From: Halobacteriales archaeon YIM A00013
GTDB taxonomy: Archaea > Halobacteriota > Halobacteria > Halobacteriales > Haloarculaceae
Length of the DNA stretch: 64,000 nt
Direction: 5' to 3'
NCBI GenBank assembly: GCA_025041195.1
Contig: JAKCFM010000003.1
Coordinates: 186,001 to 250,000, forward strand
This document shows positions 1-64,000 of this stretch, one piece after another (positions within the stretch are counted from its first letter, which is position 1; every line of letters starts with the position of its first letter). The translations under genes were made by a program, and so were the position numbers. The notes beneath the pieces were generated by a model. The model ran no database searches. It saw only the letters and a list, made by a program, of their open reading frames with translations, and was not told the origin of the DNA.

Positions 1-463
1 CTTCGCTGTGTTTGAATACTCCATTGAAAAAGAGATCACAGGTGATCAAGGCACCTTCCCCATTACCAAGGGCTCGGTTACTCGCGAGCGTTACCCCCGG
101 TGCAATCTCCACTGGATCTTCAATGAGTCCACGATTGAGAGACTCAGGAACTGTTATTGTCGTTCCGCCAGGGATCCACACGATCATATTGGGGATACTA
201 ACCGCGTCGACAAGCTGTTCAAACGTCTTCACCACACGGGTTGCATCACTGGGCCGAACCCGCTTGCTAGCATCTGAAAATTGGATCGGTCGACCAGCAC
301 CAGTTCCTGGATTTGAGCGACTTCCACTGAGGAGATTCGGCGGTGTGAAGCAACCCGCAAGTGCTGCACTCACGCCTCCGCTAGCTGCCGCTACCACAGA
401 ACGCAGCACGCGGCGGCGGGTGACGCTGCGGTTATGTCGATTATAGGGAGGGGAACCAGACAT
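1..463 (-). CDS. Tat-exported lipoprotein, beta-helix-like (partial)
   Basis: Reading the minus strand from the ATG at 461-463 gives a frame that stays open to the left edge, so only the first 154 residues are visible. The N-terminus has a twin-arginine signal (TRRRVLRSV), a hydrophobic Ala/Gly stretch and a lipobox-like LAGC. The product should therefore be exported folded by Tat and lipid-anchored outside the membrane. A P/G/S-rich linker follows, then a segment (KTFEQLVDAV, later IVWIPGGTTITV) that looks like the first turns of pectate-lyase-type beta-helix proteins. Export is well supported. The fold is inference and the substrate is unknown. A decayed beta-helix gene lies at 19.6-20.3 kb. 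Confidence 0.75.
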   Translation of the reverse strand, partial: MSGSPPYNRHNRSVTRRRVLRSVVAAASGGVSAALAGCFTPPNLLSGSRSNPGTGAGRPIQFSDASKRVRPSDATRVVKTFEQLVDAVSIPNMIVWIPGGTTITVPESLNRGLIEDPVEIAPGVTLASNRALGNGEGALITCDLFFNGVFKHSE

Positions 464-710
464 TGAATTCTACGGATGCCGTTTGGGCTAGCCTACGAAC
501 GATGGCTTAGCAGTCGTCTAGAAGCTATGCTTTCGCGAGTTCGATTGTTAGCTCTTGAATTACTCTGATTAAATATCCGTAGTAACCACTCAAACATCCA
601 ATAGCATTTGCACAAATATGTAGCATACAAGCGTGAAGATGCCAATGTTGACATATTTGCTCGGTACTCAATCAAATCTCAAAAGAATTGCGGCAAATGA
701 GAATTCATTG

Positions 711-1841
711 TCAATTCATCCAGCGCAGGAATCGAACACCTCCAAGTGCCATGGCGATACTACCAACGAGCGTAAGCGCTAGTTGGGAGAGGGCAAACCC
801 ACCGATGCCACCAGATTGACCGCTGTCCCGAACCCGAATGGTCTGTTCAAGAGTCCCGACCTTGATGGTGTAGTTACCAGGGGAGTCAAACGTATGAGTA
901 AACGAGATGGATTGCCAATCATCTGCAAAGAGAGCAACATCTCTAGATCGTACAACAGTTCCTTCTGCCCCCAGTCGAACCGGGGCAGAGACACGGTTCG
1001 GATGATCATTTTGCACCCGCACGGAGATAACGACAGGTTCACCGACTACGGCGTTGCTATTGCTCATTTGAAGGTTAGATATTGTGAAGGGTGTATTCCC
1101 GATATTGATAGGAGTAGACGTTGCCATTGGATCCGATGAGGTATTAGTTTGATCGGTGGATACTTGCTGCCCGTTGATAAAGACACGACCACTGCCAGAG
1201 AACTCGGAGGATTCAATTTCTCCGCTGTAATAGAAAGAATCCGTCTCACCGTTCTTCGCCAAAGTGCCAGTGGCTGATGAGTTTATGACAGAATCTTCCG
1301 ATTCAACCGATCGTGTCGGACTGATTGTCCCATCCACAGTAAATTCGTACGCTCCTTTCTTGGATTCGCGGAGATTGGTAAAACGGATATGGGATCCATT
1401 CAACGCCGCTGGAGCAACAGATTGCCCGTCAAGGTTTACGGACACGTTGTGTGTAGCTTGAAATCCAACAATATACCCAGTGAAGACGATTGTATCCTGA
1501 CGATCAACACCATCGGGGTTCTCTGTACCAATTGAACCCTGTATTTCTTGCTGTCGAACAGAGTCTTCTGCTTCTTTTGTATTATCCGTGAGACCCACAT
1601 CCTTAGTTGCAATAACCGCATATCGCCCAGGGGTCTTGGCGGTGATTGACAGCGTGTGCGTATTATTTGATGATGCTGTAGTGGACGACATTGCCGGCGG
1701 ATTGGGAAATGGCTGTGATTCCACGGATTGAGCGTGGATACCAGCACCTGTCGGGACAATGGTCATCAAAAGAACAACGAGAACGCAGGTAGTAATGGTG
1801 CGACGGCTATACAGACGCCAAACTGGGTGCGGGGAATTCAT
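711..1841 (-). CDS. Secreted, membrane-anchored surface protein
   Basis: A 376-residue protein with a Sec-type N-terminus: basic residues, then a hydrophobic core (about residues 17-34, CVLVVLLMTIVPTGAGI). At the C-terminus (about 345-372) a second hydrophobic helix is followed by RFLRWMN, so the protein should be anchored with its bulk outside the cell. The middle is rich in Ser, Thr and Asn with several N-glycosylation sequons. Residues about 250-335 look like a CARDB-type Ig-like domain (VVGEPVVISVRVQNDHPNRVSAPVRL, given here in part). It is typical of haloarchaeal surface proteins of unknown role. It runs away from the origin and is not in an obvious operon. Confidence 0.8.
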   Translation of the reverse strand: MNSPHPVWRLYSRRTITTCVLVVLLMTIVPTGAGIHAQSVESQPFPNPPAMSSTTASSNNTHTLSITAKTPGRYAVIATKDVGLTDNTKEAEDSVRQQEIQGSIGTENPDGVDRQDTIVFTGYIVGFQATHNVSVNLDGQSVAPAALNGSHIRFTNLRESKKGAYEFTVDGTISPTRSVESEDSVINSSATGTLAKNGETDSFYYSGEIESSEFSGSGRVFINGQQVSTDQTNTSSDPMATSTPINIGNTPFTISNLQMSNSNAVVGEPVVISVRVQNDHPNRVSAPVRLGAEGTVVRSRDVALFADDWQSISFTHTFDSPGNYTIKVGTLEQTIRVRDSGQSGGIGGFALSQLALTLVGSIAMALGGVRFLRWMN

Positions 1842-2035
1842 GGGTGTATGTGTAGTGTTCGATGTAGGGATATTTACTTTATTTCGGGTGCTCTGAATAT
1901 ATCAGCTTGATATCGACTATATTGTACAACTCGATCGCGCTTGGGGGAATTAGGTTCGTTCTTTCAGGTCGTTGGGCTGTTTCTCCTTTCTGCAGACTTG
2001 ACTTTTGATTCTCTTTTCCCGTTTTGACAGTATAG

Positions 2036-2500
2036 AGATGTGTCTTCTACTGTTTCTAGTGCTTCTATTGTCGATTTTTCTTATAAATCACCCCCTCTCC
2101 ACTTTTCCAGTGTTACACGGTAATATGGGACGATTGCTGCAAACATATCAAATAACTATTTATTTGAGGTAGCTTTATTATGTTGCGGTCCGAATCACAA
2201 CCGTGGTGTACTAAATAGAAAACTAATTTATCAAAATTAGTTTTCTATAGGACACCTCTAGACTAGTAGTAGATACTAGCTAGCTATCCTAGCGTGACCG
2301 CTACCTAGCACTAGGGTTATTTTGCTATCGACACTGGAAAAGTGGAGAGGGGGTGTTTCTTAAATAGTTTATAAATGAGCGCAAGCACTCGAAACAGAAG
2401 AAGCACTGGTGTAGTTTATTTTCTCTATATGGTGTCGGTATAATTCAATCATATCCAAGCGAAGCACTCGAAACAGTGGAGGGGGTGGTTTTAAGTAGAG
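2036..2500. other. Replication origin: ORB repeats upstream of orc1/cdc6
   Basis: Five ORB-like repeats surround an AT-rich core. Two are inverted (2041-2066 and 2088-2116) and three are direct (2330-2357, 2385-2410, 2464-2491). The best share CACTGGAAAAGTGGAGAGGG or CACTCGAAACAGTGGAGGGG, which is the pattern of haloarchaeal origin recognition boxes: a short dyad followed by a G-run. Inverted ORB pairs around an AT-rich unwinding element next to an orc1/cdc6 gene are the known layout of haloarchaeal origins. The last ORB lies about 50 bp before the cdc6 ATG and just upstream of its likely TATA (TTATTA, about 2505-2510), so Orc1 may repress its own gene. Confidence 0.85.
2215..2248. repeat. 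Perfect 15-bp hairpin in the origin core
   Basis: Arms at 2215-2229 (ATAGAAAACTAATTT) and 2234-2248 are exact reverse complements around a 4-nt loop. The hairpin lies in the AT-rich stretch between the inverted and direct ORB repeats, where duplex unwinding would start. Confidence 0.9.
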
Positions 2501-2538
2501 TCGCTTATTAGGTTCAGACATCTTTCCCCCGTGGTATT

Positions 2539-3828
2539 ATGCCAGCATTCAAGCCTGAAACGAGCATCTTCAAGGATCACGATGTCCTCGATGAGGAATG
2601 GACCCCTGAGACTATTCAGGGTCGAGACAAGGAGATAGAAACGTACCATGAATATCTTCAGCCGGTAATCAACGGATGGAAGCCGAAAAACATCTTCCTC
2701 TATGGGAAAACTGGCGTAGGGAAAACAGTCGTCACTGAGAGTCTCCTTGAAGATCTCGAAGAAGGTGCTGAAGCCTATGATGTAGACCTTTCTATTGTGA
2801 TGATCACCTGCGATAATCAGTCCACTTCATACCAAACTGCTGTCAAACTGCTCAACCAGCTGCTTCGACAGCGAGGAAAAAGTCCTGTCCCTACTACTGG
2901 TTACAGCCAGCAAGATATCTTTGACAAATTATGGGCGGAAATAGATGCTATTGGCGGGACGATTCTGTTTGTAATGGATGAGATCGATAATATTTCCAGT
3001 CCGGATGACATTCTATATCAGATTCCAAGAGCGAGAAAAAATAACTATGTTGAGAATGCTCGACTTGGGATAATAGCTATTTCAAACGATTATTCCTTTA
3101 CGGAAGATCTTTCGCCAAAAGCGAAATCTACACTCCGAGAGACTGAGTTACATTTCACCGCATACGATGCTGATGAGCTAGAAGATATTTTACGGGATCG
3201 GGCTGAGAAAGCATTCCACGAAGGTGTGATTGAGGAAGGTGTCATCCAGCGTATTGCTGCCCTTGCAGCAAAGGAGGCCGGTGATGCTCGATTGGCGATG
3301 GATCTTCTTCTTGAGGCGGGTGAAACGGCAGTGCGTAATGGAACCACCAAAGTGACCGAGGAAGACGCTATGAATGCTCAAGAGCAACTCGAGTCGAATT
3401 GGGTGGCTAGTGCGATCAAGGCTATTTCGCTCCAGGAGCAGTTGGCGTTGGCAACAGTCTTAACAAGAGATTGCGAAGGAAAATCCCCAACTCGTACGAG
3501 CGATCTCTATGACCGGTACTGCAATCTCTGTAAAGAGTTAGCACGTGAACCCTCCACATCGCGACAAATGCGTGAACATTTGAACGAACTCGCGTTTCAA
3601 AATGTATTGAACAAGCATGAGAGGAATAGAGGAGTTGAAGGTGGACGATATTACGAGTTTGAGCTTGAACCTGACGTGGAAGCAATGCTCACAGCCGCTC
3701 ATCGAATTGAGTCCAGGATATTTGATGATGTTTTTGTGAATGAGTGGACACAAAAAGCTATTCGAAATAAACAAGCTGACGACGACCGACTTGAATTTTT
3801 ATCTGCTCCGATCAGTGAACAAAATTAA
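2539..3828 (+). CDS. cdc6: Orc1/Cdc6 replication initiator
   Basis: A 429-residue AAA+ ATPase, the usual length for haloarchaeal Orc1/Cdc6. The N-terminus has the family pattern of hydrophobic and acidic residues before the fold. Walker A is LYGKTGVGKT (about residues 54-63) and Walker B is LFVMDEID (about 140-147). A lid region follows, and the C-terminal third (about 290-400) is a winged-helix domain (TRTSDLYDRYCNLCKEL...TSRQMREHLNELA). It should bind the ORB repeats on both sides of the gene and load the MCM helicase. The ATG at 2539 is favoured by a TATA-like TTATTA about 30 bp upstream. A broken C-terminal piece of a second orc1/cdc6 lies at 24.6 kb. Confidence 0.95.
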   Translation: MPAFKPETSIFKDHDVLDEEWTPETIQGRDKEIETYHEYLQPVINGWKPKNIFLYGKTGVGKTVVTESLLEDLEEGAEAYDVDLSIVMITCDNQSTSYQTAVKLLNQLLRQRGKSPVPTTGYSQQDIFDKLWAEIDAIGGTILFVMDEIDNISSPDDILYQIPRARKNNYVENARLGIIAISNDYSFTEDLSPKAKSTLRETELHFTAYDADELEDILRDRAEKAFHEGVIEEGVIQRIAALAAKEAGDARLAMDLLLEAGETAVRNGTTKVTEEDAMNAQEQLESNWVASAIKAISLQEQLALATVLTRDCEGKSPTRTSDLYDRYCNLCKELAREPSTSRQMREHLNELAFQNVLNKHERNRGVEGGRYYEFELEPDVEAMLTAAHRIESRIFDDVFVNEWTQKAIRNKQADDDRLEFLSAPISEQN

Positions 3829-4050
3829 CATCCTCTTCCAACCCCTTCCACGTACACGCATCACCAGGACTCGAAGATTTCTGGCTGATCCATAGCATCT
3901 TCGACACCGTGAACGGAGATATTCGAGATATTGGGATAGTAGCTGTTTGTAGTGAGATGTTCTTGTGGATAACATACCCTCGTTTGTGCCTGGAACTGTC
4001 GGACCCTTATCTCCATCTTCATGACCCTGTTCTGACAACCTTACCCCTGG
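3829..4050. other. Spacer between cdc6 and the iteron array
   Basis: No credible coding frame or RNA gene is visible. The stretch leads directly into the iterons. Confidence 0.4.
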
Positions 4051-4508
4051 AGTTCGTGAAGGAAGCAGTAGAAGAGGTGGTGTGCACTAGAAGTAGTGCT
4101 TAATTCTGGAGTTCGTGAAGGAAACAGTGGAAGTGGTGGTGTACACTGGAAGTGGTGCTTGGTTCTGGAGTCTGTGGTAGAAACAGTAGAAGAGGTGGTG
4201 TACACTAGAAGTCGTGCTTAGTTTTAGAGTTCGTGAAGGAAACAGTGGAAGTGGTGGTGTACACTGGAAGTGGTGCTTGGTTCTGGAGTCTGTGGTAGAA
4301 ACAGTAGAAGAGGTGGTGTACACTAGAAGTCGTGCTTAGTTTTAGAGTTCATGAAGGAAACAGTGGAAGTGGTGGTGTACACTGGAAGTGGTGCTTAGTT
4401 CTGGTGTCGGTGGTAGAAACAGTAGAAGGGGTGGTGTACACTAGAAGTCGTGCTAAGTTCTGGAGTTCGTGAAGGAAACAGTAGAAGGGATGGTGTGCAC
4501 TAGGGAAA
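4051..4508 (+). repeat. Eight 59-bp iterons downstream of cdc6
   Basis: The core GAAACAGTRGAAG begins at 4062, 4121, 4180, 4239, 4298, 4357, 4416 and 4475, a constant period of 59 bp (the first copy reads GAAGCAG). Each unit continues with GGTGGTGTACACTRGAAGT and ends near GTTYTRGAGT. Two subtypes alternate: AGTGGAAGTGG followed by ACACTGGAAGTGG, and AGTAGAAGAGG followed by ACACTAGAAGTCG. The array is therefore really a 118-bp double unit. The core resembles the ORB repeats upstream of cdc6, so the units are probably Orc1 binding sites or copy-control iterons of the same replicon. Confidence 0.9.
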
Positions 4509-4674
4509 GTAATTTACCATTGATTCTTTAAGAATTGGAAAGATACACCACACAGTACCCAACTTCCTGCATTATCCATGTGGATGAGTATCAATATGAC
4601 TGATTCATCCCTCGAGTAAACTCAGGGGTTTTAACCTTGAATTCATATAACCAAAGAGTACGAACACGTATATC

Positions 4675-6120
4675 ATGCCAATTCCTGAAACTGCTCGTGT
4701 TGCGTGTACATCGCCCCAGTTCGTCGAGCAGGCAACTTCGACAGAACTCGGGGACTGGCTCTCATATTTTGACCCTGCTGCTGTTTTCCTTACTGGTTCC
4801 TCATCAGCTTCGCGGACAGTTAGCACTCTCCGACGATATCTCGAGTCAGAATCTGTGCTTTTCCATCCAAGGAATAACACCTCCGTGAGTGGGCCACATA
4901 CTGTCGACGGCGTTCAGTTCGTGTTTGCACCAACATTGCAGGTTCTTTCGGAGATCTATACCTACGAGCAGTCCGTGCTTGATACAGCTACACCGACGTA
5001 CATCATTAGCGGGCTGCTTGACTTGGATGTGGACACCACAACACTCTCGACGTCGTTACTTGGCCGTGAGGACTACGTGGCAACTTTGACCCAAGATCAA
5101 CTTGCTGGTGACTACATTCATATTTCGACACAGCTCCCTGCTGGATATCGTCGGGAGTGGAACCGACTGACTGTTGTCGGAGGGGGGACCGACGCTGGAA
5201 CAGGAGAGACGCCTCTGATTGCCCTCGACTGCCAGACAAACGGTCGAGTTCTCACTCATTCGCTACAACGGAAGCGACTCGGCATTCGTGCCATCGACGG
5301 TGTCGGTTATCAGCGTGCTCGGCAACTTCGGGAGGCTGGATACACTTCCCGAGAGTCGATCGCTGGAGAAAACCCCAGCACACTCGCTGAAATTCAGGGT
5401 ATCGGAAAGACGACTGCCGAGAAGATCCAGACTAGTGCACGCGCGCTCGACCAGGGGGAAATTGTCCGCAACTCTCAGACGCCCCTTCCCAGTCGCGAAC
5501 CGATTTATATCGACATTGAGACCGATGGACTCTCCCCAACGATCACGTGGCTCATTGGGGTTCTTGATGGATCTGCCGACGATGGGGAGTATTTCTCGTT
5601 CGTCCAGACCAATCCAGATATACCGGGTAAGGCGATTGAGGAATTTATGGCCTGGTACACAGAGCATGCCAGCCATCGCCCGATTGTGGCGTACAACGGC
5701 TGGTCGTTCGACTTCGAGGTCTTACACGATCATATCGTCGAGTACTGTCCACAGTACGAAGTAGACTGGACCAACTCCTATCGCTTCGATCCGTATCAGT
5801 GGGCTGTTAAGGAGGAGAATGCGACCTTGCCGGGTCGAACAAACCAACTTGAGGATGTCGCCGCTGCTCTTGGCTACGAAGGAACAGAAACCGGATTAAC
5901 GGGAGCAGGTGTTGCCCGTGCCTACCAACAATGGATGGCTGATCAGTCGCCAGATACCGAACTCGACTGGAACCGATTTATCGACTATTGCGAAGATGAC
6001 GTCCGGGCGTTGGCTGTTATTTATGAAGAGATCGATGCGAGCGGCCGGGTTATCTCCACAGACGAACCATCGAATGATCGTCACAAAACGACTACTCAAG
6101 GAAAGCTATCTGACTGGTGA
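4675..6120 (+). CDS. RNase H-like 3'-5' exonuclease with HhH domain (MrfB-like)
   Basis: A 481-residue protein. Residues about 205-260 hold a helix-hairpin-helix pair (AIDGVGYQRARQLREAG and LAEIQGIGKTTAEKIQ) for non-specific DNA binding. From about residue 278 comes an RNase H-like DEDD exonuclease domain: motif I YIDIETDGLS, motif II VAYNGWSFDFEVL, and a last acidic motif YCEDDVRAL. The N-terminal 200 residues are not recognised. It overlaps the next gene, a DUF1998-type helicase, by four bases (GTGA). The same pairing occurs in Bacillus MrfA/MrfB, a mitomycin C lesion repair pair. DNA repair is therefore the likely role; exact substrate is inference. Confidence 0.85.
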   Translation: MPIPETARVACTSPQFVEQATSTELGDWLSYFDPAAVFLTGSSSASRTVSTLRRYLESESVLFHPRNNTSVSGPHTVDGVQFVFAPTLQVLSEIYTYEQSVLDTATPTYIISGLLDLDVDTTTLSTSLLGREDYVATLTQDQLAGDYIHISTQLPAGYRREWNRLTVVGGGTDAGTGETPLIALDCQTNGRVLTHSLQRKRLGIRAIDGVGYQRARQLREAGYTSRESIAGENPSTLAEIQGIGKTTAEKIQTSARALDQGEIVRNSQTPLPSREPIYIDIETDGLSPTITWLIGVLDGSADDGEYFSFVQTNPDIPGKAIEEFMAWYTEHASHRPIVAYNGWSFDFEVLHDHIVEYCPQYEVDWTNSYRFDPYQWAVKEENATLPGRTNQLEDVAAALGYEGTETGLTGAGVARAYQQWMADQSPDTELDWNRFIDYCEDDVRALAVIYEEIDASGRVISTDEPSNDRHKTTTQGKLSDW

Positions 6121-8537
6121 GAACAAATATGGATACCGAATCAAACACACCAAAGGATGATCCAATCACGGCACAGGGGCTCGAACAGACGCTTCCAGAG
6201 TATGATGACCAGTTACAACACGTTGAACACGTTGCTAAAAAAGAAGGAGAATACGTCGCACCCAGTGATTCCCTTGCTGGCGAACTTGCTAGTTCCGTGA
6301 GCCAAGCAGTCGGTGAGCTGTATACCCACCAGGCGACTGCGCTTGAACGGCTTGCTGCAGGGGAAAACGTCTGTGTTGCTACTTCGACGTCATCAGGAAA
6401 GACCTACGTGTACGCTCTCCAGATCGCTCGGAATCATCTCAGAAATTCATCGTCAACAGCGTTGCTCGTGTATCCGACCAAGGCGCTATCTCGAGACCAA
6501 GAGAACGAGCTTAACACGTTCTTCGGTGAACTTGGTCTCGATATCTCCGTCTACGTATATGACGGCGACACGCCACAGGACCGACGAAAACATATCCGGG
6601 AGAAAGCAGACGTCATTATCACGAATTTCGCCGGTGTGAATGCGTATCTGGCCTCACACACACGATGGCACTCGTTTTTTACTGGTTGTGATCTGCTCGT
6701 GATTGACGAATCCCATACGTACACCGGTGTCCACGGAATGCACGTTGCGTGGACGATCCGGCGCCTACGACGGCTCCTTGACCACTACGACAGTGATCCA
6801 CAACTCATCTGCACTTCCGCGACAATCGGGAATCCTGCCGAACACTCCGAACACCTGACTGGAAAGTCGTTCACTGTTGTCGATGAGGATGGGTCCCCAC
6901 GGGGCACTCGTGAGATCGCCTTCTGGAAACCTCCCGTCGATGAAACCGAACTCGATCCTGACGCCACCTTTGAGGAGTATATGTCGGCACAGACGAATCC
7001 CGTTCGGGAAGCAGGCACCATTCTTGCTCATCTGGGAAAGAACGAACTACAGACACTGGCGTTTGCACGCAGTCGGAAGAACGCAGAACTCGGTGCGAAA
7101 TATGCTGCCAGTGCTGCGAGTGACCACCCACGGGCTGGCTATGTAGATGTCGAACCGTATCACGCGGGACTCGGCAAGGAAACTCGTCGGGGTACCGAAT
7201 ACCAGTTCAAAAACGAGCAGCTCGACGGGCTCACGTCGACAAACGCACTTGAGCTTGGGATCGATATTGGATCGGTGGACGCAACGATCCTCACGGGTTA
7301 TCCTGGCACCCGCCAGTCGTTCTGGCAACAGGTCGGTCGCTCTGGCAGGGGGACGGCCGATGCGTTGTCGGTGTTTATTGCACAGGCGGATGCGATCGAC
7401 CAGTACATTCTCGATCACCCAGAGTATGTTCTTGACGATGCGATTGAGGATGCCGTTATCGGCCTCGAAAACAATCCTGTATACGCACAGCACATCCTCT
7501 GTGCAGCAAATGAACACCCACTGACGGCAGCTGATCGCGAGTGGTTCGATGGCGATCGGTTGGACCAGGCCGTCGAGATGTGGATTGATGCTGGAAAACT
7601 TGCTGGTGATCTTTCTCGCAGCGTCCGGTATATCGGATCCCCACGTCCCCAGTCCACCGTTTCGATGTACACGACGTCGAACACACAGTTCGACGTTCGC
7701 TGCTCAAATGGGGAGATCGACATGGAGCCGATTGATCGCGAACGCGCCTATCGTGATCACCACGAAGGGGCACTTTTCTTACATAATGGGGCACAGTATG
7801 AAGTTCTCGAGTTCAACGAGGATGTCCCTAACCCATATATTTCAGTGCAAGAGGTTCGGACAAACGAATACTCAGACACTATCTCTCAGAAAGCTGTCCG
7901 GGACCTAGACCCAGAAGCGACGCGAGAACTAGGGAATGGATTTCGACTCGTATGGGGTGAGGGTACTGTTGAGGTCCACTATATGGAGTATCAGCGCAAG
8001 AATATCAAAACTGCCAACGTGACCACTCCGTTGCAACCAACCGGACTCGACCCGATCGAACTCCGCACGCACCTGATGTGGATCGAAACACCGCCATCAC
8101 TCAGAGATGATGTTCTCCAACATATCACTGATGAGTCGTCGACGCACTCCGAAGGTGAGATCATGAAAATCTTCGGTGGAGGGCTTCATGGTGCTGAGCA
8201 CGGAATGATCAAACTCACTCCGCTAGTGCTCCGGATGGATACGTCCGATCTAGGTGGGCTAAGTACTCCGTTGCACGAAGAAACCGGCGTCCCAACGGTG
8301 TTCATTCACGATGCTGTTGAAGGTGGCCTCGGATTCAGCAAGCGTCTATACGAACATCTCCCGACGATCGCCACCCAGACGCGTGATCGTGTTTCTCAGT
8401 GCGAGTGCTCAGGCGCTGGTGGCTGTCCGGCATGTATAATGGATTCGCAGTGTGGCAATCGAAATCAGTATCTTCACACCGATGCCACTGTGCTGGTACT
8501 CGATCGACTGCTTGAGCAACTGGCTAATAATCGGTGA
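6117..8537 (+). CDS. DEAD/DEAH-box helicase with Zn-binding C-terminus (MrfA-like)
   Basis: An SF2 helicase of 806 residues. It has motif I TSTSSGKTYVYAL (about residue 91), motif II DESH (about 195), TSATIGNP (motif III) and VGRSGRG (motif VI). The end carries the family's four-cysteine cluster, C-E-C...GGCPACIMDSQCG (about residues 760-780), known from the DUF1998/MrfA group. The GTG at 6117 overlaps the upstream stop codon, which suggests translational coupling. An ATG at 6129 is the alternative start. With the exonuclease before it, this forms a two-gene repair operon right beside the replication origin. Confidence 0.9.
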   Translation: MRTNMDTESNTPKDDPITAQGLEQTLPEYDDQLQHVEHVAKKEGEYVAPSDSLAGELASSVSQAVGELYTHQATALERLAAGENVCVATSTSSGKTYVYALQIARNHLRNSSSTALLVYPTKALSRDQENELNTFFGELGLDISVYVYDGDTPQDRRKHIREKADVIITNFAGVNAYLASHTRWHSFFTGCDLLVIDESHTYTGVHGMHVAWTIRRLRRLLDHYDSDPQLICTSATIGNPAEHSEHLTGKSFTVVDEDGSPRGTREIAFWKPPVDETELDPDATFEEYMSAQTNPVREAGTILAHLGKNELQTLAFARSRKNAELGAKYAASAASDHPRAGYVDVEPYHAGLGKETRRGTEYQFKNEQLDGLTSTNALELGIDIGSVDATILTGYPGTRQSFWQQVGRSGRGTADALSVFIAQADAIDQYILDHPEYVLDDAIEDAVIGLENNPVYAQHILCAANEHPLTAADREWFDGDRLDQAVEMWIDAGKLAGDLSRSVRYIGSPRPQSTVSMYTTSNTQFDVRCSNGEIDMEPIDRERAYRDHHEGALFLHNGAQYEVLEFNEDVPNPYISVQEVRTNEYSDTISQKAVRDLDPEATRELGNGFRLVWGEGTVEVHYMEYQRKNIKTANVTTPLQPTGLDPIELRTHLMWIETPPSLRDDVLQHITDESSTHSEGEIMKIFGGGLHGAEHGMIKLTPLVLRMDTSDLGGLSTPLHEETGVPTVFIHDAVEGGLGFSKRLYEHLPTIATQTRDRVSQCECSGAGGCPACIMDSQCGNRNQYLHTDATVLVLDRLLEQLANNR

Positions 8538-8895
8538 TCTGTTCATCGTCACTAGCCACCGTGAAAAGACTGCAGTATTTCGGTAACGTCACAGTGTCTG
8601 TGAGTGTTTTTAGTCAATATCTAGATAGTTGAAGTTGGTGGGAATATAGTGCATCCAGTAGCCCTGTTGAATTGTTAATTCATCGGAAGCACCCCGCCGC
8701 TGGCCGGCACGGATGGACTCCATACTGCGACTGTCCCCGGAGTTAAGGGAGATTACGCTATTAACCAATGAAACTCGATCCCATTGTCTGTGTTGGTTAA
8801 TCAGCGATAATGTCCTTTCACTATTCGAGGATGAGCCAGTAGTGAGCTAATCTACATGCCTGGTTCTCCCAGATCAGTTACCCGCCACATGTCTC
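8538..8895. other. Non-coding stretch
   Basis: No open frame with a sensible start and no hairpin cluster that I can assign. It separates the repair operon from the dead TFB gene and may itself be decayed coding DNA. Confidence 0.3.
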
Positions 8896-9772
8896 ATTAG
8901 AAATCGATTCGTTGATCTTGAACTAATAGTTGGCCGCAGTTAAGGTGTTTGCCGCATCTATCGGCCTCGCCCACGCCCTGCCTTGTAGAGGCAGGCAGCC
9001 GCGAATCCTGCAGGTGGACACCGGTCGTCACACCTCGTTCCGGGAGCATTCGGCCCACTTCCGAATTGCATCTGGACACTCAAGATCCGGCACAACCCGC
9101 GGGACGAACATACTAAAGGGACCAACTCGGGAGAGAGTTCCAGTCTCCAATTGAGCGTTTTGTACGTGTTCGCAACCTGATACCCCGTCATACGGGTCAT
9201 TTCGCTGGCCTCGTCAGTAACCGCGAGTGCCCGTTATATCCGTTGGATACGCACGCTGACCGCGGCGATTGCCTTGATGGATCTGCCACGAAGCAGAACC
9301 TCGTTTTGGATACTATAGAATATTTGACATATTTGACAACCTGCCGAATCGGAGAATTGGAGGACTCTCGTTAACTGGCGCACCTCGCCCAACCTGTGTG
9401 CAAGATTCCGTTCCGCTTTGGACCGCCAGCGATCACGGACCTACTCACGTCGCATTCGAGGAAGTCGTCGTTGCTTCTATCCGGAGAGTACGTTTCCCCT
9501 TCGCGTCGGTGCCGCGACTGATTTCAGTCGACAGACCTTGAACGTGGCGAGCAGCAGTGGGTGGGGCATCCGTTTGTTCGTCCCCCTCGTCGTCGTACAC
9601 CCACGGTCCGTGATCAATGCGGTGTTCGTTAGTGCCTAGTCCACAGTCCTCACAGATCGTTTTCGATAGCGTTTGTAGTGACCCGCTCGTCGCACTCGGG
9701 ACGCTGGCTTGTGCTCAACTCTGCTCGGACTTCCTCTTCGAAGCCAGTTACGTAGATGTCTCTGATTACCAT
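8896..9772 (-). pseudogene. tfb: Decayed transcription initiation factor B (TFB)
   Basis: Read on the minus strand from the ATG at 9770-9772, the sequence starts MVIRDIYVTGFEEEVRAELS, which is the typical start of haloarchaeal TFBs. The zinc-ribbon half (CEDCGLGTNEHRIDHGPW), the TAARHVQGLSTEIS motif, the SKAERNLAHRLGEVRQLT segment and cyclin-fold pieces (VANTYKTLNWRLELSPELV, then FVPRV) follow in order, but in different frames and broken by several stops. The order and spacing match a full-length TFB, so this is one gene destroyed by frameshifts. It differs from the two intact TFBs at 29-34 kb and looks closer to the housekeeping type. Confidence 0.85.
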
Positions 9773-9902
9773 CGTTCCCACCTATTAAGAAGAAAATAGA
9801 AATTACCCCGGTATAAATCCCAGTGCATTGATTGGGGCGATGACTAATTACGAGTTCAGGGACAAAGACTAGTCATCCTCGAAAGATCGGTGAAGGTCTG
9901 TT

Positions 9903-12900
9903 TCAATTATGGTAGCCGCTATCCATTTCACCAATCCATCCCTCTCCATCGTGAGTATATACTGCTCTGATCTGGCTTAGACCCATCCCGGTTCCTGAAA
10001 CATCGTCGGTGAGCAATCGCTTTTCTCCTTGTATAATCCAGACTAAGGAGTGTCCATCCTCTTCCAATTCTTCTACCACTCTCTCATCTGCCGCTAACAT
10101 TGAAAGCGAGTTCACTCTATCAAGCAACCTTTCCGAAGTAGAAACATCTGCTATACGAACGGGGTCAGACACATTTTGTACAAATTCCTTAGTATCAATC
10201 AACCATTCTAGATCGAGTAATTCCGCAAGAGGTGGGGAAGGGGCATAGGTTCCATATTTCTCATCCACAGTACAGTCATACTCTGACTCCCAAAGCAAAT
10301 CAACAGCTGTATCCGTCGTAGAAATCGGTGTACCTCTAATAGAATCCCAATCTTCCTCCCAGTCACCATCCACCGAAGGATGCCACGGATACTCCGCCCA
10401 GAACGTCTGAGTGAATGTATCTAAACGAAACGGAGTACTCTCAAGATCGTCACTAATAACCCAATTTTCCTCTAGCCAGGACACCAACTCTTCCTTATTC
10501 TCAGAATCCACAATGACAGTATCGATTCGGGCAAATACATCTCTCTCAAGCCTGGAATCATCTCCTTCATCTGCTCTCCATTTATAAATACTATAAAGCG
10601 GCAGCCATCTCTCTCCATTCACAGAGATCTCCAACAGCGAAACTAGGTCTGGGAACTCCTTGTGATCTGAAATCCATCCCTCAAGACCAGCCTCATCTAT
10701 ACGACAATCATACTCTACAACCTCATCTAGTGAAACTTCAGAACGGGCCTCATGATCTAGTATTGAAGGATCGATATCTCGGTCAAACTGCGTCCAAGGT
10801 CCACTATAGGGCCTTTCTACAGTTGAATCAGAGATGTCGCAGTTATCGGTGATCCAAGACACTAATTCGTGATAGGCAATCCACTGATATTTTTTGCTGA
10901 ATCTTTCTGGCTTCCTATTCGACATTCTCCCTGTGTAGGTTTGATTGACAAAGCCGTCAAATGAGCCGAAAAGATCTGGGCTCCATCCCAAGTCGAACAC
11001 ACGCTTAGTTATCCAACGAAGGGCCTTGTCTCCAGAAAAGTCGTAACCGTGGACATTAGAAGGACTGCGATTGGTCCCAACGATGTATCGAGCGAAATCA
11101 CTGTGCCCACGTCCCTCAAAATTGGCCCCAACGAGTCCCAACCAAAACCGTACATTCAGATCCGTATCAGAGTCTTCTAGAACGCACTTAGCTTGTTCAT
11201 GGAGCGTATCGGGAGAGGGAACATCGATAGAAAACGAACTGTTATAGGGAGGCCTCACTTCCTCTATATTAACATCGTAACTGTTGTCAACACTGTGAGT
11301 CAGCTCGATAATCCCTCTGGCATAATCTCTTGTGAGCTGGTGAGGTGTAGGATCGTTATCCTCGAACTCTAATTCGTAAATGGTGTTGGCGACTTCAGTA
11401 ACTGATTCATCCTGTTTATGTCGGAGAACTCCCCCATAGGCTGCTGCATAGACCCGTTCCAAAATGTAGGGATCAGTAACACCCTGGAAACGCTCAATCA
11501 ATTCACTGTAAATTTCAAGATCGGACCCTACAATATTGACTATAGCCTTTGTCGATCGGTCTCTAACATATCTATTTGGGCAACAAAGGAACCAGGAGAG
11601 AGTAATCGACATTAAGCGCTTCAGTTCATATGGCTCTACAGACCTATTTTCTAATGAGAATCCCCAGTTGACCAATCGAAATACTTCTGACGTGTCTTCC
11701 CTCCATTCTTCATGCAGGAAGTTGGACCAATTAAAATCGCGTTTAAATATCTCCTTGTCTCTGTGAACGTCATCAAGATACTCAGCATTCATCGGGTGTT
11801 CTGAACTAGTAGATAATGTAAGCAGAACTCTCCAAAGCTCATGCAGGTCCTCAAAAAGCTCCAACTCCTCCCACAGATAATTCTCAATTTCTTCACTTAA
11901 TTCTCCGTCACTATCCGTCAACGTCTCCGGATTCCGCCATGCCAAGCTTTTAATAAAGGGGTTAAGAATATTCTCCGATTCTACAAAATTAAATACCTCG
12001 ATATCTTCCTGTTCAGGTAGGTGAATCGCCAAAGCTTGGATCAACCCAGCGTACCGCTCCGGATTCTCAAAAATCTGCTGTAGCTCTTCTGTCTCCGAAA
12101 GGGCTTTCTCAATATCATCGCCCACATAGAGTTCCAGATATTGTTGCGCTATTTTATGGTCAGCAAACTTATCGTAGGAAAATCGAACCACCTCATCTGC
12201 GTCTTCCTCAAAAGTGACCACTTCTGAAATAACCCCCTCATTCAGAATATTTCTATACAGGCTCTCTGAGTAAGTCCTTCTTGGTAGGAACTCGTTTACG
12301 ATCTCCTTGGCCTTTCTCTTGGAAAGCCGCTTTGTTCCTCCTTCATTTTCAGCCATCTCACGCGCTAAGGCCTCTACCGCACTTCTTACCTTATTATCGC
12401 TTTGATCGTAATCTAAACGCTGAAAGAGACGAGAATGAACCTTGTTGATGTACCCTTCAAAGATTTCGCTGATGCCTTCCGGACCGTGTGATATACGGCT
12501 TTGTCCTCGGCTTTCTAGGTTTTCACAGAATAATTTCAAAAACAGGGGTATCTGAAATTCTCGCCGTAGAACTGGCATCGATTGGTGTTCGATTCCGTGT
12601 TTGTCGAAAAATTTTCTGACGGCCTCGTATTCTACGTTATTGAATCCGTAGTGCTTGGTATCTACAAACTGGCCATCGACACTATTGGGGAAGATGAGGC
12701 TTTCATAACTGGTTCGGCAGCTAACACATAATCCAATATGTGGAAAATTATCCAACTTACTCAGAAGCCCTGGTAGCCGCCGGTTCCACATCCTGGGATC
12801 AGAACTCTCATTCAACGCATCTATCATCAATAGCGATCGAACCCCCCGAGATTCGCCGAACGAATCTAAAGCTCCCAAGAACTCCTCTGGAGTACAATCT

Positions 12901-14096
12901 AAACTAAGTCGATCAATAATCTGTGGCCAGATTTCTCTGTCTCTAAAGTTCTCACCAAGGATAAGAACAGTTGGATAACCCTCTTCTATCCGATTCTTAG
13001 CGACGTTACAAAGTAAATGGGTTTTGCCAACACCTGCATCTCCGAGAACCTTCAAAACAGGATCTTTAGCAGCTTGAAAACTAGTGCTATCGAGATAACT
13101 CTTCAAATTAGTAGTAGCCTCTCGAAGCTGACGGAAGTCATACATATATGACCTCCCGAGACCTCCTTTCTCACCTTTCTCCTCATTCGCTTCTTGCTTG
13201 AGAGACCGAAGCTGTGGTCCTAATTCCCGAATTGCATTTTCTGCTCTCTCCCCGTTCTCACGCAGCTCTGATAATGGAATATCCTCAGAGATTTGATCAA
13301 TATCCTCTAGCAGATTGGGAAGTTCTTCTATTGCCTTACGAAGTTCTAGGGTGGTGTCTTCATCGACTTTTTCTAAAATTTCAACTCGCCTTTCTGTAAA
13401 CAGATTACTAGCCTTCTCATCCAACTTTTCAAGTAATTCATTCATCTTTTCCTCAAAAGCCGGTGTCCGACCTAGTGGATCAAAAATATCTGCATTACCG
13501 GTTTCTATGTGGAGTTCTGGACTATACCGGTCATTGGCATTAGCAATAGACCTTTCCACTCCGTCCTGAAGTTTAGGATCAGTAAGCTGCTCCGAATCGA
13601 ACCAGAAATTAATCCTACCCTTGTGTTTATCTTGGCTTAGAAATGTTAGAAGTTCTGAATTACCCCAGAAAACAAACTCTACATCCATACCTTCTTTTTC
13701 AGCCCATTTTTCCCACTTATCCTTCCGATCCTTCCATTTCTCAAGGGCAGTTTTGATACCTTCTCTCGGACTGTGAGGCCTATCACAGGGAATACAGACA
13801 AAGTAGCGACTTAGATCAGGGTAGTTGTCTAAGACCTGTTTCACGGAACGATCGATCTGAGACAAACTATTGTTGTCTATCCTATCGATATATTTTGCTT
13901 GCCAACCCCAGATTTCTCCTTCTGAGGATTTCCACTTACACTCAATTCCTGCGTCGGGATCGCCAATGCGCGTATATTCCCAGGATTCAGGAATTTTTTC
14001 GTACTCACGGGCGACTTGGCAGCATAACTCCTCAAAACCTTTTCTCCGAGAGTCCTCAATGGGCCTAATGTTCCCAAAATCGATAGACACACTCAT
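9903..14096 (-). CDS. Nuclease-STAND NTPase, probable antiviral sensor
   Basis: A 1397-residue protein on its own promoter. Residues about 18-160 form a PD-(D/E)XK-like nuclease module: GFEELCCQVA, then D46PDAGIE52 and W65-Q66-A67-K68, a Q-x-K variant of the catalytic motif. A coiled-coil-like region (about 210-310) leads to a STAND-type P-loop: Walker A LGDAGVGKT (351-359) and Walker B LLMIDALNE (422-430). The remaining 900 residues are a long helical, acidic region that would serve as the sensor. The architecture matches Avs-like STAND defence proteins, which detect phage proteins and then activate the nuclease. The family is a good guess; which trigger it senses cannot be told. Confidence 0.75.
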   Translation of the reverse strand: MSVSIDFGNIRPIEDSRRKGFEELCCQVAREYEKIPESWEYTRIGDPDAGIECKWKSSEGEIWGWQAKYIDRIDNNSLSQIDRSVKQVLDNYPDLSRYFVCIPCDRPHSPREGIKTALEKWKDRKDKWEKWAEKEGMDVEFVFWGNSELLTFLSQDKHKGRINFWFDSEQLTDPKLQDGVERSIANANDRYSPELHIETGNADIFDPLGRTPAFEEKMNELLEKLDEKASNLFTERRVEILEKVDEDTTLELRKAIEELPNLLEDIDQISEDIPLSELRENGERAENAIRELGPQLRSLKQEANEEKGEKGGLGRSYMYDFRQLREATTNLKSYLDSTSFQAAKDPVLKVLGDAGVGKTHLLCNVAKNRIEEGYPTVLILGENFRDREIWPQIIDRLSLDCTPEEFLGALDSFGESRGVRSLLMIDALNESSDPRMWNRRLPGLLSKLDNFPHIGLCVSCRTSYESLIFPNSVDGQFVDTKHYGFNNVEYEAVRKFFDKHGIEHQSMPVLRREFQIPLFLKLFCENLESRGQSRISHGPEGISEIFEGYINKVHSRLFQRLDYDQSDNKVRSAVEALAREMAENEGGTKRLSKRKAKEIVNEFLPRRTYSESLYRNILNEGVISEVVTFEEDADEVVRFSYDKFADHKIAQQYLELYVGDDIEKALSETEELQQIFENPERYAGLIQALAIHLPEQEDIEVFNFVESENILNPFIKSLAWRNPETLTDSDGELSEEIENYLWEELELFEDLHELWRVLLTLSTSSEHPMNAEYLDDVHRDKEIFKRDFNWSNFLHEEWREDTSEVFRLVNWGFSLENRSVEPYELKRLMSITLSWFLCCPNRYVRDRSTKAIVNIVGSDLEIYSELIERFQGVTDPYILERVYAAAYGGVLRHKQDESVTEVANTIYELEFEDNDPTPHQLTRDYARGIIELTHSVDNSYDVNIEEVRPPYNSSFSIDVPSPDTLHEQAKCVLEDSDTDLNVRFWLGLVGANFEGRGHSDFARYIVGTNRSPSNVHGYDFSGDKALRWITKRVFDLGWSPDLFGSFDGFVNQTYTGRMSNRKPERFSKKYQWIAYHELVSWITDNCDISDSTVERPYSGPWTQFDRDIDPSILDHEARSEVSLDEVVEYDCRIDEAGLEGWISDHKEFPDLVSLLEISVNGERWLPLYSIYKWRADEGDDSRLERDVFARIDTVIVDSENKEELVSWLEENWVISDDLESTPFRLDTFTQTFWAEYPWHPSVDGDWEEDWDSIRGTPISTTDTAVDLLWESEYDCTVDEKYGTYAPSPPLAELLDLEWLIDTKEFVQNVSDPVRIADVSTSERLLDRVNSLSMLAADERVVEELEEDGHSLVWIIQGEKRLLTDDVSGTGMGLSQIRAVYTHDGEGWIGEMDSGYHN

Positions 14097-14914
14097 TAAT
14101 TATCCTCTAAGTATTCTCGTTAGGGAACCTTTTCTAATTTATGGTGTATTGGGTGGTCTGCTTGGGTTTGTAATAGGCTGTTTCACTGTGGTCGCTATGT
14201 CTCTACTCGCACCTATCTAGCTGAATCGTGCTACTACTCGGGTTCTCAAAGGGTCTGCCCAGTTCCTCCGATCGTTGTTAGGTGTCATCTAGTTACACTA
14301 ATTTGTCATGATGTACTTGGAATAGTAACCCGCCTGCAGATCTGTCCGCTGTCGACAAAGATGAAGATTTAGCCAATCGACACCAGCGCATCGTGGATCG
14401 TCTAGTCGAATACACGACACCGGATCTAGCGGCCGGCTGGAACCCATTAGTGGCCTCGAGGTCCGTACTGTGGAGAGTTGGCCAATGTGTATAGCGGAGC
14501 ACAGGTAAAGCGGCGACCAACCCTTCCCCTACCAATTCCAGCAAGGCGTTTACGGCGTTTCACGTCGGGAAAGAAATGTGCTTCAACCACGCTGTCGAGA
14601 CTGTGACGTGAGATGTGTGGCTTGAAACCAAGTATGAGGGAGCGGTTTCTTTATCATACTTCGTCCTTCTGACTGCGCAAACGGGATGGCAAATGCCGAA
14701 CGTTTCTTGCTCCACGTCGGCGATGAAGAGCCCGTCACCGTTGCGGAGTACTTTGTCCCTTCGTCGATGAGTTGGATGCTCCTCAACTGTCCGGATTTCG
14801 GCATGGCTCGGCTACAATCCACCATCGATCGTTCGAGATGAACTCGCATCGATTATCGTTGATCAGTGACGTTCAATACAGCGCGTTCGGAGCCCTTTCT
14901 GGGGTATCGGTCAT
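14097..14914. other. Decayed sequence, no intact gene
   Basis: Short in-frame fragments look coding but are broken. On the plus strand around 14660-14850 there is a run beginning RPSDCANGMANAERF and ending near a TGA; around 14330-14440 another contains DEDLANRHQRIVDRLVEY. Neither can be assigned. A hydrophobic stretch near 14120-14220 on the plus strand (GVLGGLLGFVIGCFTVVAM) has no start codon. Confidence 0.4.
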
Positions 14915-15184
14915 TCACTCGGCGAGTGCAGAAAGATCCCGTAGTGATGACCGACACTGGCTTCGTTGTCTTCGGTGATTTTTCCCCTGCCACTCGGTTG
15001 AATCCACCGGGTTGTTGTACGTGAGCGACACGCGGAACTCTCCACTCTCTAATGAACCGAAGCGGCACACATGACTGCTTATACCGTCCGGTGGCAACCA
15101 TACGGCTAATGCGTCGGTGTTGAGGAACGCCTGGTAGATATTCCTTCGCGGGAATCGATGAGCGTCTTGACGGGCGTACTCGTC
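14915..15184 (-). pseudogene. SRPBCC (AHSA1-like) protein remnant
   Basis: Minus-strand pieces read KTLIDSREG, then after a frameshift IYQAFLNTDALAVWLPPDG and GEFRVSLTYNNP, and a C-terminal SSLRDLSALAE followed by a stop. These are hallmark segments of haloarchaeal SRPBCC/activator-of-Hsp90-like proteins, but the middle is deleted and the frame is lost. It starts immediately after the stop of the VOC remnant, so the two once formed an operon. Confidence 0.7.
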
Positions 15185-15965
15185 CTACCCGGCATGTGCT
15201 TTCTCCAGAGTTGAAATTTTGATCTTTTCCACCTGAAGCATTGCCTCCGCGACTCTCCTCGATTTTTTCGACATTTTCATTTTGCAGGAGTTTTTTGAGG
15301 ACCGTTGGTACGATTTGCCAGGACACGGCGTACTTGTCGGTCAACTAGCCACACTGCCCTTCCTTGCCACCATCAGTGGTGAGTACCTCTCAAAAGTAGT
15401 CTATTTCCTCTTGGTCTGCGCAGTCGACGACAAACGAGGCCGACTCGTTGAAGTCAAAGCCGTGTTCTCTCGCACTGTCCATTGCTGCGAACTGCTGGCC
15501 ACAGAGCGTAAATCAGCAAACATGATTTTCCCTGCCTCGTCCGGTAGCTGGTTCGTTCCGTATCACGCGATGTCCCCGACTTTTGTGTCGTCAAATACCG
15601 ACGTATAGTACTCAATGGCGTTTTCCGCCTGCCCACACCGATCGCCGACGAACATCAGGGACGGGACGATCTTCCAATCGGGAATGTCGTCTGCGTGAAT
15701 TGATTGCCACGATACGCCGAACTCGTCGTTGGTCCAACCCTACCAATCACTGAACAGATAGGAGTCGATCGGCATGAGTTCCTCACCACCCTTAGACAGT
15801 TCCACCCAAAGTTGGTCCACTTCGTCCGTCCTCGAACAGTTGACGACGAACGCTTGGCCTTCCAATTCGAATTCGACGGTCATAACGCTGCCTTCTGGTT
15901 GGTTCGAGGCTGCTGCAGATGCCGTATCATATCGGGTGCTGTCGCCGATCATCGCGTTTTTGAAG
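15185..15965 (-). pseudogene. Two-domain VOC (PhnB-like) protein remnant
   Basis: Minus-strand fragments spell a tandem PhnB-like glyoxalase-fold protein: SNQPEGSVMTVEFELEGQAF, DEVDQLWVELSKGGEELMP, then a shifted GWTNDEFGVSWQ, then VPSLMFVGDRCGQAENAIEY, FVVDCADQEE, and finally TDKYAVSWQIVPTVLKKLL. Stops and frameshifts separate the pieces and the N-terminus is missing. Such proteins are small metabolic or binding proteins often encoded beside SRPBCC genes, as here. Confidence 0.8.
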
Positions 15966-16111
15966 ATGTTGTGTTATCGTTGGGTGTTTCCCTCTTCAGA
16001 TGTCCTGCATCTAATCAGCAGCCGGACCTAGGCCGACAACAACGACAATGTGGCTTTTTCCGACGATACTACCAGAAATTGGAATATTTCTGTGAATTTT
16101 TGTTACTTGCT

Positions 16112-16387
16112 TTATGCTAGATTTTCAGTTCGAATTTTATTCCAGACTTCGGCGCCCATCTCAGTACTTCCATACACACGACCCTTTTTTCGATCTTCGG
16201 ACACAAGTAGCTCGACAAGTTCGTTGTCTCGCAATTCGCTTAAGGCCCGTGAGATGTGTGACATTGCGTGGTCTGTCTCTGATGCAATCTGTGATGGAGT
16301 TGATGGCCCAGCCACAAGATTTTGAAGCACATCTTCTCGATACGATGAGGCTAGCACGAAACTGACGGTATCCCATTCTGACGTCAT
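16112..16387 (-). CDS. Winged-helix transcriptional regulator
   Basis: A 91-residue protein starting at the ATG at 16385-16387. It has an ArsR-like winged helix: helices in VSFVLASSYREDVLQNLVAGPSTPSQIASETDHAMSHISRALSEL (quoted only as a region, residues 8-52), then a wing (LVELLVSEDRKKGRVYGST in part). The length and fold fit the small haloarchaeal HTH regulators that sense and repress neighbouring genes. It follows the DUF6788-like gene on the same strand with a 79-bp gap, so the pair may be co-transcribed. Target unknown. Confidence 0.8.
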   Translation of the reverse strand: MTSEWDTVSFVLASSYREDVLQNLVAGPSTPSQIASETDHAMSHISRALSELRDNELVELLVSEDRKKGRVYGSTEMGAEVWNKIRTENLA

Positions 16388-16466
16388 TCTATACCACAGA
16401 TTGAGTATAGTTGCTATCTTCTTTGGTAGTCGCTGCTTATCAAAGCAATTTAAATCGTTGGAGATG

Positions 16467-16793
16467 TCATGCTTTGCCGAGATACTCCCAGCTCGTCTTG
16501 CCGTTCTCATATGTGACTTTCCACCTGTATGGTCCATGCAGATCACCGTCGGTACATTTGCAGTTATCCTTACCGCATAGCTGTTTTTTTGTGATGATCG
16601 TCCCCTCATTAGTCTGTTCGATCGATTCGATTGCGTCATCTGTCTCGATTGCTGCTGTAAGCTGTTTTTCTCGGTAGTCAAGCAATTCTTCGATCCACGC
16701 ACTGAGATCTCGAAGAGATTTGTTGTCTTGTTTGGGCACCCCTTCGGTGATATATTTCGGGAGTGATTCGGGGGCTGGTGGGTGTGATGCCAT
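16467..16793 (-). CDS. DUF6788-like small protein
   Basis: A 108-residue protein. Residues about 70-100 carry the pattern CGKDNCKCTDGDLHGPYRW, then a K-T-S-W-E-Y-L strand. This matches the CGK-NC-C-GG-HGPYYY signature of DUF6788 as I remember it. A central helical stretch (about 28-55) looks like a coiled coil. The Cys cluster suggests zinc binding. Function unknown; such proteins are often found near mobile elements. Its ATG lies inside one arm of an inverted repeat (16792-16801 with 16831-16840), which could act as an operator. Confidence 0.7.
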   Translation of the reverse strand: MASHPPAPESLPKYITEGVPKQDNKSLRDLSAWIEELLDYREKQLTAAIETDDAIESIEQTNEGTIITKKQLCGKDNCKCTDGDLHGPYRWKVTYENGKTSWEYLGKA

Positions 16794-16840
16794 CTTACCA
16801 ATGATTATCGCACCCCTCCCGTATCACTTCTTGGTAAGAT
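16792..16840. repeat. Inverted repeat ATCTTACCAA / TTGGTAAGAT
   Basis: A 10-bp perfect inverted repeat with a 29-nt spacer, overlapping the start of the DUF6788-like gene. The same arms with a 30-nt spacer recur at 20421-20476. It could be an operator, or the end of a small mobile element. Confidence 0.6.
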
Positions 16841-17241
16841 TGAGTCCCTAGTCAACCATTCTGGTGAGTGATCACAAAAGTTGGTCACAATCCGTCGACC
16901 CTCATGGCGAATTGATTGCGGCAGGCTGGCTATGTCGGGTTTCGTGTGACATACAACGATTCGATCTGTGCGATGCCAATCAGCCAACTATCTCGGTACT
17001 TGGCTTTGAATTCTCGTTCTCCGATACCGGGATGGGTGATTGGTAGAGAAGCTAGTGAGCGGAAGATTCACTACGATGGACTACGATCAGATTCCACGGA
17101 ACGCGATTGTGGCTAGGCAATTGGAAGGGGACCTTCGTGGACCTTTATAAAATCAGTGTACAGGGGGGGTCCACGAAGATGGAGTGATTTCTTGCCGAAG
17201 GAGAAACGATTATAGGGACTATAGACCAATATCCGCCCCCT
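16841..17241. other. Non-coding stretch before the CRISPR
   Basis: No convincing gene. It includes an 11-bp inverted repeat, CTTCGTGGACC at 17133-17143 and its complement at 17168-17178, enclosing a TATA-like TTTATAAAA. The stretch just before the first CRISPR repeat would be the leader position, but it is not strongly AT-rich. Confidence 0.4.
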
Positions 17242-17422
17242 GTCGTAGTACCCTAGAAACCCACAACGGGATTGAAACCGTTCGGGGATCGGATTGAGGA
17301 GTCCGAAGGAGAGGTCGTAGTACCCTAGAAACCCACAACGGGATTGAAACCGAACGGGGAGATATACGAGGAGGACAAGGAGAATCGTCGTAGTACCCTA
17401 GAAACCCTCACGGGATTGAAGC
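17242..17422 (+). CRISPR. Orphan mini CRISPR, three repeats and two spacers
   Basis: Two identical 37-nt repeats (17242-17278 and 17314-17350) begin GTCGTAGTACCCTAGAAACC and end ACGGGATTGAAAC. A third copy at 17387-17422 is 36 nt and degenerate in its middle and at its end (GATTGAAGC), as expected of the terminal repeat. Spacers are 35 nt (17279-17313) and 36 nt (17351-17386). The GATTGAAAC end is typical of archaeal repeats. No cas gene lies within this window, so the array depends on cas genes elsewhere or is dead. Both spacers are purine-rich on the plus strand. Confidence 0.93.
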
Positions 17423-17875
17423 ATGCGGGAATTATTATGTATATTGAATCTAAAAAATAACTGTTCCAAGGAGCAGGAAGGGACTTCCCTTTCGCTTTTA
17501 TTCAAATTCCTCAGCGCCTACTGTAGCACTCCTGAAACCCACAGCAGATGTAAAACCTCCACTGTTAGGCCCAATTATAATATGACAATTATCCTGAAAG
17601 GATGGTCCATACAAAAAGAATACCTGTACACCAATATGATACAGCAGCAAATTTGACGGTTCCAATAAACCACACAATGCTGCGAAAATCCAACACATAC
17701 GTAACTTTATAAGCGAGGAGGATGCCACAACAAGTAGGGAGCGCCAGTCCCACGCTGGATGCGCGTCCTCGAAAGATGCGCCGGGTGTCACAACCACCCG
17801 ACGCTGGGGTTCCCTATCGGCGAAGAACCCATGAAGGGAAATGCACCGCGGTACTGTAGTTCTGTCGTATCGTCA
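17423..17875. other. Non-coding stretch with possible element end
   Basis: No well-supported gene. Around 17757-17845 several short hairpins (GGGTG-TCACAA-CCACCC; GGGTTC...GAACCC) are packed together, which resembles the 3' ends of haloarchaeal IS200/IS605-type elements, but no transposase or TnpB gene is present. A 67-codon minus-strand frame at about 17498-17701 has no good promoter and I do not call it. Confidence 0.35.
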
Positions 17876-17968
17876 ATGACTATCACACAGTGTCCACGCT
17901 GTGCCCGACCAGTACGGAGCCGTCGCGAACATGCAGTCGGCTGTCCTCGCTGGAGGTGTGGATCGTGA
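17876..17968 (+). CDS. 30-residue zinc-ribbon microprotein
   Basis: ATG at 17876 gives a 30-residue frame with two Cys pairs, CPRCARPV and CPRWRC, which fits a minimal zinc ribbon. Its TGA stop overlaps the GTG start of the next gene (GTGA), the usual sign of translational coupling in haloarchaea. That overlap is the main reason to believe it. The alternative is that the two frames were once one gene split by a frameshift. Confidence 0.45.
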   Translation: MTITQCPRCARPVRSRREHAVGCPRWRCGS

Positions 17969-18489
17969 GTCTGCCACAGTTCTGTTTCCACACGAATGAT
18001 GGCCAGCTCTGCAATCTTGGGGAGATCGACGACCGGGAAGAACTCTCCAGTGCGGAGTTGCACCACGTCGTCGATATCGCCGACAACTGCTGGTGTCGAC
18101 AGTGCCAGTCAACTGAATGTACACACAGTCACCAGGTCGAGGATATCCTCGCTATCGCAGACCTCAGCGAACGCCCACGTAACGAGCCGGATCGCTTTCC
18201 CTCGCTTGATCGAATTACACGATTCAAATCACAGGGTGAGACGATCTACACCGCCTGGTTCGAGAACGACGCTCGACTCAAGGCCCACGAGCAACGATCA
18301 GGTGATGTAACGCTTATGGCGTTTACTCCGGACCGACCGGAGGATCCAGCGCGGGCGCAAACTCAGGAGGACGCTAAATCTGCCGCTGACTGTCTCCTGG
18401 ACGCTATTGTTCCGTTCTGTGAGGCTCGATCAACCAAGGAAATTCCTGCGCTCCTCGAACTGTTGATCACCCCGAACAAAAACAACTAG
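17965..18489 (+). CDS. Hypothetical protein with Cys/His cluster
   Basis: From the GTG at 17965 a 174-residue acidic protein is read. A CWCRQC...ECTHSH cluster (about residues 43-55) could bind zinc. The rest (for example TIYTAWFENDARLKAHEQ and a helical C-terminus AADCLLDAIVPFCEARS) matches no family that I recognise. The frame extends upstream to an ATG at 17890, but the GTG start coupled to the zinc-ribbon microprotein is more natural. It sits alone between the CRISPR and a decayed stretch. Confidence 0.6.
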   Translation: MSLPQFCFHTNDGQLCNLGEIDDREELSSAELHHVVDIADNCWCRQCQSTECTHSHQVEDILAIADLSERPRNEPDRFPSLDRITRFKSQGETIYTAWFENDARLKAHEQRSGDVTLMAFTPDRPEDPARAQTQEDAKSAADCLLDAIVPFCEARSTKEIPALLELLITPNKNN

Positions 18490-18494
18490 CTCAC

Positions 18495-18815
18495 TCAGCG
18501 ACGAAATTTTTTGATACTGCTGGCGAGCAGAATTCTGTGGATCTCGATGCAATCGGTGTGGGTGTAACCTGGGCGATCGCCGATTATCATCAAGGCTCCT
18601 CGCTCACGATCTCGAACGACATTGGCGAGGAGGCCGCGACTGACACCGGTCTCGCTATGGCTCGGCAGGTTGGCACGCAGGAGATCACCTGTGAGACGAC
18701 GGCGTTCGGTGAGACGGCCTCGACTGACAACTTCTCCGATTTCGTCGAAGGCCACGAAGGAGAATTTTCGATTCAGCTCCCGGATGGTAATGTAATGCTC
18801 CCGAAGGCATTTCAT
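18495..18815 (-). CDS. Possible small hypothetical protein
   Basis: A 106-residue minus-strand frame starting at 18813-18815. It contains IRELNRKFSFVAFDEIGEVV and VSRGLLANVVRDRERGALMI, segments that look like folded protein. However, an overlapping plus-strand frame (18537-18986) is equally long, and codon bias does not clearly decide. It runs tail to tail with the gene ending at 18489. The call is weak. Confidence 0.25.
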   Translation of the reverse strand: MKCLREHYITIRELNRKFSFVAFDEIGEVVSRGRLTERRRLTGDLLRANLPSHSETGVSRGLLANVVRDRERGALMIIGDRPGYTHTDCIEIHRILLASSIKKFRR

Positions 18816-19141
18816 TCAGAGGGTGTACCCGTCGCTACGGAATCGGGAAAGGAGCCTCCGAAGACTCGCAAGGGTGTTGATGCGAACATCCGGCCGTTGT
18901 CCCGCACTTGCGACAAAGGTGGTTTTGCAGCAAAGCCCTCTCTTAATGATCCTAGTACGTCGCTTCGCTCTAGAGTTCGTCAATAAGGAGGCACCACCCA
19001 GTCCGACCATCGATATAATGGTTGAAAGTTATATATTAAATTCCCTATTGCAATTTGATTATATCTATGCATATCCTCACTATCCTGTTTTTGGTACTTT
19101 GTGGATATATGAACTAGGGTTGTTATTTTATCAATGCCTGC
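18816..19141. other. Non-coding stretch
   Basis: Becomes AT-rich from about 19010. No gene, RNA or repeat that I can support. Confidence 0.3.
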
Positions 19142-19360
19142 TTATTCTTTTGGCCGCTTAAATACGATTTTGGTTGGAAGGCTAACATAACCGGATCCAC
19201 TTACTTTCCCATCTCGGACTGGCAATGACATGGCAAGTTCCCACCCATCCTTTCCTAATTCGTTCAAGGAATCCTCGGTTGGGGCAGGTATATGGGAGCC
19301 TTCGAAAACTCCGCCATCATTTTTAGGGAGATCAACTATCTTATATTCCCATTCTTTCAT
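19142..19360 (-). CDS. DUF4177 domain protein
   Basis: A 72-residue protein that is a whole DUF4177 domain: it starts MKEWEYKIVDLP, has the central LNELGKDGWELAMSLPV helix and turn, and ends with a strand (KIVFKRPKE). The WEYK start and GWEL motif define this small family of unknown function, common in bacteria and archaea. Its length matches the family. It is isolated: a decayed element end lies just upstream. Confidence 0.85.
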   Translation of the reverse strand: MKEWEYKIVDLPKNDGGVFEGSHIPAPTEDSLNELGKDGWELAMSLPVRDGKVSGSGYVSLPTKIVFKRPKE

Positions 19361-19403
19361 TCAAGGAAGATACGAACGAGTTGGTAAATGCTTTATGAAT
19401 CTA

Positions 19404-19515
19404 TCTTTCTACAAGGAGAGAATCCCGCCGTTCACGGCGGTCACGAGAGCGAAGCTCTCGTTAGCCAGCCAGAAATCTCCGATTCTGGTGACGGGCGTGA
19501 ATCCGACAACTAATT
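19404..19515 (+). mobile_element. Orphan IS200/IS605-type 3' end (hairpin cluster)
   Basis: Three hairpins in a row: CCGCCGTTCACGGCGG, CGAGAGC-GAA-GCTCTCG and CCAGAA-TCTCCG-ATTCTGG, followed by GGGCGTGAATCCG. The GAATCCCGCCGTTCACGGCGG wording is familiar from sequences after tnpB genes in haloarchaeal IS1341-like elements, where the guide (omega) RNA lies. No tnpB is left here. The assignment rests on pattern memory. Confidence 0.5.
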
Positions 19516-19599
19516 CCACAAACTCCATTTTCGGCTAAGCAATCGTACCTGGGCGACAACTGAACTGGACACAAGAGGATCAGTTCTAACATCGTCTAT

Positions 19600-20320
19600 A
19601 ACTCCGGCTTTCTTGATGGATGTCTCAAACGCGACGAACACGCACGCGAACGTCTCCAACGACGGAACACTGTTAACGAGCAACCACAGACTATGATTTC
19701 ACCGGAAACCGGTCCGTCACCGACGACGGCGACGGCTCGGTCACCGTCAGTGCTGCAGCACGAAACACGCTGTACATGTCGGAGTATGCGCCCAACGGCG
19801 GTGTCGTCGATGCGGCGTTCAGTACGGCCGTCGCCGACGCTGATCCCGGAGACAGGATCGTCTTCGATCGCTTCGACTACGAGCTGACCCAACAGACGGT
19901 CATCGAGAAACCGCTCACGATCGATCAAACCAGCGACTCGACACTGATCTGCTCGAACGGGTCAACAACAACTCCCACATTCTCTTCCAGGGCGGCGACA
20001 TCTAATCGACGACGACCACGACCGCTGCGACATACAATGGCCAGCGGACCATTCCACTCTCGAATGGGGATAATTTCGTCACGAACGACCGCGTGCTCAT
20101 CATCGCAGATTCGTACGACGAGCACCTCAACGCGCACATTCACTTCGACGTCGTCGAGAGTGTTGATGCGACGAACGACGAAATCACGCTGAAAGGTGGG
20201 CTGTCGCGGGAATTCGCTTCCGGTGTGGAAGTGAATCAGGTGGATCTGCTGCAATCGCCGACAATGAAAAACCTCACCACAACGGGCGGGAAATCGTCGT
20301 CTGAAGCTCCGTTAATATGA
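19600..20320 (+). pseudogene. Beta-helix / pectate-lyase-like protein remnant
   Basis: Plus-strand pieces in different frames read IYNSGFLDGCL-like text, YMSEYAPNGGVVDAAFSTAV, ADPGDRIVFDRFDYELTQQ, TIDQTSDSTLICSNGS, then after a stop and shift ATYNGQRTIPLSNGDNFVTN, RVLIIADSYDEHLN and DATNDEITLKGGLSREFASG. The order suits a secreted parallel beta-helix protein of the kind that opens with a 'data set aside, then repeats' layout. Several frameshifts and the absence of a start show that it is dead. The protein at the left edge of the window may be of similar fold. Confidence 0.6.
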
Positions 20321-20420
20321 AAATCCATCATACGAGATCGTGACAGTGACCGACTTCCTCGAGTTTGCCGTGTAATACGGTCAAATGTAGTGGATTTCAG
20401 ATCTGAGTGATTGGATGGGA

Positions 20421-20476
20421 CTGATCTTACCAAGAGGGAGGCCTGACCCTAACCATGAATCGTTTGGTAAGATCAG
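20421..20476. repeat. 13-bp inverted repeat CTGATCTTACCAA
   Basis: Perfect arms at 20421-20433 and 20464-20476 with a 30-nt spacer. The inner 10 bp are identical to the inverted repeat at 16792-16840. It lies in the gap downstream of the primase gene. Confidence 0.75.
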
Positions 20477-20617
20477 ACTGCCCAATCAATAACAGTCGTA
20501 TAGGTGTCAAGAATGTCGTAAATGCGTTTCCAACCTTCTTGTTGGGTACTCGATTCTTAGCCCTGGATAGCACCAAACTACGGTAAGACGAATTCGTTCT
20601 TAACTATCCTTCACTTG

Positions 20618-21835
20618 TCAATCCCTGGCCTCATCGGATGATTCAGCATCTTCTGTATCATGATTGACTGTCTCGCCCTGTGTTGCTAGCCAAGCTTCGA
20701 AGGTGGCGACGGTCGTCTCTAATTCGTCGATTCGTTGCTGCTGGTCGTGAAGACGCTGTTTCAGATCGTCGATTGCGGCCTGCTGGGTGGTGATCCGTCT
20801 CGCAAGGATGGTTGTTTCGTTGTCCGATTGCTCTTTGGGTGTAGGCTGTACCTCCGCGGTGGTTTCGACCAACTCATCGATTGTAGGAGTTGATGGAGGT
20901 GATGTACGGTTGGAATCGTAGTAATCGGTCACTTTCGTCCGGGCGCGTTCGATGGTTTTCTCCCCGTAAGTACTCCCATCGGCATAGTGTTGCTCATCCC
21001 ATTTTTCGCGTATAAGCCCCGATTTCCGAAATAGAGCGTCCATACGGGTCAAATCGCCACCGGTCCAAAATGCGAGGTGGCACGCTAGGGCCATATCAGC
21101 TTCCGAGTGACTATCATAGCCAGCCGTAGAGCCCCGCCACAACGCAGCAAAGTCATCACCGTTGGCTGCTGAGCGTGCTTTTTCCAGCAGTTGCTGGTCG
21201 TCCAACTCAACGCTTTCAGTTGATGGTGAGGTTGACCTGGTGTTGGTGTGGCTATTCTGATTGTCTAGAGTATCTTCTGACTTGTCGTCGGCTGGCTCGA
21301 GGAACTCCTGATGCAGGTCGGAAAGTGTCTTCGGCCGCTGCCCGATTGATCGGGGTGTAGATGTGACATGATCGCCAGTGACTGTGAAATACCGAGCGGA
21401 ATCATACATCTCAACGTTTCCTCTTCGCTTTCGATCACCAGGAACAGACCCTTTGAGAAGGATGTGAAATCCCGTTCCAGAGGGACTCCGCTCGGTGTAG
21501 GAGTTCAGTTGGGTAATAATCCGAGAGGCCCACGGAGCAATCGATCCATCATCCGAATCACGACACTTGTCAAGGTCGATCCCAACGAATGGATCCTCGT
21601 CTGTAAATACAAATCCAATCCCGTCGACGTCGGCTGCCTGGAGATGTGAACGGGCGTCCTCTAACGACCCCCAGGTGTCGGGATCGGTCGAAGAGGCGAC
21701 CGTTCCGGTGATGGGGTTGATGGGCTGTTTTGTTGGTTTGCCATCTCGGAGGACGATCTCCCAACACACCCACTGATCGTTGGATTGGAGGGCGTCAGGA
21801 ATTGATTTGAATCGAATAGAACTATCGTCGGGCAT
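20618..21835 (-). CDS. Primase-polymerase of NrS-1 polymerase type
   Basis: A 405-residue protein. Residues about 5-170 form an archaeo-eukaryotic primase-like (PrimPol) domain: WVCWE, KQPINPITG, then FVFTDEDPFVGIDLDKC with catalytic-looking acidic residues and a SGTGFHILLKG strand with His. Residues about 215-300 (AANGDDFAALWRG, ADMALACHLAFWTGGD, RMDALFRKSGL) match the helical HBD region of phage NrS-1 polymerase. The last 70 residues are a coiled coil. Such proteins start replication of viruses and plasmids without a separate primer. The gene precedes nothing else on its strand, and the zinc protein at 21.9 kb lies just upstream. Confidence 0.85.
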   Translation of the reverse strand: MPDDSSIRFKSIPDALQSNDQWVCWEIVLRDGKPTKQPINPITGTVASSTDPDTWGSLEDARSHLQAADVDGIGFVFTDEDPFVGIDLDKCRDSDDGSIAPWASRIITQLNSYTERSPSGTGFHILLKGSVPGDRKRRGNVEMYDSARYFTVTGDHVTSTPRSIGQRPKTLSDLHQEFLEPADDKSEDTLDNQNSHTNTRSTSPSTESVELDDQQLLEKARSAANGDDFAALWRGSTAGYDSHSEADMALACHLAFWTGGDLTRMDALFRKSGLIREKWDEQHYADGSTYGEKTIERARTKVTDYYDSNRTSPPSTPTIDELVETTAEVQPTPKEQSDNETTILARRITTQQAAIDDLKQRLHDQQQRIDELETTVATFEAWLATQGETVNHDTEDAESSDEARD

Positions 21836-21882
21836 ATTTTTGTGAAGAATTCTGATTTAACTACACACACGTGCATGTGGGG

Positions 21883-22332
21883 TCATGATCTGGGCTCACG
21901 ATACCGGGGAGTACCACACCCTGCACAGCGGTAGCGACTCCGTGTTTCAGCGCCAGGCTCGGGCTGCTTTTCGGTGATGACGTAGACACCACACTTGGGA
22001 CACATCCCACCACAGTTTATTGAGTTAAGGAGGGCACGTTGGTGGTCACATGCGCCTTCCCGCAACGCCGTCTGACCGTCGGTAATGGTGGCGAATTCAT
22101 CGGGGCTGTAGGTGAAGGAATGGCCACACGTGCAGGTACCGTCGGACCTGAGGACTTTCATGCCATCGCGTGTGAACACGTAGGATTCTCCACTGGTTTC
22201 GACGATCGCTAATGCCACATCATCAAGACGTGGATTGCGTACGGTTATCTCTCCAGCTGAATAGCGTTCACAAAGTTGGTCGACATCGTTGTGCAGATCA
22301 ATATTGGGAGGTTCTGGTGTGTCGGAGGACAT
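21883..22332 (-). CDS. Zinc-finger protein upstream of the primase
   Basis: A 149-residue acidic protein with two Cys groups: CTCGH...CDH (about residues 67-95) and CPKCG...CAGCG (about 110-140), likely two zinc sites. No enzyme motif is visible. The start is the ATG at 22330-22332, because the TATA box at 22357-22364 lies about 28 bp upstream, which gives a leaderless transcript. The in-frame ATG at 22356 would sit directly on the TATA box. It runs in the same direction as the primase 47 bp downstream, so it may assist replication or regulate it; that is inference. Confidence 0.75.
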   Translation of the reverse strand: MSSDTPEPPNIDLHNDVDQLCERYSAGEITVRNPRLDDVALAIVETSGESYVFTRDGMKVLRSDGTCTCGHSFTYSPDEFATITDGQTALREGACDHQRALLNSINCGGMCPKCGVYVITEKQPEPGAETRSRYRCAGCGTPRYREPRS

Positions 22333-22356
22333 CACTATAGATTCTGATGCCTTCAT

Positions 22357-22364
22357 ATATTAAC
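22357..22364 (-). promoter_or_regulatory. TATA box fixing a leaderless start
   Basis: GTTAATAT on the minus strand, centred about 28 bp upstream of the ATG at 22332. Confidence 0.55.
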
Positions 22365-22510
22365 TTTAGCAGGATATGTCTGCCCTCGTTAAGGAACAAC
22401 GTAGCCCGACGGCTGAGTGCGCAGTAGGGAGGGGACATAGCGTCTCAATTCAGCTAAAAGATCGAAACAGTAATCGATATGAACATTCTAAAACCGTTGT
22501 ACTCACTAGT

Positions 22511-22740
22511 GGTTGGCTTTGACATCCCCTCTCCCCGCCTTAGGCGGGGAAGAGGGTGATAGATGGAATGGAACAAGGTGTTACCCTTGCCCTGTTGGTT
22601 GCCTATCTCTAGGCAACACTGATGATGCAAACTAATGGTTTAAATGTAACGAAAGGGGAAACACCCCCATTAACAGCTACCCTGTTCGAACCCCCCGCTG
22701 AGGGAGGAGCGTGTGGACACTAGGCCCATGACTAGCATCA
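22511..22740. other. Hairpin-rich segment, possible element end or small RNA
   Basis: Contains TCCCCGCC-TTA-GGCGGGGA (22532-22550), extended outward by further pairing; then GTTGCCTA-TCTC-TAGGCAAC (22598-22617); then a G/C-rich CCCCCCGCTGAGGGAGG stretch. There is no coding frame. The first hairpin resembles terminal hairpins of IS200/IS605-type elements. The three perfect stems would also suit a structured RNA. Confidence 0.45.
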
Positions 22741-23253
22741 AACTCCATTCTAATAAAACTATTGGACATTCAATATCAATTACAGATCTATCTATAGACT
22801 GGGAATTCCATCCATGGCGGCCACGTTAGTTCAAAATTTGCTGTGTGATATATGGAAATTGCCATTTCAATTCTTTAATTGATAATTCATTATATGTTCT
22901 GCGACTTAGTTGATACAAATGGACAAATCAACCACATCTTTGATGGTTTTAGAATCAGGAACGACATTACCGTCGACAATATCCTGATAGAGCTAATATC
23001 CCTGGTGGTCGTTCAATCGAATTTGGTGTTTCATATCGGTCAGTAGTACCACACTATGGACAGTCGATATCGAGGCTCTCTTTTAGTGCACTGCTCTAAT
23101 CCACAACGTTGAAGTTACCGAATTGCTGTTAATCGTGATGGAATCGACCAAATCTTATGGATAATTGCCTGCATAAAGCCGGTGAGTCGTGCAGCAGTAT
23201 GGAGAATTCTATAAGATACAAAACATACTGTAGTGGTTGAGTATTGACTACAA
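22741..23253. other. AT-rich non-coding stretch
   Basis: On the minus strand a fragment near 23000-23090 reads LDIDCP then CGTTDRYETPNSIE, like a broken zinc-ribbon gene, but stops interrupt it. Nothing else is supportable. Confidence 0.35.
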
Positions 23254-23442
23254 TTAATACATAATCGTGACCATGATTAGCGAAAATGCGGTTGTGGTAA
23301 TGAGACCGAATACACATATCGAACCCATCATATCCAGTGTTGATATTCCTTCAGAAGTAATTCGGACGGGAATTTCGAATGTATGAAACACAAAGCCAAG
23401 TGTAAAACCCACCTTCAAGGGCATGCCAATGAGACCAGTCAT
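23254..23442 (-). CDS. Possible 62-residue membrane protein
   Basis: The frame reads with two hydrophobic segments, LIGMPLKVGFTLGFVFH (about residues 4-20) and MGSICVFGLITTTAFSLIMV (about 39-58), which would make a two-helix membrane protein. It matches no family that I know and has no neighbours on its strand. It may be a fragment of a larger membrane gene. Confidence 0.3.
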   Translation of the reverse strand: MTGLIGMPLKVGFTLGFVFHTFEIPVRITSEGISTLDMMGSICVFGLITTTAFSLIMVTIMY

Positions 23443-23639
23443 ACCAAATGCTGGATTGAAATTAGTCTGTCAATGAAGAAACATAGAAGTGAAGTCTTCT
23501 TCTTAGGACGGATTAAAATTCTCATCCAGTAGTACGATAGTCGTTGCCTATGATCTGTTGGATTACTTCAGTAGACGCTCTGAAAACGGCAGAATTAGGG
23601 TGATTTGGCCTTTACTTCGTTAACGGCAATAATATGCAC

Positions 23640-23809
23640 TGGATTAGTGCATCAGACCGCTGTCTGGGGAATGTCTCTGGTGATTTGAGGGGTTCTAAGT
23701 CGGCGAATTGGTCTAAACCCGAAATGGATGGTGGCTCGGGAAGCTCAAGGGCACATCACAGCAAACGACTCGAAAACCAGTCCTCAATCGAAACGGCTCG
23801 TAATTGGCG
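23640..23809 (+). pseudogene. C-terminal remnant of a VirD4-like ATPase
   Basis: The sequence matches the C-terminal end of the intact VirD4-like gene at 26-27.5 kb and, more closely, the remnant at 37.6-38.0 kb. Examples are the SGDL segment and the stretch coding GWWLGKL, then a 3' end coding QQTTRKPVL followed by an Asn-Gly-Ser tail. It has frameshifts and no start. It lies 36 bp upstream of the first X gene. Confidence 0.75.
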
Positions 23810-23812
23810 CAC

Positions 23813-23823
23813 GAATTTTATAC
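23813..23823 (+). promoter_or_regulatory. TATA motif of X gene 1
   Basis: GAATTTTATAC ends 22 nt before the ATG at 23846. The same spacing holds for X genes 2 and 4, whose motif is GGATTTAATAC. Confidence 0.65.
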
Positions 23824-23845
23824 GATGGGAGAATAATCTACCACT

Positions 23846-24529
23846 ATGTCATCTGTGTCGAGAACTAGTCGTCCTGTATTTGTTTCTGATCAGCAATCTC
23901 AATTCCCTCTTGAGACTCTATCAGAAGAACAACGCGACGTTTTTCGGCGGTTCATAACAATACGTCGTGAAGATTGGTTTAATATCCACCAGCCGATTTG
24001 GTTTGCTCTCGTCTTAACGCGTGATCGACCAGCTTCATTGATTTCAACGCTTGAAACACATCCAGAGTCAGATTTACCAGAAGTTAGCACAACAGAACTC
24101 GCAGAGGTGTTTGATCTTCAGTATCGACGACTCAGCGATGATGATATAGTTGTGTCACGAACACAATGGCGACTCGACATGCTCCCAACATCAGATACAG
24201 ATGTGAATAATGCCTTTCACCGACGGTATGGATGCACTCTTGGATATCCACGATATGATATTGAAAAATTTATAGAAAACGAAACGGTTACTTGCGATTG
24301 GGATGGTTCGCTTTCGCTGGAAGGCTTCGATAAAAAGGAACTTGCCTACACTACATTTGTCCCATATCAACCAGCTGATTCCGCCGATGGGATCAAGCGT
24401 GCTATTACAACAGGGAAATCAAATCGACAAACAATAGCTGAATGTGCTAATCAATGGCGCATTCCAGCGCTGGATAATTTCGCCAATCTGATTTATTACG
24501 ACGAGCTCACCAAGCTTACCCTCCTGTAA
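23846..24529 (+). CDS. X family protein, copy 1
   Basis: A 227-residue protein of a family with four members in this window (also 25.3, 38.2 and 59.8 kb). Shared blocks in order: Pro-Ile-Trp followed by LVLTRDRPASLISTL (about residues 50-67), LAEVFDLQYRR (about 84-94), VVSRTQWRLDMLPT (about 100-113), HRRYGCTLGYPRYDIEKFI (about 123-141), AYTTF (about 164) and a C-terminal AITTGKSNRQTIAECANQW. There is no signal peptide or membrane helix. The His-Arg-Arg...Gly-Tyr-Pro...Asp block is the most conserved and could be functional. A leaderless promoter is placed as in copies 2 and 4. Function is unknown. Confidence 0.8.
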   Translation: MSSVSRTSRPVFVSDQQSQFPLETLSEEQRDVFRRFITIRREDWFNIHQPIWFALVLTRDRPASLISTLETHPESDLPEVSTTELAEVFDLQYRRLSDDDIVVSRTQWRLDMLPTSDTDVNNAFHRRYGCTLGYPRYDIEKFIENETVTCDWDGSLSLEGFDKKELAYTTFVPYQPADSADGIKRAITTGKSNRQTIAECANQWRIPALDNFANLIYYDELTKLTLL

Positions 24530-24567
24530 AGTGGGTCGTCACCGACCCGTCGTCACGTTCCAGCTGA

Positions 24568-24870
24568 TTCAGCTATCCAGCCACGGGTAACACTCCTGTC
24601 CGAACTCGTGATGTCCACAGTCGATATCAATCAATTGCTCAGAGGGTCGGCATCGACCCGATCGTGAATCGGCGTGTTCGCGCTCACCTCTCTGATCTAA
24701 CGATGATCGGCCTTATTGAAACTAATAAACGCAACGAAGGAAGAAATGCTGGACGGTATAACGAGTACGAGCTGAAAGTCCCACTTGATAAAACACTAGA
24801 GATCCTGGGCAACGATCCTCGATTTTCAGAAATTGTCGAAACCTTTCAAGAGCAAGCGCTGGACAACTAG
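24568..24870 (+). pseudogene. cdc6: C-terminal remnant of a second orc1/cdc6
   Basis: A 100-residue open stretch without a proper start reads TPVRTRDVHSRYQSIAQRVG, then RRVRAHLSDLTMIGLIETNK and GRYNEYELKVPLD. This is the winged-helix C-terminal domain of Orc1/Cdc6. The AAA+ part is missing. It lies between X copy 1 and a zinc ribbon gene. It is a leftover of another replicon's initiator, so the region was built by integration or fusion of plasmids. Confidence 0.8.
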
Positions 24871-24911
24871 CAAATGAGTTGACTCTGATGAGTGATATAC
24901 TATGAAGGAAT

Positions 24912-24929
24912 ACCTGTGTTGCCACAGGT
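24912..24929 (+). repeat. Hairpin ACCTGTG-TTGC-CACAGGT
   Basis: A perfect 7-bp stem with a 4-nt loop, followed 9 nt later by ATGGCTCGAAAG (codes MARK), as at the start of the zinc-ribbon gene at 25075. Related copies lie at 36965-36983 and 38057-38078. In frame, the segment could also code for a broken zinc-ribbon N-terminus (CCHRCSLMARK). Confidence 0.6.
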
Positions 24930-25074
24930 GTAGTCTAATGGCTCGAAAGCCAATATCCAGTTAGCAGAACAGTACTATAAATGTTACTCTTCATAATACC
25001 AAAATTATATGTGAAGATATGAAATGTATTCAGATGGGTTCGATCCTGCGGTAAAGGGATGGACCTGTAGTCTA

Positions 25075-25206
25075 ATGGCAAGAAAGTGCGGAAGATGCGG
25101 TGAGAGTAACTGGAAGAAAAAGAGAAAGAAAGAAAAAGATAAAGGTGACTTCAAGTGGGTCAAGTATCGTGTGTGCCGCAACTGCGGCAGACAACGACCG
25201 GCGTAA
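25075..25206 (+). CDS. 43-residue zinc-ribbon protein
   Basis: Starts MARKCGRCG and ends VCRNCGRQRPA: two CxxC knuckles joined by a very basic linker (KKKRKKEKDKGDFKWVK). It is clearly related to the small protein at 60681-60815, which shares the KGDF-WVK block before the second knuckle. Both sit tail to tail with an X gene. Basic linkers with zinc ribbons usually bind nucleic acid. The frame is open upstream to an ATG at 25024, but the MARK start is preferred because the truncated relative at 24932 begins the same way. It was too short to be obvious. Confidence 0.7.
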   Translation: MARKCGRCGESNWKKKRKKEKDKGDFKWVKYRVCRNCGRQRPA

Positions 25207-25332
25207 GCCGCACCCACTAGACGAACGCGTTTTGATGAAACTGTAGCGGGGGATTCCCCCATGACGACCTGGCCGACGTGGCTGGATTGATGAGACGTAG
25301 ATTATTGACGATGGGTTGGCGACGACCCAATT

Positions 25333-26010
25333 TTACGCAAAACCAGACTGATCAGCGACCGCCTCCTGAAAGAGCTGCTCGGTATACTGCCTCAATTGCG
25401 GAAGATTCCACAAATCGGCATATTCAAGCACTGTATTGTAGTTCTCCTTTCCAATCTGAATGGCACGTTTACGCCCTTCGTCTGAATCCTTGTGTAGATG
25501 CGGCGAAAACGCGGTATATGCTGTTTCTTGAGGGGACATGTAGCCATTGGCTGACTCCTGAATTGAAAGTGGTTCTGTGTGATCTCCTCGAATGAACGCC
25601 GCAATATCTGGCAGTGGATAGCCAAGAAAGCAACCCAATCGTCGATGATGACCGGGCACATCGTGTTGTTCTGTCGGGAGGATATCTAGCCTCCATTCGG
25701 TCCGGGATACAGACAGAGAGTAGTCATCGGATTCGATGTAGTGGAGTCCGAATGTTTCAGCCACCTCTTCTTTCGTTATCGGTGGGCTTTCGTCTGGAGG
25801 GGTTGACGAGGTTCTCAGAGTCATCAAAACGATACCTGGGCGTTTTTTGGCCAGCAAAAGAACAAGCCAGATTGGATCGTATCGGTTCATTCTCGTCGAT
25901 TCTCTCAGGTCCAGATAATCGATCAAGAACTCTCGCTGTTCGTCCGTCAACTGAGACGGCGGATACGAGATGGTATCATTTGCCTGGTACTGCTGGACCC
26001 CTGATGACAT
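25333..26010 (-). CDS. X family protein, copy 2
   Basis: A 225-residue protein. The start is the ATG at 26008-26010, because the TATA motif GGATTTAATAC ends 22 nt before it. Conserved blocks: YDPIWLVLLLAKKRPGIVL, ITKEEVAETFGLHY, LSVSRTEWRLDILPT, HHRRLGCFLGYPLPDIAAFI and RAIQIGKENYNTVLEYAD. It lies 43 bp downstream of the only intact VirD4-like gene, on the same strand, and faces the zinc-ribbon gene at 25075. The gap between them holds a GGGT/ACCC inverted repeat after the stop. Function unknown. The block LGYPLPDIAAFI resembles the bacterial DUF3793 signature, a possible distant link. Confidence 0.85.
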   Translation of the reverse strand: MSSGVQQYQANDTISYPPSQLTDEQREFLIDYLDLRESTRMNRYDPIWLVLLLAKKRPGIVLMTLRTSSTPPDESPPITKEEVAETFGLHYIESDDYSLSVSRTEWRLDILPTEQHDVPGHHRRLGCFLGYPLPDIAAFIRGDHTEPLSIQESANGYMSPQETAYTAFSPHLHKDSDEGRKRAIQIGKENYNTVLEYADLWNLPQLRQYTEQLFQEAVADQSGFA

Positions 26011-26032
26011 ACTATCAACTAAATACATCACC

Positions 26033-26043
26033 GTATTAAATCC
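26033..26043 (-). promoter_or_regulatory. TATA motif of X gene 2
   Basis: GGATTTAATAC on the minus strand, 22 nt before the ATG at 26010. It is identical in sequence and spacing to the motif of X gene 4 at 59801-59811. Confidence 0.75.
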
Positions 26044-26053
26044 ATGCGCTTGT

Positions 26054-27532
26054 TTAGGGGGTATCATTAATGTGTTTTCGAGCGAATCGTCTGAATCGCG
26101 ACTCGGCAGTTAGTCCTTCGTCCGGTTGTGGAAGGGCTGTCTTCGATATGTCCGGCTCTTCGAGTTTACCAAGCCACCATCCTTCGCGAGACTGAATGAG
26201 TGCCTCACCGATATCGAGGCTCATCAGATCTCCCGACACGATCGGCTGCTGGACAGCGATCGACGTGGACACGCGTTGGTCATCTGGATCAGAGCCAGCA
26301 GACAGCGACTGTCGTTTCATTTCGTATCGACCAATCCCGGAGAGCACCAAATCCGCTGTCTCCATATCGCTCAATCTGAAGGCCGCTCTGTTTGGACAAT
26401 TTGTCCACAGTGATTTGGCTAGGTCACCGTACCGATCCTCAACTTGATGAAGATCCTGAGCAACGAGCACACCAACGACTCCCGCCGACCGGCCAGCGCT
26501 GGCGAGCCCGGGAAGGTTCTCGATCCGCGGCAACTTATCGAACTCGTCCAGGAGAAACTGCTGCTTGCCCTCTGCTCCATAGGACAAGTCGATCGCTGAC
26601 TGAAGAAATAGCCGCCAGAATGGGGAAGCATGGCGATCCCGCCGGATGTTATCACAGACGATTACCTTCTCATCTGGTTCAGCAAGATATTCTTTGAGGG
26701 AAACTCGAGGGAGATCGTCGTCAACAATATCCGATAGGAAGAGTGGCCGCAACTGGTTCAACATTGTGGTCTGAACAGCTGATCGATCTTCCTCGTCCAT
26801 ATCCCTTATTGGACGAGTTATCGACCTGGTTCGATCTTTTGACAGCTCTTCGCAATTTTTCACCAGTCGCATAGGGCCTCGTGTTGCGATATCAGGCAGC
26901 GCAGCGAAGTCTTTCTCCTCGATCATCGTAACCACTAGCGCACACATGAGAAGTGTCTGAGCTGGCTGAAACCAACCCGTCTCCTTCGCATCGCGGCTGC
27001 GAAACAATCCCCGTGACAGCGTTTCTAAACCCCTCAGTGTCCGCCCAAAATCGAGCAGCGGATCCCAGCGATGTGTTGAGTTTCTTGAAGAGATCTTGAC
27101 GACGTCCTGGTCGCGGCGATTTTCGAAAAACTCGACAAATTCATTGTCGGCATCAGCCTCCGACAGGGCATGCGCGATCACGGCACCGTCGAAATCCCAT
27201 TTGTCTATTCGCTCTTTAACGAAGGTTGATTTCCCATTTCCAGTTTGCCCAACGATCATGGTAGAGACATCGTCGTGCAGCGTTGGGGTTGGCGGCCCGG
27301 ATGGGTCGCGCTTATCGATCCGTTCGATGGGAACATCGCTATCTGCAAGCCTGGAACGAACGGACTCGCGAACCCCGCTACTCTCGTACTGCTCGCGACC
27401 GGATTCGACTGTCGTTGTGGTCCGTGTTACTGTTGGGAGTGCAATCCAGCCGATCACGCACCCGATAACGAGTGTGAACAGCCATGCAGGAACCGATGCT
27501 ATCGCGTTGATGAGTAAAAATTGTGATGTCAT
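26054..27532 (-). CDS. VirD4/TraG-like coupling ATPase
   Basis: A 492-residue protein beginning at the ATG at 27530-27532 (an upstream TTG at 27583 is less likely). One N-terminal membrane segment (about residues 7-35) is followed by a P-loop: Walker A MIVGQTGNGKST (about 90), a long ATPase domain, Walker B QQFLLDEFDKLP (about 325) and a sensor region GVLVAQDLHQ. This is the VirD4/TraD family, which pumps DNA or protein through conjugation channels. No relaxase or pilus genes are present nearby, so either the element is defective or the ATPase serves the X genes. Two truncated copies lie at 23.7 and 37.7 kb, both before X genes. Confidence 0.88.
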   Translation of the reverse strand: MTSQFLLINAIASVPAWLFTLVIGCVIGWIALPTVTRTTTTVESGREQYESSGVRESVRSRLADSDVPIERIDKRDPSGPPTPTLHDDVSTMIVGQTGNGKSTFVKERIDKWDFDGAVIAHALSEADADNEFVEFFENRRDQDVVKISSRNSTHRWDPLLDFGRTLRGLETLSRGLFRSRDAKETGWFQPAQTLLMCALVVTMIEEKDFAALPDIATRGPMRLVKNCEELSKDRTRSITRPIRDMDEEDRSAVQTTMLNQLRPLFLSDIVDDDLPRVSLKEYLAEPDEKVIVCDNIRRDRHASPFWRLFLQSAIDLSYGAEGKQQFLLDEFDKLPRIENLPGLASAGRSAGVVGVLVAQDLHQVEDRYGDLAKSLWTNCPNRAAFRLSDMETADLVLSGIGRYEMKRQSLSAGSDPDDQRVSTSIAVQQPIVSGDLMSLDIGEALIQSREGWWLGKLEEPDISKTALPQPDEGLTAESRFRRFARKHINDTP

Positions 27533-27720
27533 GGGTACCTCGAAAGTTGGGTTCGATTTGCTGCCCGTGGTTGATGCGCCCAACCTTCCACGAGGAGGAG
27601 GGTGTAATTCCCCTCGTGCAATTAGTCCATGAATTGCATATAGTATAAAACTTATGGTAATATCAATTTAATAATAATTTCAGCTATAGCTATAGATATG
27701 GGGCTCACTCATTCGTGTGG
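27533..27720. other. Gap upstream of the VirD4-like gene
   Basis: AT-rich, contains TATA-like ATAGTATAAAA near 27640-27650 on the plus strand; no gene. Confidence 0.3.
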
Positions 27721-28176
27721 TCACTCGAGGAGCTGTGCGGCGAGGGCCGGCCGTTGGAGACGCAGCCCAGCCACTGTCAGATTTTGGATCCGTTGCTCCT
27801 CGTTTCGTATCTCTTCTTCGATAGAATCGATTGGTAGACCCAATCGCTGGGCTGGAATCGATTCTTTCGTTTCGCCGTCTTTCACGACCTCCTCCACGAT
27901 ACCGTCTGGAGTCTCGCGAAACTGATACCAGACATCGCCATTGAAGAGAAGACGACCGACCATGTGACCATCCTGATCGGTCACGAACGACCGCCCCTTT
28001 GGTTGTGGCGGACGGTCGATGAGATCGTGCCGGATCGATTTGGAGATCATGTACCGACACCGACGACAGGATACCTCGGTCGTTTGTGGCCCCCGGCAGC
28101 GGATTCTGAGAGCTTCTCCCAACTCGAACTGATGTTCACAGTTTGGACAGACCAGTTCGGTGATGGCGACACTCAT
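27721..28176 (-). CDS. Zinc-ribbon protein, last gene of the TFB operon
   Basis: A 151-residue protein. Near the N-terminus LVCPNCEHQFELGEALRIRC and later SCRRCRY give a two-knuckle zinc ribbon (residues about 8-42). The rest is acidic and ends in a helix (SIEEEIRNEEQRIQNL). The ATG at 28174-28176 overlaps the upstream stop (ATGA), so translation is coupled. It is the fifth and last gene after TFB1, winged helix and two more zinc proteins. No known family; nucleic-acid or protein binding is inference. Confidence 0.75.
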   Translation of the reverse strand: MSVAITELVCPNCEHQFELGEALRIRCRGPQTTEVSCRRCRYMISKSIRHDLIDRPPQPKGRSFVTDQDGHMVGRLLFNGDVWYQFRETPDGIVEEVVKDGETKESIPAQRLGLPIDSIEEEIRNEEQRIQNLTVAGLRLQRPALAAQLLE

Positions 28177-28535
28177 GGAAGTTCCTCCAGAATATCTCCA
28201 ACTATTGTCTCGAATTTGTCGTGTTGAAACCACTGTTCATCGCCGTCGTTCGCTCTCAGATGAACACCGACATCTCGCTCCTCGAGCGGATCACGGAGCT
28301 GTTCGATTCTCAGTCCTGCTGATCCCGCCTGTCCTGGTGTCCTAGGATTGAGGATCGTCCAGCAACGTTCATCTGGTCCTTCAAATTTATCGCCAACTGA
28401 ATAGTCACCGACAGCCATCAATTCTGCTGATGTCCATAGCTTTGTCTCACAGTGACGACATTCGGCCTCAATTTGGACCATTGCGTCGGAACACTCGATG
28501 ATGCTGATCCGTTCGGGCTCGTGCTCACAGGCCAT
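28173..28535 (-). CDS. Small Cys-rich protein in the TFB operon
   Basis: A 120-residue protein starting at the ATG at 28533-28535 (MACEHEPERIS). Cysteines at about residues 3, 13, 24 and 27 (ECRHC) could make one zinc site. The C-terminal half is an acidic alpha/beta stretch (DVGVHLRANDGDEQWFQHD). It overlaps the gene before by 11 bp and the gene after by an ATGA, so it belongs firmly to the operon. Not recognised. Confidence 0.7.
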   Translation of the reverse strand: MACEHEPERISIIECSDAMVQIEAECRHCETKLWTSAELMAVGDYSVGDKFEGPDERCWTILNPRTPGQAGSAGLRIEQLRDPLEERDVGVHLRANDGDEQWFQHDKFETIVGDILEELP

Positions 28536-28761
28536 CGATGGCCTCCTGGTCAATGATGACGATCCAGTTGCATCCAAGACAACGGAAGGCTGTGTTTTCA
28601 AACTCCGATGGATCTCCATGGAGCGGTGTCCGGCAGCTATTGTGTGGACAGACAGCGGCGCCGAACACCGACTCGCAGGTTCTAACCATCCGGTGATCTG
28701 TCGTGATCGTTCGACAGCGATGTGTCTCGTCGAATCTCTTCGTGTTGCTATCGTTATTCAT
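28525..28761 (-). CDS. Small zinc-ribbon protein in the TFB operon
   Basis: A 78-residue protein starting at the ATG at 28759-28761. It has HRCRT near residue 16, VCPHNSCRTPL (about 37-47) and RCLGCNWIVI (about 59-68), a plausible zinc ribbon. It overlaps the winged-helix gene before it by 8 bp and the gene after it by 11 bp. In the second TFB module this position holds an unrelated 73-residue protein. Function unknown. Confidence 0.7.
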   Translation of the reverse strand: MNNDSNTKRFDETHRCRTITTDHRMVRTCESVFGAAVCPHNSCRTPLHGDPSEFENTAFRCLGCNWIVIIDQEAIDGL

Positions 28762-29128
28762 CGTCTGACCCTCCTGGTGAAATAGATCGGCATGTTCCCC
28801 CACCGGAATACATAAGACCGAATTCATCGCTACTCAGATTAGACTCGCCAAGAAAGTCACAGAGTAAACGGTGATATTCCTGTACGACAGCTCGACCAAG
28901 CGGGGTGATCTGATAGGTGGCCCATTCGCCCGTTTGTTTGACGACAAATCCCAGCTCTTCGAGCTCTTTGAGGTGGTCGTAGATGCGAGCGTAGCTAACA
29001 ACCTTATCCACCTCTTCTTTTAGATTTGCCCCAATCTCCACCTCTTTCACCGGGTCTCCATGCGAAAGGACTGTTAGTACATCCCGTTTCGGTGCATCCA
29101 GATCGGTGAATCCCGTGTAATCAGCCAT
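28754..29128 (-). CDS. Winged-helix protein of TFB module 1
   Basis: A 124-residue protein starting MADYTGFTDLDAPKRD. It has a PadR/MarR-like winged helix: a first helix in RDVLTVLSHGDPVKEVEIGA, a recognition helix in SYARIYDHLKELEELGFVV and a wing in TGEWATYQITPLGRAVV. It is clearly paralogous to 32788-33039, with matching text through ATYQIT, but has a longer C-terminus. It follows TFB1 directly. A dedicated DNA-binding partner of TFB1, or its repressor, is likely. Confidence 0.85.
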   Translation of the reverse strand: MADYTGFTDLDAPKRDVLTVLSHGDPVKEVEIGANLKEEVDKVVSYARIYDHLKELEELGFVVKQTGEWATYQITPLGRAVVQEYHRLLCDFLGESNLSSDEFGLMYSGGGTCRSISPGGSDDE

Positions 29129-29130
29129 GA

Positions 29131-30048
29131 TCATCTCACCTCGTATAAGTCTTCGAGAATTGGATAGTGGTCTTGAATCACCCTGTCGTAGATATCGCAG
29201 CAGTTTCCAACTTCCTTCTGAGTGACTGCTGGTCCGCCAGTGAGTCTGTCACCCAGGTACAGTGCAGATGCCGCAATGGTGACGGGGCTCGCTCCTGAGC
29301 CGAGATACGTATCAGGAGCTGCTTTGAGCACTTCTCGAGCTTTCTGAATGGACGCCGTATCAAGATCGAGTTCCGATCCGAACCGATCGAGGAATTCCGA
29401 GGGTCGACCGGGTTCTATCGCGAGATTAAACTCGGCGTTGATCGCGCGTTTTGCACGCGCAATTGGCGTTCGCTCGACTCGTGCAACGTGGGTAATCTCG
29501 TCGAGCGTTCGATTGAGGCTAGCTATTGCAGCGGCGATGTGCAGCCCAGCTGCTGCGACTGCCTCGATCGATCGACCAGCCACAATTCCGTTCTGGTGTG
29601 CTTGCCGGAAAATGTCCCCTGCTGTCTTGCGAACATCCGTTGGCAGTCCGAGCGCTGACCCCATTCGATCGATCTCTCCCAGTGCCTGTTTGCGATACTG
29701 TTGTTTCGAGTCTGGCGTTTGAGAGCGAATATGCCACGTTCGGAGCCGGTTCATCTGCCGGCGCTTCTGTGCCGGCAGCACGTTTCCATTCGCATCTTTG
29801 TCGGCCCAGCTGATCGTGGTCGACAGGCCACGATCGTGTCGAAGTTGATTCGTTGGCGGACCGACGCGGGATTTCTGCTGGCTCTCTTCGTAGCTGAACG
29901 AGCGCCACTCCGGCCCGTGATCTACAGTGCCCTCATCTACGACAATACCACAGGCAGTACAGACTACCTCGCCCTTCTGATCTGTCTCGATCTCTCCGCC
30001 GTCCTCACAACTTGGACAGGTCGACTTGTATGTGGTTTGAATGCTCAT
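29131..30048 (-). CDS. tfb: Transcription initiation factor TFB, copy 1
   Basis: A 305-residue archaeal TFIIB. Start at the ATG at 30046-30048. The N-terminal zinc ribbon is CPSCEDGG...CTACG (residues about 9-33), then the B-reader region (GPEWRSFS...RVGPP...LRHDRGLSTTISWADKDANG) and two cyclin folds (from about 105). The usual length fits. It would recruit RNA polymerase to TATA/BRE promoters with TBP. It starts an operon of five genes with overlapping ends. The central stretch 29514-29835 is almost identical to that of TFB2 while the N-terminal part differs, which points to gene conversion. The DHGPEWRSF motif is standard. Confidence 0.95.
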   Translation of the reverse strand: MSIQTTYKSTCPSCEDGGEIETDQKGEVVCTACGIVVDEGTVDHGPEWRSFSYEESQQKSRVGPPTNQLRHDRGLSTTISWADKDANGNVLPAQKRRQMNRLRTWHIRSQTPDSKQQYRKQALGEIDRMGSALGLPTDVRKTAGDIFRQAHQNGIVAGRSIEAVAAAGLHIAAAIASLNRTLDEITHVARVERTPIARAKRAINAEFNLAIEPGRPSEFLDRFGSELDLDTASIQKAREVLKAAPDTYLGSGASPVTIAASALYLGDRLTGGPAVTQKEVGNCCDIYDRVIQDHYPILEDLYEVR

Positions 30049-30197
30049 TACTTGCGTATTATAACATCTATATCTGAAACGCCATAACATTAATGCCCAG
30101 AGCTTAACTTTTCACAGGCACCAATTGAACTGATGGAGAGCCCAGAAAACAACCAAATAAGCACAAAACCCTTCCAGGCTGGTTGAGTAAATGAATC

Positions 30198-31001
30198 ATG
30201 AGCAACACGCGGAAAGCCGGCAATCATCCCCATGCGATTAGGAACGCGGGGGCCGTTCTACGTGTCCTGACACCACCTAGAGCTGCAACTCTCGTTCTGG
30301 TACGTGGAGGTGACCTCACCCAGCGGGCCATTGCAGACCATCTAGATCGGACACCACCAGCTGTTTCTAATTATTTTGAGAGACTGGAGGGACTTCCACA
30401 GCCACTCGTCGAAAGAGATGGGCATGATCACTGGGCGACAAGTAAAGGGAAACAGGTGGTGTCTGCAATCTTCGAATTCGGTGCCCGTGTCGGGACCGAT
30501 CTACAATCTGGCTGGCGCGACGACACAGGTTGGGTTGATCGATATGCTGATTCTGTCTCTCCATTGTACGAATTCAGATCTGACGCACCATTTCTGATTC
30601 TCTATGCACTCGGGACTGGCAAACTATCGTTTTCGGAGATTGAAGACACAGTTAAGGAATGGTCGGCAGATACCATCACTCGCTCACAGATCATTTCACG
30701 TCTCCGTCACGTCGAGGACGCCGAACTGGCTACGACGATAGGAGAGTCTGCCCAACTTACAGAAAAAGGTGAGGCCCAATTTCAACTGCTCGATCGTATC
30801 GCTCAAGTTTTTATTGAGCCTGAGCCAGTGCTGGATGCCTCTATGACCTATCAAACGGAAGATGAAACGGTGCTTCGGCTACCATCAGAATTAACCGTTA
30901 ATGAGCTGGAGGCTATCGTCGATGAATTTAAGGAAGAGTACGGCGGCGAGGTTACTCTCCAACTGGTTCAGGCCCGCGCAGTCTCTCGGTTGAAGGATTG
31001 A
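30198..31001 (+). CDS. HTH regulator of TFB module 1
   Basis: A 267-residue protein. The N-terminal third has a winged-helix domain (LTQRAIADHLDRTPPAVSNY, about residues 34-53, then PQPLVERDG). A second HTH-like region lies around 130-190 (FSEIEDTVKEWSADTITRSQ, ISRLRHVEDAEL). The C-terminal 30 residues (LTVNELEAIVDEFKEEYGG) are also conserved in the paralogue at 34.1 kb. It is transcribed away from TFB1 across a 149-bp gap and its 3' end overlaps the Tat-protein gene by 34 bp. It may control both. Family not named. Confidence 0.8.
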   Translation: MSNTRKAGNHPHAIRNAGAVLRVLTPPRAATLVLVRGGDLTQRAIADHLDRTPPAVSNYFERLEGLPQPLVERDGHDHWATSKGKQVVSAIFEFGARVGTDLQSGWRDDTGWVDRYADSVSPLYEFRSDAPFLILYALGTGKLSFSEIEDTVKEWSADTITRSQIISRLRHVEDAELATTIGESAQLTEKGEAQFQLLDRIAQVFIEPEPVLDASMTYQTEDETVLRLPSELTVNELEAIVDEFKEEYGGEVTLQLVQARAVSRLKD

Positions 31002-32428
31002 TACCAGTCCGGTGATTCCTTCCGTCTCTCCTCACCTAGCCCTCCGCGATTGGAATAGCGTCGGACAATGTGGTCAGGGACTTCGACTGGATCGAACCGC
31101 TGTTTTGTGTCCCAGGCCCGATGATAGACTGAATCCTCATCATATCGATATTTCGGGTCCATCATGACTGAGGCCGCGGTCATGATCGATGCAGCTTCGT
31201 ATTCCTCATCAGCCATATCACGGAGCTCCGGAGCTGCCTGGGAAAGATCGACCGCCCGATTAAGCTGTTTAGCAATCTCGTCCACTTGATCTGGCGCGTC
31301 AATCCCGTATTGCTCGGCGATCGCCGTCGCGTCGTCATCTAGGTGGGATGGTTGTTCGCCCTCTGTTCGGCGTTCCATACGGGCGAGGATATCTCTTGTT
31401 TCCGTCGCTAGCTGTGAGGTATCTTTGTTTCCGACGAAGGCGGGCTCGCTCCAGCTTTCCATGAATAGTTTGGGGAAGTGGGGAGCGGCTAGACGAGACC
31501 CCAGCATGAACCAGTCCTGGTGCTGTGTACCAGCCACCTCTTGGGCAACCTGGGCAATCGAGTCCAGAACTTCCCGCTGGAAACCGGATGTCTCTGGATC
31601 AAACTGTTTCATCTGTGTTATCTCGCCGTCAGATACGTTAGCAACCTTTTCGTCGATCTGCAACGGTGACTCTTCCAATAGCATGGCAAGCGACGGACTT
31701 TCGCCCTGCCCGATCACTCCGGCAACATTGAGGTCGGAACTGCTTTGGCGGTCGAGCGCCCGCCGGACCTCAAGTGCGGCGAGATATTGGGAGCTGATAC
31801 GTTCCCCCCGATCGACGGGAGCCCCACGGCCATTTTCTAGCCGTTGCAAACTAGACTCTGAGCCTCTCTTTCGACGGAGAGCGTGGCCCCAGTTGTCGAG
31901 AGCCTCCCTGAAAGAGCGCTGGTACTCAAGCTGTTGGACGTGGTTGATGAATCCACGGGACGCCTCTTGGCCGACTTGTTGTTGTTTGTAACCCGAAAGA
32001 GTCTCTAGCCCTTCCCGACATTGGGAAATGTTCTGCTCTTGTTTTGCCTTCGGGTAGAACTTCCCGTAGTCGATCGTTCGTAGAAGGCCACGCCGTCGCA
32101 GAGATTCGATGATCATGCCGACCATCTGCATGCAACGTTCACGCTCGAGGACGATTTGACCCCACAACCGCTGGTAGTCGTGGGTGTCCATGAACACGAT
32201 GGGGCGTGGCCGGCGATTCATGAGCCCATGTAGATTAGCGCAGAAATACTTCGTACAGAAGGCCGGGACTGTCACGTATGCATCACGCTTCATATTATTT
32301 TGATGGAATTTACCTTGTTTTTGATGTGTCTTAATGGTACCGGAAACTTGTGCTCCCGTCGCTTCACCCATCCCAGTAGCAGCGGCGAATAGGCCCAATG
32401 TCTTGATCAGTTGCCGTCGAGTCTTCAT
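30968..32428 (-). CDS. Tat-exported protein of unknown family, module 1
   Basis: A 486-residue protein. The N-terminus is a Tat signal (KTRRQLIKTLGLFAAATGMG), so it should be exported folded; there is no lipobox and no other membrane helix. The mature part is alpha-helical and charged, with motifs shared with the paralogue at 34.9 kb: VFMDTHDYQRLWG-like start, QYLAALEVRRALD, AQEVAGTQHQDWFMLGSRLA, and the C-terminal DWYQ. No cysteine pairs or catalytic triad are obvious. I do not recognise the family. Constant pairing with the HTH regulator and TFB says it is the effector of the module. Confidence 0.8.
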   Translation of the reverse strand: MKTRRQLIKTLGLFAAATGMGEATGAQVSGTIKTHQKQGKFHQNNMKRDAYVTVPAFCTKYFCANLHGLMNRRPRPIVFMDTHDYQRLWGQIVLERERCMQMVGMIIESLRRRGLLRTIDYGKFYPKAKQEQNISQCREGLETLSGYKQQQVGQEASRGFINHVQQLEYQRSFREALDNWGHALRRKRGSESSLQRLENGRGAPVDRGERISSQYLAALEVRRALDRQSSSDLNVAGVIGQGESPSLAMLLEESPLQIDEKVANVSDGEITQMKQFDPETSGFQREVLDSIAQVAQEVAGTQHQDWFMLGSRLAAPHFPKLFMESWSEPAFVGNKDTSQLATETRDILARMERRTEGEQPSHLDDDATAIAEQYGIDAPDQVDEIAKQLNRAVDLSQAAPELRDMADEEYEAASIMTAASVMMDPKYRYDEDSVYHRAWDTKQRFDPVEVPDHIVRRYSNRGGLGEERRKESPDWYQSFNRETARA

Positions 32429-32569
32429 GATAACTAGTTACATACTCATCTAAATAATGTTATCGGATACTACAACGATAAAACTCAGTTTGATATATTT
32501 TATAAATTATAATAATGCTCTTGAATACTATATCAGTGGTTCTCAAATATCAGCTCCATTCTCAACGAG
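32429..32569. other. Gap between modules 1 and 2
   Basis: AT-rich. It should hold the promoter of the Tat protein of module 1 and the terminator of module 2's operon; neither is distinct. Confidence 0.3.
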
Positions 32570-32791
32570 CTACTTTGCGTGTTTGAGGTCACCATACCGA
32601 TATCGTTTCACATGCGTAGATACTTCGTCAGGTTTCTCTATGACAGGAATATCGGCAACCTCACGATAAGAAAATCCTACGTCAACGGGAGAAACCACTC
32701 GGGCACGCTTCGGCGGGATATTACCCTTCCCCTGAAGTTGCTCTGCTAGCTCCTGAAAGTCGTCTACCACACCTAGAATGTGTGGATTCAT
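32570..32791 (-). CDS. Small protein after winged helix of TFB module 2
   Basis: A 73-residue protein whose ATG at 32789-32791 overlaps the winged-helix gene's stop (ATGA), so it is translated with it. The sequence starts MNPHILGVVDDFQELAEQLQ; the middle (PKRARVVSPVDVGFSYREVADIPVIEKPDEV, in part) is proline-rich and the end is basic. It is not recognised and is unlike the zinc-ribbon gene in this position of module 1. Confidence 0.65.
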   Translation of the reverse strand: MNPHILGVVDDFQELAEQLQGKGNIPPKRARVVSPVDVGFSYREVADIPVIEKPDEVSTHVKRYRYGDLKHAK

Positions 32792-33039
32792 TTCGTATCA
32801 ACTTGACTGTCGGCGGTGATTTGATAGGTGACCCAGTCGTCCGTTTGTTTGACGACAAATCCCCGTTCTTCGAGCGCTTTGAGCTGGTCGTAGATGCGAG
32901 CGTAGCTCACATCTTTCCCTGTCTTTTCTTTGAGATTCATCCCAATTTTCGCCTCGTTTACCGGCTCTCCGTGCGAAAGAACGGTTAATAGATCTCGCTT
33001 CGGTGCGTTTAGATCGGTGAATCCTGTGTACGCAGCCAT
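32788..33039 (-). CDS. Winged-helix protein of TFB module 2
   Basis: An 83-residue winged-helix protein, MAAYTGFTDLNAPKRD at the start, recognition helix VSYARIYDQLKALEERGFVV, wing TDDWVTYQIT. It is the paralogue of 28754-29128 and is truncated after the wing (TADSQVDTK), while copy 1 has 40 more residues. It lies directly after TFB2 (2-bp gap). It probably regulates, or works with, TFB2. Confidence 0.85.
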   Translation of the reverse strand: MAAYTGFTDLNAPKRDLLTVLSHGEPVNEAKIGMNLKEKTGKDVSYARIYDQLKALEERGFVVKQTDDWVTYQITADSQVDTK

Positions 33040-33041
33040 GA

Positions 33042-33956
33042 TCAGCGCACCTCGTAGAACTCTTCGAGCTGTGGGTAGTGGTCCTGGATCACCCTGTCGT
33101 AGATATCACAGCAGTCTCCGACTTCCTTCTGCGTGACTGCTGGTCCGCCGGTGAGTCTATCTCCGAGATAGAGCGCAGCGGCCGCAATGGTGACGGGGCT
33201 GGCACCTGAACCGAGATACTCCTCAGGTGCTGATTCAAGCACCGTGCGTGCTTTCTGGATGGATTTTGCGTTCAGATCGAGTTCCGATCCGAACCGCTCC
33301 AGAAATGTCGATGGGTGACTCGGTTCGATCGCGAGATTGAATTCGGTGTTAATCGCGCGCTTCGCCCGTGCGATGGGCGTCCGGTTGACTCTCGCAACGT
33401 GGGTAATCTCGTCGAGCGTTCGATTGAGGCTAGCTATTGCAGCGGCGATATGCAGCCCAGCTGCTGCGACTGCCTCGATCGATCGACCAGCCACAATTCC
33501 GTTCTGGTGTGCTTGCCGGAAAATGTCCCCTGCTGTCTTGCGAACATCCGTTGGCAGTCCGAGCGCTGACCCCATTCGATCGATCTCTCCCAGTGCTTGT
33601 TTGCGATACTGGTGTTTCGAGTCAGGTGTTTGAGAGCGAATATGCCACGTTCGGAGTCGGTTCATCTGCCGGCGCTTCTGAGCCGGCAGCACGTTTCCAT
33701 TCGCGTCTTTGTCGGCCCAGCTGATCGTGGTCGACAGGCCACGATCGTGTAGTGACCGATCAGTTGGTGGACCAACACGAGATTTTTGTTGGCTTTCTTT
33801 AAAACTGAACGAGCGCCACTCTGGACCTATATCGATTTCTGTGCTTTCTATTATAATCCCACATTTTGTACAGGCACGTTCTCCTCGCTTCTCATCATGC
33901 TCTATTTGCCCCGCACAACTGGGGCAATTTGAATATGAAGTAATAGATATTACCAT
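33042..33956 (-). CDS. tfb: Transcription initiation factor TFB, copy 2
   Basis: A 304-residue TFIIB starting at the ATG at 33954-33956 (another in frame at 33968). Zinc ribbon CPSCAGQ...CTKCG, then IGPEWRSFSFKESQQKSRVG, then the same core as TFB1 (HDRGLSTTISWADKDANGN, QKRRQMNRLRTWHIRSQTPD) and two cyclin folds. About 8 base differences separate it from TFB1 over roughly 320 nt in the middle, whereas the zinc ribbon and the 3' part differ more. Both copies keep all zinc cysteines, so both are likely active. It heads its own operon and is opposed by the HTH regulator at 34082. Confidence 0.95.
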   Translation of the reverse strand: MVISITSYSNCPSCAGQIEHDEKRGERACTKCGIIIESTEIDIGPEWRSFSFKESQQKSRVGPPTDRSLHDRGLSTTISWADKDANGNVLPAQKRRQMNRLRTWHIRSQTPDSKHQYRKQALGEIDRMGSALGLPTDVRKTAGDIFRQAHQNGIVAGRSIEAVAAAGLHIAAAIASLNRTLDEITHVARVNRTPIARAKRAINTEFNLAIEPSHPSTFLERFGSELDLNAKSIQKARTVLESAPEEYLGSGASPVTIAAAALYLGDRLTGGPAVTQKEVGDCCDIYDRVIQDHYPQLEEFYEVR

Positions 33957-34081
33957 ATTTGCATGCATACAATACAAACTAACTGGTAAAATATTTTCGG
34001 TAGTGACGTACTATTTCCCATTAGCGTTAATAGACGAGACTACCCGAAAAATGCTTAATCTAGGATATAGAGGTTACAACT

Positions 34082-34903
34082 ATGGAATATACCAACGATC
34101 AAGTGGAATCTATTGGAGGGATTTTGAAATCTCTAAATCCAACTTCGGTAGCTATACTGCTTTTTACTCTCGATGAGACAGTGGACACGCAAACAGAGAT
34201 GGCCGAGAGACTTGATTATACTACTGCCCCTGTCTCAATTTCGTTTAAAATGCTCTCCGAGCTACCGCTCCCGCTAGTCGAAAATAATCGCGAATATCAA
34301 ATAACGGCGATTGGAGAGGCAACGGTTAATTTGATAGATAAATATTTGCTGGAATTGGACATTGACTTGTGCGATGTTGATTGGAGCGATGAGAGTGATA
34401 AAGAGGAGATTGATACTGCTCTACGCCCACTTCATAATTCTCGTTCGATGATCCCGTTTCACGTCTTAAATGCTTTCAGGAAGGGGATTGGTCCGTCTGA
34501 TTCGAACATATCCATTGACGATGTTCTATCGTATGTGCAGAGTGTTCGATCGGAGACTGGAGAGGGTATTACACGACGTCAAATAAAACATGCTCTTACT
34601 CGATTTGAGGATGAGAATTCTATAATTATTGATGGCGATACTGTCTCCATCACAAAAAAAGGGGCCGAACAAACCTCTCTAATGGATATGATGCTTGATT
34701 TTTTGTATAGCTCTGAAGATCATCTATCCACCCCTGATACTGAAATACAATCAAATGGATCGCTGGAGATTCCTGCTAGAATGACTATCAGCCAACTCTC
34801 GAACCATATACAGGAGCTCGAAGAAAATTATGGGGGTGATTCGGTTCTCGAGCTACGATGGCCGATAGAATCTGTGAATAAAGCCCCGAAGAAGATGGGC
34901 TGA
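34082..34903 (+). CDS. HTH regulator of TFB module 2
   Basis: A 273-residue paralogue of the regulator at 30.2 kb: HTH in TQTEMAERLDYTTAPVSISF, then LPLPLVENN; the conserved C-terminal block MTISQLSNHIQELEENYGGD. A second HTH-like region (ITRRQIKHALTRFEDEN) is at about 160-180. Codon use is more AT-rich than in copy 1, so the two modules diverged or were acquired separately. It ends 6 bp before the tail of the Tat-protein gene. It should regulate TFB2, the Tat protein, or both. Confidence 0.78.
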   Translation: MEYTNDQVESIGGILKSLNPTSVAILLFTLDETVDTQTEMAERLDYTTAPVSISFKMLSELPLPLVENNREYQITAIGEATVNLIDKYLLELDIDLCDVDWSDESDKEEIDTALRPLHNSRSMIPFHVLNAFRKGIGPSDSNISIDDVLSYVQSVRSETGEGITRRQIKHALTRFEDENSIIIDGDTVSITKKGAEQTSLMDMMLDFLYSSEDHLSTPDTEIQSNGSLEIPARMTISQLSNHIQELEENYGGDSVLELRWPIESVNKAPKKMG

Positions 34904-34909
34904 ACTGGT

Positions 34910-36358
34910 TTACAGAGCTGACGCTTTTTGTTGTGGATCTTGATACCAATCCCACTCATCTTCTCCACGACGGAAGGCTCCTCGATGCATAAACGTGGTG
35001 AGCTGTTCTTCACTGAGGGACACAGGATCTAGCATTTGGAGCAAATCGACAGTCTCTTGATAAATTTCTGATGTGGAATATTGATGGAGTGGGTCCATAG
35101 CGATGCTTTCGACAACGATCTTTGCCCCATCGGTGTACGAGGCACTTATGTCATCCAGATCTCTTGAAAAGTTTGAAAGCGCTGTCTCGGCTCGTAGCTG
35201 TTCAAAGAGTCGCTGTTTATCACTATTTGTGAGGTTGTTTTCCTCTGCTAGCCATTCTGCCTCCGCAGCTAGGAACTCCACAGACTTGTTGTCTCTTCGA
35301 TGCTCTTGGAGCTCTTCAAGCAGTTCTTTTGCTTCAGAGACGATTGATTCAATAGACCCGAATCGGAGATGACTTCGTGCCCGATCGTAAGCATCCCCAC
35401 TTTGCAATTGAGCTAGGCGGGGGCCGAACATGAACCAGTGGCTATTTTCAATACCCGCAACCTCTTGAGCTATCGTGCTGATCTGGTCTGCTACCTCTCG
35501 ATTTTTCTTTGTGTCCTCAATATCAAACTCGAAGAAGTGATCTGAGAGTTGCCCAGATGACTGTCGGAGGGTCCAAGGTTGCTTATTTGGATGGTTTGCC
35601 AACAGTGCATTAATTGGTCTCGATTCTTGCTGACCTATGCACACAATGTCACAACCCCATTCACTCTCAAGAGTTCTCCGCACTTCTAATGCGGCGAGAT
35701 ATTGATTTATCACACGCTCGTTCCAGTGATCGGGATCATAGGTTCCCCTTTTAATGGCTTCTTTTTGGTTTTCAACGATAGTACGACGATCAGAAAATCG
35801 GTCGTAGTTATTGAGAGATCTTCGTAGAGATTCTTGATACCTGCCCAGTCCGTAAGAAATGAAACCCTCTGCAGTAGCTTTTGCTACGTTCTGGCTTTCG
35901 TGCTCAGGGATAGATTTGAGCAAATTGCGAGTTTGATAGATGTTTTCTTGGTGTACCTTTGGAGCGTAGTATTTCTGATAATCGACTACTTTAACTCTAC
36001 CCTGATGATATAGTTGGTTGAACATCATTCCGAGTCGCTGGGCCTGGTAATCATTGGGCCGTGTAATGATGGCTCCGCGTAGCCGCTCCCAGTCATATAA
36101 GTCGATAATAATTGGGGAAGGGGACGTTCCTACCGAATTTAGTTGCGGTATGTTGGATAATATTGACGAAAGTGAGAAACCTGGCAGAGCCAAATACATA
36201 TCGGGTTTATGGACCTGTATCATACTTCTATCGTTGCTATTATCTTGTACCTGATATGCATTATTTCCATCGAATTTTGCACTACAAATTCTGGATATAA
36301 ATCCAGTTCCTGCTAACGTACTCGATAGGTATCGTAGCGTTTGCCTACGAGTTTGCAT
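34910..36358 (-). CDS. Tat-exported protein of unknown family, module 2
   Basis: A 482-residue paralogue of 30968-32428. Tat-type start QTRRQTLRYLSSTLAGTGF; then shared motifs IIDLYDWERLRGAII, NQYLAALEVRRTLE, AQEVAGIENSHWFMFGPRLA and a C-terminal WDWYQ. Otherwise strongly diverged. Predicted mostly helical, with no lipobox or enzyme motif that I can name. Its gene is tail to tail with the HTH regulator. Loss of overall similarity with retention of these motifs shows that selection keeps the function. Confidence 0.78.
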   Translation of the reverse strand: MQTRRQTLRYLSSTLAGTGFISRICSAKFDGNNAYQVQDNSNDRSMIQVHKPDMYLALPGFSLSSILSNIPQLNSVGTSPSPIIIDLYDWERLRGAIITRPNDYQAQRLGMMFNQLYHQGRVKVVDYQKYYAPKVHQENIYQTRNLLKSIPEHESQNVAKATAEGFISYGLGRYQESLRRSLNNYDRFSDRRTIVENQKEAIKRGTYDPDHWNERVINQYLAALEVRRTLESEWGCDIVCIGQQESRPINALLANHPNKQPWTLRQSSGQLSDHFFEFDIEDTKKNREVADQISTIAQEVAGIENSHWFMFGPRLAQLQSGDAYDRARSHLRFGSIESIVSEAKELLEELQEHRRDNKSVEFLAAEAEWLAEENNLTNSDKQRLFEQLRAETALSNFSRDLDDISASYTDGAKIVVESIAMDPLHQYSTSEIYQETVDLLQMLDPVSLSEEQLTTFMHRGAFRRGEDEWDWYQDPQQKASAL

Positions 36359-36679
36359 CTTGGTAAACAGTTACATGGTGTATAAGGAAATGTGTGTCGA
36401 AATCGAAACATACTTTTTGATCAATTTATGGGCTACCGGATATAACCAGGTTTGAATCATTTTGTGATGAGAGAATAGACGATCTTTTGTCCCCAATAAA
36501 TATAATAGATAGCAACCCTATCGGTTCACGCACTATGTATCAGAGATTACTACCGTTGTGGTGGGAATCTATACCGAAATATATATTATATGAAACTATG
36601 ATGGTTCAACTGGTCTCTGACGATATAGGGGCCTTACGCGAGATCCATGATTATGGCAATAAAATTGGGGTGAAATTCA
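36359..36679. other. AT-rich gap with a possible short frame
   Basis: A frame from 36535 (MYQRLLPLWWESIPKYILYE) to 36687 overlaps the next gene by 8 bp and might be a 50-residue coupled gene. It also stays open upstream to 36487. Support is poor and it is not called separately. Confidence 0.3.
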
Positions 36680-36925
36680 TTGACTGATAATGAAATTTCA
36701 GAAGAATTGATTGAGAGACTCGCTGCGCTTGAACATCGTCAGTGGATGTCTTGGTCTCAGTATGTGGCAGAACACCATGATATCCCCTGCGAACTGGAAG
36801 AGAAATGGGAACCAAACTGGATTGATTATACTGAACTCTCTGAAGAAGAAAAAGAGAAAGATCGGAAGTGGGCTCGTGAAGTCATTGAAATTCTCGATGA
36901 CAAGGGAATACCTATTAACGACTGA
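36680..36925 (+). CDS. RyR-domain-like small protein
   Basis: An 81-residue protein that begins at a TTG (36680). It reads LAALEHRQWMSWSQYVAEHH, then W-P-N-W followed by TELSEEEKEKDRKWAREVIE. This matches the small RyR-domain type found in phages and bacteria: an H-x-x-W start helix, then L-S-x-E-x-K-x-x-D-R. Such proteins are thought to bind small ligands; role in archaea unknown. It is between TFB module 2 and the recombination chimera. Confidence 0.7.
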   Translation: MTDNEISEELIERLAALEHRQWMSWSQYVAEHHDIPCELEEKWEPNWIDYTELSEEEKEKDRKWAREVIEILDDKGIPIND

Positions 36926-37111
36926 GGAACTCGCACGGCCTTATCGTGATTCCACTTGAATGAAGTCCTGTGGTGCCACATGAAGTCTAAAGGCTAGGGT
37001 GCCTGTTCACAATCGTATTTATAAACTTAAGAAATCTAATATATTATAAATTTTCCGTTATGAATTATATTGGGTAGAAAGTGAAGTGTATACACAATAC
37101 AATGGCTGAGT
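36926..37111. other. Gap with hairpin relic
   Basis: Includes CCTGTG-GTGC-CACA (36967-36981) followed by AAGTCTAAAGGCT, a weak copy of the segment at 24912-24950. It also contains promoter-like TTATAAATTTT about 37045-37055. Confidence 0.4.
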
Positions 37112-37615
37112 ATGGGTGAGTCTAACATTATTGTGGTCGGTGCAGGGATCGTCGGGTGTGCGACTGCTGCCCACCTCGCGAAAGAGGGACAAGATGTTCT
37201 CATTCTTGAGGCGGGAGACTTCCCCAATCCAACGGCCACATCGTACGGTTCGGGTCGAATATTTCGGTTTGCCTACCACGAGGGAGAGAAATACTTTCCC
37301 CTCCTGGAGCGGAGTCGAGAGCGGTGGCTCACACTTGACGAATCCACATCCGAGAACGTATTCGTCACAACCGGCTCACTCACGGTCAGTCAGAGCGACG
37401 GTGACACGTTCACTGGTGCGCTTGAAACGTGCCGTGTCCATGATATCGACCATGAAGTATTGGACGCTGAGACGGTGAACGATCGGTTCCCTGCCTACGA
37501 ACTTCCCGACGAAGTATCGAGCGGTCTATCAACCTGAAGGAGGTGTGCTCGACGCCCACCAGTGTCTTGTTACGTTGGCTAATGAGGCACTCAGCTCGGG
37601 AGCACGGCTCCGGGC
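37112..37615 (+). pseudogene. FAD-dependent oxidoreductase, 5' fragment
   Basis: The N-terminal third of a sarcosine oxidase/DAO-type flavoprotein. It starts with the Rossmann motif IIVVGAGIVGCATAAHLAKEG and the ILEAGDF strand, and continues with GSGRIFRFAYHEGEKYFPLL. A frameshift near 37510-37540 moves the frame to RAVYQPEGGVLDAHQCLVTL, and at about 37615 the gene stops at a junction with VirD4-like sequence. The FAD-binding part is intact but there is no substrate domain, so it is dead or a fragment. Full family members are near 380 residues. Confidence 0.85.
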
Positions 37616-38017
37616 TCGCGAGCGCTGGCCGCTCCGCCGGCGTCGTTGGGGTGCTCGTCGCGCAGGATCTCCACCAGATCGAGACTTGGTACGGCGACTT
37701 GGCCAAATCACTGTGGACCAATTGTCCTAACAGAGCCGCATTTAGATTGAGCGATATGGAGACAGCAGATCTGGTGCTCTCCGGGATTGGCCGCTACGAA
37801 ATGGAACGACAGTCGCTCTCGTCCGGTGCAGATCCAGAAGACAGCGGGTGTCCACGTCGATCGCAGTGCAACAGCCGGTCGTGTCTGGCGATTTGATGGG
37901 CCTTCAGGTCGGTGAGGCACTGATTCAATCCCGAGCTGGGTGGTGGCTCGGTAAACTCGAAGACACATCGCAGCAGACGACTCGAAAACCAGTCCTCCGA
38001 CGAAACGGATCGTGAAT
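37615..38017 (+). pseudogene. C-terminal remnant of a VirD4-like ATPase, fused to an oxidoreductase fragment
   Basis: Reads SAGRSAGVVGVLVAQDLHQI, LAKSLWTNCPNRAAFRLSDM and LSGIGRYEMERQSLSSGAD, corresponding closely to the last 170 residues of the intact VirD4-like protein. A frameshift then puts VSGDL and AGWWLGKLEDTSQQTTRKPV in another frame. The left junction lies within a short shared stretch, AGCGCTGGCCG, present in both parents. Illegitimate or microhomology recombination is the likely cause. It is 220 bp upstream of X copy 3. Confidence 0.85.
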
Positions 38018-38056
38018 AAACGTGAAGGGAAGTGTCTAAGATGGTCGTGTAATATA

Positions 38057-38078
38057 GGACCTGTATTGCCATAGGTCC
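38057..38078 (+). repeat. Hairpin GGACCTGT-ATTGCC-ATAGGTCC
   Basis: Nearly perfect 8-bp stem, same TTGC loop core as 24912-24929, followed by CTAAAATGCGGCT. It lies upstream of X copy 3. Confidence 0.5.
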
Positions 38079-38205
38079 TAAAATGCGGCTAGCGTTTCGC
38101 TGGCCGCCAACCTAAGCTGCATTAATATCAAATAGAACGATCAGTAAAACTCTATCGGTGACTATACCATATCTTGGGTTATCAAGTAGACTCCTTTTTT
38201 CCGAT

Positions 38206-38216
38206 GGGATTATGAC
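38206..38216 (+). promoter_or_regulatory. Weak TATA-like motif of X gene 3
   Basis: GGGATTATGAC is at the same 22-nt distance from the ATG as the better motifs of the other X genes, with 7 of 11 bases shared with GGATTTAATAC. Confidence 0.35.
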
Positions 38217-38238
38217 CTATTAGCATACAATATAGTGT

Positions 38239-38877
38239 ATGAAAGAGGGCCAGAAGGGGTTATTCAAAGAGTACCTGTCATATCACCGTGAGTATGGTCG
38301 GGACTATCAAGAACCAATTCAGATGGCCCTCGTGTTGGGTGGAGAAAAACCAGCAACAACGTTTTATCCTCCAGAGGAGTTGTTTTCGGACTATCCAGAT
38401 CTTAGCCCCAGTACTTTGGCTGAAAAATTTGAGCTCTATTATCGGCGCGTGCCAGGAGATTACGCATTAATGGTGTCCCCATCATCATATTGGCTTGATC
38501 TACTTCCAACTGTATCTCTGGACAATGAAACAGGTGCTCGCCGCCATGGGCTATTCTTTGGTTATCCGTTCGATGCGATAGATTATTTCCCTCGCGCTAA
38601 AGGTGCTCTTCTGCCTGGACGAAAGTATGTCTCTCAAGATAGATTTTCAGCTGAAGAAATGGCCTACAGTGTGTTTACATTTTATCGTCCCAAGGATTCC
38701 ATGGAAGGATATAGACGAGCAATTGACGCTGGAATAAAACGTTATCATCGGCTCCATGAACTCGCTGACGAATGGGATGTTCAAGAGTTGTCTGACTTTA
38801 CTGACCAACTCTATGATGATTTCGTCATGAGATACTCAAATAGCGAATTCATAGCAAACTTCGCTAGTACTGGTTAA
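38239..38877 (+). CDS. X family protein, copy 3
   Basis: A 212-residue protein, the most diverged X copy. Conserved blocks remain: EPIQMALVLGGEKPATTF, LAEKFELYYRR, ALMVSPSSYWLDLLPT, ARRHGLFFGYPFDAIDYF and RAIDAGIKRYHRLHELADEW. The HRR of other copies is RRH here, and the Ser-Arg-Thr is replaced by SPS. There are no signals or helices for membranes. It follows a VirD4 remnant and precedes a small zinc ribbon, as copies 1 and 2 do. Confidence 0.78.
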   Translation: MKEGQKGLFKEYLSYHREYGRDYQEPIQMALVLGGEKPATTFYPPEELFSDYPDLSPSTLAEKFELYYRRVPGDYALMVSPSSYWLDLLPTVSLDNETGARRHGLFFGYPFDAIDYFPRAKGALLPGRKYVSQDRFSAEEMAYSVFTFYRPKDSMEGYRRAIDAGIKRYHRLHELADEWDVQELSDFTDQLYDDFVMRYSNSEFIANFASTG

Positions 38878-38998
38878 AATATCATATCCTTAAAAAGATT
38901 TATAATCTGAACTAATATATAGTAACTTGGCTCCAATGAAGGGAAGAAAATGAGAATCCCTTGATGTTCCGACATAGGGCCACACAACCTAAGCTGCA

Positions 38999-39094
38999 AT
39001 GCCAAAACGCAAGTGCCCCAATTGTGGGGGTAGAATGATAAAGTCAGGCCCATGGCTTGACTGTATCGAGTGCGAGTACAGCACACGAGTATAA
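38999..39094 (+). CDS. 31-residue zinc-ribbon protein
   Basis: MPKRKCPNCGGRMI...LDCIECEYSTRV, two CxxC knuckles 17 residues apart, a minimal zinc ribbon. It lies 121 bp after X copy 3 on the same strand. The start is the ATG at 38999. The upstream words AACCTAAGCTGC also occur at 38109-38120, upstream of X copy 3. Unlike the zinc ribbons at 25.1 and 60.7 kb it lacks the KGDF block. Confidence 0.65.
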   Translation: MPKRKCPNCGGRMIKSGPWLDCIECEYSTRV

Positions 39095-39379
39095 CGACGA
39101 ACACGGAGCGATGACACAGTAGCGGGGATCACTCCCCACGACGATTTAGTTTCCGTGGCTGGAAACGACGAGAATGACGCAAGACGACGAATGGGTCGGT
39201 GATGACTCACCTTTTACAGAAAACCCGAAGAGTGAACTCAAGTTGCGACTGTTGATTCCAATGCATGGATATGATATATTCCCATCTATGGGATGATAGT
39301 TGAAGTTGAAAATTGGACACCAATGCAGGGATCACTGTCGAAAACAGATGTGACGAGATATCCACTTCACTCTTATCAA

Positions 39380-39853
39380 TCATATTTCGACATGCTCAAC
39401 AATATTGACGGACTCTTCTGACTGGATGGAGAGTATATAGCTTTCGTAGCTAAAGATAAGCCGATCGAAAATTCGATTCTCATTCACTTCGATCACCAAT
39501 CTGTAGTCAACTCCAGATGAGAAGTACTTGTCTAAGATGACTTCTTTTCCCGCAACTACCGACTGTTGCTTTGCGTATACTTTATTCTTTGTTTTCTTGT
39601 TTGTAAGAATAATCGTTGCTTGAAGCGCTACACTAGCTCTGATTCGCAACCGGTATGGAAGATGAGGGTTGTCGATTTTACTTGTTGATGTTGGTCTATC
39701 CGATGTCACTGAGATAGTGGATGGAGACCCTTGTGAGGGTGTCGTCGTCTCACTTGCGTTTTTGCTGTCGATACAGCCAGCAAAACTGCCAACCATGGCG
39801 AGGGTCATCTTCCAGAGAAAGCTACGTCGGGGTGTGAGTGTTTCGAGACTCAT
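39380..39853 (-). CDS. Tat lipoprotein
   Basis: A 157-residue protein with a twin-arginine signal (TPRRSFLWKMTLAMVGSFAGC): RR, hydrophobic core and lipobox FAGC, so a lipid-anchored surface protein. A Thr/Ser-rich linker (residues about 30-60) leads to a beta-rich domain (RLRIRASVALQATIILTNKK in part, then VDYRLVIEVNENRIFDRLIF). The domain resembles small Ig-like haloarchaeal lipoproteins with no known function. It stands alone. Confidence 0.8.
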   Translation of the reverse strand: MSLETLTPRRSFLWKMTLAMVGSFAGCIDSKNASETTTPSQGSPSTISVTSDRPTSTSKIDNPHLPYRLRIRASVALQATIILTNKKTKNKVYAKQQSVVAGKEVILDKYFSSGVDYRLVIEVNENRIFDRLIFSYESYILSIQSEESVNIVEHVEI

Positions 39854-40039
39854 TGTTTCAAGATATAACGGATTTGGTTACGATTTCAGATGGCGTAATT
39901 ATAGTTAGAATCATCTGAGATATGTCTTCTGGTATCTCTATACTAACTACGGATGCAGACATCCAATTATTTCATCAAACGTGCCCTTATTCAAAGCAAG
40001 TTACTTCTATCCGACTCTAGAGGATTCGATTGAGACTAT

Positions 40040-40915
40040 GATCTGAAGCAACCCAGGGGGCAAAAGATTACTGTCACGATGGCATCCAAAAGTGTGGTTT
40101 TCCAAATAATTGCCAAGCAGTCCGACAATCACTGGCTGTATTACGGTGTTCCAGAGACCGACTCCGTTTACTGGTGATCGGACAGGCCACGAAGACGAAA
40201 TCCTCGGGACAAAGAAGGATAACAATGAGTATGCGTACCAGTGGGCATCGATTCAGACGGTTGGCCGAGGTCCACAGGCAATGCTTGACGGTTGCCCAGT
40301 CCAGAAGGGCGATACGCTCGTTGAAATCGTCATAGACCTGCTTGATTCAGCCAAAGATCTGGTTCAGATCGAGCGTGTGCTGATGAATCGCGAGTTCGAC
40401 AGCCAGGATCGTCGAGCGTGGCCACGAGTATCTTGTGCCCAAGCGCAAGCAGACGAGCGAAAAGACCGTTGCAAGCCGGATGGAGAAACACGGGGTAGAG
40501 ACGACGGTAAACGAGCGTATGCTCCACCTTGGAAAGATCGACTGGCATCAGACCCATCTGCTGTATCTTCCCAAGCGAGAATTTTCTGGCCAAATTGAAG
40601 AGGGACACGAACGATACGTTGTGTTCATGTCGTCAGAACCGGTGACGGGGACCGTTGAAGGCCGAGTTAGCTTCTATAGCAACCGTTGGGAGATCGAGAT
40701 CGGCTACAAGCATGTTAAGTGGTTCATGGCGAAAATGACCTCAAAGGACTTCGTCCTCCGATTTTCTACTTTGCGTTCGCCTGCTTGCTATACTCGCTCT
40801 GGCGGTTGATCGACCATCTGGTACAGGGTTCTTCACAGACTTCTACGGCGATGATCCGTGGGTGACGATGCACGATGTGCTCACGTCGATAAAGAAGCAA
40901 ACCGGGATTGGGTAG
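40040..40915 (+). pseudogene. Transposase remnant (ISH3-like / IS4-type DDE)
   Basis: Plus-strand pieces in several frames: PTPFTGDRTGHEDEILGTKK, NEYAYQWASIQTVGRG, IERVLMNREFDSQ (the second catalytic Asp region), EYLVPKRKQTSEKTVASRM, RYVVFMSSEP, SFYSNRWEIEIGYKHVKWFM (the YREK-like box with catalytic Glu) and FYFAFACLLYSLWRLIDHLV-like text near 40780. Stops and frameshifts show that it is dead. The order matches haloarchaeal ISH3-type transposases. Terminal inverted repeats could not be assigned with certainty. Confidence 0.8.
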
Positions 40916-41457
40916 CTACGAAGTTCACTCCACATTCGAGCGCAGGGGGCTACAGGTCTACCTCTTGAAATCTGGAATATTACTAATATGGAATAATAGT
41001 GCTAATCTCTGAGCGAACCATTACTAAATTGGCAATAATTACGAAGTGATCACGTAATATTTGGGAAAATAAGACGATGATTCTCAACTAATGGATTCAT
41101 GTGTGGCTTTAGCCACCAGTATCCTCTTCGAACCTCTATAATTGGTCTGACGAGCGGCAGTGATCCCTTGGGCCGTGCTACTAGCGGCATGATCAAGTGA
41201 CATTGAATGATCCGCCATGCCGATTCGGATCGCCATGCAGCTCTATCGCATAGATACAGTAAAGTTCATTTCTCAGATTATTATCTAAATTAATTTCATA
41301 AACAAAATTCTAGGCCATGAGGGCACAATACTAATATTTTTTATTAGGTAAAAAGTTACCGTGGGAATATAATCCGTCATGCAAGTTTTATTAAATCATC
41401 TATCAATCTGCTACTAAACTCCAAAAATAATTTATCTATCAAAACACAATTTGAGGT
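40916..41457. other. Non-coding stretch upstream of the membrane protease
   Basis: AT-rich, no gene. Near 41425-41440 a TATA-like AATAATTTAT lies about 25-30 bp upstream of the ATG at 41458 and could be its promoter. Confidence 0.4.
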
Positions 41458-42912
41458 ATGGGATCTTTGTCATCGCCAATGGGTCTTCTGGTCGGGCTTG
41501 TTATGGCTTGGATAGTATATATAGTGAGCGTCGTGCTTATCGTCAAAGATCCGATCCTCGCCGCTGGATTCTCGGCCTTGATTATCTCATTTGCTTTCCT
41601 CACCGGGGTCGCCACAGGCCGGACACCCGTTGATACGATTGGATGGATTCTTGGGTTTGGATTGCTTTCCATCGTTGCGGGTGCGATAATAGGGATCGCC
41701 TTCCCAGCTATCTGGCAAATACTAGAATACACTGTAGGAGTTCCCATCGACTCGCTGATCGAATATTTTGAGGGGGTTCTCTACATGCACGAGGCTGTTA
41801 GCTTCGCGTTTGTGGGGACTCCTCTCATCGCCAGCCTGTTTATCGCCTGGCGGACTGGGCCAGCTGTGGACTGGTCGCTAAGCATTCGGATGGTAATGTT
41901 ACCAATGATTCTTGTGGTATTGCTGATTGGCTCTCTCATAGCCATCTGGCGTCTCATCATGGGCTTCGTTACGCTCGTTCTCACCACTCTAGGGGTTGGT
42001 CCCGCGATGAGTGCAGAAGCTGCTACCGGTGTGGCAATATGTGTCCTAGCTTTTCTCGTATATGCTGAGTACTTCAATATAAGTGCGCTACAACAGCATA
42101 GAAATGCACAGCCAGTGACGGCTGATGACTATCCGACGCTACATTCGATCACGACTAAGGTTGCCATGCAGCTCGATGTTCCGGAACCGACGATTGCAAT
42201 CACAGAGCGGATCGAACCCGAAGCGATTACTGTGGGATACCGGCCAGGGAATGCCACTCTCATCCTCTCCGAAGGCATCATCGACATTCTAGATGAAGCG
42301 GAACTCGAAGCCGTGATTGCCCATGAGCTTGCCCATGTCGCCAATCTTGATACGATAGTGATGACAGCTGCGTTACTGCCGCGACTTTTCGCGGATCGGC
42401 TCGCAAATAGCATCCTAGACGCATGCAAAGTGGATAGATCCTGCAGGAAAATTATAGACTCTGGTGGATTCATTCGTGAGCTTTTGTGGAAAGCACGGAA
42501 TCAAGGGGCACATCACCTGGTGTGGTTCATTATCCTCACGGTTCCTCTATTTATAAAAATTCTTAGCATACCGGTGGTCAACTCCCTATCACGAGCTCGG
42601 GAGTCTGCAGCGGATCGTACCGCTGCAACTGCTATCAGCTCTCCTGAAGCAATGGTTAGCGCCCTCCAGACGATCTCTAGACAGATCGAAGATCTTCCTG
42701 ATGAAGATCTCCGTGGGATGTATGGATTTTCATCGTTGTCCGTCTTGCCGCTCAATCCGCCACTTGAAATACAATTTGTGCGTGAGGACGAAGAAGGAAT
42801 CGGATGGGTGATTAGCCTGGTCGTGACCGTACCTGCTGTTCTGTGTATCCTTGCATATCTCGAAACCCATCCCCCAACCAAACGTCGCATAAAAAAGCTC
42901 CAGTCACTGTGA
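41458..42912 (+). CDS. M48-family membrane zinc metalloprotease (HtpX-like)
   Basis: A 484-residue protein. Four or five N-terminal membrane segments occupy about residues 10-185 and one is near the C-terminus. The catalytic zinc motif is HELAH (about residue 288, in VIAHELAHVANLDTI) and the third ligand is the Glu of ARESAADRTA (about residue 382). It should cleave damaged or regulatory membrane proteins on the cytoplasmic side, as HtpX and related proteases do. It is tail to tail with another membrane zincin at 43.1 kb. Larger than plain HtpX because of the extra N-terminal helices. Confidence 0.9.
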   Translation: MGSLSSPMGLLVGLVMAWIVYIVSVVLIVKDPILAAGFSALIISFAFLTGVATGRTPVDTIGWILGFGLLSIVAGAIIGIAFPAIWQILEYTVGVPIDSLIEYFEGVLYMHEAVSFAFVGTPLIASLFIAWRTGPAVDWSLSIRMVMLPMILVVLLIGSLIAIWRLIMGFVTLVLTTLGVGPAMSAEAATGVAICVLAFLVYAEYFNISALQQHRNAQPVTADDYPTLHSITTKVAMQLDVPEPTIAITERIEPEAITVGYRPGNATLILSEGIIDILDEAELEAVIAHELAHVANLDTIVMTAALLPRLFADRLANSILDACKVDRSCRKIIDSGGFIRELLWKARNQGAHHLVWFIILTVPLFIKILSIPVVNSLSRARESAADRTAATAISSPEAMVSALQTISRQIEDLPDEDLRGMYGFSSLSVLPLNPPLEIQFVREDEEGIGWVISLVVTVPAVLCILAYLETHPPTKRRIKKLQSL

Positions 42913-43092
42913 GTGGATTCCCCCCACGATTGAAATCGCTGACCTATAACGTGTAAAGCATGCAGTGTTACCCTTCTTCGGTCCATTCGAGTTCGACGCT
43001 AGCTCGGAGGAATTCTAACCTTAAATGAGAACTACGAGATGGCACTCATCCTCAATGTACTCGAGAAAGGTGCGATGGTCGATGTATGCACT

Positions 43093-43797
43093 TCAATGAG
43101 TGATAGGAACAGCAACGAGCGTTCGATAATTGGTCGTGTAGAGAAGACTTCCGGCAGGAAGATACCGAAGTTTCCACACGGTATAGCCATCGATTGCCGA
43201 ACTGCCGAGATTGAATGTACAGATTAAGAGTGCTCCTGTGACCGTATATGGTGATAGCGTCCAAGAGAACAGGGACGCAATCCCGATAAAACCTACACAC
43301 GCGATTGTAATTACAATAACTGGAGCCAATACCATTATGGCTGTTTCACGGCGGGTTTGGAGTGCCTGGTATGGTACTATTCCAGGGGTTCCCCAATTAG
43401 TGAAAATCACTCGGTACTTCCAGCCGTACCATCGACAGACTACAGCGTGGATCGCTTCGTGCCCCCCAACCCACACCACGGTGGTTGACCCAACGAACCC
43501 AAGCAGCTCGATGAGGTTTGGATCAACGGGAGTCATGTTAACTGTGCCAGGGACAGCAATCCACTCGAGCATCAGTTGACGAGCGATAGCTGCAATAATC
43601 ATTACCATCCCGAAGATCGCACAGAGTGCCCAGATCTTCTGTTTCAAGTTGAGCGAGGGATCGTATTCGTACAACCGTGTGTTCTCCGGAATTAGTGGGA
43701 GCACTTCATGGGGGTACTCATCCGTATTGAGTGGTGATACGATGGAACGTAACCAGTCTGGAGGTTTGGGAGGTTCATCTGCTTTCTTTTCTGCCAT
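43093..43797 (-). CDS. DUF3267-type membrane zincin
   Basis: A 234-residue protein with about five membrane segments. Segment 2 is followed by GHEAIHAVVCRWYGW, an HExxH metalloprotease motif (about residue 112) typical of the DUF3267/M50-like putative zinc peptidases. A later PGIVPYQALQTRRE loop and LAPVIVITIACVGF helix fit the same family. The HEAIH is next to a membrane helix, so cleavage within or near the membrane is expected. Substrate unknown. It is convergent with the M48 protease. Confidence 0.85.
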   Translation of the reverse strand: MAEKKADEPPKPPDWLRSIVSPLNTDEYPHEVLPLIPENTRLYEYDPSLNLKQKIWALCAIFGMVMIIAAIARQLMLEWIAVPGTVNMTPVDPNLIELLGFVGSTTVVWVGGHEAIHAVVCRWYGWKYRVIFTNWGTPGIVPYQALQTRRETAIMVLAPVIVITIACVGFIGIASLFSWTLSPYTVTGALLICTFNLGSSAIDGYTVWKLRYLPAGSLLYTTNYRTLVAVPITH

Positions 43798-43927
43798 TAT
43801 TACCCGCTACTATGGTGGTTGAAAAATATCGTGAATAGTTGGCCACTCCGTCTGTGTAATGTCTTGACTCAAAGTTAAAATAAGAAACGAAATAGTTAAC
43901 AATCTATTTCTTGGTTGCTTCAAATAC

Positions 43928-44446
43928 TCATTCGCTCATTTTGGACAGCGAAACGAGTTCATCTAGATCACGAAACTCGGCGCATTCGACACAAAACACG
44001 CCATTTTCGTTGACATCGGTGCCTGTTATTGGCCCTTTCTCGGTTCCTTCTTCACTGTACTGGCCGTCAGCACTCCGATGTATCGCCCCGAACTGCACCC
44101 GTGTGAGTAGCCATGAAAAGCGGCTTTCACCGCAGACTTTACACACGCAGATCTTCGTTGGGTCTAGCTGGCTTGCGTCTGCCTCCGATTGGATATTGAT
44201 ACCTGCAAGTTGGTACTCGTCTTGTAGTCCCCTGGCGTCAAGTACCGCGCTGACAAGGTCACAGGCCCGACGGTAGGCTTCCTGTTTGTCTGGGGCAACG
44301 ATATCTTGAAGGACTTCGATGGTGTTGAGATCAACGTACGTCACGCTCTGTGCCATTTCGAATTCTTCAACGACTTCCACTTCTGTTTGATTCAGACTAA
44401 TCCGAACGGTAGCGCTGTACACCTGTTGGTTGGTGGAATTCTCCAT
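43928..44446 (-). CDS. Zinc-ribbon protein, hypothetical
   Basis: A 172-residue protein beginning at the ATG at 44444-44446, with GGAGG 9 nt upstream. C-terminal half: ICVCKVCGESRFSWLL then VFCVECAEF, a two-knuckle zinc ribbon. The N-terminal half (VYSATVRISLNQTEVEVVEE in part) is beta then helical. No recognised family. It may be in an operon with the winged-helix gene at 44.5 kb, which is upstream on the same strand. Confidence 0.75.
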   Translation of the reverse strand: MENSTNQQVYSATVRISLNQTEVEVVEEFEMAQSVTYVDLNTIEVLQDIVAPDKQEAYRRACDLVSAVLDARGLQDEYQLAGINIQSEADASQLDPTKICVCKVCGESRFSWLLTRVQFGAIHRSADGQYSEEGTEKGPITGTDVNENGVFCVECAEFRDLDELVSLSKMSE

Positions 44447-44520
44447 TGGGGATATTTCCTCCAAACCTGTTTGGCTGAAAAATTGATTTTCCACAATTCG
44501 TTCGGACCGGATTGCTCTGG

Positions 44521-44742
44521 CTAGTCGGTGATACGAAGTCCATCTTCGACGGCGTATATATAGCCTTTCGATTGCAGTCGATTGAGCACGCTCTGTGCAG
44601 CGGAAGGATCAAGATCAATCTCGCTAAGTACGTCAACAGCCGTTTCCCGTTCAAAGGTATCAGTAACTGCATCGTAAGTCATAGACAATCGATCTAATGC
44701 TTCTTCTTCAATTGGACCAAGTGGTGTCTGCTTGTTCGACAT
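44521..44742 (-). CDS. Small winged-helix protein
   Basis: A 73-residue protein with start MSNKQTPLGPIEEEALD. HTH pattern: ERETAVDVLSEIDLDPSAAQ, recognition-like helix SVLNRLQSKGYIYAV, wing EDGLRITD. It looks like a compact regulator domain. It lies 74 bp upstream of the zinc-ribbon gene ending at 43928 and on the same strand. Confidence 0.7.
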   Translation of the reverse strand: MSNKQTPLGPIEEEALDRLSMTYDAVTDTFERETAVDVLSEIDLDPSAAQSVLNRLQSKGYIYAVEDGLRITD

Positions 44743-44919
44743 ACTAAGATAGACGGTAGCCATCAAAAAGGCTGTTCGGATGCTGTCAGCGATTGCAAAT
44801 ATGCCAAAGAAATCATGAAGAATCTACACAGGATATCAAACCGCAAATCGAATATGAACTAGCCAATATCTTCTATCCTCAGAATTAAGGTTTTCGAGAT
44901 CTAAGCAGCAGATGATTTA

Positions 44920-45348
44920 ATGGTTGAGATTTCAGATTCGTTGCACTGCGTATTCACTGCGACCGTTCGAAATCGTGGTGGGGATCATGTGATTGAAGTC
45001 CCATCGACGGAGATCACCCAGGGGGAAGTGACGCCAGGAGAGTCCTATCGGGTTGCGGTTATTGAAGCTTCAGATTCAACCAAGAATGAAGTTTCTAAGC
45101 ATTCCACTGATAGCCAGCCAAGCCGTCAGGAGAATTTCTCTGGACCACCGGTTGAGGAAGGTGAGGTTCGGGACGTGACGGTTGAATCAGTAGGTGATAA
45201 AGGCGACGGGATTGCAAAAGTTGAGAGTGGCTACGTTATCATCGTTCCAGGATCCCATCCCGGTGAGCAACCGACTGTCAAGATTGATCAGGTGAAACAG
45301 AATGTTGCGTTTGCCAGTGTCGTTGATTCGGATCCTCGACTGCTGTGA
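44920..45348 (+). CDS. TRAM-domain protein
   Basis: A 142-residue protein. C-terminal residues about 78-140 are a TRAM domain: VEEGEVRDVTVESVGDKGDG, then IAKVESGYVIIVPG and VKIDQVKQNVAFASVV. TRAM is an OB-like RNA-binding fold, and haloarchaea have many small TRAM proteins, thought to act as RNA chaperones. The N-terminal part (VFTATVRNRGGDHVIEVP...VTPGESYRVAVIEA in parts) is a second small beta domain found in such proteins. Its start at 44920 has TATA-like TTTAA close upstream. Confidence 0.88.
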   Translation: MVEISDSLHCVFTATVRNRGGDHVIEVPSTEITQGEVTPGESYRVAVIEASDSTKNEVSKHSTDSQPSRQENFSGPPVEEGEVRDVTVESVGDKGDGIAKVESGYVIIVPGSHPGEQPTVKIDQVKQNVAFASVVDSDPRLL

Positions 45349-45392
45349 ACGAGTCTCTTGTCTACGATATTTGTTTCTTTCCAGTTATTTAA

Positions 45393-45647
45393 TCAGAAAA
45401 TGTATGGGTCATCTGGTCCTTCAACTTCTGACAATATCCATTCTCCAGATGAATTTTTCTCAATTTCCTCGTGTGTGTGTAATTCACGAAGACGATGATA
45501 GATACCACTCTCTGAGTAATCAAGTGTCGCTGCGATCCCACGTGTGGTAACTCCATCTGTAGACGCTATAACGCGAAGAATCTCTGAATTGGGAATTTCT
45601 TTAGAATAGCGACCATCATCTTCTCGGGATCGATCTTCTCGACTCAT
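45393..45647 (-). CDS. Winged-helix regulator
   Basis: An 84-residue protein with a central HTH: SEILRVIASTDGVTTRGIAA, TLDYSESGIYHRLRELHTHE, then a wing (GEWIL). The N-terminus (MSREDRSREDDGRYSKEIPN) is charged and flexible. It matches haloarchaeal small HTH proteins that control neighbours. It is convergent with the TRAM gene. Confidence 0.78.
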   Translation of the reverse strand: MSREDRSREDDGRYSKEIPNSEILRVIASTDGVTTRGIAATLDYSESGIYHRLRELHTHEEIEKNSSGEWILSEVEGPDDPYIF

Positions 45648-45983
45648 GGCTCTTTCTTTCTCTGTATAAGTATTGTCTTTGTCGATTGAATGTATTGTTT
45701 CCCAAATTAATTACCTCTTTGGGATGCCTGTATATGTATTGTCTTGCCAAGTAAATCTCACGTATCTATGAGATATTGAGATGGAAGGTAACGTAAGAGT
45801 GGGTGTACCACAGCTACTGAAAGTATCGTCTTTAAGGGGTGTTCCTAAAATACTTACCAGCAAAAACGCCAGTGTACACGGTTACATTTTTGACACAGGG
45901 ATACAAGGATAATGGCTATATTATACTGGATGATATCAGGTCAACATTGGGTTCTATTGATCCTATAACTATCTCTTTCTATA

Positions 45984-48900
45984 TCACTCCTGGACTGATT
46001 TCACCAATTTGCGCTGCTTGAGATATTCATGGAGTCGCTCATACATGAATGCACAACTCTCTGTCTCCTCGCGATCGTCTGCAACTGTGCTGAGTGTCTC
46101 AAAATCACCGATAATAACCAGTCGCCTCTTTGCACGAGTAAGCGCAACATTTAGCCGGCGTTTGCCTTCTTCGAGAAATTCGAGGAAACCACTTGCATTG
46201 TACGAATTTGAGCGAACGAATGAGACGATAATTGCTTCGCGCTCGCTTCCCTGAAAACTATCAATTGTGTCTATTTTAATACTCCTAGAATTCGTAATTC
46301 TTTCGTTTTTGATTGCATTCTTAATCGTGTTAATTTGCGCAGTGTATGGGGTGATGATACCAATCTCACTGGCCTTCAAATCGTTCATCTGCAGTAGCCG
46401 GACCTGCATGGCGACTAACTCTGCCTCAAACTCATTGAACTTGCTTGAGGAACCTTTATGAGTCTGCTCATGGGAATTCGTATCGAACGCGACTATCGGT
46501 TTTAGATCGGAAACCGTCCAATCACGGTTTTGATCACCATGATTGAGGGTGCCGTGATAGAACTCTTTACTGATGAAGTCTGCTATTTCAGCATTCATCC
46601 GATACTGTCGACGTAATTGTTCGTTTATCACCGACCCATAGCGATTCTGTAATTGCTCGAAAAGAGAGATGTGCATTTGCTCTTCCTTAGCAGTTTCAAT
46701 AGAGCAATATGGAGGCAGTTGTTTATGATCTCCAGCGAGGACGAGTTGTGCACCCTTTAGAGATGGGATGAAACTTGCTGGTTGATTCGCTTGGCTCGCC
46801 TCATCAACAACGACAATATCAAACTTATTATCTGCAAGTTCTGCTGCAGCATTAGTCGTAGCACCGACGACTTGGGCGTTGTTTGGTGGAACACCCTGAT
46901 AATATTGTGTGATGACCTTGTTTTTACTGTTTGTGCCTATTCGTGACATCGTAAACGCCTCTTGCTCCTCTGCTGTGTGATGGAGCGAGCCGCTATCAAC
47001 ATTGTTGAGTGTGCTTGTCCCGGCCATGAGGTTATCTACTGCTTGATTCGAATGTGCCGTAGCGAGGACACGCTTTCCTTGGGCAACTGCTATTTCGATG
47101 AGTGCTGTGAGCGTTCGTGTCTTTCCAGTTCCTGGTGGACCATGGATGCAAAAGATATCTTCCGCACCAAGAGCTCGTTCAATCGCCTGCTGTTGACTTG
47201 AGTTGAGTGTACCCGTATACAGATCAGTGATGTCTGTCTCATACTCTACAAGCTCTTTTTGTCCCGTGACGAGTTGGCGTCGTTCTTGGTTTGAGGCCAA
47301 TCGTTCTATTGCGTCCAACTCACGCTGGTATGGTCGTGAATTTAATAAGTCAACTATATGGTATGTAATGTTTTCATTCGACAGTGCTTGCTTGACTGCC
47401 TCTTGTTTCTCCCTTGCATCGGGCACAATTCCAATTGTCTGGTTATCGATGAATGTGACTATGCCTGATATCGGCAGCAGTCCATGCTGTTGATCTGAGA
47501 ATTCATCATCGACGCTGATGATCACGTGTTGCCCGGGATAGATGTTGAACTTCTCAGCGAGGTCAGATAGATTTTCAGGGTCTGCACCTTCCTTAAGGGG
47601 TAATCTAAACACAATCTGCAAGTCATGGTTGGGATGATACTCGCTGCCGAAGCTTTCGAGGCCCCAAATTAGGTTCGTCTCTTGACTAAGCTGATATATT
47701 GATTCCCTCCTCGTATACTGCTTCCATTTCTTGTCTCGCTCCGTGTCGAGTTCAAGCTGTACGTAAGAAGTAAGCTCATCGAAGTAATCATCTGCGCGTT
47801 CTGCTGGAAGGGGGACAGATGCGTTGTGCTTCGTTTTTTCACGGTCGTGGGAAGCAATAATGGCAGCTGGTCGTGCTAGGTTTAGATTAGTGGAAATGTG
47901 CTGTGAGTCTCCTATACCAAGCTGAGCGAGACAATTGTCGTGCTCCTCAATCGGTCGAATTTGATCACCACATAATTGACAAGTTTGTGATTTGAATAAG
48001 GAATCTATATGCTCTTCAGTGATATGTTTATAGAGGTCATATTGGGATTGATTGTGTGAGTTACAGGATGGGCACGGCCAGTAGCCGCTGTAGATAGACC
48101 AATCTATCTGAATGTCTGTAGTTCGATCGAAGCAAATGTAGTGGGATCTGTAGTCTTTCCCTATCGATTCTCCACAGTTCCCACACTTCTCATCGTTAAG
48201 AAGTATCTCTTGATGTTCATCACGAAGGTGTTTCTGAAGCAGCCTTGAATTGAACGCACTGAATGAACAGAGGAAGCATGATTTGAAAAGGGGATAGATA
48301 AGAGAGGCAGACTTTGGCCCATTGAATTGTTCTATGCACGTAAGATGACTCCGAAGCTCACCGAAGGAGATCTGCTTGTCACATCCAGGACATAGAATTG
48401 TTGCGGAAATATTGTCATTCTGAATATCTGCTCCAAGATGCGTGATCCAAATATGCCACAAGAGTTCCTCTCTGTGTTTGGAACTCATCGAACACTCAGA
48501 GTCTGGGCATTTGTGTTGATTTCTGTTAGTTTCTATTGGTGGGACATTGGATTTGATAAAGCAGTCCATGTGCTGACCGATGGAGTTAAGTGATGGTGCT
48601 GATTTTTCGCACACTGTGCATGCACCCTCTGTGGATAGTATTTCATATTTTTCACTACTATCATGGCTATTAAGATGCCTCTCTAAGGATTTAATTGAAT
48701 CATAATACTTTCCACAGAGTGGACAAAGACCACCAGAGAATTCATAGAGTGAAGCTACAGTACTCTCCGCATAATCGGTAAAACAGGCAAGGTGAGCTGC
48801 AAAACTCTGAGAATCGGATTGTACCGGAAAATCACACCCTGGACAGGATTGTTCATGGATGGATGTCTTTGTTGGGTCGTTTTCGCCCTCGTTTGAACTA

Positions 48901-49010
48901 TTTTTCTCATTTATATTGGAGTGTGGAAAGTGTTCATTTAGTATATGCGAGCATAACTCGTCTTTATTAGGGAACGATTGCTTGCAGGTAAGACAATCAA
49001 GAATTACCAT
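45984..49010 (-). CDS. Multi-zinc-finger SF1 helicase (DNA2/NAM7/UPF1-like)
   Basis: A 1008-residue protein. Residues about 1-375 contain about ten C2H2/C2HC-like fingers, for example CLTCKQSFPNKDELCSHILN followed by H, CPLCGKYYDSIKSLERHLNS followed by H, and CPSCNSHNQSQYDLYKHITE followed by H. Residues about 610-990 are an SF1B helicase: motif I GPPGTGKTRT (about 621), motif II VVVDEAS (about 735), GDHKQLPP, LRRQYRMN, DSFQGSEREAIIVS and ALTRAKRRLVI. Together this suggests a nucleic-acid helicase that recognises its substrate by a finger array. So many fingers are rare in archaea. It may be a defence or genome maintenance gene; that is inference. It is a single-gene unit. Confidence 0.92.
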   Translation of the reverse strand: MVILDCLTCKQSFPNKDELCSHILNEHFPHSNINEKNSSNEGENDPTKTSIHEQSCPGCDFPVQSDSQSFAAHLACFTDYAESTVASLYEFSGGLCPLCGKYYDSIKSLERHLNSHDSSEKYEILSTEGACTVCEKSAPSLNSIGQHMDCFIKSNVPPIETNRNQHKCPDSECSMSSKHREELLWHIWITHLGADIQNDNISATILCPGCDKQISFGELRSHLTCIEQFNGPKSASLIYPLFKSCFLCSFSAFNSRLLQKHLRDEHQEILLNDEKCGNCGESIGKDYRSHYICFDRTTDIQIDWSIYSGYWPCPSCNSHNQSQYDLYKHITEEHIDSLFKSQTCQLCGDQIRPIEEHDNCLAQLGIGDSQHISTNLNLARPAAIIASHDREKTKHNASVPLPAERADDYFDELTSYVQLELDTERDKKWKQYTRRESIYQLSQETNLIWGLESFGSEYHPNHDLQIVFRLPLKEGADPENLSDLAEKFNIYPGQHVIISVDDEFSDQQHGLLPISGIVTFIDNQTIGIVPDAREKQEAVKQALSNENITYHIVDLLNSRPYQRELDAIERLASNQERRQLVTGQKELVEYETDITDLYTGTLNSSQQQAIERALGAEDIFCIHGPPGTGKTRTLTALIEIAVAQGKRVLATAHSNQAVDNLMAGTSTLNNVDSGSLHHTAEEQEAFTMSRIGTNSKNKVITQYYQGVPPNNAQVVGATTNAAAELADNKFDIVVVDEASQANQPASFIPSLKGAQLVLAGDHKQLPPYCSIETAKEEQMHISLFEQLQNRYGSVINEQLRRQYRMNAEIADFISKEFYHGTLNHGDQNRDWTVSDLKPIVAFDTNSHEQTHKGSSSKFNEFEAELVAMQVRLLQMNDLKASEIGIITPYTAQINTIKNAIKNERITNSRSIKIDTIDSFQGSEREAIIVSFVRSNSYNASGFLEFLEEGKRRLNVALTRAKRRLVIIGDFETLSTVADDREETESCAFMYERLHEYLKQRKLVKSVQE

Positions 49011-49418
49011 TAGAAATACAATAATTAATGCATCTGTATAAATGTTTCTGTTTAATAAAATAAAAATTGATCATTTATTATTTATAGAAATAATATATCA
49101 TCATGTATTAGGGGATATTAAATAATCAAAAATAGTAGTTAAAAAAGACTCACAATTTATTCTCTAATTATCTGCATTATCTCATAGATAAAGTGGAAGA
49201 ATACATGGAGTTCTTGCTGATCTGCTAGGGATTACATATTTTTTGGTAAAACGTGGATTCTCGCCTCGCACATTCTATAGACAGAGATATGCCGATGTCG
49301 CCCTGCGATAGACGAAATAAAGTGGATTGATTTAGTCCACTAACGTATGACTCTCATATCCGACGGTGGTGCTCACCTTCCATCGTTGTCTGGATAGCTC
49401 CCACCAGATGCTGTCAAT
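49011..49418. other. AT-rich gap
   Basis: The first 150 bases (49011-49160) are extremely AT-rich, and the remainder is neutral. It is probably the promoter region of the helicase plus the edge of the BREX relic. No gene visible. Confidence 0.4.
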
Positions 49419-50159
49419 ATGGATCTAACGATGTGTGGGCTGTTTGTTGATCGAGCCGAGGAACTTGCCTGCCTCTATGCTGAGCAAGGAAACTGGAACG
49501 ATGTAAAAGAGGTGTGGTTCTAGAAACGGCTATCGAACCGAAGCACACGAGGGAGTTCCCAGAAAGTCTTTCGGATACTGACTTCGCGATTCAAGAATGC
49601 ACCCGCTGCACTCCCGAACCCTGGTGCTCTTCCCGCAGTGTTTGAACAGTGCAACACATCACGCGGAAAGGCCCAGATACTCTATCTGTATCTCATTCTC
49701 GATGATGCACTCGTTCGATACGTTGTTCACGAGTATGTAGCACGACTAGCTCGAGAAACACCTTCTCCGCTCGATTTTTCGAACGAAACACTTGTAGAGA
49801 TACTCACTAAACTTGAGTATTCAGGTGGAAATAACTTCGATTACGCTGATTCGACAACTGAACGTTGGTGGGAAGGTTTCAGATCTGTAATGCGTGAGGT
49901 TGGTGTGCTCAAAGAGAAAACATCTGTCGTGGGGAGATCACCATCCGTCGGTGATATCCCACTGCTCGTTGCGATGGGATACTCCTATGAGGCAGGCAAT
50001 GATGACTGGATTACGTCTCCGAAAGGCCTTCACTACTTGTTGCAACCGGAGGATCGTTGGGAGGAACTGTACGATAGAGCAGTCAACACGAACGTGTGGG
50101 AAGGAATTGATCTACACACTGGGGTTCAGATACAACCGTGTGACGGGACGTACTCGTGA
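49419..50159 (+). pseudogene. brxA: BREX BrxA (DUF1819) with one nonsense codon
   Basis: The frame starts at 49419 (MDLTMCGLFVDRAEELACLY), reads VKEVWF, then a TAG at 49521-49523, then in the same frame KRLSNRSTRGSSQKVFRILT, KNAPAALPNPGALPAVFEQC and ILYLYLILDDALVRYVVHEY to the end at 50159. This is the DUF1819/BrxA layout, about 246 residues. The only damage visible is the stop, where Glu is expected (GAG or GAA to TAG). Re-initiation at the GTG at 49638 would give 173 residues. BrxB, PglX and PglZ are absent nearby. Confidence 0.8.
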
Positions 50160-50182
50160 ATTGCTGACAGGAAAGGAACGGA

Positions 50183-50906
50183 ATGATTGATACAGATTGG
50201 TTTGATACGCTCCCCGACGACTTCGAAGAATCGGTACGTATCGACCGGGACGAGAAAGCACAGAACGGCAAGCAGCATCGAGAGAAAGCTATCAAGTCGT
50301 ACCACGTAACGGCGGATTCTCAGCGGTTTCTCGAGGACTTTGTGGATCGATTGCTTTCGGAGACGGAGGATATGCGCACTGGATCCAACTACTGGCTCTA
50401 CGGGTACTACGGCAGTGGCAAGAGCCACCTGCTGACAGTCCTCGATGGATTGATGGACACTTCATGGTTCCAGTAACAGTACGACGAGATCTGGGAGGGC
50501 CTCGTGCCCGAGGAGTCGCTCGATAGCGGTCTCAGTGACCGATGGGAGCGAGTGCATTCAACCTACCACGTCATTCCTGTCTCTGTAAATCTCTTGAAAT
50601 ACCAGGGCCAGAAACAACGCAGCTTCAGCGAAATCGTTCTCCGACACGCCCACGGAAATCCAGACCTCACGGGTGTGGATGATACGATCTCCACTGGATT
50701 GTCGTCGCAGCTCGACGTTGTGTACTTCGAGGACTGGTATCGGACGTGGATATCCTGAGATCCTCCAGCAGGTGGACAGCGATGCTGTGCTGGATCATCA
50801 GGATCGACGGGAGTTTCATCGAGTCGTGCACCGGTGGGCTGAATCGAATGATGTACCGTTAGAATGGAATGCCAAGGCACTGAGCAAAGAACTCCGCCGC
50901 CGATGA
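50183..50906 (+). pseudogene. brxC: BREX BrxC fragment
   Basis: Starts MIDTDWFDTLPDDFEESVRI, Walker A YGYYGSGKSHLLTVL (about residue 72), then a TAA after DTSWFQ. The same frame goes on with QYDEIWEGLVPEESLDSGLS and VSVNLLKYQGQKQRSFSEIV, followed by a shift and a final EILQQVDSDAVLDHQDRREF. It is the N-terminal 200 or so residues of BrxC, an ATPase normally above 1000 residues. It has one nonsense codon, one frameshift and a large 3' deletion. It lies in BREX order after BrxA. Confidence 0.8.
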
Positions 50907-50976
50907 TCAGAGAAACAATAACATCGACCAGAACACTGCTCGTTCAACGACCATCCAGCATCTCAGAGAGAATCCT

Positions 50977-51642
50977 ATGACAGAGTTAGCAACAGAAGAG
51001 ACCACACTGAATCTCAACTCGTGTATCCGGATTGGGAGTATCATTTCCTCAAATAGCCATCTCGACTATGTAGTCGAGGTTCTCAAGGATCGAGACTGTG
51101 ATCGACCGCCAGAACTCCATGAGCGTGAGTTCGGACAGCCAGTTTTCATCAAAAAAGACGTCAACGGGACGAAACACGCGATCATGGGCGTGATTTATGA
51201 TTCTAAGCTCGTCGATCCTGACCAGGGTCGAACCGGTCCTCGATTAGCTCAAGACGATCAGGAGCGGTTCACTCCCGGATACATCGAGGAACGAACCACA
51301 CTTGTTGGTGTGGCGCTGCTCGGAACAGCAGTCATTACCGACGATCAATCGATTACGGATCCAACCCATCAGATGCCACGGTGGACATTGGAGATCGATG
51401 ATACAGTTTACCACTGTCCGGACGAGATGATTCTCTCATTCCATACCGTCGACGAACAACTCCAGTTGGCCTATCTCGACCGACTCGTTGAGATCGCAGG
51501 TGATCTTGGTGCAGAGATCGCTATGACAGTGATTGATCGACTTCGTCGGCTGCTTGCTGAAGATGATCCAAATCAGCGTGTGCTCAATGTGGTGGAGCAG
51601 AACGTTCAATGGCAGGCACATGAGCAACGGGGAATGATCTGA
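50977..51642 (+). CDS. HerA partner protein
   Basis: A 221-residue protein whose stop overlaps the HerA start by one base (TGATG). The N-terminal half has beta-strand text (CIRIGSIISSNSHLDYVVEV, then FIKKDVNGTKHAIMGVIYDS, then LVGVALLGTAVI) like a HAS-barrel or an OB-type domain. The C-terminal half is helical (QLQLAYLDRLVEIAGDLGAE). No nuclease motif like NurA is visible. It probably helps HerA assemble or binds its partner. It is next to BREX relics. Confidence 0.65.
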   Translation: MTELATEETTLNLNSCIRIGSIISSNSHLDYVVEVLKDRDCDRPPELHEREFGQPVFIKKDVNGTKHAIMGVIYDSKLVDPDQGRTGPRLAQDDQERFTPGYIEERTTLVGVALLGTAVITDDQSITDPTHQMPRWTLEIDDTVYHCPDEMILSFHTVDEQLQLAYLDRLVEIAGDLGAEIAMTVIDRLRRLLAEDDPNQRVLNVVEQNVQWQAHEQRGMI

Positions 51643-53285
51643 TGTCTGGACAACCAACGATCGTCGGAACTGTAGCTGGCCCGGGTGATGACCCGAATGA
51701 ATTCGTTTTTATCACCCCTGCCGAGAAGCCGATCAAAACAGGCGAATTCATCACCTACAGTGTCTCGGTTGATGGTGACGATCGATCTGTCTTCGCTCGA
51801 GTGACGAATCGTGAGTTGATTCGCGGGTTACCGGAGGGATATCTTGCTGATCCTGCGGTGAGTCCGGACACAGTCGCGACAACGCTCGGTGTTCCGACTG
51901 AGGACACCGAACTGTACCGGTTGACAGCGACAGTTATCGGGTATTATAATACCGAGATGACCACCTTCGCGAACCCGCGACAGCTCCCTGCACCGGGGAC
52001 ACCCCTTTCAATTGCGCCTGACCGTCAACTCGAAACCATTCTTCCCAATCTTGGCTGTGAAACGGATAATATGGACGTGACGGAACTGGATGGGGTTGCT
52101 CACATTGGATGGCTATTGAACCGATCACCAAAGGCAACGAACATACATCTCCCAATCGAGGAGTTCGCGTCGACGCACTTGGCGATCCTAGCATCGACTG
52201 GGAGTGGAAAATCGTTCACGGCGTCTGTGCTGGTCGAAGAGATGATGCGGTCCAGTTCACGTGCGTCGCTTCTCGTATTCGATCCACATGGCGAATACAC
52301 CACCCTAGCGGATATGCAGGGTCACGAGATGTTTCAGGGTGAGGATGGATATGAACCGGATGTCGTATACTACGATTCCGAACGACTTCGCGTTCGTATT
52401 TCAGAACTCAATCTCGGCGATGTCATGGCCGTGCTGGACAATCCGAGTAACCGGATGCAAGAGCGTTTGTCGACAGGATGGCGTTCGATGCAGCAACAGG
52501 ATAGTCGGACGTGGGATATCAATGATCTCATCGATAGGATGGAACAATTATACGGAGAAGACGATGCAAGTGTCGGTGCGTTGGAGTGGCGGCTCCGCCG
52601 GTCGATTGGGGAGAACGATCTGTTCCATCCTGAAGACAATGTCCCGTTAGGAGAGATCGTCGGTCCCGGTCAGTGTACAGTACTGCAGATGGATACGTTA
52701 GACCGAAGAAACCAGCAACTCATCACAACGGTTCTCTTGCGACGGCTGTATCGAGAGCGTCTCAATGACGTCCGAGAGCGGGACACTGCAATAGAATATC
52801 CGATCTTTTCGTTGTTCGAAGAGGGACATCGATTCGCACCGGCATCCGGTGACGCTCTGTCACTCGGGATCATGCGGACGATTACGTCTGAGGGGCGTAA
52901 GTTCGGCTTTGGTCTGGGCATTATCAGCCAGCGGCCGTCGAAGATTGATCAGGACGTACTGTCTCAGTGTGGGACACAGATCTCAATGCAGATTCAGAAT
53001 CCGAACGATCAAGACGCAATCGAGAAATCTGTCGAGGCGGCTGGTGAAGATATTTTCCGTGAGTTGCCTGGACTGACACCCGGTCAAGCAATCGTTTCAG
53101 GCGATGCGATGAACACACCAGCGCTAATACAAGTACGTGATCGTCGTACACGACATGGTGCTGAAAGCCTGTCGGTGGTTGAGAAGTGGCACGATGCATA
53201 TGAGCAACAGCAACGAGAGCCGACACACTCAGAAACTGCTGATTTCGGTGGAGGAGAGTCGACTGGCATGCAGAATCTGAACTAG
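51642..53285 (+). CDS. herA: HerA-like hexameric ATPase/translocase
   Basis: A 547-residue protein. N-terminal HAS-like beta domain (IVGTVAGPGDDPNEFVFITP in part), Walker A ILASTGSGKSFTASVL (about residue 186), Walker B-like YPIFSLFEEGHRFAP (about 385) and an arginine-rich region GLGIISQRPSKIDQDVLSQC. These are HerA/FtsK superfamily features. It pumps DNA in repair and in several defence systems. With the partner gene before it, this is a two-gene unit left standing beside broken BREX genes. It could be part of the former BREX island or an unrelated defence system. Confidence 0.88.
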   Translation: MSGQPTIVGTVAGPGDDPNEFVFITPAEKPIKTGEFITYSVSVDGDDRSVFARVTNRELIRGLPEGYLADPAVSPDTVATTLGVPTEDTELYRLTATVIGYYNTEMTTFANPRQLPAPGTPLSIAPDRQLETILPNLGCETDNMDVTELDGVAHIGWLLNRSPKATNIHLPIEEFASTHLAILASTGSGKSFTASVLVEEMMRSSSRASLLVFDPHGEYTTLADMQGHEMFQGEDGYEPDVVYYDSERLRVRISELNLGDVMAVLDNPSNRMQERLSTGWRSMQQQDSRTWDINDLIDRMEQLYGEDDASVGALEWRLRRSIGENDLFHPEDNVPLGEIVGPGQCTVLQMDTLDRRNQQLITTVLLRRLYRERLNDVRERDTAIEYPIFSLFEEGHRFAPASGDALSLGIMRTITSEGRKFGFGLGIISQRPSKIDQDVLSQCGTQISMQIQNPNDQDAIEKSVEAAGEDIFRELPGLTPGQAIVSGDAMNTPALIQVRDRRTRHGAESLSVVEKWHDAYEQQQREPTHSETADFGGGESTGMQNLN

Positions 53286-53406
53286 AACGCGGTAGACAAC
53301 TCCTCATCCATAGTGTACCAAGAGAACATCCACATTCACTAACTGTGATAGAAATCCCACGTTTAGATTATATTTATATTGTAGGAATCCTACGGTATAC
53401 AATTGT

Positions 53407-54042
53407 ATGATAGACAAAATCGTCAATCTATTTCGCTCAAGGGATCAAGAGGTACCAGATTTGCTGGAAGTGCTAGAATTAGCTGAATGGTATCAGCAAT
53501 TATCTGCTGAAAAGCAGCGGAAACTACACGAATATAGTTCGGGATTTGGAACGGGAGGAGAATATAACCAGTTAGAACAGCCTGTCAAGGAAACGTCACA
53601 GACTGCCCAGTCTTATTTAAGGAGTGTTGGTTCGTCTGCGATACGTGACAAGAACTATGATTTTGCTGAGATGGTGCTATTGAAAGCGTTAGATACTGCT
53701 GATAATAATCCGAAAGATCGTCATTTTGTGTATAATTCGCTGATTGACCTCTATTACAAGCAGCGAGATGACCGTGATGATGCGATTGAGATGTGTGTTC
53801 GGTACTGTAAGGAAGATATCGAATCTATTGATCTGTTCTTAGATGCGTGGATGGGGGAGTACAATGATGAGCCGCCAAGGATTCCGTCGTTCAAGCGGTT
53901 GGCGATCATTCATGAAAAGCAAGGAACCCACGAGAAGGCGCTTGAAATTTGTGAGCGAGCAATTGATAGGGGATTAGATGATGGGACAAAAGGAGGATTT
54001 AAGGGAAGAAAACAGCGTATACAGAATAAGAGGAATGGATAG
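53407..54042 (+). CDS. TPR-like protein
   Basis: A 211-residue helical protein. Tetratricopeptide-like helices: IRDKNYDFAEMVLLKALDTA, FVYNSLIDLYYKQRDDRDDA, and PSFKRLAIIHEKQGTHEKAL followed by EICERAI. The N-terminus (MIDKIVNLFRSRDQ) is basic and helical. It should bind protein partners. AT-rich compared with the HerA gene. Operon unclear: 121 bp from herA. Confidence 0.75.
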   Translation: MIDKIVNLFRSRDQEVPDLLEVLELAEWYQQLSAEKQRKLHEYSSGFGTGGEYNQLEQPVKETSQTAQSYLRSVGSSAIRDKNYDFAEMVLLKALDTADNNPKDRHFVYNSLIDLYYKQRDDRDDAIEMCVRYCKEDIESIDLFLDAWMGEYNDEPPRIPSFKRLAIIHEKQGTHEKALEICERAIDRGLDDGTKGGFKGRKQRIQNKRNG

Positions 54043-54144
54043 AGATGTTCGTCATCGCTAGCGGATCGACGTAATATCTCTTTCTAGAAGAGAAACCTTC
54101 ACGAATTAGTACGCCAATCATTTTCGGGGGGCATTATCACGGTG

Positions 54145-54315
54145 ACTAGAGTGTTCTTGGGGCGACTGGTACGATCGTCCGGTGTGTAGAACCCCATTTG
54201 CGGCAGTATCCGTTCTTTACACCGATAGTGTGGCCCCTACGTCTGCGACTAAGAGCGTTGGATTTAGGAGCCCGTCTCCGAGAGCGGAATCATAGAGTCT
54301 TGGACGAAAGTGAGA
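54145..54315 (+). pseudogene. Decayed copy of the zinc-finger gene at 56.9 kb
   Basis: Aligns base by base with 56980-57135, for example TGGTACGATCGTCCGGTGTG against TGGCACGATTGTCCGGTGTG, and CTTGGACGAAAGTG in both. Stops interrupt every frame. Together with the intact copy it brackets the CARF-PIN/ATPase pair in direct orientation. Confidence 0.85.
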
Positions 54316-54318
54316 GTG

Positions 54319-55314
54319 CTACTGGAGAGAGGTTATCTGGCTTTCCTGATCCGCCATTTCCAGTTTAAACTGAGGAAAGAGATCTAAACCTTCCAGTTCT
54401 ATTTCTAACGCAAACAGCAATACTTGGCGATCTGCCTCTTGGATTACTTGGGCTACTTGTTTTCGAGTTTCCGAGATAACACGGCCGAATATTGTATCAC
54501 CAATCAGTGGCGTGGGAGCAGGCATCATCTCGCCGGCGATTAATGCTGTAATCTGAGTGATTAGGATCTGCTGTCCCATTGGGGCGCTGTGAATTTCTCC
54601 TCCGTATTCGACATCTGCTTTCTTGATGACTAGATTATCCTGTTTTTTATCAATTCTGTACCGACTGTCCACGGTGGTTAGCAGGTCGTTGATCCGGCGG
54701 AGCATTTCATCACCTAGGTCATTGTCATTTGAGTAGTATTCAGGCAATTCGATGTTTCGAGCGGCTGCTTGTTGGGTTGCGGCGTCTCTGAGGTCTTCTA
54801 CGATTTCACTCCAGCTAGTTCCCCCCCAGATGTCCTTGATGCCAAGAGAAGATTCGGGATCTAGGTTGGAGAAAGTGAAAGCTGGGGTGGGGAAGACCGT
54901 GTTAACCGCCTCAGTGCATCCTACGTCGACCCATTCACCATCATTCTTTTCCTGTGCTTGGAGGGGATCAACGTAGTTAACCGGCCCTCGCCTAGTTTCG
55001 AGGGTATAGAACTTACGAGAGAAACGAAATCGTTGGTCAAGCTCACTGTCAAAGATTGTTGTTATGACTTTTCCAGTAACTTCTTCTCCAGGGGAGAGCT
55101 CGTCGATTAAATCGTAGGTGACAAGCGGGGAGTCGACTTCGAACTCTCCAGTGAGACAAAGATGAATTGAATTGGCTAGCGTGGTCTTCCCAGTATCATT
55201 CTGTCCAGTAATGATGTCGATCCCTGAGTTTTCGATTTGGCTCAGATCTAGCCGATGCTCTCCACGAAAGGAGTAAAAATTTTCCACTTCAAGGGATTCA
55301 ATCCGGATAACCAC
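54319..55314 (-). CDS. RecF/SMC-like AAA ATPase next to the CARF-PIN gene
   Basis: A 331-residue ATPase. It starts RIESLEVENFYSFRGEHRLD, a RecF/Rad50-style first strand, with Walker A IITGQNDTGKTTLA (about residue 34). A helical mid-part leads to an ABC-like signature region HSAPMGQQILITQITALIAG and LIGDTIFGRVI, where an Asp stands for Walker B. The catalytic Glu seems replaced by Thr. No nuclease domain is found. The gene is 71 bp downstream of the CARF-PIN gene on the same strand, so the two form a unit; presumably it senses or moves DNA for that nuclease. Confidence 0.8.
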   Translation of the reverse strand: MVIRIESLEVENFYSFRGEHRLDLSQIENSGIDIITGQNDTGKTTLANSIHLCLTGEFEVDSPLVTYDLIDELSPGEEVTGKVITTIFDSELDQRFRFSRKFYTLETRRGPVNYVDPLQAQEKNDGEWVDVGCTEAVNTVFPTPAFTFSNLDPESSLGIKDIWGGTSWSEIVEDLRDAATQQAAARNIELPEYYSNDNDLGDEMLRRINDLLTTVDSRYRIDKKQDNLVIKKADVEYGGEIHSAPMGQQILITQITALIAGEMMPAPTPLIGDTIFGRVISETRKQVAQVIQEADRQVLLFALEIELEGLDLFPQFKLEMADQESQITSLQ

Positions 55315-55385
55315 TATCGTAAGAGTTGAGTTGAGATGTTATCAAGCTTTCTAGGGCATGCTATATCCACAATGAAAATCCCTAT

Positions 55386-56903
55386 TTATTTCGCAATTTG
55401 GCTGAGCAAGTTCTGGTATCTACTGAGTTGTTTTGCCACGACTGGACTTCGACATCTGACGGCGAGTGTGTCCGTCTCCCATTCATTCGGTTTTTTTCTT
55501 GGCCAGACACCCCAAACGTCTAGTTTAGGTAACTCCAGTATCCCAAACTGGATGGCATGGAGGTAGAGGGTGGTTGCGGCATCTTCCCAGGAGACGGTTT
55601 CCCTGCGTGGAACGCTTTGAGGTAGGTCCACGAGTATCGAAGGTACACCACGGTCTCGTCCTGATGAGATGAAACCGGAATCATTGCTGAAGAGTATGAG
55701 GTCGAAATCGCTGTCTTCGCAGGCAGCTGTGATTGCGTTGTCTCCGATCTCGGATCGGATCTTCTCTGTATAGAGTTCTCGTTGAAGTCGGGTGAAGTAC
55801 TGCCTTCCCAGCTGAAGCTGACGTGGCGTTCCTTTCGGCTGGTTGAAGAGCTCTTCGAACTCCTGACCGAATGCCTCTTTTAAGTCTCTGGTGTTGTTGA
55901 TTTTCTCGTTGCCATCGTAGTTCATCAATTCGTCTCGGACTCCGGTGACAACGCCATATCCGTTCAGTCCTCCATCCAGCTCGGGTGCTACTCCGAGTTG
56001 TCGTGCAGGCCAGTACTGGATCAGGTTAGTGTCGAAGACTGCGAGTGCTGCGGAGTTTCTGTGTTGCAAACGTCGGTTTCGATATGGCTCGATTTGTTCA
56101 GATATTTGGTCCTGATTATCAAACTTGAGGACACGAGAGGTAAACGCTCCGATAAAAGAGCGGAAACTAGGGATTTCGGATAGGGCTTGTTTGCCATGGC
56201 GCCTTTCCACTTCTGAGAGTTCTTCTTTATACTGATTGGAGCCATTAGTGAATCGAATAGATGCTGGTTTGCCATGATCCAATTCGATTTTGTAGAGTGT
56301 CGAAATGATGTTGGATTTGTGATTGACAGAGAGGGTGTGGCTCCCAGTGCTGTACAGTGCGTTAAAGAGGAGTGGCAGTTGTTTCCGGGTTATCTTGTAG
56401 ACATCGTCAGTGAGGCCGTGATCTCCTGGACTGGTGAGATTTAGGTCGGAATTCTTTTTGTAGTCAATTAGGCTCATTTCTGGCCTTGGAATCATTGGAT
56501 AGATGGTTGATTCGAGATTGACTTGGTTGGAACCTTCTAAGGTGTATAAGTGGTTGAAGTTGTTGCTGGCTCCGATAAGGCAGGCGTTGAGCAGGCGTGA
56601 TCCGCTGGAAATACTGACAGTTTTCGTACCATCGCTTTCTTTCAGGGTCTCTAGTATGTGTTGTGAGACCTGCTTAGGTTTATGGATAGCTGGTGTGGTT
56701 GAGAAGTTAATCTCTGCATCTATGTTGTATTCGCGGCATACGTTCTTGAGAAGCTGTCGGGTGTCCTGAAGCGTTTCTTTGTCACTCTCGGGTACAAAGA
56801 TGAGGATATTGTCGGGATCATAATTGCTTTCAATAGATGCTATGAGCGAGTTCAGGAGGGGTATGGGTCGGCTATCGGTTACGCCGATCCAAATATCAGC
56901 CAT
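55386..56903 (-). CDS. Putative CARF-PIN nuclease
   Basis: A 505-residue protein starting at the ATG at 56901-56903 (MADIWIGVTDSRPIPLLNSL). The first 125 residues are a Rossmann-like alternation ending SISSGSRLLNACLIG, like the ligand-binding strand and helix of CARF domains in CRISPR-linked proteins. The C-terminal 240 residues fit a PIN nuclease: AVFDTNLIQYWP (first Asp), then ELM(N/E) acidic stretch, GDNAITAACEDSDFDLILFS followed by ND (second and third acidic sites). This suggests a CARF-PIN nuclease activated by a cyclic nucleotide. CARF is inferred from pattern only. No type III cas genes are visible; the orphan CRISPR is 38 kb away. Confidence 0.65.
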   Translation of the reverse strand: MADIWIGVTDSRPIPLLNSLIASIESNYDPDNILIFVPESDKETLQDTRQLLKNVCREYNIDAEINFSTTPAIHKPKQVSQHILETLKESDGTKTVSISSGSRLLNACLIGASNNFNHLYTLEGSNQVNLESTIYPMIPRPEMSLIDYKKNSDLNLTSPGDHGLTDDVYKITRKQLPLLFNALYSTGSHTLSVNHKSNIISTLYKIELDHGKPASIRFTNGSNQYKEELSEVERRHGKQALSEIPSFRSFIGAFTSRVLKFDNQDQISEQIEPYRNRRLQHRNSAALAVFDTNLIQYWPARQLGVAPELDGGLNGYGVVTGVRDELMNYDGNEKINNTRDLKEAFGQEFEELFNQPKGTPRQLQLGRQYFTRLQRELYTEKIRSEIGDNAITAACEDSDFDLILFSNDSGFISSGRDRGVPSILVDLPQSVPRRETVSWEDAATTLYLHAIQFGILELPKLDVWGVWPRKKPNEWETDTLAVRCRSPVVAKQLSRYQNLLSQIAK

Positions 56904-56904
56904 T

Positions 56905-57174
56905 ATGATGTGTGTTGTGGCCAACCCAAATATAATTGATCGTATTGGTCAACAAATTCATCACCATCCACGGGACGATTGGCACGATTGTCCGGTGTGT
57001 GGAACTCCACTTGCAGCAGTATTGAAACTTCACACCGATGGTGATTGTCACCGATGTCTGCGACTAGGACAAGCGTTGGATTTGAGTGCCAGTCCACGAG
57101 AGCGGAACCAAAGGAGCCTTGGACGAAAGTGTAAGTTTGGACCGTACTTTTCGTTTAAGTGGTTCTGGCGATAA
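56905..57174 (+). CDS. Small zinc-finger protein
   Basis: An 89-residue protein with DDWHDCPVCGTPLAAVL then GDCHRCLRLGQALD, two CxxC pairs 18 residues apart (zinc ribbon), and a basic end (RKCKFGPYFSFKWFWR). Start options are ATG 56905, ATG 56908 or GTG 56917. The first lies only 1 bp from the divergent CARF-PIN start, so a later start is possible. A dead copy lies at 54145-54315. It may regulate the divergent CARF-PIN gene. Confidence 0.65.
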   Translation: MMCVVANPNIIDRIGQQIHHHPRDDWHDCPVCGTPLAAVLKLHTDGDCHRCLRLGQALDLSASPRERNQRSLGRKCKFGPYFSFKWFWR

Positions 57175-57237
57175 GGTAGTGATATAGATGGAGTTCTGAG
57201 GAACCTATAACTGTGAACGTTAGTTGCTACTCAGAAA

Positions 57238-57759
57238 TTAGCTAGGTTCTCTACAGTCATCAAGTCGCTTGAGGACTTCCTCTCTATTCACCTCTGTGCC
57301 GGCGTATGGATTCGTGACGGCCTCAAATGGTTCTGATCCATCGAAGGTAGCCGCCCGTACAACAGCATGATCAAGTCGAACAAAGGATTCGGCTAGCTTA
57401 TCCGCTGCTTTTTCTGCTGGCATCCATTCGTACGCGTCGTGTTCTTCATTCAAAGAAATCTCTCGCTCTTCAGTCTCACACCGGTATACGAGCGTCACCA
57501 TTGGTTCCCCTGTTGTTTCATCCACCCAGCCTCCGTACATTGCTTCAACGAGTGGACCAACTCGGCTTTCGATTGATAACTCTTCACGGAGTTCGCGACG
57601 AAGACCACCAACTAGTGTTTCCCCGAATTCGAACGTTCCTCCTGGTGGTTCCCAGTGATCACCGCATTTTGTGAGTAATACCTGTTCGTCCGGCCCAAAT
57701 AGAATTGCTTTCTGTGTGATCTTACCAACGAAGTGGTTGGATTGTTGTGTTCTCGTCAC
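57238..57759 (-). CDS. Nudix hydrolase
   Basis: A protein of about 173 residues from the GTG at 57757-57759 (VTRTQQSNHFVGKI); an ATG at 57805-57807 or 57856-57858 would make it longer. The Nudix box is GGTFEFGETLVGGLRRELRE followed by EL (about residues 42-63), which fits Gx5Ex7REUxEE, with Ser instead of the usual Gly just after it. The substrate is probably a nucleoside diphosphate derivative. It runs convergently with the zinc-finger gene at 56905. Adjacent Nudix genes are common in haloarchaea and no operon is seen. Confidence 0.85.
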   Translation of the reverse strand: MTRTQQSNHFVGKITQKAILFGPDEQVLLTKCGDHWEPPGGTFEFGETLVGGLRRELREELSIESRVGPLVEAMYGGWVDETTGEPMVTLVYRCETEEREISLNEEHDAYEWMPAEKAADKLAESFVRLDHAVVRAATFDGSEPFEAVTNPYAGTEVNREEVLKRLDDCREPS

Positions 57760-57949
57760 GATGTTAGTATAGAAATGGAGTTGGAATATCAATGATGGAC
57801 TAGTCATCTGAGGTCTGGGTACCCGTCTCCGAAGCCATCCAGTGGCTTCACTTTTCACGACGATATCCTATTATTCTATTTACTCCTTTGAAGATTGGAT
57901 AGAAGTCAAATATAAGTTTCTTTATCAATACACCAGATTATAAGCACTG

Positions 57950-58834
57950 ATGAGGGTGTACAATTTACCAGATGGGCCACGTCTACTATCACTACCCGGT
58001 GACAAGCAGTTCTCTCTCGATTTTGTAAATCTAGATCCTGACGAAATTGTTTCACAAATCGTTGACTATGGTGACGATATCGCGGTAAAGGTCCAAGCGT
58101 ACGATATCGATGAAGAATTTTATGTTATCTATAGGTCTCGCGTTAGCGAGAAATCGGTACGCGATATCGACTTCGATCTGAAAGAATTGCTCACGGAGAT
58201 GAGTGATAATAATGGCGTTATCGTAGTTCGTCTTCTGGAAATCTATCGCGCACTCATTGCTCAGAATGAGAAAGAAAAAGGAGTTCCCGTCGAGGCGTAC
58301 AAGAGTATCGATCTCAATGCTCTTCCAGATATCCTCAATCGAACGTCGTGGGACGGATCAGCAACAGACGTTGCAGGTCGACTTGCTTCGAACTTGATTC
58401 TGAAACATCCGCTTCCGAACACCAATCATCGAACTGCTGTCGCATTGGTTCAGTTTTACCTCCGACGGCTGAACACTGACTTCGCCATGCCGGAAACGTC
58501 CATAAAAGTTGATCCGGAGACATATGACTGGCAAGAGTGGGTAAATGAGTATATCAACGAGTCGAAACGATTCCTTACTATTCGTCGGAATAACGTGCTC
58601 TTCAAACACCTGTACAGTTTGGGTGCGAGAACGCTTGAGCGAAAACACGGCATCGAAATTGACTTGACTGTATACGAGCTGGATATGTACCCAAGTGAGG
58701 CGAAAATTGTCTACGCGGAGAAGCACGAAGAGCTCTGGATCGAGTTTGTAGAGCAAGCCGTTGAACGTGCAGGCTATTTGTGGCTACAAGAGACTCCGGG
58801 ACTATCAAAAGATGAGTTTGCCAGAAAAATATAG
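57950..58834 (+). CDS. Fic/Doc-like protein
   Basis: A 294-residue protein. The block ILKHPLPNTNHRTAVALVQF (about residues 151-170) is the Fic/Doc active-site loop, H-P-x-P-x-x-N-x-R-T-A, in which His is the base. The Gly usually found in the loop is Thr. The N-terminal 100 residues are a beta domain and a helical region, then a C-terminal helical part with a TRP-rich end. Fic/Doc proteins transfer AMP or phosphate to targets, often as toxins. A possible partner is the short minus-strand gene at 58853, but no true antitoxin is recognised. Confidence 0.7.
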   Translation: MRVYNLPDGPRLLSLPGDKQFSLDFVNLDPDEIVSQIVDYGDDIAVKVQAYDIDEEFYVIYRSRVSEKSVRDIDFDLKELLTEMSDNNGVIVVRLLEIYRALIAQNEKEKGVPVEAYKSIDLNALPDILNRTSWDGSATDVAGRLASNLILKHPLPNTNHRTAVALVQFYLRRLNTDFAMPETSIKVDPETYDWQEWVNEYINESKRFLTIRRNNVLFKHLYSLGARTLERKHGIEIDLTVYELDMYPSEAKIVYAEKHEELWIEFVEQAVERAGYLWLQETPGLSKDEFARKI

Positions 58835-58852
58835 AAACTCGACTAGATAGTG

Positions 58853-58957
58853 TTAGTCTTGGAGTGTAGCAACTGTTCGGCCCGTTTCCTGGGCCTCCTC
58901 GTTACGCGACATATTATACGTCGCGAGTGCTTCGTTAACCGCCTGATCAAGATTCAT
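58853..58957 (-). CDS. Possible short protein near the Fic-like gene
   Basis: From the ATG at 58955-58957 a 34-residue acidic frame (MNLDQAVNEALATYNMSRNE) ends at 58853, 18 bp beyond the Fic-like stop. The frame stays open upstream to 59098. It is helical and small, like an antitoxin fragment. Weak. Confidence 0.25.
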   Translation of the reverse strand: MNLDQAVNEALATYNMSRNEEAQETGRTVATLQD

Positions 58958-59351
58958 TGGCTTCTTTAAAATTGGTTCTTCCCACGTATAGATTATTGCA
59001 TAGCCAAGAGGAGACGCTAACCTATTTCGACAAATTACTCTGCGATAATTGCATGGATCATTGACTTCTTCCTCTGCGTAAACATGGAGGAATCTCACGG
59101 CTCCGCACCGCTTTGGGATTTTAGGGTTTGTAGTCCATCACCACGGTCGGAGTCAGATTCTCCGAGCGTAGTCCTGTGAAGGCGCAGATGGGCGAGGTGT
59201 CGCTATAACTCGGTGAATTCTGGCTGATCAGCCGAACTACATTCGGCCACTTTATAGATTGAATTGGTCGGAAGGGAAAGCGAACTGTCGCGAATCTTCC
59301 ACAGAGTGATTAATTCGCTGGATTATGGCCATAGAACTACATGGAGACGGA
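58958..59351. other. Non-coding stretch
   Basis: No supported gene. It contains pieces of broken frames on both strands. Confidence 0.3.
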
Positions 59352-59623
59352 TCAAGCTTGTTGGTCGATGTTCTCTCTTGGAACCCAGAACGCCTCTTCC
59401 AACTCAATATCCAGATTGTCCATGATCTTTGTATCCTCGACAGCGAATGTGTTATCTGGGCCAGTGAGGACACTCACGAGCTGCCCCAGTCCCATATCCG
59501 GTGAGTTTTTCCACTGCTGCTCGAGTGCCTCACAGATAAGGGAGATCCGTTCCGGATTACGAACCTTTTCACTGTAAATGCTATTCCGATGAATTCGACC
59601 TCGTCGTTGTCGTTTTCTGGCAT
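59352..59623 (-). pseudogene. DUF1040-like small protein, frameshifted
   Basis: Starts MPENDNDEVEFIGIAF at 59621-59623, then a frame change leads to VRNPERISLICEALEQQWKN, MGLGQLVSVLTGPDN and DNLDIELEEAFW before a stop at 59352-59354. The second part matches the DUF1040 pattern R-x-P-x-R-I...L-x-x-x-W...L-x-L-G-Q-L. Family members are near 90 residues, as would be this gene if the shift were repaired. Role unknown. Confidence 0.65.
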
Positions 59624-59654
59624 GAAGTGATATGGTGTTGTAGTCTCTTCATTA

Positions 59655-59680
59655 GTAGATGCGCGTCGACGCGCATCTAC
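59655..59680. repeat. 26-bp perfect palindrome
   Basis: GTAGATGCGCG-TCGA-CGCGCATCTAC. It lies upstream of the DUF1040-like gene and about 150 bp before X copy 4. It could be a regulator site or an element target. Confidence 0.85.
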
Positions 59681-59800
59681 AAACCGTAACATCCCAACTC
59701 AGCACCCTTATGGCATGTTTTTCTTCTTAAAACCGTATAAGATCTAGACTCAAAAAAGATATGATACTTAACCTTGCGGTATGGACCGAGAGTGGCACAT

Positions 59801-59811
59801 GGATTTAATAC
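59801..59811 (+). promoter_or_regulatory. TATA motif of X gene 4
   Basis: GGATTTAATAC, 22 nt before the ATG at 59834. It is identical to the motif of X gene 2. Confidence 0.75.
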
Positions 59812-59833
59812 TATGATGTAGTAATATGATGGT

Positions 59834-60547
59834 ATGTCCGCTCTGTCGGGGCTACAGGGAACGAGCGGGACTCATGATCACACGATGCAATTCCCGCTTG
59901 AATCACTGACAGAGGCACAGCGGACAACATTCATTGAATATCTCGAGGCAAGGGAAGAGACTGGGATGAATCTGTTTGATCCAATTTGGTTGACGCTCTT
60001 GCTAGTATGTGAACGTCCGGGAATGATGTTTAATACGCTTATTCCACCAACACCTGTTGGCCAGGAAGAGCCATCAGATCCACCGATAACGAAGGAACAC
60101 GTTACTGAATCTTTTGGATTGAGATATAGAATAGCTGACGAACATGCGTTGTATGTTTCGAGAACTAACTGGCGATTGGAATTTCTTCCCACTAATAGCA
60201 CGTTTTCAGACGCTTATCATCGTCGGATGGGTTGCTTTTTGGGCTATCCGAGCGTTGACGTTGAAGATTTTATCCAATCAGATCTAGATTGGAAAGAGCC
60301 ACGCGACTTTGTTGATGATGGTATATTCGAACCAGAAGAGGTTGTGTTCTCAAAATTCACACCACAAGGACAAAAAGATACTATCGGAGGATACGAACGG
60401 GCGATTAATAGAGGAAAGAAGAACTGGCAAACCGTTATTGACTCTTCTATGCAATGGGAATTGCCAGAATTGAAAGAATACGCAAACAGATTGTATCAAC
60501 AATCTTTAGTCGATTGTAGTGGGTTCTCATTCGTTAATTTATCGTAA
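59834..60547 (+). CDS. X family protein, copy 4
   Basis: A 237-residue protein, closest in motif text to copy 2: FDPIWLTLLLVCERPGMMF, ITKEHVTESFGLRY, LYVSRTNWRLEFLPT, YHRRMGCFLGYPSVDVEDFI and RAINRGKKNWQTVIDSSMQW. The leaderless start at 59834 is supported by GGATTTAATAC. It has no VirD4 gene or remnant upstream, which is different from the other three. It faces the small zinc ribbon at 60681-60815 on the opposite strand, as copy 2 does. Confidence 0.85.
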   Translation: MSALSGLQGTSGTHDHTMQFPLESLTEAQRTTFIEYLEAREETGMNLFDPIWLTLLLVCERPGMMFNTLIPPTPVGQEEPSDPPITKEHVTESFGLRYRIADEHALYVSRTNWRLEFLPTNSTFSDAYHRRMGCFLGYPSVDVEDFIQSDLDWKEPRDFVDDGIFEPEEVVFSKFTPQGQKDTIGGYERAINRGKKNWQTVIDSSMQWELPELKEYANRLYQQSLVDCSGFSFVNLS

Positions 60548-60680
60548 AATTGAATCGTCGCCGACCCACCATCCTTGACCTTCATTCTCGTCGTCTGCTC
60601 ACGGTGACCGTGTCGTCAGTTGGGAATTATTCCAGCAGCAGATCATCAAACCGTGTTCATCGGTGATTGGAGAGGTGGGT

Positions 60681-60815
60681 TTAGATGGGGTCGGTGTATA
60701 GACACCTACTATTGGGACATGCCCATTTTTTGACCCACAGGAAGTCACCCTTCTTTTCCTCTTTGTCTCGAACTTTCTTCATCTCTGTCCCACATCTGGG
60801 ACAATTTTCACCCAT
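60681..60815 (-). CDS. 44-residue zinc-ribbon protein
   Basis: From the ATG at 60813-60815: MGENCPRCGTEMKKVRDKEE, then KKGDFLWVKKWACPNSRCLY and a stop. Two CxxC-like knuckles (CPRC and CPNSRC) around a basic linker containing KGDF-WVK, shared with the protein at 25075-25206. A hairpin GACAGC-AAAAAA-GCTGTC lies about 40 nt upstream of the ATG. Both this gene and its relative are tail to tail with an X gene. Confidence 0.7.
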   Translation of the reverse strand: MGENCPRCGTEMKKVRDKEEKKGDFLWVKKWACPNSRCLYTDPI

Positions 60816-60899
60816 TTCTCCCTCCGTTGGTGCCGATTCCTCGACTGGCGACAGCTTTTTTGCTGTCTATGACGTTGGCTGTCATGACTTCAGTTCCAT

Positions 60900-60975
60900 G
60901 AAGTCTCCGTTCGGCGCTAGGTCCGCCGGGCGATTTCTCATATCCGTCAACCGCGTATCAAGGAACGGAGACTTC
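60900..60975. repeat. 13-bp inverted repeat GAAGTCTCCGTTC
   Basis: Perfect arms at 60900-60912 and 60963-60975 enclose a 50-nt segment without coding. It could be a small hairpin element. Confidence 0.75.
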
Positions 60976-61371
60976 AATCCATATTACTATATGTTATTAT
61001 TTAATTGTTTCTGGCAAACTATGGATGTATACCTGTTATACAAGATCAAGGAGAATGTCTGTTCCTGAGGCGGCCAAGGCGGATCCCCCTTCCTCAACGA
61101 GGAAGAGCGTCCGACGACAGTCTGGCGCACGACGCGAGTAGGTACTACCATCGAACAGTTCAACATTGACTCAACCCATCTTCTTATATAGGAGATTTTC
61201 GGGTAGCGGTAGTGCTCTCTCCGATATCAGGTAGATAGATCGGTTTTCTGGGGTGACCGCAGTGAGTCAGACAGTCGAGCTCACTCCCCCAATCTGTGAA
61301 TTCTGTGGGTGGGTTATTCTTGAAGAGGGACAACTTTGTCTGGCTCGCGATGATGGCAGGGGGTGTTATCC
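60976..61371. other. Non-coding stretch with element end
   Basis: Around 61060-61135 the text GGATCCCCCTTCCTCAACGA and GAGGAAGAGCGTCC forms a hairpin (TTCCTC-AAC-GAGGAA). It is familiar from the 3' ends of haloarchaeal IS1341-like elements. No transposase gene remains. Confidence 0.45.
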
Positions 61372-61710
61372 ATGAGCCAATCCCACGACGGCAGCACGGA
61401 CGCCTCTGGTCCATCGATCGATTCGGCTCGTGAGTTCTATCCGTCGCCTGTGGTGCATGGGGTTAGTCTCTCAAGCAACTTCTCCGATACCGGGATTTAC
61501 GACTCTCTACGTGAGCTGTGTTACGATACCGTCGGAGATGTTGAGGATGAGCCAAACGACGGCTACCGTCTCTGCAGCTATCAACCGGACTTCTTGCCTG
61601 ACGGCGAATACGCGGTGTTTTTGTCCAGTTCAGACTGGATGGCCGGTGTCGAAGATCGCGAATACACGCAGTATTACGAGTACATTCTGAAGCTGAGAGA
61701 AGAGGGGTGA
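61372..61710 (+). CDS. Hypothetical acidic protein
   Basis: A 112-residue protein from the ATG at 61372 (MSQSHDGSTDASGPSIDSAR); a GTG at 61363 is the alternative. It contains FYPSPVVHGVSLSSNFSDTG, DSLRELCYDTVGDVEDEPND and SSSDWMAGVEDREYTQYYEY. No family that I know. The codon use and acidity are good for haloarchaea, so it should be real. It is next to two decayed element ends. Confidence 0.55.
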   Translation: MSQSHDGSTDASGPSIDSAREFYPSPVVHGVSLSSNFSDTGIYDSLRELCYDTVGDVEDEPNDGYRLCSYQPDFLPDGEYAVFLSSSDWMAGVEDREYTQYYEYILKLREEG

Positions 61711-62100
61711 TGACTGGGTAAAGCCTCCAATTTCGCTAAAAGTCGAGATTGCGCCACAAACAGGTGAACTGGTGTATCCTGACGGCAATGACTTTCCGCT
61801 ACCGTTTGGAGAAGGATTGCTGTGCAAGATCCAAACGACGGTCACGAGGCAATTCTACGTGGTATGTGCCTCTTATCTGGAGATTGGAACTAAGACCCCT
61901 TCCTCGACGAATGAGCGGAGTGAATAAGTAGGGCGGGGTAGTTCACTCGGTAGAAAGTGGCTGATACGGGCGTTTAACAACAAGTGACTTAACGAGCGTG
62001 CTATATCTGGACTTGTTAGGGAAGGCTGAAGATAATCTCTACCAAGTAGACTGTGAATTAATTTATATCTGATTTGAGTTTTTCCATGTGATTCTTACCA
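61711..62100. other. Non-coding stretch with element end
   Basis: Around 61893-61945 the text ACCCCTTCCTCGACGAATGA, then GAATAAGTAGGGCGGGGTAG, has the typical layout of the 3' end of haloarchaeal IS1341-like elements, but no tnpB precedes it. Confidence 0.45.
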
Positions 62101-63474
62101 TCACTGGATTTCCTCAAGGCCATGGCGAGTGATACGTCCCTCAAGTTGTGGCGCTATATCGTGTGCTTCTACGTAGTCGAGAAGTGGCTCATACTGGCGG
62201 TCAAATACTAGGTGTTCAGCTGCTACGGTCACGCCATGGGAGCGAAAGAAGTTCTCCGGTGCTACAACACTGTAGGTGTTGGACGAATCAATCGGCTCTC
62301 CTCTAACGCTTGCATTGATGAGTTCTCGTTCCTCGTAATCGAATGTCACTGTCGCGCCGCTCATATGGAGATGCCAGAATTCTGGATGAGTTGGATAGTG
62401 ACAGGCACCTCCGGAGGCCAAAATTTCACTCAGTTTCGAACCAGTGATTTCAACCTGGGCAATTGCCTTCTCAAAAGGAATAAGTCGAATGAGATCCCCG
62501 ACAGTTATCGTATCCTGGAGGGTGATTCCCTGAATTCCTCCACTGTGCTGTAGCGCTACCGTCGCGTTGCTCGCACATCGATAGGCGTCAGTAATGAAAT
62601 TTCCGAGTCGTGATTCTCCTTGAAATAGCGTTCGAATTGAGCAAGTGATAGGTGTTGCAACGAAACCGACGACACGATTGATTCCCACGGTCCGACAGTG
62701 TTTCTGGTACTGTTGTTCGACAGTTTGGCTCACCGCTGCCTCGGCAACTGTATGGAGCGTTGCCGTCCACGAGCCATCGTAGATGATTTCACTCAAATCT
62801 ATCCCCTTCCCGGAGGTCCGAACTATGAGTGTATCGTTGATCCAGTCGATACGAGGCCGGTCGTCGAGATCTCCGTCAAGAATTACGTCGATAGCAGCCT
62901 TTCGGGCGAGATCGATCGCATCGTTGTGTCCTGATCGTTCACCGAGATGGGACACACAGAGCACATGATCAACTGACCGATCCCTAAGAGCCTCGATAGC
63001 TTCTACAGCTGCTGGAATGGGATCCGTGAACGTGAGGGATTGGGCACCGGGTGATCGAGTGTCTGTTTTAGGATTTGCAAGTCCAAATACTCCGAGGCGC
63101 TGATTGTCGCGTTCCAGGATGGTCCACGGTCTAATGCCGGCGTCAGCACCGAAGTGCTCTCCATCTTTAATCGCGTTCGCACAGAGCCACGTTTGTGGAG
63201 TACTACGTATCACGGAAATCAGCGTGTCAGTGCCGTAGTCGAAGTCATGGTTTCCAAGCGTGTCAACAACTGCGTCTACCGCAGTAAAAAACGGCTGCGT
63301 GTGTTGGCAATTGGTCGTCAGCGCAAGGGCTCCCGGAGCAATGTTGTCACCAGCACCGATGACGACAGTTTGTCCATCACGCAATTGGGTAATTTTCCCC
63401 GCCATTCGTCCGATCTGTTTGGGGTCATCGTACGTGTCCTCGAGATCCGCATAGTGGAGCAGACGCAGCACCAT
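62101..63474 (-). CDS. 5'-nucleotidase/UshA-family metallophosphoesterase
   Basis: A 457-residue two-domain enzyme. N-terminal metallophosphatase domain: LLHYADLEDTYDD (usually HTND-H), GAGDNIAPG, GNHDFDYG (about residues 75-82), VSHLGERSGHNDA, and ILDGDLDDRPRI where GH.H is usual. The C-terminal domain has the substrate-side motifs GESRLGNFITDAYR, ALQHSGGIQG and VVAPENFFRSHGV. No signal peptide, so it is probably cytoplasmic, unlike bacterial UshA. It would hydrolyse nucleotides or sugar phosphates. The missing first His/Asp pair (YADLED) could alter metal binding. It may be chromosomal rather than part of the island. Confidence 0.85.
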   Translation of the reverse strand: MVLRLLHYADLEDTYDDPKQIGRMAGKITQLRDGQTVVIGAGDNIAPGALALTTNCQHTQPFFTAVDAVVDTLGNHDFDYGTDTLISVIRSTPQTWLCANAIKDGEHFGADAGIRPWTILERDNQRLGVFGLANPKTDTRSPGAQSLTFTDPIPAAVEAIEALRDRSVDHVLCVSHLGERSGHNDAIDLARKAAIDVILDGDLDDRPRIDWINDTLIVRTSGKGIDLSEIIYDGSWTATLHTVAEAAVSQTVEQQYQKHCRTVGINRVVGFVATPITCSIRTLFQGESRLGNFITDAYRCASNATVALQHSGGIQGITLQDTITVGDLIRLIPFEKAIAQVEITGSKLSEILASGGACHYPTHPEFWHLHMSGATVTFDYEERELINASVRGEPIDSSNTYSVVAPENFFRSHGVTVAAEHLVFDRQYEPLLDYVEAHDIAPQLEGRITRHGLEEIQ

Positions 63475-63747
63475 TCTATTGGACGATTGGATGAGCCGTA
63501 GATTAGTGCTCGTGATCCAGTCACAGCTCCTGTACAGGAATTGGCATAGCGTCTCTGTAGCTCGAAGTGTTATCGAAGTTGCAAGGCAAAAATCCGTGGT
63601 TTAGGGCGAGGAGGATGTCAGTGTGTGTTGATAGCCGCCATCGATTTTGAAATAAGCAGAGTGGATATCTCCCGAGAAATTTGGATGAGCTACCAGGATT
63701 TCCCGTAACAACTGAACTATTTGGGAACGGGGTCTGTAACCCAGTGC
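63475..63747. other. Intergenic region between phosphoesterase and dehydrogenase
   Basis: Divergent promoter region; no further gene. Confidence 0.35.
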
Positions 63748-64000
63748 ATGGAGACGTATACGCTGGCTGATCAGACAGCTATCGTTACCGGTGCATCGCG
63801 TGGAATCGGAAAGGTGATTGCCCAGTTGTTTGCTTCAGAGGGCGCCGCCACAGTTCTCTGTTCGCGGTCTGCTGAACGGATCGAAGCTGCTGGTGAGGAT
63901 ATTGAGCAATCGCTGGAAGATAACTGTCCTGGTGAGGTTCACCCAATTGAGTGTGACGTTACCGAAGCGACCGATGTTCAAGCCCTGGTTGATGCCACAG
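63748..64000 (+). CDS. Short-chain dehydrogenase/reductase (partial)
   Basis: The ATG at 63748 opens METYTLADQTAIVTGASRGI followed by GKVIAQLFASEGAATVLCSR. The glycine-rich TGASRGIG motif is the NAD(P)-binding site of classical SDR enzymes, and ECDVTEATDVQALVDAT is the adenine-binding D-V strand. The frame is open to the right edge, so about 84 residues of a usual 250 are visible. It is a metabolic oxidoreductase of unknown substrate. Confidence 0.9.
   Translation, partial: METYTLADQTAIVTGASRGIGKVIAQLFASEGAATVLCSRSAERIEAAGEDIEQSLEDNCPGEVHPIECDVTEATDVQALVDAT

Follow-up and report, generated by a model that had tools for sequence, protein, structure and literature searches.

Modules of a TFB, an HTH regulator and a Tat-leader protein

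The window, a stretch of 64,000 nucleotides from Halobacteriales archaeon YIM A00013, contains two neighboring modules of the same build (Table 1). In each of them a winged helix gene and a TFB gene lie on the minus strand, an HTH regulator gene follows on the plus strand and the gene of a protein with a Tat leader is again encoded on the minus strand. An initial annotation had proposed both the repeated gene order and the paralogy of the four gene pairs; the former was confirmed by the gene coordinates and Pfam, and all four pairs proved to be homologous. Pfam detects the TFIIB repeats and the zinc ribbon above the cut-off in both window TFBs, both winged helices are PadR-like slightly below the cut-off and the HTH proteins yield sub-threshold winged-helix matches only. 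The same annotation let module 1 start at 28525. The winged helix of module 1 lies at 28754–29134; the gene at 28525 is an additional gene of the TFB 1 operon, behind which two further genes and a VirD4/TraG-like coupling ATPase follow. This ATPase is 96% identical to one located behind the same operon on a plasmid of Actinarchaeum halophilum, and in PADLOC it matches mad8 with 27.7 bits. Relatives of the 100-aa operon gene stand divergent from an HTH gene even where a TFB is lacking (L036, 60%; L037 and L053, 25–27%), and the winged helix is kept downstream of the TFB in L001, L003, L048 and L056. In module 2, the winged helix is truncated (83 vs. 126 aa) and the remaining genes of the TFB operon are absent.

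Table 1. Genes and sequence elements of the two modules and their surroundings in the window.
Feature	Position	Strand	Remarks
VirD4/TraG-like coupling ATPase	26054–27583	-	Pfam TrwB_AAD_bind, 84 bits
170-aa conserved gene, TFB 1 operon	27721–28233	-	weak zinc-ribbon matches only
148-aa conserved gene, TFB 1 operon	28173–28619	-	
100-aa gene, TFB 1 operon	28525–28827	-	
PadR-like winged helix downstream of TFB 1	28754–29134	-	Pfam PadR 26.4 bits, cut-off 27
TFB 1	29131–30090	-	319 aa; Pfam TFIIB 91.8 bits, zinc ribbon 37.7
TFB 1, common part (B-reader, linker, cyclin repeats)	about 29131–29922	-	breakpoint from DNA alignments
TFB 1, exchanged zinc-ribbon end	about 29923–30090	-	breakpoint from DNA alignments
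HTH 1	30198–31001	+	N-terminal MarR/ArsR-like winged helix; divergent from TFB 1; 3' end overlaps Tat 1 by 34 bp
Tat-leader protein 1	30968–32428	-	486 aa; leader motif TRRQLI; family nameless
Palindrome-like site RTGTAAYTNNTTA	32431–32443	-	directly upstream of Tat 1 start codon; read by eye
73-aa gene upstream of Tat 1	32570–32791	-	left flank common with A. halophilum plasmid module, 286 bp, 79%
Truncated PadR-like winged helix downstream of TFB 2	32788–33039	-	
TFB 2	33042–33977	-	311 aa; Pfam TFIIB 97.8 bits, zinc ribbon 39.2
TFB 2, common part	about 33042–33843	-	DNA alignments; remainder is exchanged zinc-ribbon end
HTH 2	34082–34903	+	
Tat-leader protein 2	34910–36358	-	482 aa; leader motif TRRQTL
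Palindrome-like site RTGTAAYTNNTTA	36364–36376	-	directly upstream of Tat 2 start codon; read by eye
Left flank of module 2	37064–37623		92% over 561 bp to left flank of A. halophilum chromosomal module L048

The four pairs differ in their degree of similarity: the TFBs share 84% identity and the winged helices 76% over 75 aa (E 5e-40), the Tat proteins 29.6% (E 4e-51) and the HTH proteins 28% (E 5e-23). At four-fold sites, 3/49 differ in TFB cyclin repeat 1, 41/61 in the Tat genes and 42/47 in the HTH genes. Since the TFB core is near-identical at these sites and the Tat and HTH genes are far diverged, the two copies do not resemble the outcome of one duplication event.

Occurrence and insertion of the cassette

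According to the initial annotation, its view of the TFB as a private initiation factor would be refuted if the gene order were not kept elsewhere. The neighborhood survey revealed 17 clusters, spread over four genomes, in which a TFB is divergent from the HTH gene and a Tat-family gene follows behind the latter, and by this recurrence the TFB-bearing arrangement is more than chance. In the source genome, 8 of the 18 full-length TFB genes stand in the TFB/HTH/Tat arrangement. In total 28 HTH-Tat clusters were found in nine genomes or records; the 17 with a TFB all fall within one genus, Halocatena (the relative G183 is Actinarchaeum halophilum YIM 93972), and an adjacent TFB is absent from the other 11, including all three outside Halocatena. 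The HTH and Tat genes usually lie tail to tail, the HTH partner is missing for only 2 of 33 Tat-family genes (L009 and L049), and among the matches listed the two families occur in one and the same set of 6 genomes out of 391 in the class. The constant unit of the cassette is the HTH-Tat pair, not the TFB. The earlier notion of a TFB bound to the Tat family finds no support in that form: the tight bond is that of HTH with Tat, and the TFB distances follow neither. L009 was dropped as a module, as TFB and Tat there point in the same direction with another gene between them and no HTH.

A single genome carries up to 12 different copies of the cassette, and A. halophilum YIM 93972 has seven Tat-family genes and five TFB genes in modules. 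Relatives of Tat protein 1 were found in plasmids (4 records) and none of the family in viral contigs. Several members of the Halocatena-related clade grow as mycelia (PMC10067837). The idea that mycelial growth explains the cassette finds no support: G277, although from the same genus, lacks any copy, and G361 and G391 each carry a single one. The absence from G277 moreover indicates that the cassette is dispensable.

Two chromosomal sites have received the TFB/HTH/Tat triplet as a whole: the L005 site is empty in 4/4 and the L002 site in 3/3 related genomes inspected; the adjacent regulator thus moves with the factor, as in modules of the ECF type. In three comparisons, namely L001 with L048, window module 1 with the A. 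halophilum plasmid module and window module 2 with L048, both flanks match and Tat, HTH and zinc ribbon differ. In the swapped middle, the Tat and HTH genes and the TFB end with the zinc ribbon are too different for DNA alignment, and the TFB core and the genes behind it are nearly identical. The pair in the window is more than a simple duplication and represents a recurring insertable cassette, in which the regulator and the putative exported protein are swapped and the TFB core stays constant.

TFB core, zinc ribbon and recognition helix

Both window TFBs show the hallmarks of archaeal TFBs, i.e., a zinc ribbon with ligand cysteines, a linker and two cyclin repeats, and the four zinc-ribbon cysteines are present in 14/14 module TFBs. 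The zinc ribbon is the part of a TFB that docks on RNA polymerase. In 15/15 pairs of class I module TFBs, which were picked for similar cores, the DNA similarity begins abruptly just past the zinc ribbon and continues downstream, and the ratio of zinc ribbon to core identity is 0.42 in these pairs; for comparison, nine non-module TFBs (36 pairs) give 0.88 and the other module TFBs (28 pairs) 0.77. Across modules whose HTH and Tat proteins are about 30% identical, the TFB cores remain 83–97% identical.

In human TFIIB, V283 and R286 contact the BRE. The recognition helix of TFB 1 reads IYDRVIQDHY and the positions aligned with V283 and R286 are R and Q in the window TFBs, which do not have the canonical BRE-reading helix with V and R. 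In an alignment of 23 TFBs (the L006 TFB was omitted, so that the non-module set comprises nine of ten), a change at both positions is confined to module TFBs of classes I and II. By sequence the window TFBs are members of the TFB family with an altered reading head, departing from the housekeeping form only, and the changes at the V283/R286 equivalents are compatible with a different promoter preference.

Co-diversification of HTH and Tat

Mantel tests on the protein distances, from which the G392 modules were excluded, resulted in a correlation of Tat with HTH of r 0.58 for 14 and 0.55 for 12 modules (p 0.0002), compared to -0.06 and -0.13 for Tat with TFB and -0.09 and -0.18 for HTH with TFB. 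In these tests, A. halophilum plasmid module 2 enters with an HTH fragment that stops at an in-frame TAG, and the L004/L019 cluster is represented by one of its two Tat genes (L019 7942–9264). HTH and Tat diversify jointly and the TFB follows neither of them; a factor that co-diversifies with its target or regulator, as in ECF-type systems, is not what the 12 modules show (TFB-Tat r -0.13, TFB-HTH r -0.18). The zinc ribbon, comprising only about 40 residues, shows no measurable tracking of the HTH divergence (r 0.05, p 0.35) and gave r 0.24 (p 0.04) with that of Tat. In the vertical copies L002/L047 and L005/L046, 24–32% of the four-fold sites differ and the proteins are kept (Tat 92 and 96%, HTH 83 and 88%, TFB 96 and 96%), showing that all three are under purifying selection. 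The HTH proteins change faster than Tat and TFB, also in the vertical copies.

Elements upstream of the Tat and HTH genes

Genome-wide, 3 of 6 occurrences of the palindrome-like site RTGTAAYTNNTTA lie at Tat starts, a count that is partly circular because the site was picked by eye; the reversed control pattern occurs once. At the three remaining sites (L098–L100) no common gene was seen on inspection by eye. When 30 Tat upstream regions were searched for words without bias (orthologs Ah046 and Ah047 dropped), nothing rose above the shuffles for k 8, 9 and 12, and the result for k 10 was reached by 3/40 shuffles. An operator common to cognate Tat and HTH upstream regions was sought in 13 modules and rejected, the best 16-base match averaging 11.69 for cognate vs. 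11.67 for non-cognate pairs (p 0.53). Upstream of the HTH genes, an element resembling AAAATTCTTC is present in 10/24 regions, a number reached by 0/60 shuffles, and 7/10 of these elements are placed at the usual core-promoter distance of -35 to -22. The strict form has three sites in the genome, two of which are HTH promoters. The element is also found at L036, where no TFB stands beside the HTH gene.

The Tat-leader protein

Both window Tat proteins carry an N-terminal [ST]RRx followed by hydrophobic residues. Among 22 aligned family members, 14 have [ST]RR (L054 counted by eye), L049 has PRR, six have no leader and L048 has a broken start. The RR is conserved in N-termini that otherwise cannot be aligned, suggesting that proteins of this family are probably exported; export is not universal, since 6/22 rows are leaderless and one more has the broken start. 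The window proteins have no family match in Pfam, NCBIfam, PHROGs or PADLOC, in which HTH 1 gives a weak JetB match (E 0.03). In Foldseek searches of the PDB, neither the full model (pLDDT 79) nor that of the N-terminal domain (pLDDT 83.9) had a match at E 0.001, and the full model likewise had none in the viral library; the C-terminal part is helical. With VIA-align the best Z is 6.0 for the full model and 6.4 for the N-terminal domain, with Z < 8 being the level of models without a true match. At this level the N-terminal domain resembles PIN 1w8i (Z 6.4, rmsd 3.8, 139 aligned), tied with other folds. A weak likeness is also seen to PIN domains, e.g., VapC (Z 6.2, rmsd 3.6, 127 aligned), and to cyclodipeptide synthases (Z 6.1, rmsd 4.3, 163 aligned); the cyclodipeptide synthase/class I TyrRS fold reaches at best Z 6.0 with the full model and 6.1 with the domain. 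The PIN, cyclodipeptide synthase and tyrosyl-tRNA synthetase folds thus rank equally and none was adopted, and the same applies to seven weak matches of the Tat profile to PDB chains (best E 0.0046 over 75 positions).

Interpretation and comparison with known systems

We favor, with some reservation, the explanation that the window harbors two members of a mobile, multi-copy cassette of the Halocatena type, in which a dedicated TFB with altered helix drives a hypervariable HTH regulator and an exported Tat protein. In Halocatena, the TFB often appears joined to the HTH-Tat pair and is transcribed divergently from the HTH gene. It would act as a specialised initiation factor whose changed BRE-reading helix aids transcription of the cassette, and the HTH protein might bind the cassette promoters and set their on/off state. 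The Tat protein would be the product that matters, presumably exported to the cell surface or the medium, and its sequence may be kept diverse as in systems selected for specificities that differ between strains. The zinc ribbon is found on the variable side, as is the HTH, and for this reason it is proposed that the zinc-ribbon half of the TFB could be matched to the HTH or the promoter of the respective allele.

The initial annotation proposed that the TFB switches a small regulon including the Tat protein. Such a role of the TFB, as an archaeal ECF sigma counterpart that would serve its own neighboring Tat gene and be held in check by the HTH, is possible and in our view doubtful. The insertion of the triplet as a unit, the restriction of the double helix change to class I/II module TFBs among the 23 aligned and the AAAATTCTTC-like element in 10/24 HTH upstream regions, with two of three strict sites at HTH promoters, would fit such a private-regulon switch. 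However, TFB cores of 83–97% identity serve modules with HTH and Tat proteins of about 30% identity, which argues that the TFB is not specific for its own Tat protein, and the HTH element is present at L036 with no TFB alongside. We consider it unlikely that the cassette is a selfish or plasmid-maintenance island for addiction, defence or competition, with an exported or cytoplasmic Tat effector neutralised or silenced by the HTH and a TFB securing expression after transfer. Carriage on plasmids, the VirD4-like neighbor, the patchy spread (6/391 genomes among the matches listed), the insertion at new sites and the weak N-terminal likeness to PIN/VapC (Z 6.2) and cyclodipeptide synthases (Z 6.1) point in this direction, yet such Z values lie below 8, where true matches are lacking, PADLOC has no match for the Tat proteins and only the E 0.03 match for HTH 1, an outward leader is at odds with an intracellular toxin, and two chromosomal copies common to two species are intact in both.

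Two readings place the cassette in cell recognition. It is rather improbable that it forms a hypervariable identity locus of the mycelial clade, exchanged horizontally, in which exported protein and matched regulator would be swapped as alleles and the TFB, with a variable polymerase-docking and a constant DNA-binding half, would be the recombination hinge, making the locus an archaeal counterpart of pherotype or mating-type idiomorphs. Little probability is likewise given to a self/non-self or communication locus. Here Tat would be an exported ligand or recognition protein that is polymorphic, and the cell would read it out internally through the matched HTH together with the TFB zinc ribbon; alleles would then define compatibility groups as with comQXP of Bacillus. 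The latter would agree with the co-diversification of Tat and HTH and with the mycelial growth of several clade members (PMC10067837). A single pherotype locus, however, differs from the up to 12 different copies per genome, neither a receptor nor a membrane sensor was recognised among the cassette proteins, and pheromones are not typically folded proteins with over 400 residues. To our knowledge, there is no known cell-cell phenotype. Finally, an ordinary lineage-specific TFB expansion with hitchhiking neighbors, in which the likeness of the modules is due to plain duplication, is very improbable: many TFBs are described as frequent in haloarchaea (PMC4230888), but the fixed relative orientation in 17 clusters, the insertion as a unit, the co-occurrence of the HTH and Tat families and the breakpoint pattern speak against it.

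In bacterial ECF sigma modules, a dedicated initiation factor is encoded beside a regulator and a cell-surface function. The proposed cassette resembles them in this neighborhood and differs in being non-homologous, in that no anti-factor was identified and in a factor core common to modules with unrelated targets. The agr locus is a pherotype locus. With comQXP and agr the cassette shares a variable exported product and a variable half of a regulatory protein beside conserved parts (as described for comQXP in PMC6334282); unlike in these loci, the regulator is an HTH protein, the role of the half-variable protein falls to a general transcription factor, there are many copies per genome and no histidine kinase or small peptide was recognised. 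The pattern of a variable signal gene and a variable regulator half between conserved flanks is found as a pattern only, no domain of the comQXP parts (signal peptide, processing enzyme, membrane histidine kinase) was seen among the scanned cassette proteins, and the comparison would thus concern how the cassette may work. Polymorphic toxin/immunity cassettes are similar in the exchange of variable cassettes beside a constant gene part (PMC3482391), and differ in that here no toxin domain was recognised and the partner is a DNA-binding protein.

Haloarchaeal genomes carry multiple TFB paralogs, which are described as thought to confer some promoter specificity (PMC7289017, PMC4230888), and the expansion is described as ancient, with several duplications before the diversification of haloarchaea (PMC4230888). 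The cassette TFBs are like these alternative TFBs in forming multiple paralogs in one genome, and unlike them they stand in insertable units with a regulator and a putative exported protein and have differing zinc-ribbon ends on common cores. This bears on the question why haloarchaea keep many TFBs: a single type of insertable cassette, with a defined pair of partners, accounts for 8/18 TFBs of one genome, and part of these have an altered BRE-reading helix. Together with the natural chimeras found at the boundary of the zinc ribbon, this opens TFB specificity and the function of the zinc ribbon to direct tests. Moreover, the described members of the clade form hyphae and spores, and in the cassette this clade has a candidate system of diversified exported proteins. 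A TFB paralog serving a special programme is also described for Sulfolobus, where TFB3 acts in trans with the canonical TFB (PMC7289017); unlike TFB3, the module TFBs retain the zinc ribbon and both cyclin repeats.

The Two Modules of the Window and Their Proteins

The initial annotation had described two modules of identical order, in which a winged helix gene and a TFB gene on the minus strand are followed by an HTH regulator gene on the plus strand and a Tat gene on the minus strand. Both modules are present at the coordinates given there, and all of their genes are open reading frames. The four genes form paralogous pairs, as was proposed, with pairwise identities of 84% for TFB, 76% for the winged helix, 28% for HTH and 29.6% for Tat. 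The zinc ribbon and TFIIB repeats of TFB 1 and TFB 2 exceed the Pfam cut-offs, the small genes behind them resemble PadR, with a Pfam score just under the cut-off, and the plus-strand HTH genes show winged-helix matches only, all of them sub-threshold in Pfam. Tat 1 and Tat 2 (482–486 residues) have no family match in Pfam, NCBIfam, PHROGs or PADLOC, the best weak matches being, for Tat 2, one small PHROG (E 0.0025) and, for Tat 1, the formate_TAT model of NCBIfam (E 0.058) and the TAT_signal model of Pfam (E 0.25). Leader-type members of this family have the twin arginine in common, almost always as part of [ST]RR, and align poorly over the 40 residues after it. In the predicted structure of the Tat protein, approximately residues 46–283 form four main strands and helices, and the C-terminal part is helical.

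Coordinates of the features discussed, in the window or in the locus (L) named
Feature	Location	Coordinates (strand)
Winged helix 1	Window	28754–29134 (-)
TFB 1	Window	29131–30090 (-)
HTH 1	Window	30198–31001 (+)
Tat 1	Window	30968–32428 (-)
Winged helix 2	Window	32788–33039 (-)
TFB 2	Window	33042–33977 (-)
HTH 2	Window	34082–34903 (+)
Tat 2	Window	34910–36358 (-)
100-aa gene, TFB operon	Window	28525–28827 (-)
73-aa gene, upstream of Tat 1	Window	32570–32791 (-)
VirD4-like gene	Window	26054–27583 (-)
Orc1/Cdc6-like gene	Window	2539–3828
Tandem repeats	Window	3988–4560
TFB-like match	Window	8985–9663 (-)
1397-residue protein	Window	9903–14096
CRISPR-like remnant	Window	17242–17433
~230-residue family	Window	23846–24529
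~230-residue family	Window	25333–26067
~230-residue family	Window	38239–38877
~230-residue family	Window	59834–60547
5'-nucleotidase-like	Window	62101–63474
5'-nucleotidase-like	L018	12004–13461
5'-nucleotidase-like	L073	7818–9194
5'-nucleotidase-like	L076	11484–12851
~484-residue protein	L018	13522–15138
~484-residue protein	L037	12492–13946
~484-residue protein	L045	10099–11529
~484-residue protein	L053	12508–13962
~484-residue protein	L073	4569–6023
~484-residue protein	L075	7717–9171
ORFs with repeated motif	L015	~975–2219

Copy Number and Distribution

The window represents bases 186001–250000 of replicon C3 (255,819 bases) of a Halocatena-type archaeon, whose chromosome C1 has 2.73 Mb. 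This genome (G000) encodes 18 full-length TFB genes and one TFB fragment, and the module order is kept beyond the window: eight full-length TFBs (window 1, window 2, L001, L002, L003, L004, L005 and L015) are divergent from a family HTH with a Tat-family protein beyond it. The Tat genes of L004 sit at the opposite end of contig C3, which was taken as circular. A weak and broken TFB-like match in the window (25–37% identity to TFB 1) is possibly a decayed TFB.

Profile searches of the same genome resulted in 12 Tat-family genes and ten HTH-family loci, the latter from 12 matches with one locus split in two and leaving out one far weaker match (E 9e-6). In the class, the Tat family was found in 6 of 391 genomes and the HTH family in the same six, with at most four (Tat) and five (HTH) candidates per genome scored in most genomes and an HTH cut-off of 1e-25. 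Within the genus, Tat-family counts are 12 in G000, 7 in Actinarchaeum halophilum (G183), 9 in G392, two being fragments, 2 in G338, 1 each in G361 and G391 and 0 in G277. Among plasmid records with the Tat family, Haladaptatus halobius is additional and Haloplanus sp. GDY1 corresponds to genome G233.

A. halophilum now bears the name Halocatena halophila. Hyphae and spores were described in the Halocatena/A. halophilum clade, as stated in PMC10067837, and the words 'TFB', 'Tat' and 'winged helix' did not come up when the main text of that paper was searched. Among the matches listed from open-licence PubMed Central for haloarchaeal kin discrimination/pherotype/allorecognition, TFB with anti-sigma or neighbourhood, TFB paralogs and Halocatena, no title or abstract start described the cassette.

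Architecture of the Clusters

Full-length Tat-family genes number 33, including three with one internal stop; 31 lie within 28 HTH-bearing clusters and two (L009, L049) without HTH. HTH and Tat-family gene are convergent in 27 of the 28 clusters, L075 being the exception. TFB is divergent from HTH in 17 of the 28, all within the genus (eight in G000, five in G183, one in G338 and three in G392), and the other 11 have no TFB beside the HTH; HTH and Tat together are therefore the constant unit, to which TFB is a frequent addition. In four clusters without TFB (L036, L037, L050, L053), its place is taken by genes related to the 100-aa gene or to those next to it in the TFB operon.

The clusters were divided by eye into 18 of type A, the type of the window, and 10 of type B. 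In type A, the Tat gene is immediately tail to tail with HTH, the gene ends overlapping or lying at most 35 bp apart in 16 of the 18; the exceptions are L072 (81 bp gap) and L074 (intervening Tat fragment). The HTH gene of the A. halophilum plasmid 2 module is interrupted by a stop codon. Type B clusters, of which L051 is decayed, have a long HTH, in most cases with a second gene of ~484 codons behind it; Nudix, 5'-nucleotidase, SDR or other genes separate HTH from the Tat-family gene, whose product mostly lacks the leader.

The ~484-residue proteins behind the long HTH genes, related as judged by eye, start like ...ITIELGPTFG..., and the one member scanned has no Pfam match. The 5'-nucleotidase-like protein (Pfam match for L018, by eye for the window, L073 and L076) is found repeatedly next to type B clusters, accompanied by SDR and zinc-ribbon Nudix proteins, and these neighbours may hint at the role of the leaderless Tat-family proteins. 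Three of the four window paralogs of the ~230-residue family adjoin a VirD4-like gene or its fragments, and additional relatives are found close to modules in L001, L048, L049 and L055.

Insertion of the Module as a Unit

Orthologs of L005 and L002 occupy the same sites in A. halophilum (L046 and L047) with ~90% DNA identity across flanks and module. The flanks of the L005 site are ~560–690 bp apart in G361, G338, G277 and G392, as compared to ~3.8–4.0 kb where occupied, and those of the L002 site are 41, 47 and ~210 bp apart in G361, G338 and G277, as compared to ~4.5 kb; in G392 the L002-site flanks lie far from each other. At E 0.01, these seven empty-site stretches contain nothing that matches TFB, HTH or Tat; G391, with coordinates identical to G277, was omitted from the counts. 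The L002 insert ends immediately behind the TFB stop codon, showing that TFB, HTH and Tat arrived together. It also holds an extra ORF of 311 codons that is missing from A. halophilum.

Mosaic History of the TFB Gene and the Cassette

In 14 TFB-bearing modules, Tat and HTH co-diversified: their identities correlate (Spearman 0.58, or 0.55 without two orthologs; Mantel p 0.0002), and neither follows TFB. Class I consists of six TFBs, those of window 1, window 2, L001 and L003 plus two A. halophilum TFBs; among them, identities are 83–97% in the TFB cores, 26–52% in the zinc ribbons and 24–46% in the Tat and HTH proteins of their modules. The median zinc ribbon/core ratio is 0.42 for class I (15 pairs), 0.77 for the other module TFBs (28 pairs) and 0.88 for nine non-module TFBs (36 pairs), and some pairs outside class I have a diverged ribbon too (L015 vs. 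L014: core 72%, ribbon 26%). In all 15 class I pairs, the DNA alignment starts at tfb nucleotide 113–188 and continues downstream; upstream, the pairs match only in far flanks (neighbouring window module, 73-aa gene), except for ~175 bp of Tat gene at 67% between L003 and the A. halophilum plasmid 2 module. Different cassettes have tfb cores in common, with the junction within tfb.

Faster evolution of Tat does not account for this mosaic, since in vertical orthologs Tat (92 and 96% identity) is conserved to about the same degree as TFB (96 and 96%), HTH being fastest (83 and 88%). The chromosomal site L001/L018 of G000 corresponds to L048 in A. halophilum, with identities of 92–94% in the left flank and, beginning inside tfb, 91% over 8.3 kb in the right flank; G000 has a type B cassette there and L048 one of type A, its Tat gene disrupted close to the start. 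Window module 2 matches L048 to the left over 561 bp (92%) and to the right, beginning inside tfb, over ~1 kb (90%). Window module 1 and the A. halophilum plasmid 2 module are alike on the right through the VirD4-like gene (86%) and on the left over 286 bp including the 73-aa gene (79%), and differ in Tat and HTH. From these alignments, such sites are interpreted as putative allele replacements in which one of the junctions falls within tfb.

Recognition Helix and Promoter Elements

In the module TFBs of classes I and II, the second cyclin repeat has an altered recognition helix. The helix sequence is VTEVTIRNRY in two G000 TFBs, L009 and L010, and IYDRVIQDHY in all six class I TFBs, whose R and Q align with V283 and R286, respectively, of human TFIIB. 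Both human residues contact the BRE. Class II (L002, its ortholog, L004 and the A. halophilum plasmid 1 module) has VCIATIQTHH with small variations, and L005 has VCIMTIRKHK. Among 23 aligned TFBs, the R-to-Q change is confined to classes I and II; non-module TFBs vary at the V position too, with M in L014 and L016 and A in L007.

Words like AAAATTCTTC occur in 10 of 24 HTH upstream regions (four orthologous or degraded ones left out), seven at -35 to -22, which is the usual BRE/TATA distance, and three at -14; GAAACAGTTACA-like words occur in seven of the 24, most being related type B loci. Neither count was reached in 60 shuffles each. The word CRCAAAWTTCTT has three sites in the genome, two at HTH promoters (L005, L036) and one ~2 kb beyond the L005 module; L036 is without an adjoining TFB. 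Furthermore, RTGTAAYTNNTTA, spotted by eye, has six genome sites, three of them immediately at the start codon of a Tat gene (window 1, window 2, L015), and also lies at one A. halophilum Tat start; formal tests on the Tat upstream regions were negative.

Possible Role of the Cassette

The module TFB would act as a specialised initiation factor and HTH would be the switch, while the Tat protein would be exported. Selection for diversity would act on the cassette. The private factor of the initial annotation is a possible form of this arrangement; the TFB core common to modules with unrelated Tat proteins argues that TFB specificity would be aimed at the cassette type rather than at a single neighbour. 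The likeness of the cassette to comQXP, as presented in PMC6334282, is one of pattern only.

Additional Features

ORFs upstream of the L015 Tat gene share a repeated motif, which suggests that a CRISPR array adjoins this module. The window itself holds a small CRISPR-like remnant, in which GTCGTAGTACCC...GATTGAA occurs three times at a spacing of 72–73 bases, the third copy being less alike. The 1397-residue protein has a P-loop-like stretch, as judged by eye, and resembles large defence-system NTPases. Just behind the Orc1/Cdc6-like gene, named by eye, seven overlapping tandem-repeat copies with a 59-base period are likely replication origin repeats.

What the first reader, a model, noticed from the sequence alone, without database searches (positions are those of the whole stretch)
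54319..56903. Putative CARF-PIN nuclease with RecF/SMC-like ATPase
The N-terminus has a CARF-like strand-helix block (SISSGSRLLNACLIG) and the C-terminus has PIN-like acidic sites. CARF effectors answer cyclic oligonucleotides from type III CRISPR, yet no such genes are here. A two-gene unit with an ATPase that has no clear catalytic Glu is unlike the systems that I know. It may be an abortive-infection module.
Basis: inference. Interest (0 to 1): 0.75.

Follow-up and report, generated by a model that had tools for sequence, protein, structure and literature searches.

The report
Haloarchaeal CARF-PIN nuclease with ATPase partner
Two neighbouring genes of a salt-loving archaeon encode a probably signal-gated RNA-cutting enzyme (a CARF sensor fused to a PIN nuclease) and a small SMC-like ATPase; the enzyme belongs to a known family that serves CRISPR in some methanogens, but in haloarchaea it mostly occurs without type III CRISPR, and this branch has changed its sensor motif and gained the ATPase.

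Summary
Confirmed and extended. The span holds exactly two genes: a CARF-PIN protein (55386-56903, minus) and a 331-aa RecF/SMC/DndD-like ATPase (54319-55314, minus). PADLOC's CARF_m1--CARF_PIN model matches end to end (E=6e-26); the best fold match is SiRe_0806, solved with cA4. The four PIN acids are invariant in 43 loci. "No type III genes" holds for the window but not the genome: a complete III-A locus with a GGDD Cas10 lies on another contig.

The usual haloarchaeal form is two overlapping genes (CARF ~157 aa, PIN ~347 aa); homologues occur in 52 of 392 Halobacteriales genomes. Only one of the 52, this one, has a detectable Cas10 or RAMP. In some methanogens the pair sits inside a type III operon, so the haloarchaeal clade looks like an effector that left type III. 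The form here is a rare branch (three intact loci): CARF and PIN are fused, the ATPase follows directly, and the family's DxTPGRK sensor motif (about 50 of 51 relatives) has become SxSSGSR, while both genes stay under purifying selection. Most likely a stand-alone dormancy/abortive-infection module whose PIN RNase answers a changed signal or the ATPase. The trigger is inferred, not shown.

The parts
55386..56903 (-). CARF-PIN fusion gene, 505 aa
   Evidence: PADLOC PDLC01973 CARF_m1--CARF_PIN E=6.2e-26 over residues 11-490 of the 512-aa reading; fold match to SiRe_0806/cA4 (9jxx) E=8e-14
56454..56903 (-). CARF domain (residues 1-150)
   Evidence: Cam1, Can2, Card1, Csa3, Sso2081 matches; split homologues end here
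56583..56618 (-). changed CARF signature VSISSGSRLLNA (residues 96-107; common family form [VI]D[VI]TPGRKxMSA)
56064..56405 (-). middle domain (residues 167-280), conserved with the PIN half, no family match of its own
55629..56054 (-). PIN nuclease domain (residues 284-425); acids D291 (56031-56033), E325 (55929-55931), D388 (55740-55742), D408 (55680-55682)
   Evidence: invariant in 43 loci; codons read
54319..55314 (-). 331-aa RecF/SMC/DndD-like ATPase lacking a long coiled coil
   Evidence: AAA_23 7e-11; PbeC/DndD models; adjacent to fused CARF-PIN in 3 genomes
55183..55206 (-). Walker A GQNDTGKT
54478..54510 (-). Walker B/D-loop PLIGDTIFGRV, Thr at the catalytic-Glu position; the ABC signature before it is degenerate (SAPMGQ; LSAGGQ in two relatives)
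56927..56936 (-). TATA-like box 24-33 bases upstream of the ATG, fitting a leaderless transcript; similar in L058 and L059
   Evidence: read
54159..54317 (+). left copy of an imperfect (~80%) direct repeat flanking the module
56972..57136 (+). right copy of the flanking repeat, inside a small zinc-finger-like ORF (56824-57174)

Best explanation
This is a two-gene defence module. CARF-PIN is a ligand-gated PIN ribonuclease of the CARF_m1 family. Shown: domain identity, intact PIN sites, conserved pairing with the ATPase, purifying selection, and no detectable Cas10 or RAMP in the other haloarchaeal carriers. Inferred: the family began as a cyclic-oligoadenylate effector of type III CRISPR (as in methanogens) and spread through haloarchaea as a module that no longer depends on type III. 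In this branch CARF and PIN fused, the CARF loop lost the DxTPGRK signature, and a mini-ABC ATPase became the partner. The ATPase most likely senses infection (DNA ends, or a virus protein, as AriA- and PtuA-type ATPases are thought to do) and, directly or through a changed ligand, releases the PIN domain, which cuts RNA and makes the cell dormant.
For: CARF_PIN models 6e-26 and 2e-17. Whole-length fold match to cA4-bound SiRe_0806. PIN acids invariant in 43 loci. Homologues in 52 of 392 Halobacteriales genomes, but Cas10 palm in 3 of 392 with only this genome holding both; second Cas10 model 1 of 52; RAMP 1 of 52; mCpol 0 of 52; SMODS in 13 of 52, 8 over the cut-off, none here. Type III-embedded pairs in methanogens G619, G532, G615 group with the haloarchaeal clade (SH-aLRT 100). 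Motif change in 4 of 4 fused-branch loci against 49-51 of 51 others. ATPase next to all three intact fused genes and to no split pair; dN/dS about 0.1. Other neighbours vary and are largely defence genes.
Against: No function was tested. This genome has a complete III-A with a GGDD Cas10, so cOA from it could still be the trigger. The ATPase clade is small (four genomes), and one of them, G175, carries it without an adjacent CARF-PIN. The ATPase lacks the catalytic Glu and, in the window copy, a normal ABC signature, so it may hydrolyse ATP poorly. The second half of CARF in the model is of low confidence.
Confidence: 0.5

Rival explanations
1. It is an ordinary type III effector acting in trans: Cas10 of the chromosomal III-A locus makes cyclic oligoadenylate, which binds CARF and activates the PIN RNase; the ATPase is a side partner.
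For: Own genome holds III-A with GGDD Cas10 and Csm2-5 plus a CARF-HEPN effector; relatives lie in type III operons of methanogens; nearest fold is solved with cA4.
Against: 51 of 52 haloarchaeal carriers, among them both other intact fused+ATPase genomes (G282, G296, 99% complete), have no Cas10 or RAMP hit. Co-occurrence with Cas10 is not significant in the order (Fisher p=0.35) or outside it (p about 0.16-0.24, genome number estimated). The CARF signature is changed only in this branch. The III-A locus is on another contig and already has its own CARF-HEPN.
Confidence: 0.25
2. CARF senses broken host or viral RNA (for instance tRNA halves ending in 2',3'-cyclic phosphate), as the CARF of RtcR does, and the PIN domain amplifies RNA cutting.
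For: [quoted passage not shown] no cyclase of any tested kind tracks the family.
Against: No sequence feature tested here points to RNA-end binding; purely by analogy.
Confidence: 0.12
3. The ATPase is only a neighbour in a defence island; CARF-PIN works alone and the apparent unit is hitch-hiking of an island segment.
For: The split pairs examined do without it and G175 has the ATPase without CARF-PIN beside it.
Against: In three genomes of three families the two genes keep order, strand and 71-89 base spacing while most other neighbours differ.
Confidence: 0.1

Closest known systems
CARF_m1 CARF-PIN family (PADLOC PDLC01973; haloarchaeal split CARF plus PIN pair)
   Same: Same domain order, same PIN acids, full-length profile match
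   Different: Here CARF and PIN are fused, the CARF DxTPGRK motif is SxSSGSR, and an ATPase gene follows
SiRe_0806 of Sulfolobus islandicus (PDB 9jxw; 9jxx with cA4)
   Same: Best whole-length fold match, E=8e-14
   Different: 12% identity, domains packed differently (rmsd 17 A); cA4 binding not shown for the window protein; no paper on it is held
Type III-embedded CARF + PIN pairs of methanogens (G619, G532, G615)
   Same: Same two-gene family, inside operons with Cas10, Cas6 and Csm3-type genes
   Different: 22-25% identity in the PIN half; no ATPase; family CARF motif intact
ATPase-plus-nuclease defence pairs (PARIS AriA/AriB, Septu/retron PtuA/PtuB)
   Same: RecF/SMC-like ATPase beside a nuclease effector (PARIS: PMC12409363; the PtuA model hits the ATPase weakly)
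   Different: The effector there is Toprim or HNH without CARF; no sequence kinship of the effectors
DndD / PbeC ATPases
   Same: N-terminal ABC half matches well, C-terminal end weakly
   Different: 331 aa against about 650: no long coiled coil; not next to dnd or pbe partner genes in the window
RtcR (CARF regulator of RNA repair)
   Same: A CARF used outside type III (PMC7790460)
   Different: AAA+ transcription activator, no nuclease

Membership tests
CARF_m1 CARF-PIN | Full-length profile match with CARF then PIN | tested here: met
   PDLC01973 E=6.2e-26, residues 11-490 to 3-454/465
CARF_m1 CARF-PIN | Four PIN acids | tested here: met
   D291, E325, D388, D408 in 43 of 43
CARF_m1 CARF-PIN | CARF loop DxT[PS]GRK (a regularity found here, not a published criterion for membership) | tested here: not met
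   SxSSGSR in all four fused-branch loci; 49-51 of 51 others keep D, T, G, R and K
Type III CRISPR ancillary effector (cOA-activated) | Encoded in or near a type III locus | tested here: not met
   III-A lies on another contig of the genome; neighbours here are not cas genes
Type III CRISPR ancillary effector (cOA-activated) | Cas10 with GGDD in the same genome | tested here: met
   This genome only: csm1 E=2.8e-94 with GGDD; the 51 other carriers in the order lack a hit
Type III CRISPR ancillary effector (cOA-activated) | cOA binding and activation | not testable with these tools
   Needs biochemistry
CBASS effector | CD-NTase in the genome or locus | tested here: not met
   No SMODS hit in the own genome; 8 of 52 carriers over the cut-off
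DndD/PbeC | About 650 aa with coiled coil and dnd/pbe partner genes | tested here: not met
   331 aa; TIGR03185 37 bits against a cut-off of 246
ATPase + nuclease pair (PARIS/Septu-like in working) | Conserved adjacent ATPase and nuclease genes | tested here: met
   Three genomes of three families
ATPase + nuclease pair (PARIS/Septu-like in working) | Complex formation, infection sensing, growth arrest | not testable with these tools
   ATPase model had pLDDT 45 and was discarded

The most novel reading that the evidence does not exclude
A CARF effector that left type III CRISPR altogether: in this branch the CARF domain no longer reads cyclic oligoadenylate but a different signal made or relayed by a dedicated mini-ABC ATPase, giving a stand-alone CARF-PIN/ATPase defence system.
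Probability: 0.4. Interest if true: 0.7.

Novelty: new variant of a known kind. Interest (0 to 1): 0.5.

Why it matters
CARF domains are usually read as a mark of type III CRISPR signalling. Here a haloarchaeal clade of CARF-PIN nucleases (in about 13% of the genomes searched) lives almost entirely without Cas10, and one branch has rebuilt its sensor loop and gained an ATPase. If these are active, they must answer a signal that is not known, which can be tested directly with purified protein and in genetically tractable haloarchaea.

Tried and rejected
Phage records: none. Sequence search of the PDB found no CARF-PIN relative; only the fold search did. The ATPase structure model was too poor to use. 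A joint alignment with free CARF rows misplaced them and was not used for the fold. CBASS and mCpol as signal sources: rejected as a general explanation. A fixed association with the MoxR/VWA/HEAT/ADP-ribosylglycohydrolase genes seen on plasmids was considered; it holds for about ten loci, mostly near relatives, and not for the family or for this locus. The Walker B comparison with full-length DndD did not return those proteins, so whether the missing Glu is shared with DndD is not tested. The 2020 CARF census of Makarova et al. is not held, so what it says on clade m1 is unchecked.

Full report
Observation. The minus-strand gene 55386-56903 encodes 505 aa and 54319-55314 encodes 331 aa, 71 bases apart. 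A TATA-like box lies 24-33 bases before the ATG, with a similar box before the homologues L058 and L059, which fits a leaderless transcript (inference).

Identity. Pfam and NCBIfam give only weak Csa3-type CARF hits. PADLOC gives CARF_m1--CARF_PIN at 6.2e-26 over residues 11-490 and CARF_PIN at 2e-17. An AlphaFold2 model from 28 window/locus sequences has mean pLDDT 81; the middle and PIN domains are mostly above 85 and the second half of CARF is weak. Its best PDB matches are SiRe_0806 with and without cA4, over the whole length (E to 8e-14), followed mostly by other CARF proteins: Can2, Cam1, Card1, Csa3 and the ring nuclease Sso2081. The PIN acids D291, E325, D388 and D408, with an SND motif, are invariant in 43 loci. 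The ATPase has AAA_23/RecF-SMC features and matches PbeC/DndD models without their coiled coil; its model was unusable.

The usual form is split. In 52 of 392 Halobacteriales genomes there is a homologue. Mostly it is two genes, CARF (~157 aa) and PIN (~347 aa), typically overlapping by one base (TGATG), or, in three loci, lying in one frame with only a stop codon between. NCBI's annotation calls some of the CARF halves 'CRISPR-associated ring nuclease', though the NCBIfam Crn1 model scores far below its cut-off here. The pairs sit in variable defence islands with BREX, DrmE, Piwi, UvrD/GajB-like helicases and MoxR/VWA genes, with no fixed third partner.

Link to type III. The window has no cas genes, but contig C1 of the same genome carries CARF-HEPN, Cas10/Csm1 (GGDD), Csm2, Csm3, Csm4 and Csm5. 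Among the 392 Halobacteriales genomes Cas10 is found in only 3, all of this genus, and only this one also has CARF-PIN. A second Cas10 model and the RAMP family agree: 1 of 52 carriers each, this genome. mCpol is in none, SMODS over the cut-off in 8 of 52. In the phylum sample, 42 genomes outside the order carry the family and 13 of them have Cas10; against roughly 239 such genomes (estimated from handle numbers) this is not a significant excess. Yet in G619, G532 and G615 the CARF and PIN genes directly follow a Csm3-type gene in an operon with Cas6 and Cas10. On a quick tree of the PIN half these and the haloarchaeal genes form one branch (SH-aLRT 100), with the haloarchaeal ones together inside it (97) (long branches flagged, root unsure). 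The simplest reading is a type III effector that spread in haloarchaea without type III (inference).

The branch in the window. Only the window, G282 and G296 have an intact fused gene (73% identity), and all three have the ATPase 71-89 bases downstream on the same strand at about 58% identity; the genomes belong to three families. G123 keeps a CARF-PIN truncated near residue 233, without the ATPase. G175 has the ATPase (62%) beside HerA-like and Rad50-like genes without CARF-PIN. Neither G282 nor G296 has a Cas10 or RAMP hit. Selection is purifying: between G282 and G296 dN/dS is 0.17 in CARF, 0.07 in the rest and 0.13 in the ATPase.

The sensor motif. In 51 CARF sequences from haloarchaea and methanogens, type III-linked or not, the loop reads [VI]D[VI]TPGRK, with D in 50, T in 50, G in 51, R in 49 and K in 51. 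In all four fused-branch sequences it reads VSISSGSR. The catalytic half is unchanged, so this looks more like a change of signal than decay (inference).

Mechanism. Shown: domains, catalytic residues, conserved pairing, selection, and genomic independence from Cas10 in nearly all haloarchaeal carriers. Inferred: the PIN domain cuts RNA and arrests growth, CARF is the gate, and the ATPase is the sensor or relay. CARF without type III has a precedent in RtcR, which binds tRNA fragments ending in 2',3'-cyclic phosphate (PMC7790460). The main rival is plain cOA signalling from the chromosomal III-A system of this strain, which cannot be excluded for this genome.

Verdict. The novelty is moderate: a known effector family in a new arrangement, with a clear, testable question about its signal.

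Noticed in passing
window 49638-50476: Remains of a BREX system: BrxA (173 aa) and only the first 97 aa of BrxC (PADLOC 8e-76 and 7e-46), so the BREX locus looks truncated.
   Followed up: partly
window 50977-53285: A 221-aa unknown gene followed by a HerA-type helicase (DUF87 6e-33), perhaps a separate HerA defence pair.
   Followed up: no
window 45984-49010: 1008-aa protein with several C2H2-type zinc fingers fused to an Upf1-like SF1 helicase; best PADLOC match MkoA 4.5e-90. Such a zinc-finger array looks odd in an archaeon.
   Followed up: no
window 57950-58834: Weak DOC/Fic-like protein (TIGR01550 E=0.016) with an HPLPNTNHR motif, beside a Nudix hydrolase (57238-57858).
   Followed up: no
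window 54159-54317 and 56972-57136: Imperfect direct repeats (~80%) of a small zinc-finger-like ORF flank the CARF-PIN/ATPase module, perhaps a trace of its insertion.
   Followed up: partly
L076 7219-14359 (G000 contig C1): Complete type III-A operon with a CARF-HEPN effector; Cas10 was found in only 3 of 392 Halobacteriales genomes, all of this genus.
   Followed up: partly
L063 and L073 around 9400: In these two loci a gene of the same cluster, apparently CARF, follows PIN instead of preceding it.
   Followed up: no
L032, L033, L048, L051-L053: A MoxR-VWA-HEAT-ADP-ribosylglycohydrolase gene set lies upstream of CARF and PIN in several haloarchaeal plasmids and genomes.
   Followed up: partly
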